Assembly: GCA_027049035.1 (NCBI GenBank)
Contig: JALTVI010000115.1
Span: 33,024 to 97,023 of the forward strand
Reading direction: 5' to 3'
Source of the DNA: Sulfurovum sp.
GTDB lineage: Bacteria > Campylobacterota > Campylobacteria > Campylobacterales > Sulfurovaceae
Length of the DNA: 64,000 nucleotides
Shown: positions 1-64,000 of the stretch, piece by piece
Position numbering within the stretch: the first letter of the stretch is position 1
Layout: every line of letters begins with the position of its first letter
Program-made: the position numbers and the translations under genes
The notes under the pieces: generated by a model
The model's input: only the letters and a program-made list of their open reading frames with translations
Databases searched by the model: none
Told to the model about the DNA's origin: nothing

Positions 1-136
1 TCGCTTTGATCGCTTCAGGATCAAGTGTCTCAAACTCAAGGTGTTCAACCTTCGATGCCAGTTTTTTCAGCAGTGCAAGCTCATCGGGCAGAAGCAGTGC
101 CTTCAGCCGTTCAAGCTCTGTGTCATTTTGATTCAG
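1..136 (-). CDS. Partial hypothetical protein, 5' end only
   Basis: An open frame runs off the left edge of the window. It encodes a Leu/Glu/Lys-rich sequence (about NDTELERLKALLLPDEL). It overlaps the 3' end of the upstream coiled-coil gene and has no ATG. The best start is a CTG at 136-134, seven bases after a clear AGGAG that lies inside the preceding gene. The ATG two codons downstream is in another frame that stops after seven codons. The function is not recognised. It is probably translationally coupled to the coiled-coil gene. The reading frame is well supported, the exact start less so. Confidence 0.4.
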   Translation of the reverse strand, partial: MNQNDTELERLKALLLPDELALLKKLASKVEHLEFETLDPEAIKA

Positions 137-674
137 GTTTTGACTCCTCTGTCAAAAGAGAACCGACATCTGTTCCCTGTATCTTCATCGCAACATCAAG
201 CAGCATGCCTGCCATTGCATCACGGGAGAGCTTTTCGTTGCCAAGAGCGTCGAGCCCCTCCTGAAGGGTCGATTCGATATGCGTTCTCATCTCGGAGAGA
301 TTCTCTCGCATCTTCTCGTTCTCATCTTCGATACTCTCTTTCATGATCTTGAGTTTGGTTAAAAATTCGTTTTTCTGATTTTGCAGCTGTGTCTGGAGTG
401 TCTCATCTGTCGTATCAATGAGCTCTTTAAGTTTAGTTCGCTCTTTCTGGGTTGCTGTAGCAAGGTTATCAATTTTTTGTTCAAGCGCTTCAAGTGAGCG
501 TTCGGTCTCTTTTTGGAGTTTGTTGTGGGACTCTTTGAAAGCCTGCATGATCTTCTTTTCAACATCATTCAGTGTTTTTCCCAGTGTTGCAAATTTCTCT
601 TCGAACTCTTTCATCTGCGGACCAAAAATCAAATCTCTGATCTGGTCGACATTATTCATATTCTTTTCTGCCAT
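123..674 (-). CDS. Coiled-coil hypothetical protein
   Basis: This 183-residue protein is almost entirely charged heptad-type helix rich in E, K, L and Q (roughly residues 20-140), with no signal peptide and no membrane segment. It should be a cytoplasmic, elongated, oligomeric protein. I do not recognise a family. It overlaps the start of the partial gene to its left, so the two are likely one operon. The plus-strand ORFs across it are shadows. Function unknown. Confidence 0.7.
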   Translation of the reverse strand: MAEKNMNNVDQIRDLIFGPQMKEFEEKFATLGKTLNDVEKKIMQAFKESHNKLQKETERSLEALEQKIDNLATATQKERTKLKELIDTTDETLQTQLQNQKNEFLTKLKIMKESIEDENEKMRENLSEMRTHIESTLQEGLDALGNEKLSRDAMAGMLLDVAMKIQGTDVGSLLTEESKPESK

Positions 675-825
675 TGTCCCTATCCTTTACATATACAAAA
701 TATTCCAAATATTATATATCGATTAGGTATTCTGTTTACTTAATATACCGATAAATAGAGTGATTTTTTATAAGAATTAACTATTTTGAAAATAAGAAGT
801 TAAAAAGGAAAAGTTTTGATTGCGT

Positions 826-848
826 TTTTCCGGGCATTGCCCGGAAAA
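826..848 (-). terminator. Hairpin terminator after acs
   Basis: A perfect 10-bp stem (TTTTCCGGGC / GCCCGGAAAA, loop of 3) lies 20 bp past the acs stop. The arms carry A and T tracts on both sides, so it could work in either direction. It fits an intrinsic terminator for acs. Confidence 0.75.
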
Positions 849-867
849 GAAGCGAAACACTATCTCT

Positions 868-2820
868 TTAGCATTTACACTGAACGATCTCTTCGATCTT
901 GGTGACGATGCTCGGATCTTCGAGGGTTGAAGTATCCTGAGTGATCTTTTCACCCTTGACGAGGCTTCTGAGGATTCTGCGCATGATCTTGCCAGAACGT
1001 GTCTTCGGCAGGTCCGGAACGAAAGCCATATCGTCACACAGGGCGATGGCACCGATCTCGCTCTTGATAATGGCGTTGATCTCTTTCATCGTCTCAAGCT
1101 CGTCTGCGACACCTTCGTCATCTTTGAGTACGACATAAGCGAAGATCCCCTCCCCTTTGATGTCGTGCGGCTTTCCGACAACGGCGACTGCTGCAACATT
1201 GTCGTGCTTCTTGATAGCCGCTTCGACTTCTGCCGTACCCATTCTGTGGCCGGAGACGTTGATGACGTCATCAGTTCTTCCAGTGATGGTGATGTAGCCG
1301 TCCTCATCTTTCATCGCACCGTCACCGGTGAAGTAGACAGGCTTGCCGTCTTTCTTGCAATCACCGAAGTAGGACTTGACAAAACGGTCAGGGTCGCCCC
1401 AGATAGTTCGGATCATGCTCGGCCAAGGCTTGGTAATGCACATGAAGCCCTTTTCTCCAACCGGTGTCGGTGTTCCGTCCTCCTCGATGATCTCTGCAAA
1501 GATTCCCGGCAGCGGGAATGTCGCGCAGCCCGGTTTGATGGGGGTGGCTCCAGGCAGCGGGCTGATCATGTGTCCGCCCGTTTCGGTCTGCCAGTAGGTG
1601 TCGACGATGGAGCAGCGTCCGCCGCCGACCTCTTCGTAGTACCACTTCCACGCCGCAGGGTCGATAGGCTCACCGACGGTGCCAAGGACTCTCAGTGAAG
1701 AGAGGTCGTATTTGGACGGCTCATCCGCCCCCGTTTTGTGCAGCAGTCGAATGGCTGTAGGCGCTGTGTAGAACTGGTTGATCTGATACTCTTCGACCAT
1801 TCTCCAGCAGCGACCTGCATCGGGGAAAGTAGGAACACCCTCGAACATCACCGTAGTAGCACCCGCTGCAAGCGGTCCGTAGACGATGTAGGTATGTCCG
1901 GTAATCCAGCCCACATCGGCCGTACACCAGTAGGTATCGTTCTCTTTGATATCAAAGACCCACTCCATCGTCATCTGTGCCCAAAGGATGTACCCTGCGG
2001 AGCTGTGCTGAACGCCCTTTGGTTTTCCGGTACTTCCTGAAGTGTAGAGGAGGAAAAGCGGGTCTTCAGCGTTCATCACTTCTGGCTCACAGGTAACCGG
2101 CTGGCTCTTGATGAGTTCGTTGTAGGCGTAGTCGCGGCCCGCAACCCAAGTGATCTCTTCGCCGTTTCGCTCTACGACACAGACAGCTTCGACACACTCA
2201 CATCCCTCTTCGAGTGCCTTGTCGACAACGGGCTTGAGCATGTAGGGCTTTCCTTTTCTAAAGGCGCCGTCAGCGGTGACAACCAGCTTCGCCTCCGCAT
2301 CGATAATACGGTCACGCAGCGCTTCTGCAGAAAATCCGCCAAAGACGACCGAGTGGATGGCACCGATCTTTGCACAGGCAAGCATGCTGATAGCCGCTTC
2401 GGGGATCATCGGCATATAGAGTACGACACGGTCACCCTTTTTGATGCCGAATTCGTTCTTGAACATGTTGGCGGTACGGTTGACCTCGTAGTAGAGTTCG
2501 CGGTATGTCAGCGTCTGCTGGTCGCCGTTGTCACCTTCGAAGAGGATGGCGGCTTTGTTCTTGCGCGTGGCCAGGTGTCTGTCGACACACTGGTACGCGA
2601 CATTGAGTTCCCCGTCTTCAAACCACTTGTAGAACGGTGCATTCTCTTCGTTGAGTACCTTGGTAAAGGGCTTGAACCAGTCGATCTTCTCTTTGGCATA
2701 CTTCGCCCAGAATCCTTCGTAGTCCTCTTCGGCCTGCTTTACCAGGTCCCAGTACTCATCCATACTCTTGATGGCAGCGTCTTTGAACAGTTCTTTGTTT
2801 GGATAGTAGAGTTCACTCAT
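868..2820 (-). CDS. acs: Acetyl-CoA synthetase (AMP-forming)
   Basis: This enzyme activates acetate with ATP and CoA to acetyl-CoA through an acetyl-adenylate. Its 650 residues match the usual family length. The phosphate-binding motif [11 protein letters not shown] lies at about 259-269, and the C-terminal [12 protein letters not shown] segment near 604-615 holds the catalytic, acetylatable lysine. The ATG start is preceded by AAGGAAC. The gene stands alone, with a strong hairpin just after the stop. Acetate assimilation complements the pyruvate dehydrogenase cluster at the other end of the window. Assignment is secure by motif and full-length family resemblance. Confidence 0.95.
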
Positions 2821-2948
2821 AAGTGTTCCTTTTTATGGTTATGTTGCAACAATTCTAACATAAAAAAGTAACGGTTGTGCAAGAAAGAAAAAGAAAAAAA
2901 GTTAAATAGGAGTAAATTTATCCTAATTGTAACACCCGGCAGAAAAGA

Positions 2949-3983
2949 TCAGACGATCTCGATCTTCTCTGCAACTTCGAGGCCGAAGCCGCCAAGGCCA
3001 ACGAACTCGGTCTCTTTGCTTGTTGTAAGGAGGTTGATCTTTTTGACACCGAGGTCTTTGAGTATCTGTGCACCCACTCCAAACTCCTTGGCCTGCTCCT
3101 GTGAGATGACCTTGGTATCGAGGAAAACCAGCAGGCCGCCGTTTGTTTTAAGGTATTCTATGGCGTTGTTGAGCGCATTGAAGCGTTTGTCGTCAAGAAT
3201 AAGCTCGATGTCGCTGCCGATATTGTGGAACTTCACATTGGCCGTCTCGTGCAGGCCGTAGAACTGTATGACTGTGTGACAACGGTCGAGATGGTCTTTG
3301 TATGTGTGTTTTTCAACCTTGATGCCCCGAAGTGAAGATTCAACACTTTCGACACGCTTGACAAGCTGTTCATTGGCAAGGCGGTACTCCACAATGTCGG
3401 AGATGTAGACGATGTGCAGGCCGTGTTTTTCGGCAAAGAGTTTCAGGTCGTCCATACGCGCCATCTCTCCGTCATCCTTGATGATTTCACAGATGACCCC
3501 CACCGGTGCGAGACCGGCAAGTTTGCACAGGTCTACCGATCCTTCGGTGTGGCCTGTACGCACCAGTGTGCCCCCGTCTTTGGCAATGAGCGGAAAGATA
3601 TGCCCCGGACGCACGAAGTCTTCGGCTACACTCAGCGGACTTGCCAGCTTCCTGATGCAGTCGTCACGCTCTGCGGCACTGATGCCCGTACTCGCCGTTG
3701 CCGAATCGATTGAGACGGTAAAGGCGGTTTCATGGTTGGAGTCGTTGCGGCTGACCATCGGCATCAGATCAAGTTGAGAGGCAAGCTCCTTTGTAATGGG
3801 CGTACAGATGAGCCCCCTCGCCTCTTTGGCCATGAAGTTGACCATATCAGGGGTCGAGAAGGTAGCGGCATAGACCAGGTCCCCCTCGTTCTCCCTGTCC
3901 TCATCATCCATCATGATGACCATCTTGCCTCTCTTGATCTCGTCAATGGCTTTCTCTACACGTTTTATTGCTTCACTTGACAT
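2949..3983 (-). CDS. ribBA: RibBA-type protein: DHBP synthase with degenerate GTP cyclohydrolase II domain
   Basis: Residues 1 to about 205 are a canonical 3,4-dihydroxy-2-butanone 4-phosphate synthase (riboflavin pathway), with the acidic DDEDRENEGD motif near 26-35 and RPGHIFPL plus RTGHTEGSVDL further on. Residues 215-344 have the overall length and secondary pattern of GTP cyclohydrolase II, but I see no zinc-binding cysteine set and no RCDCGEQ-like motif. This half is probably catalytically dead and structural or regulatory. Fusions of this kind are known in Campylobacterota (from family knowledge). The gene is monocistronic here. A separate RibA should exist elsewhere in the genome. Confidence 0.9.
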   Translation of the reverse strand: MSSEAIKRVEKAIDEIKRGKMVIMMDDEDRENEGDLVYAATFSTPDMVNFMAKEARGLICTPITKELASQLDLMPMVSRNDSNHETAFTVSIDSATASTGISAAERDDCIRKLASPLSVAEDFVRPGHIFPLIAKDGGTLVRTGHTEGSVDLCKLAGLAPVGVICEIIKDDGEMARMDDLKLFAEKHGLHIVYISDIVEYRLANEQLVKRVESVESSLRGIKVEKHTYKDHLDRCHTVIQFYGLHETANVKFHNIGSDIELILDDKRFNALNNAIEYLKTNGGLLVFLDTKVISQEQAKEFGVGAQILKDLGVKKINLLTTSKETEFVGLGGFGLEVAEKIEIV

Positions 3984-4084
3984 AAAAATCCTCTGAAATT
4001 GTCTATATAATATTATTTGTATTATAGCGTAAAGGATGTTGGGTTCTTGTTTGAGGTATTATTATATCGCCTATTTTGTTCTTT

Positions 4085-4228
4085 CTACAGTATCTGAACT
4101 TTATTTCTTCCAGTGTTTTTAGCTGAATATAATGCTTTGTCAGCACGTTCAACTATTGAACTACTGGTGTCTTTGTCAACATATGTAGTCAACCCTGAAA
4201 AACCCATCCCAAGGCAAGACTGCACTAT
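4085..4228 (-). pseudogene. 3' remnant of a diguanylate cyclase (GGDEF) gene
   Basis: The minus strand here reads GMGFSGLTTYVDKD followed by ERADKALYSAKNTGRNKV and a TAG stop at 4087-4085. This is the characteristic C-terminal end of a GGDEF domain. The catalytic GGDEF part and everything N-terminal are missing. The fragment abuts the 3' end of the transposase gene, and upstream the frame runs straight into the transposase stop codon. It is therefore most simply the tail of a cyclase gene cut by IS insertion and later rearranged. No matching 5' part is visible on the far side of the IS. It is not a copy of the intact GGDEF gene at 45 kb. Confidence 0.7.
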
Positions 4229-5720
4229 TCTAATACTCCAATTCTACCACAACCTGTAAAGCAACAGATAAAGTTCGGCATATTTTTGCCTCTGTTGCGA
4301 CTCGATACGCATAAGAAATGTTGCCATCAGGGTAATTTTGTAGATAAAAAGAATCACCAAGAAGCGATTCATCCACTTCTTGAGATTGAATGCTGCTGCA
4401 GCAAGCAAGAGATTGATCTCATCACCGATAAACCCTTTGAGATAATTCCTTGAAAGCCTGTGATCACTTTTGAGGTGTCCTATCACCGGTTCGATGGCAG
4501 CCCGTCTTCTGAACTTTTTTCGCTTCTGTTCCTTTTGGTATTTTGTATCTCTTTTTAGTGGTGTACCGGGAATGCAGATAGCGGTACCGTCAACCTCTTT
4601 TTTACCACGGTATCCTCTATCACAGATAGCTTCTTTGATAGGTTTGTTTCTATGTTTGTTGGCGTGTGTCAGTGCTGCTTTGAGTGTTTTGGAGTCATGT
4701 TCATTTGTTTGGTGTGCAGCTACACCGACAATGACATTGCTTTTTTCGGTCATGACGATGGATGCTTTGGTACCATACTCATACTTCTTATGGTCTTTGC
4801 CTTTGGCAATGGCGTAGATATGTTGTTCGTGGAGTGAATAGATCTTGTTGGAATCTTTTCGTTTCTGGTCGGAGACTTTTAGGAACAGTTCGAATGTTTC
4901 CTGGTACTTTTCAAGCTGGGCTTCATCCATATTTCTGCTAAGGTCTCTAATGATGATACCGGTAATAGTCTTGAGTCTCTTCATTGCAGATCTGGCTTTC
5001 TTAATCTTTTTGGGATGACGAAAGAATCGTAATGAGATACGGTGTCCTTTGATCTCTTTGACATAGGTGCGACGCAGCTGTATCTTCTCTTCTTTGGCAA
5101 TGTGATGCAGATGGTGTATCATCTTGATGGCAAGTTTACCGTCTGTGGGATAGGTGACATTTTTCTCCTGTACGGTAGTATCGATGATGACCTGTTTTTC
5201 TTGGGCATCTTTACCGTGCAGACCGACACTCATGGCAAAGATCTCTTCTACGCCTTCTTTGCCTATACGTTTTCGAAACTTGACTAACTCTGTTGCATCA
5301 CAAGGAAGGGCTGGAACATACTCTTGCATACCGCAGAAGTATTGGTAGTAGGGATTGCGTTTCCACTGCAATACAATACTCTCATCACTGAGGTTTTCGA
5401 GTTGTTTGAGTATCAGCAGTCCGACCATCAAGCGTATCGGCTTTGCAGGTCTGCCTTCATCGCTGTAGTATTTGGCGAAGGTCTTATCGAAAGTATCCCA
5501 GTTTATAGTATCTGCGAGGGCAATGAGAGGATCGTTGCTGTCAAGCATATCACGCAGCTGTGAATGAAAAAGGTTTGGCTGGTTGGAGGTAGAGGATCTT
5601 GGAAGCAATTTTAACACCTATTTCGACCATGAATCGGTCTCAATCTTTATGTTTATTGGTTGAAATTATACTGTTTTATCGCTTCCAATGTGCCTATTTT
5701 AGGGAGGTTCTTTGGTTTTT
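4229..5720. mobile_element. IS element (IS5-like), approximate limits
   Basis: The element is inferred from a full-length transposase gene and from the truncated GGDEF gene on its left. I could not find convincing terminal inverted repeats or a target duplication by eye, so both limits are approximate. The right limit is placed just before the CRISPR terminal repeat. It may have trimmed the region downstream of the CRISPR array. Confidence 0.4.
4244..5617 (-). CDS. IS5-like DDE transposase
   Basis: A 457-residue transposase with an InsH-type N-terminal domain (about 1-110, with the GRPAKPIRLMVGLLILKQL segment) and a DDE catalytic core. The likely triad is D146 (IIDTTVQE), D333 (ICDRGYRGK) and E376 (EPVIGHLKSD), followed by the usual DHRLSRNYLKG region. 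The frame is intact, so the element may still be active. The C-terminal 30 residues are hydrophobic and atypical; translation may read into the IS end. It lies between a GGDEF remnant and the trailer end of the CRISPR array. Confidence 0.88.
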   Translation of the reverse strand: MLKLLPRSSTSNQPNLFHSQLRDMLDSNDPLIALADTINWDTFDKTFAKYYSDEGRPAKPIRLMVGLLILKQLENLSDESIVLQWKRNPYYQYFCGMQEYVPALPCDATELVKFRKRIGKEGVEEIFAMSVGLHGKDAQEKQVIIDTTVQEKNVTYPTDGKLAIKMIHHLHHIAKEEKIQLRRTYVKEIKGHRISLRFFRHPKKIKKARSAMKRLKTITGIIIRDLSRNMDEAQLEKYQETFELFLKVSDQKRKDSNKIYSLHEQHIYAIAKGKDHKKYEYGTKASIVMTEKSNVIVGVAAHQTNEHDSKTLKAALTHANKHRNKPIKEAICDRGYRGKKEVDGTAICIPGTPLKRDTKYQKEQKRKKFRRRAAIEPVIGHLKSDHRLSRNYLKGFIGDEINLLLAAAAFNLKKWMNRFLVILFIYKITLMATFLMRIESQQRQKYAELYLLLYRLW

Positions 5721-5723
5721 CAA

Positions 5724-5759
5724 GATTGACTATGTAGAAATTTATATGGTCAATTCGAC
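5724..5759 (-). repeat. Degenerate terminal CRISPR repeat
   Basis: The last 26 plus-strand bases match the repeat exactly, but the ten bases encoding the 3' half of the handle hairpin have diverged (plus-strand GATTGACTAT in place of ATCTACAACA). The UCUAC...GUAGA stem cannot form. This marks the leader-distal end of the array and would prevent processing of a further crRNA. Confidence 0.85.
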
Positions 5760-7974
5760 CTATCAACTCAGATGAAAATCTGTCAATCTACAACAGTAGA
5801 AATTTATATGGTCAATTCGACTTGTCGGAATCAGGTTTTTGCTGAGGGTATCTACAACAGTAGAAATTTATATGGTCAATTCGACCGAGCGTGGGAAGCT
5901 GAAGCTGATCAATCTACAACAGTAGAAATTTATATGGTCAATTCGACTTCCATAATGCGGATTGACGTACCCAAATCTACAACAGTAGAAATTTATATGG
6001 TCAATTCGACTTGCATCCTTTCAAGCTCCATAAAATAAATCTACAACAGTAGAAATTTATATGGTCAATTCGACATTGGGACGGGAAAGGGGTCAAGATA
6101 GGATCTACAACAGTAGAAATTTATATGGTCAATTCGACTTGAAGCGTTTGGGAGAAGTGCATCTCATATCTACAACAGTAGAAATTTATATGGTCAATTC
6201 GACCTTTGGAGAACTGCAAAGGATGCTAACATCTACAACAGTAGAAATTTATATGGTCAATTCGACAAGTGGGGTTATCCTCAAAGTTGTTTTATCTACA
6301 ACAGTAGAAATTTATATGGTCAATTCGACGTCACCTGCACTACTTCCATTATCATCAGATCTACAACAGTAGAAATTTATATGGTCAATTCGACAAGATC
6401 AAGGATCTGAACGAAGAGAAATCTACAACAGTAGAAATTTATATGGTCAATTCGACAAGCATGATAGTAAACATCTTGAGAAAATCTACAACAGTAGAAA
6501 TTTATATGGTCAATTCGACAAAGTCAACGGTATGCAGACGGTGTATATCTACAACAGTAGAAATTTATATGGTCAATTCGACCACCTGTATCTCCTTCAT
6601 GTGGTTGCATCTACAACAGTAGAAATTTATATGGTCAATTCGACCGTTCAAACATTGACAATCAGTACAACTATCTACAACAGTAGAAATTTATATGGTC
6701 AATTCGACATGGTATCTTTAAAGTTGAGGCTTTGAAATCTACAACAGTAGAAATTTATATGGTCAATTCGACCAACAGGAAAGGTGTTTAGATACTATGA
6801 ATCTACAACAGTAGAAATTTATATGGTCAATTCGACTTCGTTAGTACCAAAGAAAACATTAAATCTACAACAGTAGAAATTTATATGGTCAATTCGACAT
6901 GTTCTCGCGTGTGGGGTACTCTGAAATCTACAACAGTAGAAATTTATATGGTCAATTCGACCACTGAGGGTAATGCCTGACCTCTGCCTATCTACAACAG
7001 TAGAAATTTATATGGTCAATTCGACAGACATGGCACTACGCACCGCTTCGAATCTACAACAGTAGAAATTTATATGGTCAATTCGACATGGTTGTTCACA
7101 TGAATATGTTTGCGATCTACAACAGTAGAAATTTATATGGTCAATTCGACAAGATCAAGGATCTGAACGAAGAGAAATCTACAACAGTAGAAATTTATAT
7201 GGTCAATTCGACTATACTGTTAATCTAACTTCTTGGTTTATCTACAACAGTAGAAATTTATATGGTCAATTCGACGGTTGACAATCCATAGACATTTTAA
7301 TATCTACAACAGTAGAAATTTATATGGTCAATTCGACCACATACCACTATCTTTGCAATTTCCTCGTTATCTACAACAGTAGAAATTTATATGGTCAATT
7401 CGACCGTTTGGCAAACAGGAACATCATTTTCATCTACAACAGTAGAAATTTATATGGTCAATTCGACAAGTGGGGTTATCCTCAAAGTTGTTTTATCTAC
7501 AACAGTAGAAATTTATATGGTCAATTCGACACGGAGAAGCCAGTAGAGTTCAAGCGATCTACAACAGTAGAAATTTATATGGTCAATTCGACACTACAAA
7601 TGCGATCATCGATGCTATTGATCTACAACAGTAGAAATTTATATGGTCAATTCGACGTATCGCTCTCTATCCATATCTTTCTATATCTACAACAGTAGAA
7701 ATTTATATGGTCAATTCGACACTTCAACGATGGCGGCTCAAACTTCAATCTACAACAGTAGAAATTTATATGGTCAATTCGACAAGGCGGAGGTTGAGCT
7801 ATGCCTTACACATCTACAACAGTAGAAATTTATATGGTCAATTCGACGAGTAACTTTTGATTACCCGCTTTTTGTATCTACAACAGTAGAAATTTATATG
7901 GTCAATTCGACGTTTGGCCAATTTCTTTTTTGCTTCATATCTACAACAGTAGAAATTTATATGGTCAATTCGAC
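5724..7974 (-). CRISPR. Type V-A CRISPR array, 35 intact repeats plus one degenerate repeat
   Basis: The 36-nt repeat, read on the transcribed minus strand, begins GTCGAATTGACC and ends AATTTCTACTGTTGTAGAT, whose UCUAC-UGUU-GUAGA hairpin is the Cas12a crRNA handle. I count 35 identical copies (first 5786-5821, last 7939-7974) and a decayed copy at 5724-5759, giving 35 spacers of 26-31 nt, mostly 26-28. The array is transcribed from the cas2 side, so the newest spacer is at 7912-7938 and the oldest near 5760. Two spacers occur twice: 6267-6293 equals 7468-7494, and 6395-6420 equals 7151-7176. No spacer was seen to match the rest of this window, but that was checked only by eye. Confidence 0.98.
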
Positions 7975-8087
7975 AGCTATCATAGCTGCTGTAACCATTT
8001 TTGATACATATTGTAACAAAAAATGATCGAGTTTTTCTAAAAAAGAGTTGTCTATTACAAAAAAATCCATAAAGACTGAAGTTTGCA
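7975..8087 (-). promoter_or_regulatory. CRISPR leader
   Basis: This AT-rich 113-bp stretch lies between the cas2 stop and the newest repeat. A perfect 13-nt palindrome (AGCTATCATAGCT, 7975-7987) touches the first repeat. On the minus strand TACAAT at 8015-8010 could be a -10 for pre-crRNA transcription, though no good -35 is seen. Position next to cas2 and the intact repeats on this side, against the decayed repeat on the other, identify it as the leader. Confidence 0.65.
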
Positions 8088-8360
8088 TCATATCACAATC
8101 ACCTCTTCATCATCATGCTTTGCATAGCCATACTTATCTACCTTACACTGTTTAGAAAGCTGAAGAACTAAGATGCTATCCGTCTCTTCAAAATACTTAT
8201 CAAAGCCTTTTTGTATCTCCAGCACTATGATATCTAATATTCGTTTTGAATTTTTAATCTCAAACATCGAGTATTGAATACGATGACCGTATTTAGAGAG
8301 GAACTTTGCAAATCTTGTACGGATACGGTCATCACTAATGTCATACGCTACAATTACCAT
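8088..8360 (-). CDS. cas2: CRISPR-associated endoribonuclease-fold protein Cas2
   Basis: This 90-residue ferredoxin-fold protein has the N-terminal strand VIVAYDIS with the conserved Asp7 and RxxFAKFLSKYGHRIQYSMFEI typical of Cas2. It forms the dimeric core of the Cas1-Cas2 spacer integrase. Its start overlaps the cas1 stop by seven bases, so the two are translationally coupled. The leader and array follow directly. Confidence 0.95.
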   Translation of the reverse strand: MVIVAYDISDDRIRTRFAKFLSKYGHRIQYSMFEIKNSKRILDIIVLEIQKGFDKYFEETDSILVLQLSKQCKVDKYGYAKHDDEEVIVI

Positions 8361-9334
8361 ACAATTTTACCTTTCTCAAGTCGAGGATATGCCTCTATTG
8401 GTTTCTCCTGTATAAAAGCTCGATAGTATTGCCTTGTATATTCATAGAGTAGTTCTTTGTTTTCTAAAAGTCCTTTGAGCAAGATCGCAGTATAGTGTTG
8501 TGCACTCTTTTTAAATAAGCGATACGATTGATTTACACGAACAAAATCCTTGATATCTATTTGACCTAATGTAAACATTTTTCGAACTTGATTATCAACC
8601 ATTGGGCGAAACGGTTCAATTAAATCGCTTACTAGGGACTTTCGTTGGTAAAAGAGTTGATGATAAACTCCCTTGTAAGTATCAAATCCATAAAGATGCA
8701 ACATCGCATCCATAAGGCTAAAAAGCTGCATATAGCCAATATCCAATAGTAGATTCACGATATCCGGTTTAGCTCTTGGCTTACGGCCCGACCACTCAAC
8801 CACATCAAACATCTGTCTAAAGTATATCCTTGAAGCACTACCTTCAATTCCAAGAAGTGTATCAAGCTCTGTAGCACCGTCGTATACAATCCTATCGTGA
8901 TAACTATTAAGTTTTTCAATCGCATCTTTCAATGCTTCAGACTTATTGCGTCGCTTGGCAAGATACTCAGTTTGTTGGGCAATTTTATTTTTGACTATAT
9001 GTTGCGCGATAAGTGTTTTATCATATTTATACTGTTTTTGACGCAACAGTACATTTCCCTCTGCCCCACTCATCCAACTACCATACGGTTTGAGTCCATG
9101 AGATAACATCACGATACTAAAACCAAATCGCTTTGCTTTAAGTAGAATACCTGTCGTTAAACTTGCATGTCCTACCACAAACAAAGCAAACAATCTATGA
9201 CAACTTGACTGATGACGCACTTTCCCTTCTGCATCTTTTATAAGCAAATTATCATTGCGAAAACTTATCTTTTCTCCTCTACTTACAAGCGCAATGGCAA
9301 CCTGTTTCTGTTTAAAGTCCGGTAAACTCAACAT
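8354..9334 (-). CDS. cas1: CRISPR integrase Cas1
   Basis: The Cas1 integrase captures protospacers and inserts them at the leader-repeat junction. Its 326 residues are normal length. Likely metal ligands are E164 (LLGIEGSAS), H225 (GVYHQLFYQ) and D237 (LVSDLIEPFRP), the E-H-D set of the family. The N-terminal beta domain and helical C-terminal domain are both present. It overlaps cas4 by seven bases and cas2 by seven, forming a tight adaptation operon after cas12a, the usual type V-A order. Confidence 0.96.
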   Translation of the reverse strand: MLSLPDFKQKQVAIALVSRGEKISFRNDNLLIKDAEGKVRHQSSCHRLFALFVVGHASLTTGILLKAKRFGFSIVMLSHGLKPYGSWMSGAEGNVLLRQKQYKYDKTLIAQHIVKNKIAQQTEYLAKRRNKSEALKDAIEKLNSYHDRIVYDGATELDTLLGIEGSASRIYFRQMFDVVEWSGRKPRAKPDIVNLLLDIGYMQLFSLMDAMLHLYGFDTYKGVYHQLFYQRKSLVSDLIEPFRPMVDNQVRKMFTLGQIDIKDFVRVNQSYRLFKKSAQHYTAILLKGLLENKELLYEYTRQYYRAFIQEKPIEAYPRLEKGKIVW

Positions 9335-9882
9335 GCAACATCACACAAATTATTGTAGATGCAACGATGGCATTTGTTGGGATTTGGAGAAAATGGCGTA
9401 TCAAAGCGAAACTGTCGTATCTTTTCCAACAATCGCATAAAACCATTATAATACTTTTCACTCTCTATCGGTAATGGTATAGGATAACTCTTGTTGTCAT
9501 CCATGCTATAGAGCTTCAATTTTTCCACACTATACCCCATATCGATAAGGCAATAGTATTGTGCATAAAGCTGATAGACATATCCGTCATAGATACGCTT
9601 GATCTTTTTCTTCCGTTCTACAAGAAGTTTTTTAACTTTGTCATACATGTCGATTTTGCCGCCGATATGAAATCTACTCGAATAAACCTCGATCGTTTGT
9701 AAAACATTCTTTGATGTCGTATAACGCTTTTCATCCAAGCTCTTATGCGCTATCGTTCCAGCCACCTGATCCGTACTCTGGTAAAGCCTCGTATCGATCT
9801 TGCCGTAGAGTTGATGAAAATAGATCGATCTCGGACAAAAGATAAAATCATTTAAAAATGAAATAGGAATATACCCTTCCAT
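9328..9882 (-). CDS. cas4: CRISPR-associated exonuclease Cas4
   Basis: Cas4 (184 residues) trims prespacers and helps select PAM-proximal ends. C16 and a C-terminal cluster (C171, C174, C180, C184 in CHRCIYNNLCDVAC) provide the iron-sulfur ligands. The RecB-like nuclease residues are H46, D78 (GGKIDMYD), E89 and K91 (VERKK). It starts one base after the cas12a stop and overlaps cas1, so it is cotranscribed. The protein seems complete and active by motif. Confidence 0.93.
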   Translation of the reverse strand: MEGYIPISFLNDFIFCPRSIYFHQLYGKIDTRLYQSTDQVAGTIAHKSLDEKRYTTSKNVLQTIEVYSSRFHIGGKIDMYDKVKKLLVERKKKIKRIYDGYVYQLYAQYYCLIDMGYSVEKLKLYSMDDNKSYPIPLPIESEKYYNGFMRLLEKIRQFRFDTPFSPNPNKCHRCIYNNLCDVAC

Positions 9883-9883
9883 C

Positions 9884-12800
9884 TTACTCTATCCCTTGAG
9901 CGAATCGAAGCCACTCTTTATTGGTGATTGTTAAATCTGCTTTTGCTACATCATCCGCCTCTTTAAATCTTTGCACTAGCATCAACCCTTTTCGTGCGAT
10001 ATTATATGCACCGTTGGCATCCGCATCTTTTGGCAATGAATTGTCACTTTTTCTACTATCAAAAAACTCTCCGCTGCTATTTTTTACAGGAGATAGCAAG
10101 TAATCATCACCTGTTTTACTGCTCGAATTTCGCATTTGCAACATCAGCTTGAAAAGATAGTGCAGCTTTTTGAAAAACTCGACACTATCTTGCATAAGTA
10201 TATATGCTTGTAAATTTTCTGTTTGTCCGTTAAAAAGCTCTTTAAACGCTTTGGTTAAATCGATAGTTTCGTCATCCCATTGGTTATTTTTAGAAGGGTT
10301 TCTAAAAGTTCTTATACGCTCGCCAAAACTGCATAGCGTCCACTCGGTTCGTGTCCCTTCAGCTTTTCGATGAAAATCGTTATAATCAAAACTAAACTCA
10401 AAATAATCCTCTTGTTTGTTATAATTTATCGATTTAAATTTGCTAAAAAATTCCCTTGATTTTTCTTTGTTGTAGTATTTTGCATCAAAGAGGTTTACAA
10501 ATCCGGTGGTTGGGTCTATTTTAGAGGTATTCCAAGCCGGCACATAAAATAAAATACCATTTTGTTTGCCCATCTTTTCAAAGCTAATAAATTTATTGGT
10601 TAGCTGCAAAGCTTTAAGCGCACCGCCAAGTTCAGTAGGCTCTTTTTTCTTATCGACCAGATAATTAAGCTTATCTATAAGCATTTTCTCAAACTTTTGA
10701 TACACTTGTTTTTCTACCTTAAAACGCCCTCTTTTGAAGCCAAAATTTAAATCTTCTAACACTACGATAGCATTATGCTCTACTATCAAAGTTGCAATTT
10801 TATGGATAACATGGCTCATATAGCCCTCTTTGAGCTCTTTGATTCTCTCGATACTTTCCCAATTAAGACGGGCTTCTTCTCTCTCTTTCTCTTTTGCATC
10901 AAGCTTTTGATGATAATCTACTTTGTGCTTTTTGCCGTTATAGCTGTTTACTATAGTATTAAGCGAATATTGTTCTACTATTCTTCCTTTGCCGTCTATT
11001 AGCGCTAGATAAAGCAGATGCCTCTCGCCCCTATCGATACCTATGATTTTTATATCATCCGTATGCTCTTTTATTTTTTGACGGATAAGATTATTATGCT
11101 CTTTATTCGAGAGATTCGAGGCTTTAAAATTTAGCGTGATTGGCACATGAAATTGGAATTTATCAAGCGCAAAACGTCTATCTTTAATAATCGGATAATT
11201 AAATTTATCTTTTAATTCCTTTGCATGGTGCCCCTCTTTCCAAGTTTTCTCACCATATTCGATTGAGCGTTTACGATAGAAAATTTCCGCTTCTCCGTTG
11301 AGCTTATAAACTACATCTTTTAAATTTGCATCATCAAACACCATACGCCAATAAATCGTATGAAGATTTGGCGTTCCTTTGCTATATGGCGAAAAGTCTT
11401 TATTGTAAATCTGAAATAAGTAGAGTTTACCTTCATCAACAAACTGTTCTATCACTTGTGCATCGATATTTTTAAAAGCTATTTTATATCCTTGAAGCTC
11501 TACTTCTTTATAAAATTCACTTATATCTTGATACTTTTTAGTATCTGTAAAATCAAACTCAAATTCTCGCCAATCCGGGTGTTTTTTAATCGATGCTTTA
11601 AAAAAGTCAATGAGATTGTGGCAATCATCAAGATTAAACGTTTCTCCTTTTTTGTGCGTGCCCTCTTTATATTTAGCCAAAAGGGATTCCGAAGGGGCAA
11701 ACTCGTCTATCCTGCGTTTTGAAAAAAATACCTTTGGCAGCATTTTATTTGGACCGGGCAAAAGCTTATATTCAATTTTCCGGTATACGTTATGCGTACC
11801 GCCCTCTTTGATATTTTGAAAAATTTTATTATGCTTTTTATCCATGATACCAAGATAAAAAAGACCGTCTTTCTCAAAAAGAACACCAAGATTATCTCTT
11901 TCTTTATTAACATCCCATCCGTCGAGCAGTGTGCTGTTTTCAAAATTCAATTTAAACTTTTCTTTCGAATAAGGCTTTTTAGTCAAAAAATTTCGAACCT
12001 TGTTAAATAGCGGAATCACCAGGCTTAACGCCTCGTAATAAATATCAAAATAAGCATAAAAAGCGATATCTTTTTCAAGTTCATCTTTGACATAAAGAGG
12101 CTTTAAAAAGTGCTGCAAATTTAATAGCGATTGAAGAAGTGCTTTGATTTTATCTTTATTTTCTCGATCATTATTCCAAGCTTCATAAGCACTCTCTATT
12201 TCAACTCTTAAATCTCTAGCTTCATCGTTTCCATAAGTGCCAAACTCTTTAAAATAATCAAAAAGCGATATCTCTTCTCCGTATTCTTTGAGCGCCTCCT
12301 CTATTTGTGCAATAGAAAAGTAGCTCTTTTTCTTATCAAAAAATTTTCTTCTTTTCTCGTCAATATCAGATGCGTTTGCTATACGGGGATTTTCTCTTAA
12401 ATGATGCTCCCACAAGGCATCTTTAATTGTAGAATAGTTCCCAAAAATTGCTTGAGAAATATCGGTAAGAGATTTGTCGTTTTTGATATACACGGTGTTT
12501 AAATCATATTCATTAGACTCTTGAAAAAGCTTATCAAACTTTTCTAATAAGTTTACCTCCCCGTCGCAACACTTAAAGCGTAAAATATTTGCATCATAAT
12601 ACGCCGCAATTGCCTCGCTCATCTCCTGAGTATCTTCAAAAGATTCAGGAAGCCAAGAGAGAGCTTCCCTATCGCTCAGAATTTGTTTATAAAGTGGTTT
12701 CATATTCGGTAAATCTCGTTTTGATAGTCCATTTTTTCTATGTAGATTTATCTTTTCATTGAGACCTTGAACCTTTGTGCCATCATCCAAGACAATTCCG

Positions 12801-13528
12801 CCTATGATGGCGTTATAGATATCAATATGCGTTTGACTCATAAGATATTGATAGTAATCTAAAGAGAATACATCTTCTACCGTTGCACCTTTTAAGGCAT
12901 CTTGCGTGTTAAGTTCTTTTTTAGCATCTTCTATAATTTTCGAATAGCGCTCTTTTATAAGTTCAAAAAGCCTTTTATTTTGTAAAAAAACAGGCAAATT
13001 CTCATGCACTACTCTATATGCAATTGCCGTATGTTTAGCTTCATTACTATAGATGTTTTTTCTATTTTCATGAAAACCGGTTAAATATGTAGTAAATTTC
13101 TGGAAGTTTTTTATGATATTCTTATCTTCCGAAGTAACTTCCGGATGCTCCCAATTTGGCAAAACTTTAGTAAGAAGCTCTTTTTTAAATAGATATTTCC
13201 AATTTGGATGCTCCTCAAATGCTTTGCGCATCTGCTTTCGCATTTTCGTTTGAATTTTTTCAAAAACTTTTTCATCTCGAGCAGAATCAAAAAATAATCG
13301 TTCATAACATCGCAACCCTTTGAGCCTAACACTACTTAAAGCTTCAGAGATAAAATCCTTATGGTAAAAATCGATTATCTTTTTTAATCTTTCATACTCT
13401 TGAGCCCTTTGCTCATCCTCTTTAATCAAGCCTTTTGCCTCGATATGCTCCAATGTTTTGCCAATTGGTTTTAACTCGAAACGCAATGTCTTTTGCACTG
13501 AAAATTGATTGGTCAACTGTAAATGCAT
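9884..13528 (-). CDS. cas12a: Type V-A CRISPR effector nuclease Cas12a (Cpf1)
   Basis: This crRNA-guided DNA nuclease has 1214 residues, at the short end of the family (about 1200-1300). The RuvC residues are visible: D832 (IGIDRGERH), E925 (VVLEDLNFGFKRGRFKVEKQ) and the DADANGAY aspartates at 1168/1170. The Nuc-domain arginine is R1133 (LQMRNS). PAM-interacting and wedge segments (KMLPKVFFSKRR near 595-606; SKGTPNLHTIYWR near 716-728) and the pre-crRNA processing segment (about 764-794, with HH and DKFQFH) are conserved. It should process its own array without tracrRNA. It is the first gene of the cas operon, 106 bp after a WYL regulator gene and just behind an operator-like repeat cluster. 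Confidence 0.98.
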   Translation of the reverse strand: MHLQLTNQFSVQKTLRFELKPIGKTLEHIEAKGLIKEDEQRAQEYERLKKIIDFYHKDFISEALSSVRLKGLRCYERLFFDSARDEKVFEKIQTKMRKQMRKAFEEHPNWKYLFKKELLTKVLPNWEHPEVTSEDKNIIKNFQKFTTYLTGFHENRKNIYSNEAKHTAIAYRVVHENLPVFLQNKRLFELIKERYSKIIEDAKKELNTQDALKGATVEDVFSLDYYQYLMSQTHIDIYNAIIGGIVLDDGTKVQGLNEKINLHRKNGLSKRDLPNMKPLYKQILSDREALSWLPESFEDTQEMSEAIAAYYDANILRFKCCDGEVNLLEKFDKLFQESNEYDLNTVYIKNDKSLTDISQAIFGNYSTIKDALWEHHLRENPRIANASDIDEKRRKFFDKKKSYFSIAQIEEALKEYGEEISLFDYFKEFGTYGNDEARDLRVEIESAYEAWNNDRENKDKIKALLQSLLNLQHFLKPLYVKDELEKDIAFYAYFDIYYEALSLVIPLFNKVRNFLTKKPYSKEKFKLNFENSTLLDGWDVNKERDNLGVLFEKDGLFYLGIMDKKHNKIFQNIKEGGTHNVYRKIEYKLLPGPNKMLPKVFFSKRRIDEFAPSESLLAKYKEGTHKKGETFNLDDCHNLIDFFKASIKKHPDWREFEFDFTDTKKYQDISEFYKEVELQGYKIAFKNIDAQVIEQFVDEGKLYLFQIYNKDFSPYSKGTPNLHTIYWRMVFDDANLKDVVYKLNGEAEIFYRKRSIEYGEKTWKEGHHAKELKDKFNYPIIKDRRFALDKFQFHVPITLNFKASNLSNKEHNNLIRQKIKEHTDDIKIIGIDRGERHLLYLALIDGKGRIVEQYSLNTIVNSYNGKKHKVDYHQKLDAKEKEREEARLNWESIERIKELKEGYMSHVIHKIATLIVEHNAIVVLEDLNFGFKRGRFKVEKQVYQKFEKMLIDKLNYLVDKKKEPTELGGALKALQLTNKFISFEKMGKQNGILFYVPAWNTSKIDPTTGFVNLFDAKYYNKEKSREFFSKFKSINYNKQEDYFEFSFDYNDFHRKAEGTRTEWTLCSFGERIRTFRNPSKNNQWDDETIDLTKAFKELFNGQTENLQAYILMQDSVEFFKKLHYLFKLMLQMRNSSSKTGDDYLLSPVKNSSGEFFDSRKSDNSLPKDADANGAYNIARKGLMLVQRFKEADDVAKADLTITNKEWLRFAQGIE

Positions 13529-13583
13529 TCTCTCTCCTAATATTTAGTTCTCATCATCTTATCATTTTCTCAACCCCATTTCC

Positions 13584-13609
13584 CATTTTGGGTCAAAATG
13601 TCATTTTGA
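13584..13609 (-). promoter_or_regulatory. Operator-like half-site cluster upstream of cas12a
   Basis: Three alternating heptamers, CATTTTG (13584-13590), CAAAATG (13594-13600) and CATTTTG (13602-13608), make two overlapping inverted repeats; the second, TCAAAATGTCATTTTGA, is a perfect 17-nt palindrome. The cluster lies 56-81 bp before the cas12a ATG. It is a good candidate binding site for the adjacent WYL regulator, by inference from position only. Confidence 0.5.
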
Positions 13610-13634
13610 TATCTTACCACAACCATACGGACAA

Positions 13635-14543
13635 TTATTTGTCCATTTCACTCATCTCTCTCAAATATTGCTCCACATCCTCTCTCAAACTATCTCTTAG
13701 CAACTTAGGTTCAATGATGTGCAGATGGGGTAGCCAGTTTTTGATCTCGGGCAAAAGTTCCATAGGGTGGGTGATGGTGTAGACAAACTCGGCAGTGCCA
13801 TCGTTGTGGGGCATGTCGAGTTGTTGGCTGGGGTGGAGGGGTACCTCTTTGAGGTAGCGGGTGGCGTAAGCAGAAGCGTAGATACGTACATCAAAAGGCA
13901 TGGCATCGTCATTGCTCCAGATCGAGGCACGGCGGTTGGCTTTGACTATCTCCTCCGGGGTCAAGTCCTGAGGGGTGTTGGCAAGCAGGGTAAAGTCTCT
14001 GATCTTCAGAAAATCAAAGGGGCGTACCTGTGCGGTGGTATCCTCCTTTGCCAGCAGGTACCATTTGCCTTTGGCAGTGTAGAGTTTGACCGGTGAGACC
14101 ATTTTGGTAGTGGTAATGTTACGGTTGTTTGTGTAAACAAATCGGCATTTGCATCCCTTTTCAATGCTCTCTATGATCGACTCGGCAATCTGCTTGTCTA
14201 TGCCGCTGTAGGCAATGGCAAACGAGATAAGCGGTATCCCCTCCCCGCTGCCGCCAAGACACTCGATGCTAAGCCCGGCGTTGGAAGCAAAGGCATGCAA
14301 CAGTGCAGAAGGTAGACGGCTCATGCGTGAAAGCTGAGAAGTATCGATGCGGTACTCCCCTCTTTTGGAAAGCAGAGGGATACCCGCACCGGAAATCTTC
14401 TTCAAATCTCTTCGTATCGTACGGCTGTCCACACGGTACTGCTCTGCCATCACATTGACATGCAGACGCTCAAACGCATACAAACGCCTGAGTATATCGA
14501 CAATTCTCTCAACAGGCTGTGCCTTTTTTACATACTTTTTCAT
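13635..14543 (-). CDS. WYL-domain transcriptional regulator
   Basis: A 302-residue regulator with an N-terminal winged HTH (about 10-65; VDSRTIRRDLKKI recognition helix) followed by a WYL domain (about 125-190; VSPVKLYTAKGKWYLLAKE) and a C-terminal WCX-like domain. WYL domains sense nucleic-acid or nucleotide ligands and often control phage defence; a WYL protein represses a type I-D CRISPR locus in Synechocystis (family knowledge). It lies immediately before cas12a on the same strand, with an inverted-repeat cluster between them, so it probably regulates the cas operon and may be cotranscribed with it. Confidence 0.88.
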   Translation of the reverse strand: MKKYVKKAQPVERIVDILRRLYAFERLHVNVMAEQYRVDSRTIRRDLKKISGAGIPLLSKRGEYRIDTSQLSRMSRLPSALLHAFASNAGLSIECLGGSGEGIPLISFAIAYSGIDKQIAESIIESIEKGCKCRFVYTNNRNITTTKMVSPVKLYTAKGKWYLLAKEDTTAQVRPFDFLKIRDFTLLANTPQDLTPEEIVKANRRASIWSNDDAMPFDVRIYASAYATRYLKEVPLHPSQQLDMPHNDGTAEFVYTITHPMELLPEIKNWLPHLHIIEPKLLRDSLREDVEQYLREMSEMDK

Positions 14544-14604
14544 GTAAAAATCATAACCAAAAAAGAGCTTCTTTCAAAATTTTAAAATTTTTTCCAAAAA
14601 CCCC

Positions 14605-14633
14605 TTGACAAGTAATGCATTTGGTGCTATAAT
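14605..14633 (+). promoter_or_regulatory. Consensus sigma-70 promoter of the tRNA operon
   Basis: Perfect TTGACA (14605-14610) and TATAAT (14628-14633) boxes with a 17-bp spacer lie 34 bp before tRNA-Gln. The strength matches stable RNA transcription. The start site would be near 14640. Confidence 0.92.
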
Positions 14634-14667
14634 GCCGTCCACATAAGCCATAGAGCTTACAGACGAA

Positions 14668-14742
14668 TGGGGTATCGCCAAGTGGTAAGGCAACTGGTTT
14701 TGGTCCAGTCATTCGGGGGTTCGAGTCCCTCTACCCCATCCA
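14668..14742 (+). tRNA. tRNA-Gln (TTG)
   Basis: A 75-nt cloverleaf with acceptor stem TGGGGTA/TACCCCA, anticodon loop centred on TTG within ACTGG-TTTTGGT-CCAGT, T arm GGGGGTTCGAGTCCCTC and encoded CCA. It is the first gene behind the consensus promoter. Confidence 0.96.
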
Positions 14743-14762
14743 TTTTGAACTTCGGTTCAAAA
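14743..14762 (+). other. Hairpin between tRNA-Gln and tRNA-fMet
   Basis: A perfect 8-bp stem (TTTTGAAC / GTTCAAAA) closed by a TTCG tetraloop starts directly after the CCA of tRNA-Gln. It may be a processing signal or a weak attenuator. It lacks a clean U-tract, so full termination is unlikely and tRNA-fMet is probably cotranscribed. Confidence 0.6.
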
Positions 14763-14775
14763 TACTTTCTTCTGT

Positions 14776-14854
<79 letters not shown>

Positions 14855-14902
14855 TCAAACTCCCATAAAATCGAACTTTCAAGCGTTTTAAATACTCAAC
14901 GA

Positions 14903-16015
14903 TTATTTAGCGATGTCACCATCATTGTCACCACGCGTGGTGACACTCTTTTTGAAGGGGTCAAAGCTGCGCGAAATACGCAACTGCTCCCCCTCGATAT
15001 AGCGGGCGTATTTTTCAAGGATCATCTTGGTATTGGTGTGTCCGACGATCTGCGCGATCTCCACCACGCTCAACGCGCCCGATTTGAGCATTGCCGTGAT
15101 GAAGGTGTGTCGGGTGTTGTAGATCCTGCGGTATCTGATTCCCAGCTCTCTAAGCAGCCGATACCAAGGACCGTAGGGCGCGTGTCCTCGGATATTGTCG
15201 ATGCCGTAGAGGTGCTTTCCGTTGCGCGAAAAGAGCCAAATGCTCTTATCCAACCTTGCCTGATTGATCTGATCCTCGATATAGGGCTTAAGCACGTCAA
15301 AGAGCGGTACCCTTCGGATACTCCTTGCCGTTTTAGGCGTGCTTACGATCCCTTTGGATATACTTCTTTTGAGTTCAATGACATCCTCCCCGATGTCGCC
15401 GATCTGAAGCCCTATCACTTCACCGCTTCGCATACCGGTATAGAAACCGATCGCCAAAAAGTTTCGCAAGGTACGCGGTGCGGCGGCAAGGATCCGCTCC
15501 ACCTCTTGGGGCGTAAACGGCTCGATCTTCTCCTCGTCCTCATCGATGCTCTTTTTCTTGGGCTTGGAGATATGCACGAAGGGATTTTTCTCGATCACCT
15601 CTTCCTGGATGGCGATCTCGAAGATCCCCCGACAGGTGGAGATATAGCTACCGACGGTTTTGGGCTTTAGCTCCTTCATCGAAGCCACCCACGCGCGAAG
15701 CTCGGATACCTTGATCTCTCGAATATCCCGATTTTTAAAGAACGCCAGGATTTTGGCGACGCGCCCTTTGATCTCCCAATAGGTCGCCAAATCCTCTTTG
15801 GAAAGCAGATAGAGATCGGCAAACTTCTCTATCGGTTCCTCTTTTTGCCTCTGCTCCTTTTGCTTGAGATGCAGCTCAAGTGCCGGCAGAAATTCCCGTG
15901 TGACGCGTTCGCGGTTTTGCGGCGTATCTCGCAAACCGGTACTGCGCTGTTTCCAGCCGTCACGGGTTTTGTATTTGATTTGCAGGATTCCCCTGCGGGC
16001 ATAGATACTTGCCAT
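14903..16015 (-). CDS. int: Tyrosine-type site-specific integrase
   Basis: This 370-residue recombinase has an N-terminal arm-binding region, a core-binding domain (about 60-150) and a C-terminal catalytic domain. Probable catalytic residues are R196 (TGMRSGE), K228, R302 (YNTRHTF, with Tyr at the usual first His of box II), H326 (VGHTN) and Y336 (LEKYARYI). It sits 50 bp from the tRNA-fMet 3' end and points toward it, the normal layout for tRNA-targeting elements. Its last codons contain arm-type sites. It should catalyse integration and, with Xis, excision. Confidence 0.95.
   Translation of the reverse strand: MASIYARRGILQIKYKTRDGWKQRSTGLRDTPQNRERVTREFLPALELHLKQKEQRQKEEPIEKFADLYLLSKEDLATYWEIKGRVAKILAFFKNRDIREIKVSELRAWVASMKELKPKTVGSYISTCRGIFEIAIQEEVIEKNPFVHISKPKKKSIDEDEEKIEPFTPQEVERILAAAPRTLRNFLAIGFYTGMRSGEVIGLQIGDIGEDVIELKRSISKGIVSTPKTARSIRRVPLFDVLKPYIEDQINQARLDKSIWLFSRNGKHLYGIDNIRGHAPYGPWYRLLRELGIRYRRIYNTRHTFITAMLKSGALSVVEIAQIVGHTNTKMILEKYARYIEGEQLRISRSFDPFKKSVTTRGDNDGDIAK
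14914..14945. repeat. Putative integrase arm-type sites (left)
   Basis: TGTCACC at 14914-14920 is followed by a perfect 20-nt palindrome TGTCACCACGCGTGGTGACA at 14926-14945. The same GTGGTGACA unit recurs near the right ends at 32492-32500 and 33841-33849, each about 40 bp inside the att core. Such repeats flanking a core are typical integrase arm sites. Confidence 0.6.
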
Positions 16016-16062
16016 TATTTGGACTCCTTTGGAGTCACCACAAGCCGCATCGTCATTTTATC

Positions 16063-16287
16063 CTACCAATCTTTCATCTTCATCAGACTCATCGCCTGAT
16101 TGTGCTCTTTGCTGCTTTGCAGCAGCCACGCTTCCAGCTCTTCAAGGTTAAAGAGCATATGCCCGATATAGGGGTTTTTGACATAGTGCCTCCCCTCCTC
16201 CCAAATATTCTCTTTGATCATCTTTCGCGCGGTCTGTTCCGAAATCGCAATGTAATTGGTCAATTGTCCGATTTTCACCCATTTCAT
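16063..16287 (-). CDS. Excisionase-like HTH protein
   Basis: A 74-residue MerR/AlpA-like winged helix protein (LTNYIAISEQTARKMIKEN recognition region; LEELEAWL tail) placed between integrase and relaxase. Size and position fit a recombination directionality factor, which would bias the integrase toward excision. Its start overlaps the relaxase stop by four bases (ATGA), so it is made with the relaxase. Confidence 0.75.
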   Translation of the reverse strand: MKWVKIGQLTNYIAISEQTARKMIKENIWEEGRHYVKNPYIGHMLFNLEELEAWLLQSSKEHNQAMSLMKMKDW

Positions 16288-17918
16288 CGCCCCATTCCTT
16301 TCTTGGATTTTTGATTCACAGTTTTGTAGTCATTTCGCCACAGTTTTGTAGTCATATCTTTTTTGGTACCTTCTTTTTGGTGTTTGGCGGCATCGCGGAT
16401 CTCCTGCATTGTCTTATCCTTGAAGTTGATCTTTAGATCGTACTTCTCGGTAACGGCAAGCACCTTTTGTTTAAAGGCAAGATCCCCGGATATATCAAGA
16501 TGATTGCCATACTTGGCAATGCTCATTTCAAGCATCTCTTTGATAGCAAGTTCGTTGCTGTCAATAGTGATGCGTAACCGGTCGCCTTTGTCGATGATCT
16601 TTCCGTGATCGCCGATGCGATAGACAACCAAGCCCTGCTTGGTGATCTGCGGATCCTTGGTAATGAAGATCTTGTGATCGGTCTTACCCAGGATCGCTTT
16701 TTCATCCGGCTCCAGTTTTACTTTGGTCTTACGCAACGCTGCCAAAGCTTTACTGTCGCCCTCTAAGGCTTTTTGGATCAAAAACTCTTTGTAAGAGATT
16801 TGATTTGTCTTTTTGTGGATCTCATCTCGTTTGGCTTTGTAAGCCTTGGAGAGTTCTTGATACTCTTTTTTGCGGTTGGCAAAAAGAGATTGGTAAATGT
16901 TCCGCTTCGCCTTGGGTGTCAAAAAGAGATCCCGCTTGGTTTCGCTAATGAGGCGTTCATACTTGGCTTTGATCGCCTCTTTTGCCTGAGTGTTCTCCTG
17001 CTTTGCTTCGGATAGGAGCTGCTTCTTGGCGGCTCTTAGCTCATCGCTTCGCTTTTTATACTGTTCCCATAGGTCGTGCTTTGGCATCCCAAATTCCCGT
17101 TTGGGCTTGGTATCGATGCTTTTAAACTCCAAAGGCTTTCCAAAACGCTTCTCAAGCTGGGCTTTGGAGAGGCTTCGATGGATACTGCTACTTTTTACAA
17201 AGAGTTTTCGGCTCTTGTGGGAAATGACCACACCGTTACCCCGCGGCTTGAGTTCCAGGTTGGATTCTGCAAGCACCTTTTGCAAATCCTCAAAGGTGGC
17301 TTTTTCGTCCTTGATGACCTTTTGCAGATCCTCAAGCACCTCCTCCTTGATCCAGGTGGAGAGGTTCTTTACGCCGCTGTGGATCTCTGCATCTTTGCCT
17401 TTGCTTTTGCCGGTGATGTGGCGGCGGTTTTTGTCGATGTGGTTGTCGTATTTGAGCTGATAACGCTCCTCGATCTCCTCGGCGGCTTTTTGCAGCTTCA
17501 AGATACTTTTGATCGGATCGATCCGGTTGTGGGTCTTGGGGCAAATTCTGCTTACAGCGATATGGATATGGAAATTATTGGTGTTGTCGTGCGCTACGCT
17601 AAAGCGGTAGTGATCCTCCATCCCTATCGATCTAAGCAGATCCTCTTCGATTTGGCGTAATACTTCGCCGGAGGGCACCTTCTCATCTTCCTGGAAAGAG
17701 ATGATCAAGTGCATATTTTTATCGCTCTTGGTGCGCTGATTGAGTTTGTTGTGCTGCTCGATAAAGCGGATGTTCTGCTCGATGCTCTCAAACGGGCAGT
17801 TGGTCATATGCATGTAGTTCTCAGCCACTTTCTCTCCTTCGTGTTCTTTGTCTCGTATATAATCCGCCAGTCCGCCGAAGCTGCCGGTACCTTTGGAGGG
17901 CACCATCTTGACGATCAT
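16284..17918 (-). CDS. MOBP-family relaxase (TraI/VirD2-like)
   Basis: This 544-residue protein should nick oriT and pilot the transferred strand. The N-terminal relaxase domain (about 1-190) has candidate catalytic Tyr20 (LADYIRDKE) and the metal-binding motif HDNTNNFHIHI with H110, H117 and H119. The remainder is charged and helical, with no helicase or primase motif visible. The family is that of RP4 TraI, which matches the TraJ-like gene upstream (four-base overlap) and the RP4-like oriT at 25.0 kb. Its last codons contain a tandem pair of a sequence also found after traK. Confidence 0.92.
   Translation of the reverse strand: MIVKMVPSKGTGSFGGLADYIRDKEHEGEKVAENYMHMTNCPFESIEQNIRFIEQHNKLNQRTKSDKNMHLIISFQEDEKVPSGEVLRQIEEDLLRSIGMEDHYRFSVAHDNTNNFHIHIAVSRICPKTHNRIDPIKSILKLQKAAEEIEERYQLKYDNHIDKNRRHITGKSKGKDAEIHSGVKNLSTWIKEEVLEDLQKVIKDEKATFEDLQKVLAESNLELKPRGNGVVISHKSRKLFVKSSSIHRSLSKAQLEKRFGKPLEFKSIDTKPKREFGMPKHDLWEQYKKRSDELRAAKKQLLSEAKQENTQAKEAIKAKYERLISETKRDLFLTPKAKRNIYQSLFANRKKEYQELSKAYKAKRDEIHKKTNQISYKEFLIQKALEGDSKALAALRKTKVKLEPDEKAILGKTDHKIFITKDPQITKQGLVVYRIGDHGKIIDKGDRLRITIDSNELAIKEMLEMSIAKYGNHLDISGDLAFKQKVLAVTEKYDLKINFKDKTMQEIRDAAKHQKEGTKKDMTTKLWRNDYKTVNQKSKKGMGR
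16313..16357. repeat. Tandem CACAGTTTTGTAGTCAT repeats in the relaxase 3' end
   Basis: Two copies of CACAGTTTTGTAGTCAT, 22 bp apart, lie in the last codons of the relaxase gene. A third, with the longer match GATTCACAGTTTTGTAGTCAT, is at 25635. The role is unknown; they may be scars of recombination or rearrangement within the element. Confidence 0.6.
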
Positions 17919-18280
17919 AAAAGCCGCTCCGCGATGGCAAGCAGGCGGGCTTGTCGCGCCTCGATCTTTTCAATGATCTGCTGCACATCTTCATAGCTAT
18001 GCTTTCCAAGCTTCGCTTGCGCTTTGTACTCTTCGTTTTGGGTGAGCCATAGCTTAAAAAGACCTCCCAGCCGACCCAGATCGGCGCGGGCTTTGATCAG
18101 CTCGTCCAAAGCGTGCTGATCCACCACGGAGGTCAAGGGATACGCCAAAGCAAGATCTCGAAGATAACTTGCCGCACTCACCCCGCAACTCTTCGCGCGA
18201 TTTTGCAAAAGAGCCTTTTCAGATGCATCCACACGGACTTTGATCTGTAGATCTCTTTTTCGCTTTTCCGATCTGCTCAT
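17915..18280 (-). CDS. traJ: TraJ-like relaxosome accessory protein
   Basis: This 121-residue basic protein begins with a ribbon-helix-helix-like segment (about 10-45) and has the segment VVDQHALDELIKARADLGRLGGLFKLWLTQNE, which closely follows RP4 TraJ. TraJ binds the oriT inverted repeat and recruits the relaxase. Here it directly precedes and overlaps the relaxase gene, but the oriT itself lies 7 kb away, next to the TraK-like gene. The symbol is used by resemblance. Confidence 0.82.
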   Translation of the reverse strand: MSRSEKRKRDLQIKVRVDASEKALLQNRAKSCGVSAASYLRDLALAYPLTSVVDQHALDELIKARADLGRLGGLFKLWLTQNEEYKAQAKLGKHSYEDVQQIIEKIEARQARLLAIAERLL

Positions 18281-19041
18281 GCGGCGGCTTCCTTTTTGAT
18301 GCTGCTTTCAATCACCTCAAATGCCGGTTTGAGGATCTTTTCGACATAGATTTCACTCTCATCATAGATCTGTAGCAGCGTGGAGAGCTGTCCGATTCTG
18401 GCATTGTCATCCGCGTCAAACGCCTCATCAAGCGCATCTTCAAGGATCTTTTTCTCCACATCATCAAAAGCGATCTCATAGATGCTCTTGGCATTTTGTC
18501 GGCTCAAGTCGATCACATCGCTCTCTGTCAAAATCAGATACTCCGCATCGAGGAAGGCTTGGAAAAAATCTCCATACTGAAACTGCAAACGCTTAGGGTT
18601 TCTTACTCTTGAAAGAGCGAAGATCACCGGCACATCAAAGCCCTTGATCATCTCATAGGTCTTTTCGGCGTTTTTAAGATCTTGGTATCCTCCACTCATC
18701 GGAATGATAAAGAGATCGATCTTGCGGTAAAGCCGTGTCTTTTTCAATCCCTCAATGATGATGGTGGTGGTTTTGTTACCGCCCACATCGATGACGATGT
18801 TTTTATCCTTGGATACCAGGATCGTATCTTTCAATACTTCATCCACATCCGTACCGTCTCCGATCTCCACCTGGGATGATTTGATCTTGGAGTTTGAGAA
18901 TGTTTCACTATCTTTGTTTTCATCATCAAACTCAATAAGCTGCACCTCTTGCTTTTTTGCCAAAAACGAAGCTGCTGCTACCTGGAACGCCACGGTGCTC
19001 TTGCTAGCACCTCCTTTTGTGTTTACTACTGCGATTGTCAT
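18277..19041 (-). CDS. ParA/MinD-like partition ATPase
   Basis: A 254-residue P-loop ATPase with the deviant Walker A NTKGGASKST at residues 7-16 and Walker B-like IVIDVGG near 80-86. It may stabilise an excised circular form or position the relaxosome. No ParB-like partner is obvious. It overlaps traJ by four bases and is itself overlapped at its start by a 59-codon ORF. Placement in the mobilization operon recalls ParA-like proteins of IncP elements. Confidence 0.85.
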   Translation of the reverse strand: MTIAVVNTKGGASKSTVAFQVAAASFLAKKQEVQLIEFDDENKDSETFSNSKIKSSQVEIGDGTDVDEVLKDTILVSKDKNIVIDVGGNKTTTIIIEGLKKTRLYRKIDLFIIPMSGGYQDLKNAEKTYEMIKGFDVPVIFALSRVRNPKRLQFQYGDFFQAFLDAEYLILTESDVIDLSRQNAKSIYEIAFDDVEKKILEDALDEAFDADDNARIGQLSTLLQIYDESEIYVEKILKPAFEVIESSIKKEAAA

Positions 19042-19217
19042 TGTTTTTTACTCCTTATGTTGATTGTGTATCTTTTCTGCCACTGCAAGATGGCATCTCT
19101 AAATCTAAACTCTTCTTCCTCGGTTAGGCGTATAGGCTTGAAGAGATCAAAGTAGTACCGATGGGCGATAGTGACCAAAGCATCCGCCTCTTTTTGGTTT
19201 AGGGTAATAGTGATCAT
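19038..19217 (-). CDS. Small hypothetical protein, 59 aa
   Basis: This ORF is below the length cut-off of the supplied track. It starts at an ATG with AAAGGAGCG seven bases before it. It encodes MITITLNQKEADALVTIAHR... with an acidic middle (TEEEE) and basic end, and its TGA overlaps the ParA ATG. It fills the gap between trbL and parA exactly, which argues that it is real. No family is recognised. Confidence 0.65.
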   Translation of the reverse strand: MITITLNQKEADALVTIAHRYYFDLFKPIRLTEEEEFRFRDAILQWQKRYTINIRSKKQ

Positions 19218-19219
19218 CG

Positions 19220-20545
19220 TTACGCTCCTTTGATCCCACCGGTGCTACTACCGCCGCTTTTGATTTGGCTCATGTCAAAGCCGTATCGATCTTTATTGGA
19301 TGAGGACGATTCGCTACCGCCTTTGGATCCCGATGTGCTACTACCTGTTGCAATATTGACGGCTCCTTTGGCAGTGTTTGCAGCGACTTTGAATGTTCCG
19401 CCAACCGCTTTAGCCGCCATTGCCCCGCTACCTTGTCCGACAGTTGAGGAGGCACCGCCGGTAAAACTGCGAATGCCGCCAGCCGTCATACCTGCCGCCG
19501 CTCCAATAGCTGCACCTCCGGTAGCTTTAAGAGTGGTTTTGATAGCAGTTCCTTTGCCTCCACCCGAATTCCCACCGGCTGCCGCCGCCTCTTTGACGGC
19601 ACTATAGCCTGCCGAAGCGCCTTGTTGTGCTCCGCGTGATATGTTTCGAATCGAATTGGAAACAAAAGCATGCGCCATTTGAACGCCCACGCTGTTATCA
19701 CCGCCGCCGTGACCGTTAAAGTAGCTGTCCACAAATCCGTTTGCACCGAATGCCACCGTAACCATCATAAGCGAGACGACAACCAGCGCAACATAATCGA
19801 AAAGGTTACTCCAGGGATCTATCATCATTTGATTGACAATGGTAAATGTGACCGAAATGATCAAAAGCTGCATAAACCATTTCGCACCCCATCGTATAAC
19901 ATTGACGACACTGTTGATTGCCCAAGGTCGCGTATATTCAAAACTGCCGAAACCGATCCAAAATACGCCGACATAGAGGCTAAAGACAAAAAAAGCATAG
20001 GTCATCAGCGCAATACCCACCAAAATGGCAACTACAATAGTCTCGATGGCACCGATGGCAACGAGAGTCAGCGATTCGGGGATGTGTTTCCAGCCGTTGA
20101 TTTGTATCTTTGTCCAAATGTACCACCACATATGCGATATGTTTTCAACCACCTTGTCTAAGCTTGATACATTGCCATGCGTAGCTCTGTTTGCCAACTC
20201 CGTAAAGCCGTTAAATACGCTTTTCATCCAACCGGGATGATCGAAGATCGCCAAAAAGAGACCGTAAAAGAGCATGAACCGAATCAATGCCGCCATCACC
20301 GCACCCAACTCCATCTCTTGACGCAAAAACATAAATCCGAAAGTAATGACCATTTGCATCAAGCCCAGCGTCACAAAAAGCCACTTTGCAGGTCCCTTGA
20401 TCGGATCGTAAAAGCTGCTGATCATTTGATCGAACTTATCCATCGTGTACGATGGGAAGTTATTTAAGCTGCCTGCAAAAAGATCGGGTGAAAAAACAAG
20501 CAAAAGCAGTAACGCTACGATCACAAATCTCCATTTTTTATTCAT
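19220..20545 (-). CDS. trbL: TrbL/VirB6-like mating-pore membrane protein
   Basis: From the ATG at 20545 (SD AAGGAAG) the protein has about 441 residues: a signal-like hydrophobic N-terminus, five or six further membrane segments up to about residue 265, then a long Gly/Ala/Ser-rich low-complexity tail ending GGSSTGGIKGA. This is the layout of TrbL/VirB6 family inner-membrane T4SS subunits. The 20 extra residues in the ORF track overlap the previous gene and lack an SD. The genes before it are a TrbK-like lipoprotein and TrbJ, the RP4 gene order. The other T4SS genes are absent. Confidence 0.82.
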   Translation of the reverse strand: MNKKWRFVIVALLLLLVFSPDLFAGSLNNFPSYTMDKFDQMISSFYDPIKGPAKWLFVTLGLMQMVITFGFMFLRQEMELGAVMAALIRFMLFYGLFLAIFDHPGWMKSVFNGFTELANRATHGNVSSLDKVVENISHMWWYIWTKIQINGWKHIPESLTLVAIGAIETIVVAILVGIALMTYAFFVFSLYVGVFWIGFGSFEYTRPWAINSVVNVIRWGAKWFMQLLIISVTFTIVNQMMIDPWSNLFDYVALVVVSLMMVTVAFGANGFVDSYFNGHGGGDNSVGVQMAHAFVSNSIRNISRGAQQGASAGYSAVKEAAAAGGNSGGGKGTAIKTTLKATGGAAIGAAAGMTAGGIRSFTGGASSTVGQGSGAMAAKAVGGTFKVAANTAKGAVNIATGSSTSGSKGGSESSSSNKDRYGFDMSQIKSGGSSTGGIKGA

Positions 20546-20726
20546 TATGCTTCCTTTGGCGGTTCCACTTGCGGTTAAGCAAAAAGAGTTTGACGATACT
20601 AACACCGACCATCACCGCACCGAATATCTTTTGATTGGCTTCTCCATCTATTGCCAGATCGAAACCGAATACGACAAATGCGGCATATACCGCCGCTTCG
20701 ATGTAAACTTCAACGGCACTTCTCAT
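20538..20726 (-). CDS. Small membrane protein between trbK-like and trbL
   Basis: A 62-residue protein with two hydrophobic segments (about 8-26 and 35-50) and a basic C-terminus (NRKWNRQRKHNE). Its stop overlaps the trbL start and its start overlaps the lipoprotein gene stop by four bases, so it is a coupled member of the trb-like operon. RP4 has no exact counterpart at this place. Pilin-like VirB2 is possible on size alone, but there is no evidence for it. Confidence 0.6.
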   Translation of the reverse strand: MRSAVEVYIEAAVYAAFVVFGFDLAIDGEANQKIFGAVMVGVSIVKLFLLNRKWNRQRKHNE

Positions 20727-20893
20727 TTTTGGTACCTGATCGGCGATCTATCGTCCGCGCTCGTATCTTTCGGTTTGTGTGCAAAATTTTCAAAGCTTTG
20801 ATCGTTTGCACCGTGATTAGACTCTTTTTTGTCGCTGCATCCCGTCATACCGATAACCAATGCAAGGCTCATGCCGATTACAAATCTTCTCAT
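20723..20893 (-). CDS. TrbK-like small lipoprotein
   Basis: The proper start is the ATG at 20893, behind GGGGGCG, giving 56 residues: signal peptide MRRFVIGMSLALVIG, lipobox MTGC, then a charged mature part. The longer ORF reads through the trbJ stop region. In RP4 a small lipoprotein (TrbK, entry exclusion) sits exactly between trbJ and trbL, as here. Its last residues, DDRSPIRYQK, repeat the C-terminus of TrbJ next door. Function as an exclusion protein is inferred from position and lipidation only. Confidence 0.65.
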   Translation of the reverse strand: MRRFVIGMSLALVIGMTGCSDKKESNHGANDQSFENFAHKPKDTSADDRSPIRYQK

Positions 20894-20903
20894 CGTCGCC
20901 CCC

Positions 20904-21713
20904 TTATCGTTGATACCTAATCGGTGATCTATCGTCGCTATGCGTATCGTCGGGTTCTTTCGCAAAACTCTCTACCGATGCGCGTCCCATCTGATCTTCT
21001 TGGTTTTGTGCCGCGATATACTCCGCTTGCAGGTTGGCTTGGGTCATAATCGTTTTTTGCAACTTTTGCAGTGACTGCGTTTGATGATAGGCTAACTGGT
21101 TTGCAACGGCAATAGCCGCTTCGGTACCCTTGGCACTGTTCATCGCCTGACGTAAACGCCCCATAAACAGTTGATCGTTGTGCAAGTCGCGCTCCTGTAT
21201 CCCAAGCGTTTTAAGAGCATTCAAAGCTGTATCTCGCGTACTTTGATAGATCGTTTTGTACGCTGCCTGAAAGCTCTGTGCCGTTGCGCCGTTTTGGGTG
21301 AGAAACTGATCATATCCGCGAAATATTTGGTTAAACCGCTGATCGATATTGGCGGCGGTGTAGCTTATTGCCTGCCCTTGCTCCATTGATCGTTTCATCT
21401 GCTGTGCCATATTGAGGAAGTTTTGCTTCATGTTCTCCGGCAGCCGTCCGATGTTTTGCACCATCATCCGCAAGCCCATGATCTTGCGCTGCCAATCCTG
21501 CCATTGGTTCTGCCATTGCAGCAGTTGGGTATAGTATTGCTGGAGTTGTTTGGTGTAGGAGGCTGCACGATCTCCAATATCCGCCGCCCATTGTGCGTCT
21601 TGAGTGATTTCGAGGCTTCCACCAAAGCCGCCAACGCTACCGGCATTTGCCGAAGTTGTGAAAAACATTGCTGCCGCCGCTGCCGAAATTCCCAGTTTTT
21701 TGATTGTTTTCAT
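20904..21713 (-). CDS. trbJ: TrbJ/VirB5-like T4SS protein
   Basis: A 269-residue secreted protein: signal peptide of about 24 residues ending SANAG, then helical Gln-rich repeats (QLQQYYTQLLQWQNQWQDWQRK) typical of TrbJ/VirB5, which form the minor pilus tip. The C-terminus ends DDRSPIRYQR. It heads the block trbJ, lipoprotein, small membrane protein, trbL. No other T4SS structural or energy genes are present, so it must act with a helper machine or in exclusion. Confidence 0.82.
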   Translation of the reverse strand: MKTIKKLGISAAAAAMFFTTSANAGSVGGFGGSLEITQDAQWAADIGDRAASYTKQLQQYYTQLLQWQNQWQDWQRKIMGLRMMVQNIGRLPENMKQNFLNMAQQMKRSMEQGQAISYTAANIDQRFNQIFRGYDQFLTQNGATAQSFQAAYKTIYQSTRDTALNALKTLGIQERDLHNDQLFMGRLRQAMNSAKGTEAAIAVANQLAYHQTQSLQKLQKTIMTQANLQAEYIAAQNQEDQMGRASVESFAKEPDDTHSDDRSPIRYQR

Positions 21714-21746
21714 CGTTTTTACTCCTTTGTGATTTAGATGAAAGAT

Positions 21747-22025
21747 TCAAAGCTCCAGCGGAGCCAAACTCTCTGCCGTCTGCTTGATCACCCGAAGTTT
21801 CATCTCCGCCCTTTCCAATGCGATCAAAAGTGCATCGGCACCGTTGACCGGTGCAGGCTGAGTTCTCATGAGGTGATCCGCCAACCGTGACCGCGCCGCA
21901 TCAAGCTCTTGATCGGCATCGATCATCTCCTGTACTTCTGCCTCCTCCATCTGGAGAATGGAGCAAAACGCCGCCGTTTCGCCCTGCATCCACTCCAAAA
22001 AGTCATTTGCCTTGATTAGCTTCAT
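21747..22025 (-). CDS. Hypothetical protein, 92 aa
   Basis: A small acidic, helical cytoplasmic protein (many E, A, L; no signal or membrane segment). Its start overlaps the stop of the replisome-organizer gene by four bases, and trbJ follows after 33 bp, so it is part of the long minus-strand operon. No family recognised. Confidence 0.65.
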   Translation of the reverse strand: MKLIKANDFLEWMQGETAAFCSILQMEEAEVQEMIDADQELDAARSRLADHLMRTQPAPVNGADALLIALERAEMKLRVIKQTAESLAPLEL

Positions 22026-22879
22026 TTACTTGCCTCCTTGTGTTTATGTTGGATCCATTGGTAAATATCCTTTTTGGCGTAGCTATAATCATCCGTACCA
22101 TCATCAAAAAAGAGATGCAGGTGGCTACCGACATCTACTACGCGGTTGATTTGTTTATTTCCCAGTGAATACCCTACTAACTGTGTATAGTCAAACTCTT
22201 GGATTTTCCGTTTCGTCTCCTCCTGTTGTTTGTTTTGTAGATACTCTTGCTTCCATTTTGTAAAAGCCTCCAGTGCATCTTCGTTCCCCTCACGAAATTT
22301 CTTACGCATCGTTGATCGATATGCCGGTGGATTTTTTGCGGTTGAACAATACTCTTCAAGCCATCGCTGAAAAAGTGGGTCGCTTTCTGTCTCTGTGTCT
22401 GTCTCTGTCTCTATCTCTATCTCTGTCTCTGTCTCTAGCGTCACACTTTCATCACCGCTTCGTAACCGGTGCGTCACACCTGCGTCACAATGTGACGATG
22501 GAAGCTTTTTCTTACCGCTTCTCAAGCGTCTCATTCGTACTGCCGAAGCGGTTTCAGTACCGATATTTTCGGCTGCATAAGGCAAGAAGTATTTACCTTG
22601 CTCCATCCCCTCAAGCATTCCGTGATTGGAAGCATATTCCAGGACAAATCTCACCGTTTTGGCATCTTCATTGATCTCTAATGCGATCTCTTCCTCTATC
22701 GTTTCAAAAATGCCTTGATACACGATGATCCCACTTGTAGGTATGCTGTATGTGAGAATTTTGATATACGCCAAAACATAGGTATCGCCGCCAGGTATGC
22801 TTTGCAATTTGCGTATGCGTAGATCGTCGAAGAAATCCCGCTTGAACTTGAGCCAGTAATAGCGTTTCTCTTTTGCCAT
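22022..22879 (-). CDS. Phage-type replisome organizer (DnaD-like N-terminal domain)
   Basis: This 285-residue protein begins YYWLKFKRDFFDDLRIRKLQSIPGGDTYVLAYIKIL, the signature of the phage replisome organizer N-terminal domain, which binds the replication origin. The middle (about 145-168) is an E-T alternating tract encoded by a TCTCTG-type simple repeat. The C-terminal part (FQRWLEEYCSTAKNPPAYRSTMRKKFREGNEDAL) resembles a DnaD-like helicase-loader region. It probably allows limited replication of the excised element. Start overlaps the HTH gene. Confidence 0.75.
   Translation of the reverse strand: MAKEKRYYWLKFKRDFFDDLRIRKLQSIPGGDTYVLAYIKILTYSIPTSGIIVYQGIFETIEEEIALEINEDAKTVRFVLEYASNHGMLEGMEQGKYFLPYAAENIGTETASAVRMRRLRSGKKKLPSSHCDAGVTHRLRSGDESVTLETETEIEIETETDTETESDPLFQRWLEEYCSTAKNPPAYRSTMRKKFREGNEDALEAFTKWKQEYLQNKQQEETKRKIQEFDYTQLVGYSLGNKQINRVVDVGSHLHLFFDDGTDDYSYAKKDIYQWIQHKHKEASK
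22384..22438. repeat. TCTGTC/TCTCTG simple-sequence repeat in the replisome organizer gene
   Basis: About nine imperfect copies of a TCTCTG/TCTCTA hexamer encode an ETETEIEIETET tract. Changes in hexamer number would keep frame and vary linker length by two residues per unit. Confidence 0.75.
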
Positions 22880-23079
22880 CAGTCAGCCTTTGGTTTGGCT
22901 CTTCTGATATTAGCTTCAATGAATTTTTTCAGATCTTCATATTTGTAATAAACCTTATTACCTATCTTTAAGTATTCTAATTGTCTCTTGGATCTGGCAA
23001 CATTTTGAGTGTTAATTGGAATTGGGGGAATATCCATTATTCCTTTTTCAACTTCTTTTGGCGTTATCCATTTTGACAT
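22879..23079 (-). CDS. HTH DNA-binding protein (AlpA/excisionase type)
   Basis: From the ATG at 23079 (SD AAGGATTG) this is a 66-residue protein: MSKWITPKEVEKG..., QLEYLKIGNKVYYKYEDLKKFIEANI. This is the winged-helix layout of AlpA/Xis-like and repressor proteins. The longer ORF start at 23163 covers the operator region and is unlikely. It heads the long minus-strand operon and faces the divergent gene at 23179 across a TTGCATA repeat region. Confidence 0.7.
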   Translation of the reverse strand: MSKWITPKEVEKGIMDIPPIPINTQNVARSKRQLEYLKIGNKVYYKYEDLKKFIEANIRRAKPKAD

Positions 23080-23092
23080 TTTCAATCCTTTA

Positions 23093-23227
23093 TTGCATAA
23101 TGCAAGATTTAATTGTATTTGTATCAATAAAGTTATTATAATGCAATAGAAATCAAAAGTCAAGCTGAAAATTGCATAATGGTTAAAAAAATAGATATAA
23201 TTTCATTTATAAATTGCATATTGCATA
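23093..23227. promoter_or_regulatory. TTGCATA repeat cluster between divergent genes
   Basis: The heptamer TTGCATA or its complement occurs at 23093, 23142 (inverted), 23172, 23214 and 23221. The first overlaps a perfect 13-nt palindrome TTGCATAATGCAA (23093-23105). The cluster spans the divergent promoter region and the first codons of the plus-strand gene. It is probably an operator array for one of the flanking HTH proteins; iterons for replication are an alternative, since the replisome organizer is nearby. Confidence 0.6.
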
Positions 23228-24057
23228 AAAAAGAGGCTCTTGTGAAGATTTCTAAAAATGATATTTATTCTAAATTATTTGGATTTAATCCCTCTACTCT
23301 TTATAGATGGAGGGAGAATGAAGAGGAACGACCAGTTTTAGGTTTAATAGATAATATCTTTACACTCTCTGAGCTAAAAGAGTGGGTCGAAAACAGGGTA
23401 ATTCCTGCGAGATTTAAAGTACTCCAAGAGCAAGAGCTTGTCTATAAATACGCGAAGCATCAATATTTTAATGTGATGGAGACAATTGGAAGCCTTGGCG
23501 ATATAGCCAATAAAGACTTTATGGATTTCTACTTCAATGTTCTGGTATTCGCTAAAAACAATGTAGAGCAGCAAACAACCTATAGTCCGTTTGATATCCA
23601 AAAGTCAAGTATTCTCTATGCCGCACGAAACGGGTTCGCCCTTGAAACGCATAATGATGGATTGATGCCAAAATTTGAAGCAGGCATAGAGCTACTTTCC
23701 CATTTTGATTGTTATATCAATCAATTTATTCTTGCAAACATTTTACAAGACTTTCAGCCTATGATAAATACGGAAATAGACGATAGCGGCTTTAAGATCG
23801 ATGTGAGTGTTGAAGCCTATCTACATGCGCTTCTCTTTGCACTTTACGAAGTGCATACGGATAAACCTTATGATGAAAAGAGAATAATACTGCTTGCTCT
23901 GCTAAATGAGTTTTATTCTTTTTTTCGCCTGTCAACAATCTCTGATCAGGAACTTGAGACAGTTTCTTTGGATACCGCTCTAAAAAAGCATTTTGATATT
24001 GTGCAAAAGCATTTTGATAAGCTGATGGAGGGTATTCAAACGACTGGAAATATGTAA
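23179..24057 (+). CDS. Hypothetical protein with HTH-like N-terminus, possible regulator
   Basis: This 292-residue protein has an N-terminal segment (about 25-75) resembling a DNA-binding helix-turn-helix (ISKNDIYSKLFGFNPSTLYRWREN), then an all-helical region with no motif I recognise. It lies divergent to the minus-strand operon, and the intergenic TTGCATA repeats extend into its first codons, which suggests autoregulation. It is the only plus-strand gene in this part of the element apart from traK. No membrane segments. Function is inferred as regulatory only. Confidence 0.65.
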   Translation: MVKKIDIISFINCILHKKEALVKISKNDIYSKLFGFNPSTLYRWRENEEERPVLGLIDNIFTLSELKEWVENRVIPARFKVLQEQELVYKYAKHQYFNVMETIGSLGDIANKDFMDFYFNVLVFAKNNVEQQTTYSPFDIQKSSILYAARNGFALETHNDGLMPKFEAGIELLSHFDCYINQFILANILQDFQPMINTEIDDSGFKIDVSVEAYLHALLFALYEVHTDKPYDEKRIILLALLNEFYSFFRLSTISDQELETVSLDTALKKHFDIVQKHFDKLMEGIQTTGNM

Positions 24058-24073
24058 CTTTTCAAAACCGGAT

Positions 24074-24937
24074 TTAAAATTTTGGACCAGATGAATTTCT
24101 CCAGGTATTAGTTATTTCTTTATTTTCCTTTTTCTTCTTTTCTTTCTCATCATTCTCGAATTTTACATACACATTTGGATTAGGATTGAATGGGGGCGTT
24201 TGTCCCGGTGTAGGAGTCGGTTCGAAACCCGGACCATGTATATCTGCTTTTATGATAAACTTTGGCTTTATCTTCTTATTTCCTTCTGCAATCTTAATCG
24301 TTTCCTTGCTGAAATCTAAATCAAAACCGTTAAGAAATCTATTTAGTTGAGTTGGTAGTGTTGTTGTCTTTGTTACCTCAATATCATCTAACTTCAATTG
24401 TCTATCATTTATATTTTTAGCATCTACCAATTGTTTTAGAAATTGTGTTTCCAATATAGGTAAAAAAGAATTGTGAGAATACAAAAGATAGTAGGATGAA
24501 GTTGTATTTCCAAGAAATCTATTCATTTGTTCTTTCTCAAATCTGTAAAATTTATAATCGTATTCTTGGTAATCACGTTTTGCTTCAATAAATGAGACTC
24601 CGACAAAAGAACTGCCATTGCTCAGATGAAATTCAACTACAAAGGCAATGTCACCAAAATATTGTTCAGCTTTGCCGTTTTGCTTCCAAATATTGATATT
24701 GAAATGATGTTTCAAATTTGATTTTATTGCATAAGCCAAAGATCTTGTTATAAAATCTTCATCCCAGTTGTCTATATCATCCTCTACTTTTATCATTTCA
24801 TCAAACAATTGACATATGAGCGATTTATCAAAAACAAACCAATCTTTAAACAAGTTTCCATTATCTACACAAGCATCTTCATTTCCACTTTTATATAAAT
24901 CAAAGGCTTTGTTTATAATGTAATCTAAAATTTGCAT
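24074..24937 (-). CDS. Hypothetical protein, possible PD-(D/E)xK nuclease fold
   Basis: I place the start at the ATG at 24937 because AGAGGG sits six bases before it; the track start (GTG at 25006) lies in the oriT repeat, and ATG 24958 is another option. The 287-residue protein contains GDIAFVVEFHLS followed about 10 residues later by VSFIEAKRDYQEYD, an arrangement like the D...ExK core of PD-(D/E)xK nucleases. The end is a Pro/Asn-rich then Lys/Glu-rich tail (TPTPGQTPPFNPNPN). It could be a defence protein or an element-specific nuclease. No neighbour forms an obvious operon with it; it converges with the 23179 gene. Confidence 0.6.
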   Translation of the reverse strand: MQILDYIINKAFDLYKSGNEDACVDNGNLFKDWFVFDKSLICQLFDEMIKVEDDIDNWDEDFITRSLAYAIKSNLKHHFNINIWKQNGKAEQYFGDIAFVVEFHLSNGSSFVGVSFIEAKRDYQEYDYKFYRFEKEQMNRFLGNTTSSYYLLYSHNSFLPILETQFLKQLVDAKNINDRQLKLDDIEVTKTTTLPTQLNRFLNGFDLDFSKETIKIAEGNKKIKPKFIIKADIHGPGFEPTPTPGQTPPFNPNPNVYVKFENDEKEKKKKENKEITNTWRNSSGPKF

Positions 24938-24996
24938 CAATTTCCCTCTATGCTTCATTTGAGCATCCCCCGGATGCGAATACTCTTCAGGACGAA

Positions 24997-25046
24997 AAAT
25001 GCCCACCTGTCGCTTGCGGCGGTGGACTTTTTACCCATCCTGCCTT
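24997..25046 (+). other. oriT: IncP/RP4-like origin of transfer (oriT)
   Basis: An imperfect inverted repeat (CCACC-T-GTCGC / GCGGC-GGTGG, loop TT, 25003-25025) is followed 11 bp later by CCATCCTGCC, matching the RP4-type nick consensus YATCCTG^Y. The predicted nick is between 25042 and 25043 on the plus strand. The order inverted repeat, short AT-rich spacer, nick site is that of RP4/RK2 oriT. The TraK-like gene starts 130 bp downstream, as in RP4. Confidence 0.78.
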
Positions 25047-25175
25047 TTATTCAACGTTCATTTTAATCCATTTTATTGCATTATACTGCATTTTATTGAA
25101 ATACTCCTTCATATAAACAACATACAATAGCATAGTTAGGAATATTATAGGAATATATAACGAATATAATGGAAT

Positions 25176-25634
25176 ATGAAAGTAAAACTATGGTATATTT
25201 ATGGAATGGATATAGCAAAACTTGACAAATACCTGCAACCTCGCAAACAATCGGTGCTTACCCCGTATCTGGAAGAGATTCGCTACTTGGTAGAGCGTGG
25301 AGCTACACAAAAATCTATCCTGGAGTATCTCAAAAACGAAGAGGGAGTGGAAGTAACGCAATCCTACCTCTCGCGCTTTATCAAACGCTACATCACCGCC
25401 GGTGATACCACGCCAAAAAGAAAGCGTATCCCCGAACCTGTAGCCGAAGCCTCCATCGATGTACCGGCAGAGGATACGGTGGAAAATAGAAAAGCCCCGA
25501 AGGAAACACCGGCAAAAACTCAGAAAGCCAAAGATCCACAAGATGAGAATAGTGATATCTCCAAAGAGGAGCGGGAGAAGATGCTCGAAGAGATGATCAA
25601 GCGTAATCAAAACGCCTTGGGCAAGTGGGCGTGA
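25176..25634 (+). CDS. traK: TraK-like oriT-binding protein
   Basis: A 152-residue protein with a helical DNA-binding N-terminal half (LEEIRYLVERGATQKSILEYLKNEEGVEVTQSYLSRFIKRYI) and a Pro/Ala/Lys-rich linker, ending in a charged tail. RP4 TraK has this same build and bends oriT DNA just upstream of its own gene. Position directly behind the predicted oriT supports the call. The start may instead be ATG 25206 (MDIAKLDKYLQ); neither start has a strong SD. A copy of the CACAGTTTTGTAGTCAT repeat begins right after the stop. Confidence 0.72.
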   Translation: MKVKLWYIYGMDIAKLDKYLQPRKQSVLTPYLEEIRYLVERGATQKSILEYLKNEEGVEVTQSYLSRFIKRYITAGDTTPKRKRIPEPVAEASIDVPAEDTVENRKAPKETPAKTQKAKDPQDENSDISKEEREKMLEEMIKRNQNALGKWA

Positions 25635-25657
25635 GATTCACAGTTTTGTAGTCATAT
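25635..25657. repeat. Third copy of GATTCACAGTTTTGTAGTCAT
   Basis: This copy matches the sequence in the relaxase 3' end at 16313 over 21 bp and the second copy at 16339 over 19 bp. It follows the traK stop codon directly. Confidence 0.7.
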
Positions 25658-25671
25658 TAGCCAGTCAAACA

Positions 25672-25899
25672 TTACGCCACACCCCATTTTCTCTTGTACT
25701 CTTCCACCAGTTCATCGGTGGTGATCTCTCCGTTTTCTACCCGAATAAGATCTTTTATATCCTGCTCATTCGGGAAAATATCTTCGATAGCTTGGGTGCC
25801 GATCACCCAAAGAATCCGATCATACGCCTCTTGGCTGATCTGATCTTTGTACTTGTCCAAATATGCGATGCTTTGTGCTTTCTTCTGCTCCCATGTCAT
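25672..25899 (-). CDS. VbhA-like antitoxin protein
   Basis: A 75-residue protein whose end, VENGEITTDELVEEYKRKWGV, matches the VbhA antitoxin family tail, and which has TQAIED where VbhA carries the Fic-inhibiting (S/T)xxxE(G/N) helix. VbhA proteins block Fic AMP-transferases. No Fic gene is adjacent; the only one in the window is the RhuM-Fic gene at 35.6 kb, outside this element. It is the last gene of a four-gene minus-strand operon and overlaps its neighbour by four bases. It could protect against an incoming or helper-borne Fic toxin. Confidence 0.6.
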   Translation of the reverse strand: MTWEQKKAQSIAYLDKYKDQISQEAYDRILWVIGTQAIEDIFPNEQDIKDLIRVENGEITTDELVEEYKRKWGVA

Positions 25900-26168
25900 T
25901 TGGTCTCCTTTTGAGTATTTTGCCGCAATTTTTCTACAAGATCCATCCAGTGCTTGGCTGCATCTTTTAGCTTCCGTGCAGCTTCTTGATAGTTTATGTC
26001 TTTGAGATCTTTTTTATGAACGTCATTGATCCATATTGTGTTAAATTTCTCTTTGTCTTTTGCATATTGTTCTATTGCTACACCGTAAGTCACTTTGAGG
26101 CGGTGAAGTGCTGCTCCGGCACTGCTAAAGATCTCTCTTAGTGTGTCATATTCCATTGGTGTTGCCAT
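25896..26168 (-). CDS. Hypothetical protein, paralogue 2 of a tandem pair
   Basis: This 90-residue helical protein begins MATPMEYDTLREIFSSAGAALHRL and shares the pattern DLKDINYQEAARKLKDAAKHWMD with the gene just upstream, so the two arose by tandem duplication. ATG start behind AGGGG. Function unknown; no membrane or catalytic motif. It overlaps the VbhA-like gene. Confidence 0.68.
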   Translation of the reverse strand: MATPMEYDTLREIFSSAGAALHRLKVTYGVAIEQYAKDKEKFNTIWINDVHKKDLKDINYQEAARKLKDAAKHWMDLVEKLRQNTQKETK

Positions 26169-26180
26169 CGCCGTTCCCCT

Positions 26181-26423
26181 TTAGTTGGTTTCCATATCAA
26201 TCCAAGGCTTTGCGGCATCTTTCATCTTTTGTGCAGCTGCTTGGTAGTCTATCTCTTTGAGGTCTTTTCGTTTGACCTCATTGAGCCATACCTGGACAAA
26301 GTTATCCTCTGCATCTTTGAATTGTGCTGCATCGATACCCTGCTGTGTCTCAAGTCTTGTAAGTGCCGCCATCGCAGAGCTGTAAAGCTCTCTTAGTGTG
26401 TCGTATTCCATCGGTGTTGCCAT
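26181..26423 (-). CDS. Hypothetical protein, paralogue 1 of a tandem pair
   Basis: An 80-residue protein starting at ATG 26423 (MATPMEYDTLRELYSSAMAALTRLE), sharing about half its positions with the next gene. The track start at 26426 is a GTG inside the previous stop region. The TGA of the preceding RHH-type gene overlaps this ATG. Predicted helical hairpin; function unknown. Confidence 0.68.
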   Translation of the reverse strand: MATPMEYDTLRELYSSAMAALTRLETQQGIDAAQFKDAEDNFVQVWLNEVKRKDLKEIDYQAAAQKMKDAAKPWIDMETN

Positions 26424-26827
26424 CACTGCTCCTTGTGTTGAAATCGATCCAAAAGTAGATTGACCGTTTGCGAAAGGTTCAGCCCCAGGGCTTTCGCCTG
26501 AGCCGAGAGCCGCTCGTGTACCTCTTTATCCAAGGTCACCTGAGTGCGTTTGTGCCGGTTGCGTGATTTGCCTACCCGCATGGCTACACGGAGTTTCCCC
26601 AGCTGCTCTTCGCTGAGATTCTCCCTGATCCACTCGTTGAGCCGCTCAAAGACCGACGCATCCACAGGCAGCGTCTCATCGAAGTGCTGCAAGGCTTCAC
26701 GGGCTTTGTCTTTGTTTACGGATTCACGCCAAAAAGAGGGGCTTTTGTCAAAACTGCGACGCAGATACGCCAGGGCGATGGTGTACTCTTCTTCATCCCT
26801 GATTCGCCACCGATTGGATCGCTGCAT
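26423..26827 (-). CDS. RHH-type DNA-binding protein
   Basis: From ATG 26827 (SD AGGAG, six bases) this is a 134-residue protein. The C-terminal 45 residues (HKRTQVTLDKEVHERLSAQAKALGLNLSQTVNLLLDRF) are a ribbon-helix-helix domain. The N-terminal part (EEEYTIALAYLRRSFDKS) is a helical domain with no clear family. It heads the operon with the paralogous pair and VbhA-like gene and is probably its autorepressor, binding the palindrome 20 bp upstream. Confidence 0.7.
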   Translation of the reverse strand: MQRSNRWRIRDEEEYTIALAYLRRSFDKSPSFWRESVNKDKAREALQHFDETLPVDASVFERLNEWIRENLSEEQLGKLRVAMRVGKSRNRHKRTQVTLDKEVHERLSAQAKALGLNLSQTVNLLLDRFQHKEQ

Positions 26828-27181
26828 CGTCACTCCTGGATATAATTGTTACATTGTAACATATATGAACTTATGGATTTGACAAATTTAAAGAATATTC
26901 AACATTCCGACTATCAATAAAAGGATCCGCTCTTGATGAAAGTTTTGACCCCCATTCATATATTTTATGGAGTAAAATGCCCAATATTCCGAAGCTTTTA
27001 GCCGTCATCTTTTAAAATTGGTCTAGAAAAAACCATATGTTTTTCTAGATATTTGGTGAACCGAGGTCATAAAACGGCATATAGTTTTATTTGTTGTTTC
27101 TAAAATCCAGCCAATTCTTCTAAAGCTTCACTTACAATATGTTATAATAGTAAAAAATAATACCGATGAAAGGAGGCGGTC
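26828..27181. other. 354-bp AT-rich intergenic region with palindrome, hairpin and promoter
   Basis: No gene is seen here. It holds TGTTACATTGTAACA (26847-26861), a perfect 6-3-6 palindrome placed as an operator for the RHH-type gene; a 10-bp perfect hairpin TCTAGAAAAA / TTTTTCTAGA with an 8-nt loop (27022-27049); and on the plus strand TATAAT at 27143-27148 followed by the strong AAAGGAGG before the gene at 27182. Most of the rest looks like noncoding spacer between two cargo modules. Confidence 0.6.
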
Positions 27182-27487
27182 ATGCTGCACTACCGACGAC
27201 GCAACTCTACCGAACCGATACCCCGGCAACGCATGCACCGTCATCCGTTGGTTACCCTGGTCAACTGGTCCTATGACCGAAGCCGCCATCTGGACGAAGA
27301 GCGGCTTAGAGAGATTTTGAGCAGGTTCAACGAACACTATGCCCATATCTATCTGCGTATCTTCAACGAAGTACCGGCGGAAGTGCTATGGTCATTCGTC
27401 GCTGAAAACGGTTTGGATGAGAGCGACATAGAAAATATCTACAACCGAATGCATCGCTTCGGGGTCGATCTGCGTCCGCTTCGATAA
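27182..27487 (+). CDS. Hypothetical partner of nucleotidyltransferase (possible antitoxin)
   Basis: A 101-residue basic protein behind a very strong AAAGGAGG and a TATAAT box. Its stop overlaps the start of the nucleotidyltransferase gene (TAATG), the typical layout of a type IV (AbiE-like) antitoxin-toxin operon. I do not recognise its sequence as the AbiEi family; the end (LDESDIENIYNRMHRFGVDLRPLR) is helical. The antitoxin role is inferred from context. Confidence 0.55.
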   Translation: MLHYRRRNSTEPIPRQRMHRHPLVTLVNWSYDRSRHLDEERLREILSRFNEHYAHIYLRIFNEVPAEVLWSFVAENGLDESDIENIYNRMHRFGVDLRPLR

Positions 27488-28389
27488 TGCACTCCTCTTT
27501 TGACTTCTCCGATCAAGCCCGACTCTTCGATATCGCCTTGGCGATTTTAGAAGATTACGGTATCACCGCCTGGTCACTGGGCGGCGGTACGGCACTTTCG
27601 ATGCTCTACTACCGACACCGGCTCTCATATGACATCGATATCTTTATCGAATCGTTTGGAGAGATCCAGCGTATTCTTGATCATCAAGAGGAAATCGCCG
27701 CCAACCTAGGTATCGATCGCAAAGCCATCCTCTCTTCTCCTACCGGCGTGACGTTTGTGCTTGACGATGAAGCACACGGCTTGAAACTCGATTTTGTCTA
27801 TTCTCCGGCGCTTACAAGCAAGCCTTTTGTGCAACGCGATGTGTTTAATCACACTGACATTACGGTGCAAACACCGCTGGAGATCGTCGCCAAAAAGCTC
27901 AAATTCCGTGAAAAAGCCACGATCCGGGACTTTGTAGACTACGCTATTGCCGAAGAGAAAGACGGGCTTTTGAGTAAGCTCAAAACGGAAAATGTAGTCG
28001 ATATCGATCGCTACTTCGACTTGATCGAAAAATTCGATTCAATCTCCAAAACCCTTTTTGACGAAGAGTTGCGCTGGCTCATCCCAAATGCCGACATTTC
28101 CAAAGAGACATTCGCCGATACGATTTACGGGCTAATGAAGCCAAAAGGCAAAATGATCCGTGTAGCCGTCGATCCATCCGGGGAAGTCGTCGCTTTCGAT
28201 GAGTTTATCCCCGTCTACAAAGAGCATTACGTTCCGATCGGTGAGCTTGAAATCTACACGATCCCAAACACGGGGATGGGCTACAAGGAGCTGATGAGGC
28301 TGGATAAAGCTAAGATTGTGGAGATGACAATCCAGGAAAACGATTCTCAATTTGGCGTTGAAACTCCATATAACGGCGATTCCGGATAA
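27487..28389 (+). CDS. AbiEii/MNT-type nucleotidyltransferase (probable toxin)
   Basis: This 300-residue protein has the nucleotidyltransferase signature SLGGGTALSMLYYRHRLSYDIDIFI (GG, S and paired DxD near residues 31-55) and downstream KLDFVYSP, as in AbiEii/AbiGii toxins, which transfer nucleotides onto tRNA or other targets. The C-terminal 100 residues are an added domain (VAVDPSGEVVAFDEFIPVYKEHYVP) of unknown role. It is coupled to the 101-residue gene before it. Likely toxin or abortive infection effector. Confidence 0.75.
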   Translation: MHSSFDFSDQARLFDIALAILEDYGITAWSLGGGTALSMLYYRHRLSYDIDIFIESFGEIQRILDHQEEIAANLGIDRKAILSSPTGVTFVLDDEAHGLKLDFVYSPALTSKPFVQRDVFNHTDITVQTPLEIVAKKLKFREKATIRDFVDYAIAEEKDGLLSKLKTENVVDIDRYFDLIEKFDSISKTLFDEELRWLIPNADISKETFADTIYGLMKPKGKMIRVAVDPSGEVVAFDEFIPVYKEHYVPIGELEIYTIPNTGMGYKELMRLDKAKIVEMTIQENDSQFGVETPYNGDSG

Positions 28390-28399
28390 AGGAAGTATT

Positions 28400-28810
28400 T
28401 TGGGAAAAGAGCGGATGACGCGTTCTGAGAATATGCGTAGAATTAAAGCAAAAGACACTAAAATAGAACGTATACTCGCCAAAGCGATGTGGAAAGAGGG
28501 ACTTCGCTACCGAAAAAATTGCAAAGATGTGTTCGGAAAGCCGGATTTTTGCTTTAAAGGCAAGAAGATAGCGATCTTCTGCGATAGTGAATTTTGGCAC
28601 GGCAAGAAGTTTTTAGAGGGCGAAAGATTTAAAACGAATACTGACTTTTGGGAAGAGAAAATAAAACGCAATATTAAGCGGGACAAAGAAGTGAATGAAC
28701 GATTGAGAAGTGAAGGTTGGACGGTGCTTAGGTTTTGGGGAAAGGATATTGAAAAAAACGTAGAAAATTGTTTGAAAGAAATCAAATCTAGGATTATAAA
28801 AAATGGATAA
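28400..28810 (+). CDS. vsr: Vsr-type (very short patch) endonuclease
   Basis: I favour the TTG at 28400 (MGKERMTRSENMRRIKAKDT), six bases after an AGGA core; ATG 28415 is possible, while the track start at 28352 lies inside the previous gene. The protein matches Vsr: RSENMRRIKAKDTKIE at the N-terminus, GKPDFCFKGKKIAIFCDSEFWHG with the catalytic Asp and the WH pair, and a C-terminal EGWTVLRFWGKDI. In Vsr-GHKL-Dcm sets this nuclease is thought to act as the restriction or repair enzyme. It overlaps the GHKL gene by eight bases. Confidence 0.88.
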   Translation: MGKERMTRSENMRRIKAKDTKIERILAKAMWKEGLRYRKNCKDVFGKPDFCFKGKKIAIFCDSEFWHGKKFLEGERFKTNTDFWEEKIKRNIKRDKEVNERLRSEGWTVLRFWGKDIEKNVENCLKEIKSRIIKNG

Positions 28811-30806
28811 TGACCAAATACTTCAATTAGCGTTTCATGGCAAAATCATAGATCACCTTGGTGTACAAATGTATCAAAGCCCCATTGCATCAATCGCGGA
28901 ACTTGTGTCTAATGCATGGGATGCTAATGCAGAAAAAGTTGAAATAACACTTCCTGAAGTCATGGGTGGTGATGCCGCAATTATTGTCAAAGATGACGGT
29001 GACGGTATGACATTAGATGATTGCCAAAATAAATATTTAAATATAGGATACAATAGGAGAGAACATTCCGATACGAGTCGAGATAGACCTGTAATGGGCA
29101 GAAAGGGTATTGGAAAATTTGCCGGATTTGGTATAGCAAATAAAATAAAAATAGACACAATTAGTAAGCAAACCGGTGAAAGAACAGTATTTGTATTAGA
29201 TCTTGATCAAATTCGGGAAGGAGATACCTATGTCAACACATCTCCGCTACAATTGATACCTGAACTCATTGAAGAACCTGATGAGGAAAGGAAAAAAGAT
29301 CACGGTACAGAAATTACGTTACTTGACCTTACCTTTGAACGGAAACCCAGTAAAGACATATTTATAAGAGGATTATCACGAAGATTTGCTATAAACTCAA
29401 CTGCTGATAATTTTCAAGTATTTGTTAATGGTACCGAAGTTAAAGAAGAAGATGATTCTTCTAGAATAGAGTTTTCTTTTCCACGAGACTACAAAAACGA
29501 TGAAAAACCGGATGGGTTAATTATAAAAGATGGATATGGGATTGAGACAATAAACGGGCAAGAAATAAGTTGGAAAATAAATTTTTACAAAGATACCATT
29601 CAAGAACAAGACCTACAGGGTATATCTGTTTTTGCACATAAAAAGCTAGCTCAAACTCCTTTTATGTTCAACCTTTCAGGAGGTCTACCTTCACAAACCG
29701 GACCTGAATATTTATCAGGTAAAGTAATTGCGGACTTTGTTGATGAATTGTCAACAGATGTTATATCACCGGAACGCCAAAGACTTAATTGGGAGCACGG
29801 TGAATTAAAACCTCTTGAAACCTGGGGGCAGGAAAAGATAAAAGAGCTTTTAAAAATATGGAAAAAAAGACATCAAGAGGAAAGAGAAAAGATCATCAAG
29901 GAAAAAATCGGTAATTTCGGGCAAAGACTTTCTAAATTACCACCACATGAGCAAAAAGTTATAGAAACTGCTTTAAAAAAATTGGCTGCATTACCAAAAT
30001 TGACGACAGAGCAATTTACTGAAATGGGTGAAGCGATATTAATCGCATGGGAAGGTGGTCGTCTAAAAGCTCTAATAACCGAGATGGCTGATGTTCAAGA
30101 TATGACCGAGGAACACTTGCTAAATATTCTTATTGAAGCAAATGTATTGACTTCATTACATACTGCCGAGGCAGTTAAAACAAAGTTAGAAGCAATAGAA
30201 GGATTAAGGCAGCGTATTGAAAGTAGAGAATTAGAAAATGCTGTTAGGGACTATATAGCCAAAAATCCTTGGTTGATCTCTCCAGAATGGGAGACATTTG
30301 TTGTAGAAAAATCTTTAAAACATATAATTGAAAAAGCCCTAAAAGAAAGTGGCATTGAAGAAGAAGAAGACTGGAAAAAGCGTGTAGATCTTATATTGAG
30401 TAGTGGAAATTCTCTTTTGGTTTTGGAGTTCATGAGACCGGGTCTAAAGATCGATAGAGATCATATGGAAAGATTTGAATACTACATAGATACGATAAAA
30501 GATGCAATTTCAAGTCAGACAGGAGTAATTTTTAAGAGTGAACAAGTTTTTGGATATTTAATAGCAGATAAGATTGAAAACTCAAAAGGTGCTTTAAAAA
30601 TAAAAATACAGAAACTTTCAAAAAGTAATATGTATGTTATGGACTGGGAAAGCTTGCTTGAAAAAGCAGAAGCACAATGGCAAGAATTCTTAGATATATT
30701 AATCGAGAGATCTCCTGATGATCATAGAATTCAAGCCCTAAAAGAAGATGAGTCAAAAGATGATGCTATTGAAGAGACTTCTTTATCATCTCCGCCTGCT
30801 TCTTAA
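28803..30806 (+). CDS. GHKL (MutL/Hsp90-like) ATPase with C-terminal nuclease-like domain
   Basis: The N-terminal ATPase has all Bergerat motifs: N37 (AELVSNAWDAN), DDGDGM at 64-69 and GRKGIGKFAG at 99-108. The C-terminal third (about 480-640) begins with NPWLISPEWETF and contains RVDLILSSGNSLLVLEFMRPG (D529, E542), an arrangement like a PD-(D/E)xK core but with Met for the usual Lys. GHKL ATPases beside vsr and a C5-methyltransferase form a known restriction-type system (BbrUII/HgiDII group). The gene ends convergently, 41 bp inside the methyltransferase gene. Confidence 0.85.
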   Translation: MDNDQILQLAFHGKIIDHLGVQMYQSPIASIAELVSNAWDANAEKVEITLPEVMGGDAAIIVKDDGDGMTLDDCQNKYLNIGYNRREHSDTSRDRPVMGRKGIGKFAGFGIANKIKIDTISKQTGERTVFVLDLDQIREGDTYVNTSPLQLIPELIEEPDEERKKDHGTEITLLDLTFERKPSKDIFIRGLSRRFAINSTADNFQVFVNGTEVKEEDDSSRIEFSFPRDYKNDEKPDGLIIKDGYGIETINGQEISWKINFYKDTIQEQDLQGISVFAHKKLAQTPFMFNLSGGLPSQTGPEYLSGKVIADFVDELSTDVISPERQRLNWEHGELKPLETWGQEKIKELLKIWKKRHQEEREKIIKEKIGNFGQRLSKLPPHEQKVIETALKKLAALPKLTTEQFTEMGEAILIAWEGGRLKALITEMADVQDMTEEHLLNILIEANVLTSLHTAEAVKTKLEAIEGLRQRIESRELENAVRDYIAKNPWLISPEWETFVVEKSLKHIIEKALKESGIEEEEDWKKRVDLILSSGNSLLVLEFMRPGLKIDRDHMERFEYYIDTIKDAISSQTGVIFKSEQVFGYLIADKIENSKGALKIKIQKLSKSNMYVMDWESLLEKAEAQWQEFLDILIERSPDDHRIQALKEDESKDDAIEETSLSSPPAS

Positions 30807-31791
30807 TATAAGCCGGTGGCAGAGCATTACCGATCATCAGAGCGATTTTATCTCGTGCGATATCGGTAGGAAATTTGTAATCTTTCGGAAAAGTCTGTAA
30901 AAGTGCGGCTTCACGCAGTGTAATCGCCCTATTCTCTTCAGGGTGCAAGAACCTACCTTTAGAAGGGTTGGTGCAGCCGCCGGTGATCGTCGGAGCCACA
31001 TCATCCCATTTCATGCGACCGTAGACATCACGAAAGCCGTTTGGATATTTCAAGTGACAAGGGAGCCAATACTCTCTAGGTAAATCTTTTCTGCTCCCCC
31101 CGTTTTTCGGAATAAGCGAAATCATTTTTTGCACTTTTTCGGTTCGTTTCACGGGATAGTCATGAAGCGGATCATCACCGGTACCCGGTGTATGTATCTC
31201 AGATAGCGCATCTCTTACTGTCTTTTTACTGTTTGATTTCGGAGCAAACGGGATCTTTTTTTCTCTGCCGGTCATTAATATCATGCGTTTTCTTCTTTGA
31301 GGTACGCCGTATTCCGATATATCATGTATTTGCACGGTTTCACTATCAACATGATATCCGAGTTCCTTGAGACGGGTAAGAACTTTTTTAATCCTGGGAT
31401 CTTTGGCTAATCCCGGAACATTTTCGATGAGGATCGCTTTCGGAAGCAATTCTTCCGTGAGTCTCAATATTTGAAACACCAAATCATTTCTTTCATCATC
31501 AACAGATGAAGCGGCATTCTTGGTGCGAAGGGATGAAAAGCCTTGACAAGGAGGACAGCCGGCAAGGAGATCCAATTCTCCTTTTTCGATTTTCAAAGTA
31601 TTAAAAATCTCTTTAGCATTGAGATCTTGTATAGGTTTATTCCACAATCGACTTTCCGGATGATTCATACGGTAAGCCCTAGAGACCGTAGGATCAATTT
31701 CAACCGCTCCGACAACATTGAAGCCCGCTTGTTTAAGTCCTTCGGTTAATCCTCCGGCACCGCAAAACAAATCAATAGCTTTAGGCTTCAT
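30766..31791 (-). CDS. dcm: DNA (cytosine-5) methyltransferase
   Basis: A 341-residue enzyme (start ATG 31791; the track start is an upstream TTG). Motif I is DLFCGAGGLTEGL, the catalytic cysteine is C82 in GCPPCQGFSS, motif VI is IENVPGL, motif VIII QRRKRMILM and motif X IGNALPP. The variable region between about 215 and 270 sets specificity. It protects host DNA against the Vsr/GHKL system, is convergent with and overlaps the GHKL gene, and has the palindrome TTGTCAATTTGACAA 69 bp before its start, the same as at the antitoxin promoters. Confidence 0.94.
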   Translation of the reverse strand: MKPKAIDLFCGAGGLTEGLKQAGFNVVGAVEIDPTVSRAYRMNHPESRLWNKPIQDLNAKEIFNTLKIEKGELDLLAGCPPCQGFSSLRTKNAASSVDDERNDLVFQILRLTEELLPKAILIENVPGLAKDPRIKKVLTRLKELGYHVDSETVQIHDISEYGVPQRRKRMILMTGREKKIPFAPKSNSKKTVRDALSEIHTPGTGDDPLHDYPVKRTEKVQKMISLIPKNGGSRKDLPREYWLPCHLKYPNGFRDVYGRMKWDDVAPTITGGCTNPSKGRFLHPEENRAITLREAALLQTFPKDYKFPTDIARDKIALMIGNALPPAYIKKQAEMIKKSLQ

Positions 31792-31859
31792 GCTCTCATC
31801 CGCAAATCTTTTCTTTTTTATGCAATTATACCCGTAATAGCTTGTTTTGGTATTAATAA

Positions 31860-31874
31860 TTGTCAATTTGACAA
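31860..31874. promoter_or_regulatory. TTGTCAATTTGACAA palindrome upstream of dcm
   Basis: This perfect 15-nt palindrome is identical to those overlapping the -35 boxes of the two antitoxin genes at 32424 and 33773. It suggests that dcm transcription is sensed or controlled by the adjacent HTH antitoxin-like protein. Confidence 0.6.
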
Positions 31875-31968
31875 ATACAGTAGAGATAATATTGTTTTGA
31901 TTCTTTGTTTTTTAAATGAGATTTCAATTCCATCTTTAATTGTCAAGATTCTATTTTAAAGCCATGTC

Positions 31969-32394
31969 CTAATATTCTCGCAAACTAGAAATTACATTTT
32001 CGATAAGTTTATTATCCACACGATCTTTATGCTTTAGCAAAGAAGCAAGGATCCGTTCCCTGCCGAAAAACTCAGCAAGCGTTTGCACGACAAAATTGTT
32101 ATAGGCTCTCTGTAACGTGGCTACGATGAAGATATCTACCGGTGCTTTCTTGTCAGGGTCATTGTTCCAGAGGATCGCTTTGGGCAAACCTGCTTCAATC
32201 AGTTCGCCGGCGGTAACGTAGGCTTTTGCTGTGGGCATATTACGAAGCAGGATCATCGCATAACCGGGTACCTCCCCCGACTTTTTCCAGCCGGCAACGG
32301 TATAATATGGGATACCTGTGTAAGCGGAGAAGGCTTTTTTGCTGATACCTTTGGCTTTAAGTAATGTCTCAAATGCTTTATGTTCTATTTTCAT
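31969..32394 (-). CDS. HTH antitoxin-like protein, orphan copy
   Basis: From ATG 32394 (MKIEHKAFETLLKAK) the protein has 141 residues: an N-terminal Cro/CI-like HTH (ISKKAFSAYTGIPYYTVAGWKKSG) and a C-terminal helical domain. It is about 80 percent identical by eye to the antitoxin gene at 33306 but has no toxin gene after it. The track start is a TTG inside the operator. It may be an anti-toxin decoy, or a controller of the nearby dcm. Confidence 0.78.
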   Translation of the reverse strand: MKIEHKAFETLLKAKGISKKAFSAYTGIPYYTVAGWKKSGEVPGYAMILLRNMPTAKAYVTAGELIEAGLPKAILWNNDPDKKAPVDIFIVATLQRAYNNFVVQTLAEFFGRERILASLLKHKDRVDNKLIENVISSLREY

Positions 32395-32401
32395 AGTTGT
32401 T

Positions 32402-32438
32402 ATTTTAACCAATTTGGGAAACTTTGTCAATTTGACAA
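32402..32438 (-). promoter_or_regulatory. Antitoxin promoter with overlapping palindromic operator
   Basis: On the minus strand TTGACA (32430-32425), a 17-bp spacer and TAAAAT (32407-32402) form a good promoter. The palindrome TTGTCAATTTGACAA (32424-32438) covers the -35, fitting autorepression. Confidence 0.78.
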
Positions 32439-32540
32439 ATATTTGAGGAATGAGGATTTTGAGGAAAATTGCGATTTATTTACTGCGGCTCGTGGTGACA
32501 TTTTTTGATTTCGTTCGATGTAGCGGGCTTTGAAGAGGTT

Positions 32541-32587
32541 CTCATAACCCGAAGGTCGGTGGTTCAAATCCGCCTCCCGCAACCAAT
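32541..32587 (+). repeat. attR core of the mobilizable element
   Basis: 47 bases identical to the 3' part of tRNA-fMet at 14808-14854. A GTGGTGACA arm-like site lies 41 bp inside (32492-32500). It is not a functional tRNA: the 5' half is absent. Confidence 0.92.
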
Positions 32588-32625
32588 CAACTTCCAGAGC
32601 TTAACACCACCAATTCAAAACTACA

Positions 32626-33309
32626 CTAATTCAAATCGCCAATAAAACTCAACAACTCCTTTTTGAGTACTTCATATTTTCTCAAATCCATTACACCGTT
32701 TTCAATCCCCTCAAAATCAAACGGGTCCTCCTTTTTGGCTTTGAATAGATCGATGATATGTTCCGGACGATAGGTGATACGATAGTGCATGATCGTTTGG
32801 AGGAGATCTTCTCCACTAAATCCACAATGTTTGAGCACATAGACCACATCGTACAGATCACGGATTTTGTTTCGATCAAGGAGTAAAAGCACTTTAAGCT
32901 TGAAGATGTTCTCCACCGAAGCGATTCGTAATGTTCCCAACTGTGTACCCGTGTCGTTTTGGAGGATTTCGCTTTCATAAATGTTGCTGGAAGGATTGAT
33001 GACAAAATCGACTTTGACACCATTTATGATGTATCGCTGCATCATCTCATGAATGTCTCCACCTTCGTTGATGGCGGTATCGATAATGGTTCTATCGAAC
33101 TCCAAAGGCGTAACCTCTTCAAACATTTCTAGAAAATCTAAGGATGGCAATTTGTCGGCAAATGGAAAGCAGATATCCAGATCGAAGCTCTCTCGATGCT
33201 TCAGATGGTAAGCCAGTGCTGTACCGCCCATCAAAATAGCTCGATGCTCGGCAAACAAATCAATGCGGGAAAATCGCTCCAGCAGCGTTTGGGTCTGAGG
33301 ATTGATCAT
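32626..33309 (-). CDS. AbiEii-type nucleotidyltransferase toxin
   Basis: A 227-residue nucleotidyltransferase with MGGTALAYHLKHRESFDLDICF (GG, S, DxD) and VKVDFVINP as third acidic motif, followed by KLKVLLLLDRNKIRDLYDVVYVLK, typical of AbiEii/MenA-like toxins. Its start overlaps the antitoxin stop by four bases. Such enzymes block growth by modifying tRNA 3' ends or other RNA (family knowledge). The pair sits directly behind the tRNA-fMet att repeat and could stabilise the insertion. Confidence 0.85.
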   Translation of the reverse strand: MINPQTQTLLERFSRIDLFAEHRAILMGGTALAYHLKHRESFDLDICFPFADKLPSLDFLEMFEEVTPLEFDRTIIDTAINEGGDIHEMMQRYIINGVKVDFVINPSSNIYESEILQNDTGTQLGTLRIASVENIFKLKVLLLLDRNKIRDLYDVVYVLKHCGFSGEDLLQTIMHYRITYRPEHIIDLFKAKKEDPFDFEGIENGVMDLRKYEVLKKELLSFIGDLN

Positions 33310-33743
33310 GCGGCACTCTGATGATCTTGCAGATAGGCGGTGACTTTTTCGATGAGTTTGTCACTCACCCGCTCTTTGTGTCTGAGCAGTGCGGCAAAGA
33401 TCCGCTCTCTGCCGAAAAACTCGGCAAGCTTTTGTACTACAAAATCGTTATAGGCTCTCTGCAACGTGGCAACGATAAAGATATCTACCGGTACTTTTTT
33501 GTCGGGATCGTTGTTCCAGAGGATCGCTTTGGGTAAACCGGCTTCGATCAGCTCACCGGCGGTGATATAGGCTTTTGCTGTGGGCATATTACGAAGCAGG
33601 ATCATCGCATAACCGGGTACCTTCCCCGACTTTTTCCAGCCGGCAACGGTATAATATGGGATACCTGTGTAGGCAGAGAAAGCTTTTTTGCTGATAGCTT
33701 TGGCTTTAAGTAATGTCTCGAATGCTTTATGTTGTATTTTCAT
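33306..33743 (-). CDS. HTH antitoxin-like protein of the AbiEii pair
   Basis: From ATG 33743 (MKIQHKAFETLLKAKAISKKAF) the protein has 145 residues, with an N-terminal HTH and helical C-terminal domain. It is a close paralogue of the gene at 31969. It precedes and overlaps the toxin gene, and its promoter is covered by a perfect palindrome, so it is probably an autoregulating antitoxin. Confidence 0.82.
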   Translation of the reverse strand: MKIQHKAFETLLKAKAISKKAFSAYTGIPYYTVAGWKKSGKVPGYAMILLRNMPTAKAYITAGELIEAGLPKAILWNNDPDKKVPVDIFIVATLQRAYNDFVVQKLAEFFGRERIFAALLRHKERVSDKLIEKVTAYLQDHQSAA

Positions 33744-33750
33744 ACTTGTC

Positions 33751-33787
33751 ATTTTAACCAATTTGGTGAAATTTGTCAATTTGACAA
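33751..33787 (-). promoter_or_regulatory. Toxin-antitoxin promoter with palindromic operator
   Basis: Same arrangement as at 32402: TTGACA (33779-33774), 17-bp spacer, TAAAAT (33756-33751), with TTGTCAATTTGACAA at 33773-33787 over the -35. Confidence 0.78.
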
Positions 33788-33887
33788 ATCTTTGAGCAAT
33801 GAGGATTTTGAGGAAAGGTGTGATCTATTTGGTGCGGCTTGTGGTGACATTTTTTGATTTCGTCCGATATACGGGGCTTTGAAGAGG

Positions 33888-33936
33888 CTCTCATAACTGA
33901 GGGTCGGTGGTTCAAATCCGCCTCCCGCAACCAATC
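33888..33936 (+). repeat. Outer attR-like copy of the tRNA-fMet 3' end
   Basis: The last 36 bases match the tRNA 3' region exactly; the anticodon-arm part has two to four changes (CATAACTGAGG for CATAACCCGAAGG). A GTGGTGACA site lies 39 bp inside, at 33841-33849. This is the outer boundary of the tandem insertions. Confidence 0.85.
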
Positions 33937-34066
33937 ACAAATTCCAATAATACTGACTTTTTAAACAATTCATCAAAAAAAATCTGAAATACCATTCCGT
34001 CAACACTACAGAGCCTATAATAACGATTAAGCTATAATTATTCAAACTGCACAAAGGCACAAAAGA

Positions 34067-35617
34067 ATGAAACTCACCCTCGAAACACTCGAACGCTGGC
34101 TCTGGGACTCTGCCGACCTGATGCGCGGTCACATTGACAGTTCCGACTTCAAAAACTATATCTTCGGTCTGCTCTTTTTGAAGCGTGCGAACGACCAGTT
34201 CTTTGAAGAAGCCAATCTTGCGGTGAAAGAGGAAGGCATCAGCCTTGAAGAGGCGCTCGAAGATGAGGATTATCATCAGTTCTACATCCCCCAAAAAGCC
34301 TACTGGTCGGAGCTGACCAAAAAGACGGAGAACATCGGTCAGGCACTGGACAAAGCCTTTGCCGCCATCGAAGAGCACAACCCTACCCTCGAAGGGGTAA
34401 TGACGGCGGTACACTTCGGAGACAGCGAAAAACTGCCCGACACCCTGCTCTCAAGGCTGCTGCAACACTTCAACAAATACTCCCTTGCCAACGCCGACCT
34501 CGAAAACCCCGATATCCTCGGCAACGCCTACGAGTATCTCATCCGTGAGTTTGCCGATGATGCGGGCAAGAAAGGCGGTGAGTTCTACACACCCAAAGAG
34601 GTGGTTAGACTGGCGGTCGGGCTCATCAAGCCTGAAGCTGGCAACAGTGTCTATGACCCCACCTGCGGCTCTGGCGGTATGTTGATAGAATCGGCACACT
34701 ACATCAAAGCGCACGGCGGTGTGGTCGATGGCAAGTATATCAATGTCTCGCTCTACGGTCAGGAGAAAAACCTCGGCACCTGGGCGATCGCCAAGATCAA
34801 CATGATCGTTCACGGTTTCATCGATGCGGACATCCGCAAAGGCGACACCCTCGCCTCACCCAAACACACACAGAACGGCGAGCTGATGACCTTCGATCGG
34901 GTCATCGCCAATCCGCCCTTTTCGCTCAAGAAGTGGTGGGCACCTGCCGAGGTGGATATCAAGACCGACGAGAAAGGCAAGGAAATAGCCCCCAAGTACA
35001 ACGATGTCGTCACCGATGAGTACGGACGCTTCAAGTACGGCATCCCTCCCAGAGGGTATGGCGATCTGGCATTCGTGCAGCATATGATCGCCGTGCTCAG
35101 ACATGATGGACGAATGGGTGTGGTACTGCCTCACGGCATCCTCTTTCGAGGCGGCACGGAGGGAAAGATACGCAAAGGCATCCTCGAAGACGATCTCATA
35201 GAAGCGGTCATTGGACTGCCTGAGAAGCTCTTTTACAATACGGGCATCCCTGCCAGTATCCTTGTTATCAACAAGAACAAGCCTGAGAATCTAAAAGATA
35301 AAGTCGTATTTATCGATGCTTCGGGTGAATACAAAGAGGGCAAAAACCAGAACAAACTCACCGATGAGAACATCGCCAAGGTCGTAGAGGCTTATGATGG
35401 TTTAGCAGATATCGACAAGTTTATGAGAATCGTCGATATGGACGAGATACGGGAGAATGACCACAACCTGAACATCGCCCGATACATCGACACCAGCGAA
35501 CCCGAAGAGATCGTCGATATCCCGGCGGTGCTGAAGGAGATAAAAGCACTTAAAGATAAGGAAAAGGCTATCGATGAAGAGCTGAACGGGTATCTGAAGG
35601 AGCTTGGTTATGCGTGA
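34067..35617 (+). CDS. hsdM: Type I restriction-modification methyltransferase subunit HsdM
   Basis: A 516-residue N6-adenine methyltransferase. The N-terminal HsdM domain begins LERWLWDSADLMRGHIDSSDFKNYIFGLLFLKR. Motif I is DPTCGSGGM near 197-205 and motif IV is NPPFSLKKWW near 282. The C-terminal helical part pairs with HsdS. It heads the operon hsdM, rhuM-fic, hsdS, hsdR, DUF45 protease, with a TATAAT at 34033-34038 upstream. The operon starts 130 bp outside the outer att copy, so it is not part of the integrated units. Confidence 0.95.
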   Translation: MKLTLETLERWLWDSADLMRGHIDSSDFKNYIFGLLFLKRANDQFFEEANLAVKEEGISLEEALEDEDYHQFYIPQKAYWSELTKKTENIGQALDKAFAAIEEHNPTLEGVMTAVHFGDSEKLPDTLLSRLLQHFNKYSLANADLENPDILGNAYEYLIREFADDAGKKGGEFYTPKEVVRLAVGLIKPEAGNSVYDPTCGSGGMLIESAHYIKAHGGVVDGKYINVSLYGQEKNLGTWAIAKINMIVHGFIDADIRKGDTLASPKHTQNGELMTFDRVIANPPFSLKKWWAPAEVDIKTDEKGKEIAPKYNDVVTDEYGRFKYGIPPRGYGDLAFVQHMIAVLRHDGRMGVVLPHGILFRGGTEGKIRKGILEDDLIEAVIGLPEKLFYNTGIPASILVINKNKPENLKDKVVFIDASGEYKEGKNQNKLTDENIAKVVEAYDGLADIDKFMRIVDMDEIRENDHNLNIARYIDTSEPEEIVDIPAVLKEIKALKDKEKAIDEELNGYLKELGYA

Positions 35618-36581
35618 TGTGGTTGTTTTCAAAGATAATACTCTTGAGCTAAACGTAGAGTTTGATGGTGAAACTGTCTGGCTAAATCAGGGTGAGATAG
35701 CGCAGCTTTTTGGGAAAGACAGAACCGTTATTACACGCCATATCAACAATATACTCAAAGACAAAGAGGTTGATGAAAAAAGCAATGTGCAAAAAATGCA
35801 CATTGCAAATTCTGACAAGCCTGTGAAGTTTTATAGTCTTGATATCGTCTTGGCAGTGGGTTATCGAACAAATTCTGCTACAGCGATCAAGTTCAGACAA
35901 TGGGCAACAAAAATACTAAAACAGTATCTCATCAAGGGCTATGCCCTAAACAAAGAGCGGCTTCAGCAGCGAAAACTCCAAGAACTGGAGCAGACCATTC
36001 AGCTCATCAAGCAAGGACTCGACAATAAAGAGCTAAGCACGACAGAAGCCAAAGGTTTTGTAGAGATTGTCTCCGATTATGCCCGCAGCTGGGCGCTGCT
36101 GCAAGGGTATGACGAACAGAGTTTACAGGAGGTGATGCAGACTACAGAACAGCGTTTTGTTCTGGACTATGACGAAGCGCTCGATGCCATCGCAGAACTC
36201 AAAAAGGCGCTCATCGCCAAAGGAGAAGCCTCCGAGCTTTTCGGGCAGGAGAAAGCCGGAGAGTTCAAGGGAAACCTGCTCAATATCTATCAGAGCTTCG
36301 GCGGGGAGGAGCTGCTGCATTCGGTGGAACAAAAAGCGGCAAACCTGCTCTACTACATCATCAAAGGGCATCCGTTTAACGACGGCAACAAGCGCATCGG
36401 GGCGTATCTGTTCGTGCTTTTCCTGCACAAAAACAGCGTACTCTACAAACCGAGCGGCGAAGCGAAGATCAACGATAACGCTCTGGCATCGCTGGCGCTG
36501 CTGGTAGCGACCTCCGCACCGGAACAGAAAGATATCATCATCAAACTGATTATGAATATGCTCTATGAGGGAGAAGTATGA
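35610..36581 (+). CDS. RhuM-Fic fusion protein (probable AMP-transferase)
   Basis: Start ATG 35610 has AAGGAG seven bases upstream and overlaps the hsdM stop; the track start six bases earlier is a TTG. The N-terminal half (about 1-110) is a RhuM/virulence-associated domain (WLNQGEIAQLFGKDRTVITRHINNI) with a DNA-binding look. The C-terminal half is a Fic domain with the full active-site loop HPFNDGNKRIGAYLF near 253. Fic proteins transfer AMP to target proteins. It is common inside type I RM operons; its role there is not settled, perhaps as a back-up toxin. No inhibitory SxxxEG helix was identified. Confidence 0.88.
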   Translation: MRDVVVFKDNTLELNVEFDGETVWLNQGEIAQLFGKDRTVITRHINNILKDKEVDEKSNVQKMHIANSDKPVKFYSLDIVLAVGYRTNSATAIKFRQWATKILKQYLIKGYALNKERLQQRKLQELEQTIQLIKQGLDNKELSTTEAKGFVEIVSDYARSWALLQGYDEQSLQEVMQTTEQRFVLDYDEALDAIAELKKALIAKGEASELFGQEKAGEFKGNLLNIYQSFGGEELLHSVEQKAANLLYYIIKGHPFNDGNKRIGAYLFVLFLHKNSVLYKPSGEAKINDNALASLALLVATSAPEQKDIIIKLIMNMLYEGEV

Positions 36582-37804
36582 TGTCGGTTAGAGAGGGGTA
36601 TAAGCAGACGGAAGTCGGGGTGATTCCTGAGGAGTGGGAGGTTGTAACATTTGAAACAATATCTGAATTACAAAGAGGGACAAGCTTTACAAAAAAAGAC
36701 TTAGTTGAAGGAAGTATCCCCGTTATAGCTGGTGGTAAAGAACCCGCTTATTATCATAATGAATATAATAGAGATGGTGAGACAATAACAATTAGTGGTA
36801 GTGGAGCTAATGCTGGTTTTGTTAACTTCTTTACAAAAAAAATATTTATGTCAGATGGTTTTACTATAAAGGGGAAAGACAAAACATCTCTTACAAAATA
36901 TTTGTTTTATTTTTTAAAACATAAACAAGATTATATTTTCAATCTTCAAAGTGGAGGAGCACAGCCTCATATTTATATAAAAAATATTGCACCAATAGTT
37001 ATTCCTCTCCCACCCCTCCCAGAACAACAAAAAATCGCCGCCATCCTTACCAGTGTCGATAACAAGATAGAGGTCATCGACGTGCAGATAGCCAAAACCG
37101 AAAGACTCAAAAAAGGGCTGATGCAAAAGCTCCTAAGCGAGGGCATCGGGCATACGGAGTTTAAGGAGAGTGAGATTGGGAGGATACCGAAGGAGTGGGA
37201 GGTTGTTTGGCTTGGGGATTGCATTGACGGGAAAGGTCGTTATGGTATCAATGCACCAGCTGTGGATTACGACAAGTCTTTGCCAGCCTATCTACGAATT
37301 ACAGATATTGACGAAAATGGTAATTTTATTGCGTCTAACAAGAAATGTGTCTCACATAAAGATAGTGCAGACTATAAGCTATCTGAAGGAGATATCGTTT
37401 TTGCAAGAACAGGAAACACTACAGGCAAAACATATCTTTACAATCCTAAGGATGGAGAACTCATATATGCAGGCTTTCTTATAAAATTCACGCCCCTAAA
37501 AGATAAACTGGATTCTTATTACTTGAAACTAATAACAACCACTGCAAGATACTGGAACTGGGTAAAGATAACTTCAACAAGAACAGGACAGCCAGGTATC
37601 AATAGTGAAGAATATGCAAAACTATTACTTCCGCTCCCACCCCTCTCCGAACAAAAACAAATCGCTAAAATCCTCTCCATCACCGACAACAAACTCGACA
37701 CCCTCCGAGCCAAAAAAGAGAAATGCGAAACACTCAAAAAGGGCTTGATGCAGAAGCTGCTGACGGGGGAAGTGAGGGTGAAGGTATCAAGGAGTGAACC
37801 ATGA
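36578..37804 (+). CDS. hsdS: Type I restriction specificity subunit HsdS
   Basis: This 408-residue protein has two target recognition domains, each introduced by GVIPEEWEVV / GRIPKEWEVVWLGD, and two conserved helical spacers (LPPLPEQQKIAAILTSVDNKIE; LPPLSEQKQIAKILSITDNKLD) that set the gap between the half-sites. The TRD DNA is more AT-rich than the conserved helices, a sign of exchange of recognition domains. It overlaps the genes on both sides by four bases. Confidence 0.94.
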   Translation: MMSVREGYKQTEVGVIPEEWEVVTFETISELQRGTSFTKKDLVEGSIPVIAGGKEPAYYHNEYNRDGETITISGSGANAGFVNFFTKKIFMSDGFTIKGKDKTSLTKYLFYFLKHKQDYIFNLQSGGAQPHIYIKNIAPIVIPLPPLPEQQKIAAILTSVDNKIEVIDVQIAKTERLKKGLMQKLLSEGIGHTEFKESEIGRIPKEWEVVWLGDCIDGKGRYGINAPAVDYDKSLPAYLRITDIDENGNFIASNKKCVSHKDSADYKLSEGDIVFARTGNTTGKTYLYNPKDGELIYAGFLIKFTPLKDKLDSYYLKLITTTARYWNWVKITSTRTGQPGINSEEYAKLLLPLPPLSEQKQIAKILSITDNKLDTLRAKKEKCETLKKGLMQKLLTGEVRVKVSRSEP

Positions 37805-40716
37805 GCGAATACACCCAATCCGAACTCCCAGCCATCCAGCTCCTCCAAAAGCTCGGCTACGAACACCTCGATGCCAAAGGCGCGATGAGCGATGTCGTGC
37901 TCCAAGAGCGGCTCGAGAAAGCCCTGATGCGTCTCAACCCCTGGCTGAGTGAAAACAACCTCCACAAGGTCATCAAAAAGATACACTCGGTAAACGGCAG
38001 CAGCCTGATGGAGATAAACGCAGCCATTCACCATCTCATCACCAGAGCCGATGCCTTTACGCTCAAGCCCACACCAGATGAGCACCCCATCCCCGTTAAG
38101 TTCATAGACTTCGACAACATCGAAAATAATGATTTCCTCGTCGTGAACCAGATGAAGTTCAAAGGCGAGCGAGCCAACTCCATCCCCGACATCGTACTCT
38201 TCATCAACGGGCTGCCGCTGGTGGTCATCGAAGCCAAGAACCAGACGGTGGATATCACCGACATTCCTGACCTGCACTACTATCAGGAAAACTCACCCAA
38301 GCTCTTCTACTACAATCAGGTCTGCTCCGCTATCAACCGCATCAATGCCATCTACGGCACCATAGAGAGCCCGATGGAGTTCTACTCGAAGTTCAACGAA
38401 GCACCCAACGACGAGCTCAAATCTCTGATAACAGACAGAGAGATAACCCCGCAGGATATTATGCTCTACAACCTCTTCAAGCCAGAGAAGTTCCTCGACA
38501 TCATCAAGTACTTCGTCATCTTTGAAGTGGTCGAAGGCAAGACCATCAAGAAGCTGCCACGCTACCAGCAGTTAAGAGCGGTCAACAAGATTGTTCACCG
38601 TCTCAAGACCGAACACAAAGGCGGGGTCGTATGGCATACCCAGGGCTCTGGCAAATCCATCACGATGATTTACCTCGCTACCAAGCTCAGAGCACAGAAC
38701 AGCGGATTTGACAATCCGACGATACTGGTCGTCACGGATCGTGTTGACCTCGACAATCAGATCAGCTCCACCTTTAGACGGACAGGCTTCCCCAACCCCA
38801 TACAGGCAAGCTCCATCTCGCACCTTAAAAGCCTGCTCAAGGACAGTTACGGCAAAACCCTGATGACGACCATCCACAAGTTTCAGGAGCAGGCTGAAGA
38901 GCAGAAAGAAGCAGAGGTGCTCAGCGACAAGGAGAACATCTTTGTCCTCATCGACGAAGCGCACAGAAGCCAGTACGGTCTGACGGCTGCCTATATGAGA
39001 CAGTCGCTCCCCAATGCCAAGTTCATCGCCTTTACGGGTACGCCTATCGACAAGGAGAGTAAATCGACGCTCAGGGAGTTCTACGGCGGTGACTACATCG
39101 ACAAGTACACCATCAAGCAGTCCGTAGCCGACGGCAACACCCTGCCGATTCTCTACGAGACGGGACTGCCAAAACTCTTCATCGAAAAAGAGCAGATGGA
39201 TGAAGTCTTCGGCAAGGTCTTCGAGGGTGTCAGTGAAGAGAAGCAGGGATATCTCAAAAAGAAATCAACCTCGCTCGATATCGTACTCCTGGCTGAACAA
39301 CGGGTCAAAGAGATAGCCAAGCATATCGTAGCGCACTACAGCAGGAAAATCTACCCAGACGGATTCAAGGCGATGATAGTCTGCCATAACCGAAAACAGG
39401 CAATCGCTTACAAAAAAGCACTCGATGCACTGACCAAACTCGGACTCAACCCCTACACCTCAAAAGTGGTGATGAGCTTCGATACCAAGAAAGACCCCAA
39501 AGAATATTTCGAGCTGGCGACACCCGAAGAGAACATAAAACAGACTATCGAAGATTTCAAGCTGCCATTCGGTAATGAAAGTGACAAGAGCAAAGGCGGA
39601 CGCAAACAGTACGACAACACCGCCTTTTTGATAGTGAGCGATATGCTGCTCACTGGCTATGACGCTCCGATACTCCAAGTGCTCTATCTGGACAAGGTAC
39701 TCAAGGAGCATAACCTGCTCCAAGCCATCGCAAGGGTCAACCGTACCCGCAAAGGCAAGAATGCAGGCTACATCGTCGATTATGTGGGGATTACCAAGCA
39801 TCTGGTCGAGGCACTGGAGATATTCTCCGGCGACCTTGAGCCAAGCGATGTGATGAAAGACATCGAAACCGAAAAGACCGTGCTGGAGAACCGACACACC
39901 AAGCTGGTCAACTTCTTCAAGAAAGTCAAATACGACCGCCACAAGCAAAGGGATGATTTCATCCTCAAGGCAGTCAAGTATCTTCAACCGCAGGATATCA
40001 AGGACAAATTCAAAGAGATGCTGCGTGATTTCAACAAATCGATGGATATCGTCCTGCCTGACCAGTTCGCTACACGCTTTGAGTACGACTTCACACTCTT
40101 CAATGAAATCAAATTGATGATACGGGATGAAAAGGAGAAAATCACCAAAGAGGACAGCAAGAAGCTTCAGATGATTATCGATGAGCACCTGCGAAGCAAA
40201 GGGATTGAATACCTGCTGAATGAACCTATCGACATCTCCGACTACAGGCAGTTTAGAAAAGAGCTTACAAAAGCAGGCAGCCATTCACCGCTGGACAAAG
40301 CCAAAGCCATCATCAAAGCCAATGAAAAGGAGCATCCCGAACTGGCTCTGGAGCTTTCGGAGCTGCTCGAGAAGATACTTCACGAGCGTAAAAGCGACAG
40401 GAAACAGGCGGCAGTCGACCTGCTGAGCCAGATGGAAGAGATTATCAAGAAGCATAAAGAACGGTACACCAATGCAGGGCTTAAAGATGAAAGCCAGCTG
40501 GTCGTTTACAACATCGTTGAGAAGCTCTGCGACAAACCTACAGAACTGACACTTGATATCTACGATGTACTTGATGAGTTCCTCGCCAACCCTGCCGTCT
40601 ATACCAAAAGCACCGCACAAAAAGAGATGCGTAACAAAATCAAACCGCTGCTGGCACAGTACGGCATCGACAAAAAACTTTCTAAAGAGATAGTCCAGAA
40701 GCTGGTGGAGGCGTGA
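37801..40716 (+). CDS. hsdR: Type I restriction endonuclease subunit HsdR
   Basis: A 971-residue motor nuclease. The PD-(D/E)xK cleavage site is PDIVLFINGLPLVVIEAKN (about 130-148); Walker A is WHTQGSGKSITM (about 277-288); the DEAH box is LIDEAHRSQ (about 384); the helicase motif VI region is QAIARVNRTRKGK. It translocates DNA after recognition of unmethylated sites by HsdS. The frame is intact, so the system should be functional. Confidence 0.95.
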   Translation: MSEYTQSELPAIQLLQKLGYEHLDAKGAMSDVVLQERLEKALMRLNPWLSENNLHKVIKKIHSVNGSSLMEINAAIHHLITRADAFTLKPTPDEHPIPVKFIDFDNIENNDFLVVNQMKFKGERANSIPDIVLFINGLPLVVIEAKNQTVDITDIPDLHYYQENSPKLFYYNQVCSAINRINAIYGTIESPMEFYSKFNEAPNDELKSLITDREITPQDIMLYNLFKPEKFLDIIKYFVIFEVVEGKTIKKLPRYQQLRAVNKIVHRLKTEHKGGVVWHTQGSGKSITMIYLATKLRAQNSGFDNPTILVVTDRVDLDNQISSTFRRTGFPNPIQASSISHLKSLLKDSYGKTLMTTIHKFQEQAEEQKEAEVLSDKENIFVLIDEAHRSQYGLTAAYMRQSLPNAKFIAFTGTPIDKESKSTLREFYGGDYIDKYTIKQSVADGNTLPILYETGLPKLFIEKEQMDEVFGKVFEGVSEEKQGYLKKKSTSLDIVLLAEQRVKEIAKHIVAHYSRKIYPDGFKAMIVCHNRKQAIAYKKALDALTKLGLNPYTSKVVMSFDTKKDPKEYFELATPEENIKQTIEDFKLPFGNESDKSKGGRKQYDNTAFLIVSDMLLTGYDAPILQVLYLDKVLKEHNLLQAIARVNRTRKGKNAGYIVDYVGITKHLVEALEIFSGDLEPSDVMKDIETEKTVLENRHTKLVNFFKKVKYDRHKQRDDFILKAVKYLQPQDIKDKFKEMLRDFNKSMDIVLPDQFATRFEYDFTLFNEIKLMIRDEKEKITKEDSKKLQMIIDEHLRSKGIEYLLNEPIDISDYRQFRKELTKAGSHSPLDKAKAIIKANEKEHPELALELSELLEKILHERKSDRKQAAVDLLSQMEEIIKKHKERYTNAGLKDESQLVVYNIVEKLCDKPTELTLDIYDVLDEFLANPAVYTKSTAQKEMRNKIKPLLAQYGIDKKLSKEIVQKLVEA

Positions 40717-41412
40717 GTGTATAGTGTTCAGTACGGTACACAGACCATAGCGTACGACATCGTCCGCAAACCAAAACTCAAGAATACCTATATCAATGTC
40801 GATAGAGACGGCGTGACCATCAAAGCCAATGACAGGGTCAGTGAGCGTGAGATAGAAGCCTTTGTACTCAAAAAGGCTGCCTGGATACTTAAACACCTGC
40901 AATCGTACAAAGCCAGAGCAGAAGAAGGTGAGATTCAGACTGGTTCACGGCTCTACTATCTGGGAAAAAGCTACTATGTCGAACTCATCAAGGAAGAGCA
41001 CCGTAACGTCGAGGTGAAGTTCATCCACTCTAAATTCATCATCAAAGCTCCCCAAAAGGTCTCTCAGACGGCACTTCATCAGGCAGTAGATGCCTTCTAC
41101 AAAGAGAAAGCTACCGAGAAGATTCTACCGCTGGCAAAGAAGTGGTCTGAACAGATGCAGCTCTCCCCTGCCCATATCTCTTTTAGAAAAGCGAACAAAC
41201 GCTGGGGCTCCTGCTCCCATACCAACCGTATCTCATTCAACTATCAGCTGATGAAACTGCCCACAGCCTGTATAGCGTATGTCATCGTTCACGAACTGGC
41301 GCATATCTGCCACAAAAACCACTCTTCCGAGTTCTGGACGCTGGTCGGGAAGTATATGCCTGATTATCGGGAGATGGAGAAGAGGATTAAGGGGTTTGAG
41401 AAGGTGTTTTAA
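40717..41412 (+). CDS. DUF45 (YgjP-like) metal-dependent protease domain protein
   Basis: A 231-residue protein starting at GTG, directly after the hsdR stop. The zinc motif HELAHICHKNHSSEFW and the upstream KRWGSCS segment place it in the DUF45/YgjP family (SprT-like fold). It is often the last gene of type I RM operons. Its task there is unknown; turnover of HsdR, as ClpXP does in enterobacteria, would be a speculation. Confidence 0.85.
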   Translation: MYSVQYGTQTIAYDIVRKPKLKNTYINVDRDGVTIKANDRVSEREIEAFVLKKAAWILKHLQSYKARAEEGEIQTGSRLYYLGKSYYVELIKEEHRNVEVKFIHSKFIIKAPQKVSQTALHQAVDAFYKEKATEKILPLAKKWSEQMQLSPAHISFRKANKRWGSCSHTNRISFNYQLMKLPTACIAYVIVHELAHICHKNHSSEFWTLVGKYMPDYREMEKRIKGFEKVF

Positions 41413-41449
41413 GTTTTGGATGCTTTATGACAGTAATTACATTCGCACT

Positions 41450-41953
41450 TTACTTCATCTTCCCATGCGCCCTCGCCATACTCTTGAAGCGGCTCTTCTC
41501 CTCTATGGAGGCGAAGCCGTTTGCGGGGATGTAGTGAAAGTGCGGGTGTTTGTAGAGCATGATGTCTTCGCCAAGGGGGATGACTTCGTCTATCTCGTCC
41601 CAGCTCCAGTGTAGCTTTTGGTCATGGGCGTCGATGGTGAAACCATTGTCGTCCACTTCAATGGTGATGGTCTTGTCTTTGAAAGGGGAGTTCTCGAAGG
41701 AGGCTTTGGCGCGGTGCTTTGCGATAGCCTTTTTACCGTAGTACCAGTAGAAAAGGACGATGGTAGAGAAGATCAGCAGTCCGAAACCGCCCTGCTTCAT
41801 GGCCGCTACGACGCCAAACTGTGCCAGTGCGATGAAAAACCAGCCGATGTAGCGTTTGGCGGAGTGTTCGAACTGGTAGCGGTAGGAGGCATCGAAGAGG
41901 CGTTTGACGTTCTGGGCATCCCATCGGTAGGAGATGCGTACGGGCTCAGACAT
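41450..41953 (-). CDS. YcxB-like membrane protein
   Basis: From ATG 41953, which overlaps the stop of the preceding gene, the protein has 167 residues: a cytoplasmic N-terminus, two membrane segments (about 35-75) and a C-terminal YcxB-like domain (ITIEVDDNGFTIDAHDQKLHWSWDEIDEVIPLGEDIMLY). The function of this family is not known. It is probably cotranscribed with the next two genes. Confidence 0.75.
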   Translation of the reverse strand: MSEPVRISYRWDAQNVKRLFDASYRYQFEHSAKRYIGWFFIALAQFGVVAAMKQGGFGLLIFSTIVLFYWYYGKKAIAKHRAKASFENSPFKDKTITIEVDDNGFTIDAHDQKLHWSWDEIDEVIPLGEDIMLYKHPHFHYIPANGFASIEEKSRFKSMARAHGKMK

Positions 41954-42551
41954 GCTCTTCACACTCTGCGATGATAAGATCGCTGCGTTTGATGCAGCCG
42001 CGCTCTTCAAGAGCGTCTATCATCTTCAGCGTTTTTTCGTACAGCGTTTCATACTCTGCGCTGAAGTGTGCATACTTCTTCTGCTCTTTTTTCGCATAAA
42101 TGTAGGCTGCAACGATCGAGAGTGCGAAAAACCCGTAGATCCACCACTGCCACTCCTTGAGGTCAAGCAGTACGATGAAGTACTGTACGGAGAAGAGCAC
42201 GAAGAACTCCACCGAGAAGATGATCACCAGCGTGGCGCTCTGCTCGAAGTCCAGTGTGTATTTCTCTATCTCTCGCAGCCTTGAAAGGTTGCCGTTGACT
42301 GATTTTGCATCCTCCTTGCATCTCTCATCAAGCTTGTCGATGTCGATGTCACGGATATGGATGTTACTGATGTTGTATTCGACATTGAGCTGCTTGTAGG
42401 CTTCGAGGATCTCCGGGTGGGTCTGGATGATCTCTATGATCTCATCTTCGCTGAGGCGTTTTTTGCCTGCGATCTGCTGTACGTCCTGCAAAATAAGGTC
42501 ATACAGACCAACGTTCTTGATCTCTAATGCGACACGCTCGAGGTGTATCAA
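41946..42551 (-). CDS. Hypothetical membrane protein with coiled-coil N-terminus
   Basis: I place the start at TTG 42551, five bases after AAAGGAG; the track start at 42620 reads through a hairpin and into the oxidase gene end. About 201 residues: a helical cytoplasmic part (SEDEIIEIIQTHPEILEAYK), two membrane segments (about 113-150) and a helical tail. No family recognised. It overlaps the YcxB-like gene by eight bases. Confidence 0.7.
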   Translation of the reverse strand: MIHLERVALEIKNVGLYDLILQDVQQIAGKKRLSEDEIIEIIQTHPEILEAYKQLNVEYNISNIHIRDIDIDKLDERCKEDAKSVNGNLSRLREIEKYTLDFEQSATLVIIFSVEFFVLFSVQYFIVLLDLKEWQWWIYGFFALSIVAAYIYAKKEQKKYAHFSAEYETLYEKTLKMIDALEERGCIKRSDLIIAECEEHV

Positions 42552-42567
42552 GGTTTCTCCTTTGTTA

Positions 42568-42589
42568 CGGCCGGAGTCATCTCCGGCCG
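42568..42589 (-). terminator. GC-rich hairpin after the NO reductase operon
   Basis: A perfect 9-bp stem CGGCCGGAG / CTCCGGCCG with a 4-nt loop lies just after the stop of the oxidoreductase gene. No U-tract follows, so it may act as an mRNA 3'-end stabiliser or partial terminator. Confidence 0.55.
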
Positions 42590-42597
42590 CTTCAAGA

Positions 42598-44283
42598 CTA
42601 CTTTGCAAAGGCCGGGTCATCTGCCGGCTCCAACGCTTCGTCTATGCCGTAGGAAGGCGTAGGGTCTTTTGCCGGCATGAAGATACCGACAAGGCCCTTG
42701 ATCCCTACGGACATAACGATGTTGTAGAGGAAGATCGCCCACGCCGCAAGCAGCATCGTTCCACAGATGGCCGCGAAGATCATCAGCGGGTTGAACTCGC
42801 CGTGTACGTAGAGGTGGCGTCTGAGCATTCCGTCAAGCCCTGCCATTCCCATGAAGGCACCCATACCGATACCACCGATGAGGTGGAGCCAGAAGTGGGC
42901 GTTGGAGAGCTTGTGCGAATAGAGCTTGGTGTTGTTGGTGACAATGGGCCAGAGCACGTATACCGCTGAGTAGAGTGTCATGTAGAGCCCTACGATGATG
43001 GCGATGTGTACATGCGCACCGATGATCCACTGCGTGTTGTGAAGCACACGGTTAAGCCCCATGTCCGCCTGGATGATCCCTGCAGGTACGGCCAGACCGA
43101 AGCCCACAAGCCCGCCAAGGAGGTACTTGAGCTCCATCGTCATCTTAAGCGGTCTTGCCTTCCAGAGTGTGACCAGTGTAATGAAGAGCGCCAGTCCCTG
43201 TGTGAGCAGTTCGAATGCGGTGACCATCTCACCGGAGATGAGCTTCATCATCTCAGGCTGCGGCTGGTCGGAGAGCAGGTGGTGAGACCATACCATCCAC
43301 GAAACCAGCAGCTCAAGCATCAGCGCCGCACGCGCGACGTTCTCCATGAAGAGCTTCTGACCGGTAATGAGTGTGGCAAGCAGGTACCATGAACCGGCAA
43401 CATAGATGAGCACCAGACCATCGGCAACAAGGTCGAGCCCCCACCAGAACCAGTTCTTGTAGAGCAGCGCATCGATGGCGTTCATGTCCCACTGCAGGCC
43501 GCCAAGGTCGGCGATGAGATAGACAAGTACCAGAATCCCCGCTCCCAGAATGACGACTGCGTCAAGGAAGGTGTCGACCGTACCACGGAAGATGGCGACA
43601 ACAGGCAGTGCCAGTGCCGGCTCTTTGGAGTACGGCGGCTTGCCTCTGAGTTTGTTGATAAGGTTGAGCATACCGTCGATACCGAAACCGGAGATGAGCA
43701 GCTCTTTGGTCGTTTTGTCCTTGTGTACACCCACTCTTGCGAAGATGGTCGCATAGATGTTGTAGATGAACCCGAACGTTCCGAGCATAATGAGTGCCAC
43801 ACCGACGATGAAGACGATGCCCCCTACTTCACTGAACTGTCTTGTATCCACAGGCAGCGGCCAGTAGAGCGTGTAGAGCGGTGCATAGTGCCACGCGAAC
43901 GCCGCAAACCACGCCATTGCGGTACCGGCAGTGATGAGCCCCCATGTCCAGTTGGCAAGCTTGATGCTATAAAGTGGCTTCTTGGTCAGATACGGCACCA
44001 AAAAGGTGAATGCACCGAAGACCAGTTGATAGGTCGAGCCGAAGATACCGACAATGGGGTGCGCAGTCATGATGGAGAAGAAGTGGTCGGGGTGGAAGAA
44101 CATCTCAGGAATGGGTGCAACCTCTTTACCCGTTTCCACCATACGCATGATCATCCCCTCTATGGCTACCAGTCCGTAGAAGAGAAAGGCCATGACGACC
44201 GCTCTGAGCGTTACTTTCTGAAGGGCATTCAGACTGTCCGGATCAAAGTTCGTTCCGCTTATCAGGTTTTCTTTCCAACTCAT
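42598..44283 (-). CDS. Heme-copper oxidoreductase subunit I, gNOR-like NO reductase
   Basis: A 561-residue protein with about 14 membrane helices. Heme ligands are H75 and the GAHVHIAI histidines (424, 426); the HH pair of the active-site metal is at 334-335 (WSHHLL). In helix VI, where oxidases have WWxGHPxVY, the sequence is WWGLDLVADG: the metal-binding His is D284 and the cross-linked Tyr position is D288. An O2-reducing oxidase needs both residues. A His-to-Asp change in a heme-copper NO reductase of Campylobacterota is, as I recall, the hallmark of the gNOR family. The gene overlaps its small subunit gene and lies behind an FNR-type promoter. Confidence 0.82.
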   Translation of the reverse strand: MSWKENLISGTNFDPDSLNALQKVTLRAVVMAFLFYGLVAIEGMIMRMVETGKEVAPIPEMFFHPDHFFSIMTAHPIVGIFGSTYQLVFGAFTFLVPYLTKKPLYSIKLANWTWGLITAGTAMAWFAAFAWHYAPLYTLYWPLPVDTRQFSEVGGIVFIVGVALIMLGTFGFIYNIYATIFARVGVHKDKTTKELLISGFGIDGMLNLINKLRGKPPYSKEPALALPVVAIFRGTVDTFLDAVVILGAGILVLVYLIADLGGLQWDMNAIDALLYKNWFWWGLDLVADGLVLIYVAGSWYLLATLITGQKLFMENVARAALMLELLVSWMVWSHHLLSDQPQPEMMKLISGEMVTAFELLTQGLALFITLVTLWKARPLKMTMELKYLLGGLVGFGLAVPAGIIQADMGLNRVLHNTQWIIGAHVHIAIIVGLYMTLYSAVYVLWPIVTNNTKLYSHKLSNAHFWLHLIGGIGMGAFMGMAGLDGMLRRHLYVHGEFNPLMIFAAICGTMLLAAWAIFLYNIVMSVGIKGLVGIFMPAKDPTPSYGIDEALEPADDPAFAK

Positions 44284-44873
44284 TGTTTACCTCCTTTTTC
44301 GCATCCGACCACTTTCATGAAGTGTTTGACGAGCATCAGGTCGTTGCCCTCTTCGTCATACTGTGCCGGACCGGAATACTCCGTGGATGTCAGATCGAAA
44401 TCGCCGTTGTGGTTGAATGTCCAGTATATGTCGTTGTTGTGACCAGGATCGACCTGCATCTGCAGCACCATCGTACCGTCCTGTCTGAAAAGACCGAAAC
44501 CGTAGGTAAGGTCGTCACTTGTGACATCGAAGGCGATGGTCTGGCCGCACTGCACCACGATGGGAAGTTCGGGCAGACGCCACTTGTGGTTGCCCACCTC
44601 AATGTTGTAGCGCGCATCGGGTGTGATGTCGTGGCGTGTGATATCCTGCGATACCCACGGAATAGCATTGTAGGTAAAGATATGATGCCCTACCCCCATA
44701 ATGACAAGAAACGCCATATAGCCGTAAAAGGGTATGCGCACAATCGATTTCGCTTTCTCTTTTCGTCCCAGGTTGTACCCGAACCACGCTACGATCGAAA
44801 TAATCATAAAGGCGTAGATGGTGTAGACGACCCAGTGAAAAGAGAGCAGTTCCAGTGAATTGGAAAACGTCAT
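44280..44873 (-). CDS. Cupredoxin-like subunit II lacking the CuA site (gNOR-like partner)
   Basis: A 197-residue membrane-anchored subunit: two N-terminal hydrophobic helices (about 12-30 and 47-68) and a periplasmic cupredoxin domain. Where CuA oxidases have VxHGF and CxEYCGxxHxxM, this protein has LTYGF and STEYSGPAQ, so the His and both Cys ligands are gone. It cannot take electrons through CuA. Electrons may come from quinol or directly from a cytochrome. It overlaps subunit I by four bases and is the first gene of the operon. Confidence 0.85.
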   Translation of the reverse strand: MTFSNSLELLSFHWVVYTIYAFMIISIVAWFGYNLGRKEKAKSIVRIPFYGYMAFLVIMGVGHHIFTYNAIPWVSQDITRHDITPDARYNIEVGNHKWRLPELPIVVQCGQTIAFDVTSDDLTYGFGLFRQDGTMVLQMQVDPGHNNDIYWTFNHNGDFDLTSTEYSGPAQYDEEGNDLMLVKHFMKVVGCEKGGKQ

Positions 44874-44907
44874 TGTTCTCTCCTCCTAAATAGTTTTACG
44901 CACTTAT

Positions 44908-44948
44908 TTTATAGAAAGGTTATGGGTGAAAAAATTGATCTGTGTCAA
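44908..44948 (-). promoter_or_regulatory. FNR/CRP-type class II promoter of the NO reductase genes
   Basis: TTGATCTGTGTCAA (44935-44948) differs in one base from the FNR consensus TTGAT-N4-ATCAA. On the minus strand a TATAAA -10 box lies 28 bp from its centre, the spacing expected for an activator at -41.5. Anaerobic or NO-responsive control fits an NO reductase. Confidence 0.72.
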
Positions 44949-45098
44949 ATGTGTGAACATGTAGTTGATTAAAAAATGAACAATAAAGTGCATTATTATT
45001 ATCTAAAATTATGTGATTGATTAAAAATGGAACATTGAAATTTTAAAATCATAAAATGCAATAACAGCTGTGATATAATTGAAATAAGGAGATAACAA

Positions 45099-46193
45099 AT
45101 GATCGCTCTCTTGAAAAAATGGTGGCATAGTCTTGGAGTAATGGAGCCCAAAGCGCTTGTCTACAAAAAATTCAAAGACCACCGCCTTTTTACTGCAAAT
45201 GTCTTTCTTTTCGGCGCCTTTCTGGGAGTAATACTCTGGATTTGGGATTATATTACCGACCCGGTCGGCGCACAGGAGACGGTGCTTCTTCGATCTTTTT
45301 TTCTCATTCTGCTTGTAGAATACCTGATGGTGAGAAGATGGAAGAACCCTTATATACTTGGCTGGATGGCCCTTGCTTTGGTTCTGCTGACACTGATGGA
45401 CTATCTTGTCATCCTTACACATCTGGAGGGTGGCATGGTATACGGGATTGCTGGATTCATGTTCTATATGCTGCTCCCGCCTATTGCATTTCAAGCCTTT
45501 CCCCTCTGGCTTAACATCCTTGGTATCATTATTATAGCTGCTTTCCCGCAGCTTTTTGCAGAGGCAGGATTTGTCGACGGCTTTCAGCAGGCCAACTATG
45601 CTGTCCTGATCTGGCCTGCTGCTTCCATAGCAATTCTGATACAGTACTTCTATGCCCGCAGCTACCATCACCGATATGAAATGGAAAAAGCCCTCGAACA
45701 CCTCTCCTATACCGATATGCTCAGTGGACTCTACAACAGAAGATATTTCATGGAGACATTTCACAACCTGTTGGAGCATGCAAAGGTGTCTGGATCTTCT
45801 CTTGGGCTTCTGATTGCTGACATTGACCGCTTCAAATTGATCAACGACAGATACGGCCATCCTGTCGGTGATGAAGTCATCAGGTCACTCTCTGCACTTT
45901 TGGCCAGAGAAGTTGGGGCGGCAGGTATTGTGGCACGTATCGGCGGAGAGGAGTTCGGAATACTTTTGCCGGATACCGATATGGAGGCATCTTCGAAAAT
46001 TGCCGAGCAGTTGCGTTTGGCAACGGCGCAGATGAGAATTGATCTACAGTATGAAGAGCCGCTTGCATTTACTATAAGCATAGGCATGGCAGTTTCCGAT
46101 AATAAGAGTGATGTAGCAGCCCTTTTCAAAAAGGCGGATCAGGCCCTCTACAAGGCAAAACAGTCTGGCCGAAACCGTGTATGCAGTACGTAG
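45099..46193 (+). CDS. Membrane diguanylate cyclase (GGDEF)
   Basis: A 364-residue protein with about six membrane helices (30-190) and a cytoplasmic GGDEF domain (about 205-362). The active site is RIGGEEFGILL; NDRYGHPVGDEVI and ADQALYKAKQSGRNRV are conserved. The product-inhibition RxxD site is absent (REVGAAGIVAR), so feedback by c-di-GMP is not expected. Its membrane part resembles MASE-like sensors but was not identified. A TATAAT (45074-45079) and AAGGAG precede the ATG. It is monocistronic and convergent with clpB. Confidence 0.9.
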   Translation: MIALLKKWWHSLGVMEPKALVYKKFKDHRLFTANVFLFGAFLGVILWIWDYITDPVGAQETVLLRSFFLILLVEYLMVRRWKNPYILGWMALALVLLTLMDYLVILTHLEGGMVYGIAGFMFYMLLPPIAFQAFPLWLNILGIIIIAAFPQLFAEAGFVDGFQQANYAVLIWPAASIAILIQYFYARSYHHRYEMEKALEHLSYTDMLSGLYNRRYFMETFHNLLEHAKVSGSSLGLLIADIDRFKLINDRYGHPVGDEVIRSLSALLAREVGAAGIVARIGGEEFGILLPDTDMEASSKIAEQLRLATAQMRIDLQYEEPLAFTISIGMAVSDNKSDVAALFKKADQALYKAKQSGRNRVCST

Positions 46194-46226
46194 TGAAATG
46201 AAGGGATTTTGTATGGAGAAAGTGAT

Positions 46227-46249
46227 GGAAGCCCTTCTTGAGGGCTTCC
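46227..46249. terminator. Bidirectional hairpin between GGDEF gene and clpB
   Basis: A 9-bp perfect stem GGAAGCCCT / AGGGCTTCC, loop TCTTG, lies between the two convergent genes and is suitable for both. Confidence 0.75.
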
Positions 46250-46252
46250 CTC

Positions 46253-48826
<2,574 letters not shown>

Positions 48827-48858
48827 ATTGGCTTCCTTCTTTTCTGTTATTTGGGCGT

Positions 48859-48888
48859 ATTATACCAAGTTTAGTCATTCTTTGTCAA
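48859..48888 (-). promoter_or_regulatory. Sigma-70 promoter of clpB
   Basis: On the minus strand TTGACA (48888-48883), an 18-bp spacer and TATAAT (48864-48859) lie 33 bp before the clpB ATG. Confidence 0.8.
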
Positions 48889-49096
48889 GTTTCCTAACAA
48901 AAATTATTTAATTTTTACTGAAACCACCGGTTTTTTGACATTTAAGCACTATTGTAATGCAAATCCGATAACCAAATATGAATGAAACAGAGATATTTAA
49001 CTGCGATTTACCTATACCTTATATAGTATGTGCAAACAGCAATCTCTTAGTGAGATTTCTATAAAATATCACCTTAATGAACGGAGTACCTACCCT

Positions 49097-50476
49097 ATGA
49101 TTCAAAAAAGCAAAAAAGTGATTGCAGCGGGCCTGCTTTCTACCCTGACAGCGGCCTACCTTTTCGGTTCTTTCGCGCAGGCGCAGGAGAAGCCAAAAGC
49201 AGACAGTGCCAAGCAGAAGCTTGAAGCCTATATCAAGTTTACCCAGATTCTCAACCTGATCGAGCAGGAGTATGTCGACGAGACCAATACGACAGAACTT
49301 GTGAACAAGGCACTCAAGGGACTGATGAGCAACCTCGATGCGCACTCTGCCTATATGGATAAAAAATCCTACAAAGACCTTACAGTACAGACTAAAGGCG
49401 AGTTTGGCGGACTGGGTATTTCAGTGGGTATGAAAGATGGCGCACTGACCGTCATTGCCCCGCTTGAAGGCACCCCTGCAATGAAGGCGGGCGTAAAAGC
49501 CGGTGATATCATCCTCAAGATCGATGACAAGGCTACCATCGGCATGAATATCGACGAGGCGGTCAAACTGATGCGTGGAAAACCTGGCACCGATATCGTC
49601 CTTACCATTGTGCGTAAAAAAGAGCCAAAGCCGCTCAAGATCAAAATTACCCGCGATATCATCAAGATCGATTCGGTCTATCCAAAGACTATCGAGGGAG
49701 AAGACGGTATTCTCTATCTGCACGTCTCTTCGTTTGATCAAAAGGTGGTTGAGAGTGTCAAGAAGGCTATCGCAGAACACAACAACACCAAAGGAATTCT
49801 ACTTGACCTGCGTAACAACCCGGGCGGACTGCTCGACCAGGCAACAGGGCTTGTCGATATGTTCGTCGATGACGGTGTCATTGTCAGCCAGAAAGGACGT
49901 ATCAAGTCTGAAAATGTAGAGTACAGGGCACACAAAGAGGGAACGGACCTCAAAACACCTATCGTGACACTGGTCAACGGCGGAAGTGCGAGTGCCAGTG
50001 AGATTGTCTCGGGAGCTCTCCAAGACTTCAACCGCTCTGTTATTGTCGGTGAGAAAACATTCGGAAAAGGTTCGGTGCAGATCGTACTGCCTGTAGGCAA
50101 AGAGGAGGCGGTCAAGCTGACCGTAGCGCGCTACTATCTTCCAAGCGGCAGAACCATCCAGAACAAAGGGGTAACACCGGATATCACGGTACATCTGGGA
50201 AAGATAGAGTATGAAGAGGACCCTATTTTGCTCAAAGAGAAAGACCTGAAAAAACATCTCGAAACAGAACTGCAGAAAATAGAAAAAGATGTCGACAAGA
50301 AAGCAGTAAAGAAGAAAAAAGAGAAAGATGCCAATGCAACGGTTGAAAGCGAAGACGAGAATGCGACAAAGAACAAAAAGCTGATCACCGAGAAGATGAT
50401 CTACAACGATGCGCAGCTTAAAAGCGCGCTTGACATTCTCAAGGCGCTCATCATCACAGAGAAAGGGAAACACTGA
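49097..50476 (+). CDS. ctpA: Carboxyl-terminal processing protease (S41)
   Basis: From ATG 49097 (GGAG ten bases before) the protein has 459 residues: a signal sequence or anchor (about 7-28, ending FAQAQ), a PDZ domain (about 90-170; [12 protein letters not shown]) and the S41 catalytic domain with [12 protein letters not shown], catalytic Ser in [15 protein letters not shown] and Lys in [12 protein letters not shown]. The Lys/Glu-rich tail is unusual. It cleaves C-terminal ends of periplasmic proteins. Its stop overlaps the purC start, an order often seen in Campylobacterota. Confidence 0.93.
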
Positions 50477-51195
50477 TGGAAAAGAAATCACTGGTTTACG
50501 AAGGCAAGGCGAAGAAGATCTGGAGTACGGACGACGAGCGTCTCTACATTTCGGAGTTCAAGGATGACCTGACGGCATTCAACGGCGAAAAGAAGTCCAG
50601 CGAAGCGGGCAAAGGGGCACTGAATAACAAAATCTCCACGGAACTCTTCAAGTATCTGAACAACAAGGGTATCCCTACACACTTCGTTGAGATGCTCGAT
50701 GACAACCATATGCTTCATAAAAAAGCGGATGTCATTCTCATTGAAGTGATCGTGCGCAACATTGCTACAGGAAGCCTCAGCCGCAACCTCGGTATCGAAG
50801 ACGGCAAGGTACTGCCATTTACACTGGTGGAGTTCGACTACAAGAATGACGAACTGGGTGACCCAAAACTCAATGATCAGCACTGCCTCATTCTGGAGCT
50901 TGTCAACGATACTTCCGAACTTGACTATATCCGCTATATGGCAAGACGTATCAACGACCTGCTTAAAGAGTTTTACGCGCAGCGTGGCCTGACACTGGTC
51001 GACTTCAAACTTGAGTTCGGGCGTGATATGGACGGCAACATCATTCTCATCGACGAACTGAGCCCTGACAACTTCAGACTCTGGGACAGCGAGAGCGGCG
51101 AGAGCATGGACAAGGACCGCTTCAGAAAGGGACTTGGCGGACTCAAAGTGGCGTACGAAGAGGTACTCAACCGAATTCTCGGAACAAACAACTAA
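50476..51195 (+). CDS. purC: SAICAR synthase
   Basis: PurC (239 residues) joins aspartate to CAIR with ATP in purine synthesis. The motifs YEGKAKKIW at the N-terminus, [26 protein letters not shown] and [13 protein letters not shown] are all present. First of the purC-purS-purQ run; ATG overlaps the ctpA stop. Confidence 0.97.
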
Positions 51196-51209
51196 CAAAG
51201 GGAAAGACT

Positions 51210-51449
51210 ATGACAGCAATCGTAAACGTATTTTTGAAAGAAGGTGTCCTTGACCCGCAGGGGAAAGCGGCACACCATGCACTCGACTCACTCGGCTTCG
51301 AAGGGGTAAAAGATGTTCGCATCGGAAAGCAGATTGTTCTGCAGCTCGATACTGACGACAAGGCCAAGGCAGAAGCGGAAGTTAAAGAGATGTGTGAAAC
51401 GCTGCTTGCCAACACTGTAATTGAAGACTACAACATAGAGATCAAGTAA
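51210..51449 (+). CDS. purS: FGAM synthase small subunit PurS
   Basis: A 79-residue subunit with the family pattern VNVFLKEGVLDPQGKAAHHALDSLGF. It bridges PurL and PurQ in formylglycinamidine ribonucleotide synthase, delivering ammonia. It lies between purC and purQ with 14 and 1 bp gaps and a GGGAAAG ribosome site. PurL is not in the window. Confidence 0.96.
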   Translation: MTAIVNVFLKEGVLDPQGKAAHHALDSLGFEGVKDVRIGKQIVLQLDTDDKAKAEAEVKEMCETLLANTVIEDYNIEIK

Positions 51450-51450
51450 G

Positions 51451-52122
51451 ATGAAAGTAGCAGTTTTACGATTTCCGGGAACCAACTGTGAGTTCGACAC
51501 ACAGTATGCGTTCGAGAAGCTCGGGCATGAAACCGAGCTGGTATGGCATGAGAAAGAGACCCTGCCCTCCGATATCGACATGGTGGTAGTGCCTGGCGGA
51601 TTCTCCTATGGAGACTACCTGCGTTCGGGCGCCATTGCGCGTTTCTCTCCTGTGATGAAAGCAGTTACCAAATATGCCAACGACGGCGGTACGGTACTGG
51701 GTATCTGTAACGGATTCCAGATTCTGACAGAGGCAGGGCTGCTGCCGGGGGCACTCAAGCGTAACAACAACCTCCACTTCATCTCCAAACACCAGACACT
51801 GCGTGTGGAGAACAACGATAACGCTTTCCTGAAGCAGTGTGAGGTGGGTGAAGTACTCAACATCCCTATTGCCCACGCAGACGGCAACTACTACATCGAC
51901 GATGAAGGCCTGGAGAAGCTCGAAGCCAACGGTCAGGTACTGCTGCGTTACTGCGACGAAGAGGGAAACCGCGTCGTGGTCAACGGCTCCGTGACCTCCA
52001 TTGCTGGTATCTGCAACGAAAAGAAGAATGTATTCGGCCTCATGCCGCACCCGGAGCGTGCGCTCGAGTCGATTCTTGGCAGTGAAGACGGTCTCAAGAT
52101 GCTCAAAGGGTTCGGCGCCTGA
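51451..52122 (+). CDS. purQ: FGAM synthase glutamine amidotransferase PurQ
   Basis: A 223-residue class I glutamine amidotransferase. It has the FPGTNCEFDT start, oxyanion motif PGGFSYGDYLRSGAIA, nucleophile Cys in LGICNGFQILTEAGLLPGAL and the H-x-E pair in GLMPHPERA. It supplies ammonia to PurL through PurS. Its TGA overlaps the ATG of the next gene. Confidence 0.97.
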   Translation: MKVAVLRFPGTNCEFDTQYAFEKLGHETELVWHEKETLPSDIDMVVVPGGFSYGDYLRSGAIARFSPVMKAVTKYANDGGTVLGICNGFQILTEAGLLPGALKRNNNLHFISKHQTLRVENNDNAFLKQCEVGEVLNIPIAHADGNYYIDDEGLEKLEANGQVLLRYCDEEGNRVVVNGSVTSIAGICNEKKNVFGLMPHPERALESILGSEDGLKMLKGFGA

Positions 52123-53165
52123 TGTCCCCTCTTCGCGCCTTTGTGCTCCTCTGGGGGCTTATGATTTTTGCCAGCTCCCTGCTGCAAGCCGAAGGCGGCT
52201 TCAAATACAGCTACATCCCCAAAAAAGTCTACGAAAACCAGATATTCCCCGTGACCATCATCGATACGCGTGAAGTCAAGAAGAAGCCCAAATACCGCTT
52301 CGATATCACCAACGACATCCACCCGCTTTCGGAAAAGCCGCTGGTGATCCGAAACGGAAACGATAACTTCTACACCTTCTACTTCAAGGCTACCCATGCC
52401 GGGCAGATCACGATTCCGCGTATCTACGTCAACGACGGTGGGCAGATCACCATTCTGGACCAGTACACCATTCCCGTGGAAAAGCTTGAGGGCAGACCCG
52501 ATTTCTGCGGTGTCCTTGCAGCCGATATGAAGATACGCGGTTCGCAGGTTTCGCACTACGATGAGAAGAACTACCTTGTCAGCCTAAACATAGAAGCGTT
52601 CGAAGCCAACCTGGAAGATATGCATCTCTCAAACGTAGTGGAGTCCGGTGTGGAGTCGGTCAGACGCAAAGGGGCAAAGGCAGAAGCGGAGTTTTACGCT
52701 GTCGTGCCCACAACGCAAAAAGAGCTAAGTTTCTCCTACTTCAACACGATCAAACAGCAGTTCATCACGCTTAGCGTGCCGGTTGAGCTGATTGACAACA
52801 GTGTCGTGACCCAGACCGACCTGAACCCCAAAGAGGACAGCTTCGAAAAACTCAAGAAGTACGGCTTTATGGTACTGGTAGGCTTCTTTTTCCTGATGTT
52901 CATTATCTACAGGGATTTCTTCTACCTCATTTTGGGGACAGTGTCGCTCATTACGCTGCTGACTTTCTATATTCCCAAAGAGCGCGTTTGCATTAAGCAG
53001 GGAGCGCCGTTGTATATTCTGCCAACCGAAAACAGCGGCATTAGCACCAAGGCGCTGGAGCAGTTCGAATCTCCCCTGCTTGCCGAACGTCTGGACTATA
53101 ACAAAGTAGAGTATAAAAACGGATTGATAGGATGGGTAAAAGATGAAGACCTTTGCAAAAATTAG
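52122..53165 (+). CDS. Exported membrane-anchored protein (BatD-like layout)
   Basis: A 347-residue protein: signal peptide (1-23), a beta-rich periplasmic region (about 25-235; KVYENQIFPVTI, FKATHAGQITIPRIYVND) resembling BatD/oxygen-tolerance domains, two membrane segments (about 248-287), and a C-terminal SH3-like region (PLYILPTENSG, NGLIGWVKDEDL). The family assignment is tentative. It is coupled to purQ and overlaps plsC by 23 bp, a conserved-looking but functionally unclear link. Confidence 0.7.
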   Translation: MSPLRAFVLLWGLMIFASSLLQAEGGFKYSYIPKKVYENQIFPVTIIDTREVKKKPKYRFDITNDIHPLSEKPLVIRNGNDNFYTFYFKATHAGQITIPRIYVNDGGQITILDQYTIPVEKLEGRPDFCGVLAADMKIRGSQVSHYDEKNYLVSLNIEAFEANLEDMHLSNVVESGVESVRRKGAKAEAEFYAVVPTTQKELSFSYFNTIKQQFITLSVPVELIDNSVVTQTDLNPKEDSFEKLKKYGFMVLVGFFFLMFIIYRDFFYLILGTVSLITLLTFYIPKERVCIKQGAPLYILPTENSGISTKALEQFESPLLAERLDYNKVEYKNGLIGWVKDEDLCKN

Positions 53166-53853
53166 ATTCTACTGGGGAGCGGCGGTCATCTCCTTTGTCG
53201 TAGGGGGTATCATGATTCCCGCTATCTATCTTTTTCCAAAGAAAAAGGGAATGATCATGCATACCCTCAACCGCCTGAACCTCTTTCTGATGGGTAGCAA
53301 GGCTGTACAGGAGGGAGAGATGGACCCCGAAGCCGATATGTTTTTGATGAACCATCAGGGTATCATCGATATCATCGGCATGGAGGCATTGCAAACAAAC
53401 CATCTGCGCTGGGTGGCCAAAAAGGAGCTTTTCGATGCGCTCTGGTTCGGCAACCTGCTTCGCGGCGGCGATATGATCTCGCTTGACAGAAGCTCCCGCG
53501 CGGGACTTGTGAAACTGATGAAAGATGTCAAGGAGTCACTTGAGATCAAACACCGCGCAGTGGCTATCTTCCCGGAGGGAACACGTGCCAAAGGACAGAA
53601 GCTTCTGCCGTTCAAACAGGGAGCGAACATGATTGCCAACAAAATGGGGCTTAAAGTACAACCCGTGGTGATCACCGGTAGCAAGTGGGTGCTCAACGAA
53701 CACGACCGCACCGGACACAGCGGAGAGGTGCACTACAAGTTCCTTCCCACTATCGATGTGAGCAAGGCCCCTGAGAACTGGTATGAAACACTGCAAGAGC
53801 AGATGCAAAAAGAGATCGATGAAGCCTATGAGAAGTATGGGCGCGAACGCTGA
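53143..53853 (+). CDS. plsC: 1-acyl-sn-glycerol-3-phosphate acyltransferase
   Basis: A 236-residue membrane enzyme making phosphatidic acid. It has an N-terminal hydrophobic anchor (about 7-30), the acyltransferase motif NHQGIIDI (usual NHxxxxD) and the substrate motif FPEGTRAKGQ, plus the internal VAKKELF block. It overlaps the preceding gene and begins inside its last codons. Confidence 0.92.
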   Translation: MKTFAKIRFYWGAAVISFVVGGIMIPAIYLFPKKKGMIMHTLNRLNLFLMGSKAVQEGEMDPEADMFLMNHQGIIDIIGMEALQTNHLRWVAKKELFDALWFGNLLRGGDMISLDRSSRAGLVKLMKDVKESLEIKHRAVAIFPEGTRAKGQKLLPFKQGANMIANKMGLKVQPVVITGSKWVLNEHDRTGHSGEVHYKFLPTIDVSKAPENWYETLQEQMQKEIDEAYEKYGRER

Positions 53854-53887
53854 TTAAATTAAATAATATTAAAAAGAGAGAACCACT

Positions 53888-54148
53888 ATGGCTACACTTG
53901 AAGAGACACTGAGAACGCACATCAACAAACTGGTACACCCGCTCAAAGAGGAAGAGGAGCTGAAACTGGCCCTCAAGGCGAAATTGACCAAAAAAGAGCT
54001 CAAGCTTCTGCAGGCATGGGCCGATGAAGCAGATTTAGGTGCCCTCAAAATGAAACTGAAACTTGATGAAACACGCTACGAGGTACTCTCTGCCAAACTT
54101 ATCAAAAAGCTCAACCAGGAGAAGACAAAACAGGCTATCTGCCTCTAA
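53888..54148 (+). CDS. Small helical hypothetical protein, 86 aa
   Basis: A Lys/Leu/Glu-rich, wholly helical cytoplasmic protein (LKLALKAKLTKKELKLLQAW) behind GAGAG. It overlaps the convergent sod gene by four bases. I recognise no family; it is likely a conserved lineage-specific protein. Confidence 0.7.
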   Translation: MATLEETLRTHINKLVHPLKEEEELKLALKAKLTKKELKLLQAWADEADLGALKMKLKLDETRYEVLSAKLIKKLNQEKTKQAICL

Positions 54149-54783
54149 TCTTCATGAAAGGCACACTCACCGCTTCTGTCATCACATGGAAAGTGTAGAT
54201 AGAGGTGTGCACCAAGATTCTCTGATACGAAATTCCAGTTCACTATCTCCCACCATTTTTCAATGTAGGCCGCTCTGGCATTGCGATAGTCAATATAGTA
54301 GGCATGTTCCCAGACATCACAGGTCAACAGTGGCGTATGCCCGTAAAGAAGCGGAGTGTCGGCATTGGATCTGGATTCAATGATCAGATGATGCTGAGGA
54401 TTTGCAGAGAGCCATACCCAGCCTGAACCAAACAGGTTAAGTGTCGCATCCGTGAAGCTCTTTTGAAAGATCTTCATGGAGCCAAAGTCACGCTCAATCC
54501 ACTCTTTCAGTCTGTCGGATACAGTGCTCTTTTGATTGCTCAATCCCTTGAAGTAAAAGTTGTGATTATAGATTTGGGCAGCATTGTTGAAAATGGCACC
54601 ACCTGCTTTTTGGATGATCTCTTCAAGCGAAAGCGTTTCAAAAGGTGTGCCCTCTATGAGCATGTTGAGTTTGTCGACATAGCCTTTATGGTGCTTACCG
54701 TAATGGTAGCGTATTGTTTCGGCAGAAATATACGGTTCAAGTGCATTCTCTTCGAACGGAAGGTCCATCAAAACCTGTCTCAT
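54145..54783 (-). CDS. sodB: Superoxide dismutase, Fe/Mn family
   Basis: A 212-residue cytosolic enzyme with metal ligands H27 (IRYHYGKHHKGYVD), His of IYNHNFY, and Asp and His of CDVWEHAYYIDY. The FNNAAQIYNHNFYF segment is Fe/Mn-SOD typical, and Fe rather than Mn is a guess. The C-terminal tail (HLYLHFPCDDRSGECAFHED) is longer than usual and Cys/His-bearing. The AGGAG ribosome site precedes ATG. Confidence 0.93.
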   Translation of the reverse strand: MRQVLMDLPFEENALEPYISAETIRYHYGKHHKGYVDKLNMLIEGTPFETLSLEEIIQKAGGAIFNNAAQIYNHNFYFKGLSNQKSTVSDRLKEWIERDFGSMKIFQKSFTDATLNLFGSGWVWLSANPQHHLIIESRSNADTPLLYGHTPLLTCDVWEHAYYIDYRNARAAYIEKWWEIVNWNFVSENLGAHLYLHFPCDDRSGECAFHED

Positions 54784-54848
54784 GGCGACTCCTTCTTTTG
54801 ATTTACTACCTCTATCCTATGGTAGCAGTGTGGAGTCTGTGTGCAAAA

Positions 54849-55817
54849 CTAGCAGTTTGAACCGAATTCCTTCCCAAGGTTTAGGAGTTCATCAGGGATT
54901 TGATAATGGCTGAGTGCGACATCGTTAAGCGTTTTGACTTCAAATCCACCGTCGTTATAGCAGATGACACTGTTTTTTCTCCCTTCGAGCAGTGCATCGA
55001 TGGCATGCGTGACAAAACGGGATGCCATAAGGCGGTCATGTACACTGGTTACACCTCCGCGCTGAATGTGCCCAAGGACCGTGACACGTGACTCGATACC
55101 AATCTCCTCTTCGAACCATTTTGCAACCGTTTCACTCGCATTGAGCGCTTCGGAGACGATGGCGATGAAGTAGCGTCTCCCCTCCTCTTTCTCTTTTAGA
55201 AAGTCGCGTTTGTAGGCATTCAGATCGTATGGGAGTTCGGGTATCAGACACATCTCTGCACCGCCGGTAAGGGCAGAGACCAGTGCAAGATAGCCGCACT
55301 CACGCCCCATCGTCTCTATGACAAATGCGCGTCCGAAAGAGGATGCCGTATCACGAATGGCATCGACAGCATCCTTGATAACATTAAGCGCTGTATCGAC
55401 TCCAAGGCAGTACTCCGTACCTGCGATGTCGTTGTCTATGGTAGCGGGGATACCGCAAAAGGCAAGATCGCTCTCCTGTGTAAGTTTGTGCATACCTCTG
55501 AAGGAACCGTCACCGCCAAGCACCACCAGTGCTCCTATGCCACGCCTATCCAGATTCTCTATAGCCTGCTTGCGGTAGTGCTCTTCCATGAAGCGTTTGG
55601 AGCGTGCAGAGCCGATTTTCGTACCGCCACGGGTGATGATGCCGGCAACCGAAGCGTAAGTGGCTCTTTCGATACGGTCATCGATGAGCCCCTCATAGCC
55701 GTCATAGACAAACCAGGGCTCGATATTTCTGCGAAAACAGTACTCGACAAAGCGTTTGAGCGCCGCATTCATTCCCGAAACATCTCCCCCGGAGCAGACA
55801 ATTGCCATTTTTTTCAT
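54849..55817 (-). CDS. pfkA: 6-phosphofructokinase
   Basis: A 322-residue group A phosphofructokinase: CSGGDVSGMNAALK at the ATP site, VLGGDGSFRGM, the catalytic PATIDNDIAGTEYCLGVDTA (usual PGTIDND; here Ala for Gly), MGRECGYLA and LGHIQRGG. The Gly after GGD (GGDGS) predicts ATP rather than pyrophosphate as donor. Glycolytic PFK is notable in this group, many members of which lack it, and fits with the nearby pyruvate dehydrogenase cluster. Confidence 0.92.
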   Translation of the reverse strand: MKKMAIVCSGGDVSGMNAALKRFVEYCFRRNIEPWFVYDGYEGLIDDRIERATYASVAGIITRGGTKIGSARSKRFMEEHYRKQAIENLDRRGIGALVVLGGDGSFRGMHKLTQESDLAFCGIPATIDNDIAGTEYCLGVDTALNVIKDAVDAIRDTASSFGRAFVIETMGRECGYLALVSALTGGAEMCLIPELPYDLNAYKRDFLKEKEEGRRYFIAIVSEALNASETVAKWFEEEIGIESRVTVLGHIQRGGVTSVHDRLMASRFVTHAIDALLEGRKNSVICYNDGGFEVKTLNDVALSHYQIPDELLNLGKEFGSNC

Positions 55818-56089
55818 ACTGTTACCTCGTTTGTATTTATGGTTTCAATCTCCCTCTCAAAAAAGGAGTGAGTGTTCTACAAAATCTTTTCTCTTTGGGC
55901 ACGATTCAATAAACCCTTCTGTTTGTGAAAGGTAATTATATCACTCTTGGCATCCTATACTCCATATACAGCAAAAGTACGCTGGTGTATATGCACTGAA
56001 AATGTCTGTCAATACTATTCCAGCATTTTGGATATAGGCAGTGATTTCTGTGATATAATAACATAAAAGGTAATTTGAAAGGAGTTGTG

Positions 56090-56383
56090 ATGAGACGTTT
56101 TCAGACAATAACACTGGTTTCAACTGCAGCTGCAATGCTTCTCTTTAGCGGATGTGCCGAAACGAATGCGGAAAAAGGTGCCCTTATTGGTGCAGGAAGC
56201 GGTGCACTGATCGGGCAGGCAGTCGGACATGATACCAAGTCAACTGTTATTGGTGCAGCACTTGGCGGTATTGCCGGTGCGGCTATCGGTGACAGTCAGG
56301 ACAAAAGCAGGAAGTACTACCGTGATCAGTATGGACGTACATACTACATCGGCAGTGATGGACGTGCCTACTACGTCAACTAA
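56090..56383 (+). CDS. Glycine-zipper outer membrane lipoprotein
   Basis: From ATG 56090 (SD GAAAGGAG) a 97-residue lipoprotein: signal peptide with lipobox LLFSGC, two glycine-zipper repeats (GALIGAGSGALIGQAVG; GAALGGIAGAAIGD) that can span or insert in membrane, and a Tyr-rich end (YYRDQYGRTYYIGSDGRAYYVN). Similar SlyB/Pcp-like proteins respond to envelope stress. TATAAT lies about 40 bp upstream. Its last eight bases overlap the convergent lipA gene. Confidence 0.85.
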   Translation: MRRFQTITLVSTAAAMLLFSGCAETNAEKGALIGAGSGALIGQAVGHDTKSTVIGAALGGIAGAAIGDSQDKSRKYYRDQYGRTYYIGSDGRAYYVN

Positions 56384-57212
56384 GCCTGTTTGCGTGATAT
56401 GAACTGCGCACCAGCGGTGCTGAAGCGACCGCATTGAAGCCGATGCGGTAAGCTTTTTCTTTTATCATTGTGAAAAACGCTGCGTCATAGTAACGCACTA
56501 CAGGCATGTGGTGCGGGCTTGGCTGAAGATATTGCCCAATGGTAAGCTCTTCTACGCCTGTTTTTCGTATCTCTATCATTGTCTCTTCCAACTCTTCTTG
56601 TGATTCGCCCAGTCCAACCATCAGTGATGATTTTACTTTTCCGTTTATAAAATGCGAAGCATAGTAGCGCAGCACTTCAAGCGAACGGTCGTAGTCGCTC
56701 TGCGGTCGTACGGCAGGCGAGAGCCTGCGTACCGTCTCTTCATTGTGTGCCAGTTTGTCCGCACCGCAGGCAACGATACGGGACAGAAGTTCTTTGTTGG
56801 CTTTGAAGTCGGGGGTGAGCAGCTCCACTTTAACGTGCGGCAAGGCCTCTTTGAGTGCCTGTGTGACGGCAACGAACTGCCCTGCTCCCAAATCCTCCAG
56901 GTCATCGCGGTCAACCGATGTGATGACCACGTAGGCAAGTCCAAGCTCCCTGAGCGCGTTGACAATGCGCCGGGGCTCATCCGGGTCAGGCGGTGCACCT
57001 TTGCCGGTTTTGACACTGCAGAAGCGGCAGGCGCGTGTGCAGGTATCGCCCAGTATCATAAAGGTTGCTGTACGTGCTGCGTAGCACTCGGTACGGTTGG
57101 GGCAGGCACTCTCCTCACATACGGTCGTAATGTTGTTTTGACGCAGTATAGTGGAGGTGTTTGCAATGAGCTGTGGGTCGGGTGCCTTGACCTTAGGCTT
57201 GTAGGGGGTCAC
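56376..57212 (-). CDS. lipA: Lipoyl synthase
   Basis: A 278-residue radical-SAM enzyme that inserts two sulfurs into octanoyl chains on E2. The auxiliary cluster motif is CEESACPNRTEC, the radical-SAM motif CTRACRFC, and the C-terminal RSSYHA supplies the Ser ligand. It overlaps lipB by 20 bp and closes the pdh-lip cluster. Confidence 0.96.
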   Translation of the reverse strand: MTPYKPKVKAPDPQLIANTSTILRQNNITTVCEESACPNRTECYAARTATFMILGDTCTRACRFCSVKTGKGAPPDPDEPRRIVNALRELGLAYVVITSVDRDDLEDLGAGQFVAVTQALKEALPHVKVELLTPDFKANKELLSRIVACGADKLAHNEETVRRLSPAVRPQSDYDRSLEVLRYYASHFINGKVKSSLMVGLGESQEELEETMIEIRKTGVEELTIGQYLQPSPHHMPVVRYYDAAFFTMIKEKAYRIGFNAVASAPLVRSSYHANRLS

Positions 57213-57780
57213 AGAACACCTCCGAAACCTGCGTTTGCAATGCCGTTTTTACTGCTTCCATAGCGACTTCAGTTCCCTCCGCTGCCAAAGATGTGGCATG
57301 GATACCCTCCAGACCGCAGGGGTTGACACGGTTGTGCAGCGCGAGATCGACATCGACATTGAGCGATACCCCGTGCAGAGAGACGCCGCTGCTGTAGCGA
57401 AAGCCCAAAGAGGCTATTTTGCGATTCTCTATGTAGAATCCGGGCCTCTTTTTGTCATAAGTGACGGCAGGAAGCCACTCTTCAAAGAAGCGGCTGTAAG
57501 CTTCCAGTACCTTGGTGTAGAATCGTGCGGGTATCTTTGCCTGAAAGCAGAAGTAGGCAACAAGCTGTCCGGGAGAGTGGCAGGTGATGGCGCCGCCGCG
57601 GTCGGAACGCACCGTCGGCACACCCCATTGGTTTTTGTCATCTGTACCGACGGTAAAGATATCGGGATGGCTGCAGAAGATCAGGTGGTTGTCGCCACCC
57701 TCTACGGCCTGTTGGTGTATGCCGCGCATTCGCCCCATCGCGTCGCCATAGGGTACCTCTCCCCAGTCGTGCAGGATCAT
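57193..57780 (-). CDS. lipB: Octanoyl-ACP:protein octanoyltransferase
   Basis: A 195-residue LipB: FCSHPDIFTVGTDD, the RGGAITCHSPGQLVAYF block, KIASLGFRYSSGVSLHGVSLNVDVDL with the catalytic Lys, and NPCGLEGIHATSL with the catalytic Cys. It transfers octanoate to E2 before LipA acts. It overlaps lpd by four bases. Confidence 0.96.
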   Translation of the reverse strand: MILHDWGEVPYGDAMGRMRGIHQQAVEGGDNHLIFCSHPDIFTVGTDDKNQWGVPTVRSDRGGAITCHSPGQLVAYFCFQAKIPARFYTKVLEAYSRFFEEWLPAVTYDKKRPGFYIENRKIASLGFRYSSGVSLHGVSLNVDVDLALHNRVNPCGLEGIHATSLAAEGTEVAMEAVKTALQTQVSEVFCDPLQA

Positions 57781-59093
57781 AGGCGGTAAAAGGTGCGCTC
57801 CAGTGCTTCGCTGAAGGTCGGATGGGCGAAGATGACCCGTTTGGCCTGCGCGGCATCCATCTCGCCAGCCAGTGCCATGCCAACCGTCGCGATGAGCTCT
57901 TCGGCATTGGGGGCGAGTATCTCCCCGCCAAGAATGAACCCCTCGCTGTCGACGTAACTGACCATCGCCCCTTTTGAAGCATGGTTATAGACCGAGTAGG
58001 TGAACTGGTTGAGCCCCACCAGCTTCTCTTTGTAGGCGATGCCGACCTTTTCAAGCTCGCTTTTGCGCTTGCCGACATAGGCGTAGCTCATCGGCAGCGT
58101 GTGGATGAACTTCACCACATGGTCCAGGTTGAGTGCGCGCGGTCTGTTGCCCAGAATCTGCTCTGTGACGTTGAGCGCTTCGGCACGTGCGGCATGCGCA
58201 AGCTGCAATTTTCCGTTGCAGTCACCGACTGCGTAGTGTTTGGGCAGTGTGGTCTCGAACCAGATATCCGTCTCTATCCCCTTGCCCACTGTTATCTGCT
58301 CACAGGCGACCACATCGGTGTTGGGTCTGCGCCCTGTGGCTATCAGCAGCATCTCGAAGTACTTTTCATTACCATCTTCGAAAGTGGTATGCACACCTCG
58401 TTTGGTCGCCTTGGCACTTTGAATGCTCTTTTTGGGTAGAACATCTACACCAAGCTTTTCGAACTGCCCCTTGAGGGCACTCTCGATAGTCGGATGCGCA
58501 CCTTTTAGCAGAATATCGTGCCGTCCGATGAGGGTTACTTCACTGCCTGCAGCGGCAAAAAAGCTCGCCATCTCAAGTCCGATGGCACCCGTACCGTAGA
58601 CCGCTATCTTTTCGGGAAGTTTCGTGAGGTTGAGTACATCGTTGCTGGTGATGATAGATGTGCCGTCATAGTCGATACCGTCAGGAATGAATACTGACGA
58701 GCCTGTCCCCATAACAATGTATTCGGCTTTGTAGGTATCATCCCCTACTTTCACCGTGTTTGGCGCGACAACCACACCTTTACCCTCGATAATGTCGAAC
58801 CCCTCACACTGCTTCTGAACGATTTTGGTAACGTTTTTAAGCAGTTTGTCTTTCTTTTCAAAGAGCGTCTGCATATCAAGCTTCACTTCCCCGGTGAAGA
58901 CATCGTTTCTGCTCTCATAGACGGTATTGGCGTAGTGGAGGAACATCTTGGAGGGAATGCACCCTTTATGCAGACAGACGCCGCCAAGCTGGTTGAGATC
59001 ATTTTCAATTAATGCCACCTTTTTGCCATTCTTCGCCGCAACAATCGCGCCGGCATAGTTGAGCCCGCCGCCGATATAGATAATGTCGTACAT
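57777..59093 (-). CDS. lpd: Dihydrolipoyl dehydrogenase (E3)
   Basis: A 438-residue FAD disulfide reductase that reoxidises lipoamide. The FAD-binding start is YIGGGLNYAGAIVAAKNGKKVALIE, the redox pair is in GGVCLHKGCIPSK (C40, C45) and the NAD site is VYGTGAIGLEMASFFAAAG. The usual C-terminal HAHPTxSE is replaced by FAHPTFSEALE: the His-Pro and Glu are kept. It lies between E2 and lipB with 3 and -4 bp spacing. Confidence 0.93.
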   Translation of the reverse strand: MYDIIYIGGGLNYAGAIVAAKNGKKVALIENDLNQLGGVCLHKGCIPSKMFLHYANTVYESRNDVFTGEVKLDMQTLFEKKDKLLKNVTKIVQKQCEGFDIIEGKGVVVAPNTVKVGDDTYKAEYIVMGTGSSVFIPDGIDYDGTSIITSNDVLNLTKLPEKIAVYGTGAIGLEMASFFAAAGSEVTLIGRHDILLKGAHPTIESALKGQFEKLGVDVLPKKSIQSAKATKRGVHTTFEDGNEKYFEMLLIATGRRPNTDVVACEQITVGKGIETDIWFETTLPKHYAVGDCNGKLQLAHAARAEALNVTEQILGNRPRALNLDHVVKFIHTLPMSYAYVGKRKSELEKVGIAYKEKLVGLNQFTYSVYNHASKGAMVSYVDSEGFILGGEILAPNAEELIATVGMALAGEMDAAQAKRVIFAHPTFSEALERTFYRL

Positions 59094-59096
59094 CCC

Positions 59097-60410
59097 TTAC
59101 TCCTTGAATAGTGTCGTATCCAGCGCTGCCGCTTTGAGCGCCTGGACAAACTGTGCCGCTTCGTAGCCGTTGATGAACCTGTGGTCGATGGTGAGTGTCA
59201 TACTTATACGCCCCTCGACTGTTGCCCCGATTGCCGCGATGGCGGCATCGTTCTTGTTGATCATCGCATCGAAACGCTCGATACCGAACATCCCAAGATT
59301 GGAGATTCCGAAGGTGGAGCCCTTGAAGTCCTCCGTAGTGAAGCTCTTTGCTTTAAGCTTTGTTTTGAATGTGCCAAGCTGCTGCGCGATTTCACGCAGC
59401 GTCAGCCTGTTGGCATCTTTGATGACCGGCATGTAGAGACTCTCCTCATCTGCCACCGCCACAGCAATGGAAGCGTTGGGAAAGATCTGCATCGTATCGT
59501 CATGCAGACGCGCACGGAAGTGTTCGAACTCCATCATCGTGTCGGCAAAGAGCTTTACCAGCAGTGCGGTCATACTGTATTTCGTTTCATGTTTGAGCAG
59601 CTCAGAGGCGTCGATATGCTCGTAGACACGGTAGACAGGCATGCTTGCAGAAGCTGTGACATTGGCAATGACCGCCTTTTGCATCGGGCTTATCGGCTTT
59701 GGAAGAGGGATTTCATATTTTTCAATATAAGAGCCTACCTCTTCGCTGTCTATCTTGTGGTCCAGCGTAAATACGGAAGCGTCGATGTGGTACAGACGCA
59801 TCAGCTTCAGCGCCTTTGGTGTGAAGTAGTGTTCGTTCAGATAGGCATCGACATCTTCCGCATGCAGCGTCTGCTGCAGACGGTGCTGCAGCAAAGTCTC
59901 GATATCTATCCCGTAGGCTGCCGCTTTGGCACGCGCTTTAGGAGAAACGGTTGCGCCTTTGGCGGATGGATGATGGAGAGGGTTGGTTCCTTTGGTGGAT
60001 TGATGATGGAGGATGGATGATGGAGGATTGAGGGAAAGATTTTTCTCTCCTTTCGGTTCCTCATTCCTCATTCCTAATTCCTCATTCTTATTCGCTTGCT
60101 CACTGCTAACTACTCGTTGCTCGTTCTCTTTCGGTTGCTCCTTGCTCCCTGCTCCCTGCTCCCTATCACCTACTTCCTCAACTTCTATTCTCGCAATCAC
60201 CGTCCCCACCGGCGCCTCGTCTCCCTCTTTGACAAGCAGCGCTTTGACTGTGCCGTTTTTGAAAGTCTGCACCTCCATGATGGCCTTGTCGCTTTCGACT
60301 TCGGCGATGACATCACCGGTTTTGACACTGTCACCGGGTTTGACCTTCCAACTGACCAGTTTTCCCTCCTCCATCGAGTCGGAGAGTTGGGGCATGACGA
60401 TCTCATACAT
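59097..60410 (-). CDS. pdhC: Dihydrolipoamide acyltransferase (E2) of pyruvate dehydrogenase
   Basis: A 437-residue E2: lipoyl domain (1-76; lipoyl-Lys in EVESDKAIMEV), a linker (about 80-150) made of heptameric DNA repeats and encoding NEELGMRNEEPKGEK-type sequence, an E3-binding domain (SPKARAKAAAYGIDIETLL), and the catalytic domain. The active-site motif reads DHRFINGYEAAQF, with Asn where most E2 proteins have Asp (DHRxxDG). It forms the core of the complex with PdhA/B and Lpd. The start overlaps pdhB. Confidence 0.92.
   Translation of the reverse strand: MYEIVMPQLSDSMEEGKLVSWKVKPGDSVKTGDVIAEVESDKAIMEVQTFKNGTVKALLVKEGDEAPVGTVIARIEVEEVGDREQGAGSKEQPKENEQRVVSSEQANKNEELGMRNEEPKGEKNLSLNPPSSILHHQSTKGTNPLHHPSAKGATVSPKARAKAAAYGIDIETLLQHRLQQTLHAEDVDAYLNEHYFTPKALKLMRLYHIDASVFTLDHKIDSEEVGSYIEKYEIPLPKPISPMQKAVIANVTASASMPVYRVYEHIDASELLKHETKYSMTALLVKLFADTMMEFEHFRARLHDDTMQIFPNASIAVAVADEESLYMPVIKDANRLTLREIAQQLGTFKTKLKAKSFTTEDFKGSTFGISNLGMFGIERFDAMINKNDAAIAAIGATVEGRISMTLTIDHRFINGYEAAQFVQALKAAALDTTLFKE
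60061..60179. repeat. Heptameric minisatellite in the E2 linker
   Basis: Seventeen successive 7-mers can be read here, such as TCATTCC-TCATTCC-TAATTCC-TCATTCT and CTCCTTG-CTCCCTG-CTCCCTG-CTCCCTA. A further GATGATGGAGGATG unit (two heptads) is doubled just to the left, near 60001-60030. Seven is not a multiple of three, so unit gain or loss would shift frame unless three change together. Confidence 0.75.
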
Positions 60411-61380
60411 CGTTTCTTCTCCCCCACTCGATTATCTGTTCGGCAATGGAGTCAGGTGTCGGAATGCTCAGCAGTTCAAGCGTTCGGTTGTAGGGGATGG
60501 GCACATCGGCTCCGGCAATACGCAGTGGTGCAGCATCAAGGGTGTAAAACATCTCTTCGGCCGCCCAGCTGACGATCTGTGCGCCGTAGCCGCCGGTTTT
60601 GTGATCCTCTTCGACCATCACAAGTCGGGAGGTCTTCTCGATACTTGTTTTGAGCGTGTCGTAATCGACAGGGTTGAGAGAACAGAGATCGATCACTTCA
60701 CAGCTGCATCCCAGAGCCTCTTCAATCTTTGGCAGGGCAGCCATCACATCGTCGACCATCTTGAGGTAGCTGACGATGGTCACATCGCTGCCCTCTTTGA
60801 CGATACGCGCTTTGAACGGGTCGATGGGGGTATGAACATCGACCTCTCCCTTTTTGTTGTAGAGCAGCTCGTGCTCTATGAAGACAAAGGGGTCGTCGCT
60901 CATCACGGCATGTTTGAGCGCATGGTAGGCGTAGTTGACATCGCTTGCGGCAAGCACCTTCAAACCCGGAACCGCACTGAGCATCTGTTCGTAGCTTTCG
61001 CTGTGCTGTGCGGCAAGCTGCTTACTGACCCCCTGCGGAAAGCGCACCACCATCGGCAGGGTGATCTTGCCCGCACTCATGTAGTGGTATTTGGACATAT
61101 GGTTGATAATCTGGTCGAACGCAAGCAGCGCGAAGTTGGCCGTCATGATCTCCGCTACCGGGCGTAGGCCGCCGATCGCCATGCCAACCGCGTTGCCGAC
61201 GATGGAGAGTTCGGCAATGGGTGTGTCGATAAGTCTTTTTTCGCCATACTTGGCATAGAGCCCCTCCGTCACACGGTAGCTGCCGCCATAAAGCCCCACA
61301 TCCTCTCCCAGTACGACGATGTTCTCATCGGCTGCCATCGTCTCATCGAGTGCCTTGTTGAGTGCTTCACGATAGAGCAT
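60403..61380 (-). CDS. pdhB: Pyruvate dehydrogenase E1 beta subunit
   Basis: From ATG 61380 (SD GAAGGAGG) a 325-residue transketolase-like subunit: MLYREALNKALDETM, VLGEDVGLYGGSYRVTEGL, DTPIAELSIVGNAVGMAIGGLRPV and the C-terminal EEDHKTGGYGAQ. The 44 extra residues of the track ORF lie within pdhA in another frame. It overlaps pdhA by 14 bp and E2 by 8 bp. Confidence 0.94.
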   Translation of the reverse strand: MLYREALNKALDETMAADENIVVLGEDVGLYGGSYRVTEGLYAKYGEKRLIDTPIAELSIVGNAVGMAIGGLRPVAEIMTANFALLAFDQIINHMSKYHYMSAGKITLPMVVRFPQGVSKQLAAQHSESYEQMLSAVPGLKVLAASDVNYAYHALKHAVMSDDPFVFIEHELLYNKKGEVDVHTPIDPFKARIVKEGSDVTIVSYLKMVDDVMAALPKIEEALGCSCEVIDLCSLNPVDYDTLKTSIEKTSRLVMVEEDHKTGGYGAQIVSWAAEEMFYTLDAAPLRIAGADVPIPYNRTLELLSIPTPDSIAEQIIEWGRRNDV

Positions 61381-62338
61381 GGTTTCCTCCTTCAGTAAAC
61401 ACGTGTGCCGTAAGCGCTTCAGGGGCAGGTTCTGCCGCTTCTGCTGCAAACCTAACAGCTTCATCAATTTCGTTTTGTGCTTTTGTTTCCAATGATTCAA
61501 TGGTATCATCATCCATACCGTACTGCTCCAGTAATACCTTTTTCATCCGTTCGATGGGGTCACGTGCCTTGCACAGCGCCATCTCCTGAGTGCTGCGGTA
61601 GCTGTTGGGATCACTCATGGAGTGCCCCTCGTAACGGCAGGTCATCGCTTCGACGAAGATGGGGCCGTGACCCTTTTGGATGTAGTGCTGCGCTTCGCTT
61701 ACCGCTTCATAGACCGCCAGCACATCCATACCGTCCACTTCGACGGTGGGCATATAGGGCTCTGCTTTTTTCGCCTGCTTCTCAAAGGGGGCTACACGGG
61801 TGATCTTCGTGCCGATAGCATATTCGTTGTTCTCACACAGAAAGAGCATCGGCAGCTTCTGCGCCGCAGCGATGTTGAGCGATTCGAAAAAGGCGCCGCC
61901 GTTGGTGGCGCCGTCTCCAAAAACTGCCATGACGCCATGCTCCTCTCCACGGAACTTCCGCGCATAGGCGCACCCGACGGCATTGGGCAGGTGGCCGCCC
62001 ACGATGGCATCGCCGCCGTAGAAGAAGTGGGAGGGGTCAAAGAGGTGCATCGACCCGCCCTTTCCTTCGCTGACCCCCGCCTCCTTTCCGAAGAGTTCGG
62101 CCATGACCGCCTTTGGGGAGATGCCGCGTGCAAGCGCCATGATGTGCTCTCTGTAGGTAGAGAAGACATCCCCTTTTGTAAAGGCTTTCATCGCGCCGAC
62201 ACTCAGTGCCTCCTGGCCGATGTCAAGGTGCAGGAAGCCTGAAATATCTCCTTGCATATAGTGCTCTTTGGCGGCATACTCGAAAGCCCTGCCGCGTACC
62301 ATTTCGTAGTAAAGGGTTTCGGCCAGCAGTTTATCCAT
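61367..62338 (-). CDS. pdhA: Pyruvate dehydrogenase E1 alpha subunit
   Basis: A 323-residue subunit binding thiamine diphosphate: FGDGATNGGAFFESLNIAAAQKLPMLFLCENNEYAIGT is the family motif, and TYREHIMALARG, GGSMHLFD and YEGHSMSDPNSYRS (phosphorylation-loop region) are conserved. It could also be an acetoin or branched-chain E1, but length and the presence of lipA/lipB favour pyruvate. First gene of the six-gene cluster pdhA-pdhB-E2-lpd-lipB-lipA. Confidence 0.93.
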   Translation of the reverse strand: MDKLLAETLYYEMVRGRAFEYAAKEHYMQGDISGFLHLDIGQEALSVGAMKAFTKGDVFSTYREHIMALARGISPKAVMAELFGKEAGVSEGKGGSMHLFDPSHFFYGGDAIVGGHLPNAVGCAYARKFRGEEHGVMAVFGDGATNGGAFFESLNIAAAQKLPMLFLCENNEYAIGTKITRVAPFEKQAKKAEPYMPTVEVDGMDVLAVYEAVSEAQHYIQKGHGPIFVEAMTCRYEGHSMSDPNSYRSTQEMALCKARDPIERMKKVLLEQYGMDDDTIESLETKAQNEIDEAVRFAAEAAEPAPEALTAHVFTEGGNHALS

Positions 62339-62402
62339 CGTTGACTCCTTTGGCGTTTGTTTCTCTATTCATAGTATACACCTCTTTTCGTTTACCTGTT
62401 GT

Positions 62403-63959
62403 TTAGGCTCCCATATTCGCAAGCTCGAACAGTTGGCTGTCGAACTCGTGCTTGACCGCTTTGTAGACCTCCAGGCTGATGGTACCGTTCTGGTACATCT
62501 CCAGAAGCGACCGGCTCTCTTCCATCAGCATACGCCGCTTGGTCTTGAGCACCTCCTCTTTGATGAGCGTCTCTTTGTCTATCTCGATCTCATCAAGCGC
62601 ACTGCTTAGGGCATCTATCTTCTTCTGGTACTCCTCTTTGAGCGACTCCATGCTCTGCTCGCTGAGGAAACGGCGTTTGTGCAGTTTCTCAAGACGCTCT
62701 ATCAGCTCCTGATAGAGTGTGATCTCCGTTTTAAGCTGCTCATACTGTTTCAGTTGCGAGACGGGTGAGAGAATGCCAAGCAGACGCAGCAGCGGTGCCA
62801 TGGTGAGCCCCTGCACGAAAATGGACAGAAGCACGACCCCAAACACCAGTGTAACGATGAGCTCCTTGAGTGCGAAGCTGTCGGGAATGCTCAGAGCGAG
62901 GACCATGGAGAGCGCACCTCTGAGTCCTCCCCAGCTCATGACGACAGCCCAGCTGTAGGGGAACCTGTACTTAGTCGGATAGAAAAGCGACCAGGTACCG
63001 GATACAACGAAAAAGCGTGCGGCAAGCACGGAGAGGTAGGCGAGGATGACAATGGGAAAAAGCTCCCACAGCAGCGTCAGGTTGACGGCAAAGCCCATCA
63101 GCAGGAAGATCAGTGAGTTCATCGCAAAGGCGATGTACTCCCAGAATGTTTCGGTTGCCAGACGTATGGAGGGGAAGAGAATCTGAGAGAGTCCCCTGCC
63201 GCCGGTAACAAGCCCCGCGGCTACGGTACTCATGACACCCGAAACACCGAGTTTGTCCGCAATCAGAAACGATCCGTAGGCTGCGATGGTCGTCAGCGTA
63301 ATGGTAATCATCGCATCGTCGATATGGCGCATGACTGCAGCGGTGATGAGACCCACAATACCTCCGGCAAGCAGCCCGAAGCCCACTACCCGGAAAAACT
63401 CGACGGTCGTACCCTGTATGGTGTCGTGGTGTCCCGTTACAAACTGCATGGCAAGAATGAACACCACGATGGAGGTACCGTCATTGAGCAGGCTTTCGCT
63501 CTCTATGAGCAGCCTCAGCCGTCTGGGTGCGCCAAGTCTGTTAAAGAGGGAGACGACCGCAACCGGGTCTGTCGCAGCCACGGCAGCACCGAAAAGTATG
63601 GCTACAGGCCAGGTGATGGCGTTGAGTTCGACAAAATGTGTACTTACAGGCACCAGTACGGCAGCAGTAAGGAGCGTCGAGGCGATGACGCCCGGAATGA
63701 CCAGTGTGGCAATGGGCCAGCCGTCACGCCAGAGTTCGGAGGCACGCAGGTGGATGGCCGCTTCGAAGATGAGCGGCGGCAGAAAGATGGTGTAGAGCAG
63801 CTCCTGTGTCAGTGACGGGGGATGGAGCAGATGCAAGCCGCCCAGCCCCAGCCCTACTGCCACAAGGGCGATGGTATAGGGCAGGTTCAGCTTTTTTGCC
63901 ACAACCGCTACGGCCGAAGCGATGACAAAGAGAATGAGAATGACCGACTCGTACGACAT
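62403..63959 (-). CDS. CPA1-type Na+(K+)/H+ antiporter
   Basis: A 518-residue carrier with about 12 membrane helices (1-400) and a cytosolic helical tail (about 400-518; coiled coil rich in E, K, L). The conserved ion-binding aspartates are in AAVAATDPVAVVSLF and ESLLNDGTSIVVF, and SWGGLRGALSMVLAL is typical of NhaP-like CPA1 antiporters. It should exchange cations for protons across the inner membrane. Last feature; 41 bp to the window edge hold nothing recognised. Confidence 0.9.
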   Translation of the reverse strand: MSYESVILILFVIASAVAVVAKKLNLPYTIALVAVGLGLGGLHLLHPPSLTQELLYTIFLPPLIFEAAIHLRASELWRDGWPIATLVIPGVIASTLLTAAVLVPVSTHFVELNAITWPVAILFGAAVAATDPVAVVSLFNRLGAPRRLRLLIESESLLNDGTSIVVFILAMQFVTGHHDTIQGTTVEFFRVVGFGLLAGGIVGLITAAVMRHIDDAMITITLTTIAAYGSFLIADKLGVSGVMSTVAAGLVTGGRGLSQILFPSIRLATETFWEYIAFAMNSLIFLLMGFAVNLTLLWELFPIVILAYLSVLAARFFVVSGTWSLFYPTKYRFPYSWAVVMSWGGLRGALSMVLALSIPDSFALKELIVTLVFGVVLLSIFVQGLTMAPLLRLLGILSPVSQLKQYEQLKTEITLYQELIERLEKLHKRRFLSEQSMESLKEEYQKKIDALSSALDEIEIDKETLIKEEVLKTKRRMLMEESRSLLEMYQNGTISLEVYKAVKHEFDSQLFELANMGA

Positions 63960-64000
63960 GCGTGCCCTCTTCTTTCCTGTGTTCCGACTATGCTAAGTCA

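Follow-up and report, generated by a model that had tools for sequence, protein, structure and literature searches.

A tRNA-Met-integrated mobilizable element in Sulfurovum with a trbJ-lipoprotein-trbL cassette and matched C-terminal tails that may act in exclusion

Why would a mobilizable element keep a few genes of a mating pore and none of the others? The question is posed by positions 19220-21713 of the window, by which we mean the whole 64,000-nucleotide stretch of Sulfurovum sp. DNA analysed here, where an initial annotation saw trbJ, a lipoprotein gene and trbL in RP4 order and proposed that selection had retained them in a new satellite, for either entry exclusion or replacement of helper subunits. 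Examining this block computationally, we found that it recurs in other elements, is under purifying selection, diverges like a cassette, and encodes a lipoprotein whose C-terminal tail matches that of the adjacent TrbJ.

The block belongs to a tyrosine-recombinase element in a 2.49-Mb, 99.8% complete genome (G000), inserted at the 3' end of a tRNA-Met gene (14776-14852). The att site at that end (14818-14854, plus strand) is repeated (repeat D2) at 32551-32587 (plus), the likely right end of the element, and again at 33899-33935 (plus), the right end of a 1.35-kb tandem add-on. On the minus strand follow, in order, a tyrosine integrase (14903-16015; Pfam Phage_integrase, 6e-14), an HTH excisionase-like protein (16063-16287; weak HTH_17 match, 99-100% conserved in L015 and L018), a MOBP relaxase of the TraI/MobA(P) type (16284-17918; NCBIfam TraI_MobP_relax, 364 bits, cut-off 250), a NikA-like relaxosome protein (17915-18280; Pfam NikA-like, 3e-20), a ParA/StbB-like ATPase (18277-19041; Pfam and NCBIfam searches), TrbL, a small two-TM protein, the lipoprotein, TrbJ, a conserved 92-aa ORF 5' of trbJ (21747-22025; 39-81% identity in relatives) and a replication-organiser-like protein (22022-22879; Pfam Phage_rep_org_N, 7e-18). 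A candidate IncP-type oriT, consisting of a hairpin CCACCTGTCGCTTGCGGCGGTGG and then CCATCCTGCC (25006-25046, plus), matches sister satellites L024 and L026 in layout, its nic core by itself being at chance frequency; the parA-trbL gap was rejected as oriT, showing no conservation among relatives. With a site-specific integrase and att repeats, its own MOBP relaxase and NikA-like relaxosome protein, and TrbJ, an exclusion-type small protein and TrbL as sole pore genes, the element is a tRNA-Met-integrated integrative mobilizable element (IME).

The right part of the element carries AbiEii-like, Vsr, restriction-type and C5-methyltransferase genes, among which a Vsr-type endonuclease, a HATPase restriction-type protein and a C5 methyltransferase form a defence-like cargo module (28352-31866). 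The add-on (32588-33935), bounded by tRNA-Met-end repeats, carries a gene of the AbiEii type together with a near-duplicate of the adjacent ORF at 31969-32430. Three sites in the element (25635-25655, 16313-16333 and 16335-16355) carry a 21-nt repeat, GATTCACAGTTTTGTAGTCAT or a variant of it, and a full-length Cas12a, the type V-A effector (9884-13528), adjoins the tRNA pair on the chromosomal side.

Within the block, all on the minus strand, trbJ (20904-21713) encodes a 269-aa VirB5, the pilus-tip/stalk protein, which scores 106.9 bits with NCBIfam TrbJ_Ti (cut-off 100.55) and matches plasmid TrbJs by tblastn at E about 1e-11 to 1e-13, while trbL (VirB6; 19220-20545, likely start 20545) encodes 441 aa that score 42.5 bits with Pfam PF04610 TrbL (cut-off 25.9) and fall below the cut-off of NCBIfam TrbL_P. 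Between them lies the gene, likely at 20723-20893, of a 56-aa lipoprotein (MRRFVIGMSLALVIGMTGC...) with an MTGC lipobox and the tail NFAHKPKDTSADDRSPIRYQK. Its lipobox, small size and place between trbJ/virB5 and trbL/virB6 are EexN/TrbK-type traits; having no family-model match, NF033894 (EexN) included, it is named Eex/TrbK-type here and not a family member, and the same-position lipoproteins of L028 and L030 match NF033894. Judged by these sequence features, it is a putative exclusion factor, thought to block unwanted DNA entry. The order TrbJ-lipoprotein-TrbL matches that of R751 and C. jejuni plasmids, and the RP4-order reading is borne out by TrbJ_Ti, tblastn, Pfam TrbL, lipobox and position, with the correction that a fourth gene, for a 62-aa two-TM protein (20538-20726), sits inside the block between the lipoprotein gene and trbL. 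By place, size and basic C-terminus, without a scored alignment, we liken it to small TM ORFs found between lipoprotein and trbL in L015, L017, L022, L024, L025 and L026 and after trbL in L028; most copies end in ANWxYxxRK, and none was found in three complete operons (L021, L027, L033). Homologues of trbB/C/D/E/F/G/I were found neither in the element (Pfam) nor in its relatives (tblastn), and the helper search of the host genome, made for TrbE with positive controls, found none. The annotated absence of other transfer genes thus stands for the pore and falls for mobilization, given the MOBP relaxase, the NikA-like protein and the candidate oriT.

Searching with TrbJ, we found matches in 13 of 397 sampled Campylobacteria genomes, and the survey of related elements that the initial annotation had called for recovered the same partial set, TrbJ plus TrbL, in ten elements from nine of the 397 (G000, G003, G074, G219 with two, G365, G388, G217, G176 and G123). 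Most of the ten have NikA, a relaxase or an integrase nearby, and trbB/C/D/E/F/G/I are absent from the stretch of up to 20 kb around each; contigs L016 and L017, the latter ending inside trbJ, are further cases. Complete trb operons occur in G250, G084 and G024, and TrbE was found at E < 1e-200 in five genomes, none of them among the nine with the partial set. Wherever the trbJ-flanking sequence of a satellite was inspected, a lipoprotein gene adjoined trbJ. No relaxase was seen near the block in the limited stretches of L022, L025 and L028, so that, as in GIsul2, the block can persist where the relaxase does not.

Comparing the window with its near relatives L015, L016 and L017 revealed divergence concentrated in the block: the relaxase is 97, 95 and 90% identical and ParA 89, 88 and 89%, against 34, 36 and 35% for TrbL, 37, 35 and 29% for the lipoprotein and 55 and 54% for TrbJ (L015 and L016). 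With relaxases at 90-97% and TrbL at about 35%, the block behaves, at the level of sequence, as a swapped specificity cassette. The TrbL C-terminus (KDR.GFD...SSTG.IKGA; 19220-19300 and relatives) is conserved across sister satellites in alignment despite the roughly 35% whole-protein identity.

Within this cassette, the 3' ends of trbJ (20903-20972, minus), coding for the tail SFAKEPDDTHSDDRSPIRYQR, and of the lipoprotein gene (20722-20791, minus), coding for a TrbJ-like tail, form a direct repeat (D4) with 70% identity, and the two proteins carry the tails DDRSPIRYQR and DDRSPIRYQK. Lipoproteins encoded between trbJ and trbL end like their own TrbJ, and the tails vary between elements: both proteins end in EKTNPNDDVPMP in L015 and in MQSDSRVPYGIGKNQNYQTDALKWK in C. 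jejuni, and the pairs are GEILDSTQYHYKY and GEILDSTKYNYKY in L028 and KKPIKGDEKDIKTW and KKPIKGDEKEIKTW in L029. Among plasmids examined later, the match appeared in those of Sphingobium, IncN, Proteus, IncI2, Brevundimonas, Bradyrhizobium and R751 (the IncP plasmid of this comparison), in mobilizable Xanthomonas and Pseudomonas plasmids, in Aeromonas and Photobacterium, in an unannotated Neisseria lipoprotein, and in R388 and pTiC58; it recurs in nearly all related plasmids checked. TrbJ and TrbK also match at the locus with the tails QMRTWTFRPSPADNY and QMRQWEFKPSPKDDY, which we take to be GIsul2 from its surrounding context. The match is weak in L016, L031, R388 and Photobacterium; pKS77 has two lipoprotein genes with the tail in the second only, and no lipoprotein was found between trbJ and trbL in L027 and L052. 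L031 also has, at about 17.3-18.05 kb and away from trbJ, a second Eex-like lipoprotein with the differing tail DAKKFDKF, which might target another pore. Scanning viral contigs with profile A4 gave four loci.

To quantify the match, we scored the last 25 residues of 34 pairs, revealing a mean of 51.1 for cognate pairs versus 16.7 for non-cognate pairs, with none of 100,000 permutations reaching the observed sum; the sample is non-random, its pairs having been collected by resemblance to TrbJ or EexN, and related pairs do not count as independent. The signal held for the 25 pairs examined after the idea had formed (z 15.6) and for the 22 from plasmids or other phyla (z 13.8). The C. jejuni tail formed part of the EexN query, and the listed non-Campylobacter matches mostly ended at or soon after the tail start. 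A TrbJ tail resembled its own lipoprotein more than that of its nearest TrbJ-body relative in 33 of 34 cases, and the cognate lipoprotein was the single best match in 25 of 34. L049 and L086 illustrate this: in the compared part their TrbJ bodies share 97% identity, while the tails differ and the lipoproteins follow the tails. No match signal appeared in two controls, upstream segments and TrbJ tails compared with TrbL C-termini. Tail similarity covaries with both the TrbJ body and TrbL, which partial Mantel tests did not separate. AlphaFold models were poor (pLDDT 55 for TrbJ and 48 for TrbL), the TrbJ tail being a disordered extension past the last helix in the low-confidence model; a PDB fold search gave nothing below E 0.001, and a TrbJ profile found no VirB5 among PDB sequences.

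Could the block, or its tails, have arisen without selection for function? That a complete conjugative element shed most of its pore genes and left the block as a neutral remnant might seem consistent with relative L015 (WFNP01000037), a decaying sister satellite with stops in the integrase, a broken parA and three in-frame TAG codons in trbJ, and with a relaxase, trbL and lipoprotein that are mostly intact. (TAG recoding in L015 was rejected, the int and parA genes having TAA, TGA and frameshift-like breaks.) Since this decay also strikes the integrase, it is decay of the whole element, and the same subset persists at low identity in many diverged elements with dN/dS (Nei-Gojobori) well below 1, at about 0.11-0.23 for trbJ and 0.11-0.24 for trbL, several pairs being near synonymous saturation. 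Together with the lack of a complete pore nearby, this argues for selection over decay, as the initial annotation had supposed; the remnant reading is largely contradicted and we hold it to be extremely improbable. The matching tails might likewise be the product of recurrent DNA duplication, or of gene conversion, among adjacent genes, with no functional meaning. Conversion does occur, as pairs that are codon-identical or nearly so attest (no codon of 23 differs in C. jejuni, one of 14 in L030). Against this as the general cause, codon choice at identical residues is near random in most pairs: across 32 aligned pairs, 335 identical residues have synonymous codons, and 148 of these differ in codon versus 169 expected under independence, which indicates that most matches are kept at the protein level. 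Excluding four of the most codon-similar pairs still left z 19.2. Moreover, eex lies kilobases away from virB5 in two IncX4-type plasmids (one typed IncX4, the other untyped with near-identical neighbours), where we determined the lipoprotein ends first (YKNQQQDAPVPQIN, DAPVPQIN, and FIQSQKDAPVPTFD, DAPVPTFD) and obtained the VirB5 ends afterwards (YKQQQMNAPIPTIQ, NAPIPTIQ, and FIKQQKEAEPLTFD, EAEPLTFD); the prediction held, so that adjacency is not the explanation, and we judge a meaningless match very unlikely.

If the cassette is functional, it may do only one of the two things first proposed for it. Under exclusion alone, the block would keep out conjugative plasmids or rival satellites, with TrbJ and TrbL needed in the recipient and no rebuilding of the helper pore; trbJ or trbK in a recipient guards against the RP4 pore (PMC11045733), and the presence of the lipoprotein gene beside trbJ in all satellites inspected at that place fits as well. 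TrbL, however, has no known recipient role, yet it is under purifying selection and ranks with the parts that differ most from one sister element to another, which leaves this reading unlikely. Under replacement alone, TrbJ and TrbL would change which recipients the helper pore reaches or how efficiently it works, and the lipoprotein would be a TrbJ-tail-related partner in assembly; VirB5 is located at the tip of the pilus, where it is believed to make contact with recipients (PMC12624023), and an assembly role would also fit tail sharing. Set against it, the gene at the same place in a studied plasmid encodes an exclusion factor dispensable for transfer (PMC8923210), making replacement alone quite unlikely in our estimation. 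The choice between exclusion and replacement thus probably resolves into both at once, since the exclusion lipoprotein bears a tail copy of the very pore protein kept beside it.

The reading that we favour, with moderate confidence, is that the IME has retained the trbJ-lipoprotein-trbL set as a cassette for exclusion identity, acting through a helper's IncP-like (MPF_T) pore. The element would travel via that pore, and we infer that satellite TrbJ (pilus tip) and TrbL (its inner-membrane base) would take the place of the helper copies, with the tail as recognition determinant. In a cell that holds the element, the lipoprotein would present its copy of the C-terminal TrbJ tail, which would compete with the tail of the donor's TrbJ or be taken for it, the reader probably being TrbL or the TrbJ pentamer, and a pore of matching identity would be kept from transferring DNA. 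Having its own tag, the satellite could enter cells that the helper's exclusion lipoprotein guards and still keep out a further copy of itself; the tail would then be an entry-exclusion tag kept with the pore base, and the reshaped helper pore would bear the satellite's exclusion identity. The broader proposition, which we rate as slightly better than evenly balanced, is that MPF_T entry exclusion works by mimicry, Eex/TrbK copying its own VirB5/TrbJ tail as a fast-changing identity tag and satellites bundling the tag, its mimic and the pore base into a single cassette that dresses the helper's pore.

Published work bears on this proposition in several ways. Exclusion requires the C-terminal region of TrbK in pKPC_UVA01 as in IncP, and IncP TrbK has no known partner in the donor (PMC8923210). 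Expression of trbJ or trbK shielded recipients against killing through the RP4 pore, an effect that R388 and R6K did not have (PMC11045733), and a tail common to TrbJ and TrbK would explain why either protects in RP4. R388 VirB5 was built on VirB6 from residue 32 to 229 (PMC9259494), the PDB chain having 229 residues, which suggests that the tail is ordered once the stalk is assembled; we infer that a recipient lipoprotein would imitate this tail towards the incoming pore. The pKPC_UVA01 TrbK also blocks IncP and IncN plasmids (PMC8923210), which is not what a strict tag code predicts. The tail match may reveal by what means conjugative plasmids recognise, and shut out, others of their own kind: it offers a concrete, easily testable candidate for the exclusion partner across the most studied plasmids (R388, R751, IncN and pTi), would make exclusion groups readable from sequence, and would account for satellites retaining just trbJ, trbL and the lipoprotein gene.

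How does the element compare with known systems? IMEs with TrbJ-TrbK-TrbL (GIsul2 and the IncP island) and the SGI1-like idea that such IMEs reshape a helper pore are already described (PMC5704250), so that calling this a new satellite was overstated as to kind and apt only for the Campylobacterota lineage. New here, with priority uncertain, are that lineage, the code of shared tails and the additional gene for a small membrane protein; the excerpts of open-licence PMC literature searched held no mention of matched VirB5/Eex tails. SGI1, with TraN, TraH and TraG, likewise swaps helper pore subunits and disables helper exclusion (PMC5704250), as is proposed for the window's element, and differs in its F-type pore and other subunits, no TraN, TraH or TraG being among the Pfam matches of the scanned window proteins. 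IncP TrbJ-TrbK-TrbL and IncN/IncW VirB5-Eex-VirB6 share the gene order and matched C-terminal tails, but belong to complete transfer systems. GIsul2 shares the trbJ-trbK-trbL gene set and matching TrbJ/TrbK tails; unlike the window's element, it has no relaxase of its own (PMC5704250) and has IncP-type proteins. The IncP island of Burkholderia glumae, an IME with a MobP relaxase, TraJ, TraK and TrbJ-TrbK-TrbL (PMC5704250), resembles our element in that it brings along a MOBP relaxase and a relaxosome protein, has no part of the pore but TrbJ, TrbL and a small protein with a putative exclusion role, and is likewise proposed to reshape the helper pore, whereas, judged by its description, the Sulfurovum element is set apart by its other phylum, its diverged proteins, its tRNA-Met integration, its ParA and its small two-TM protein.
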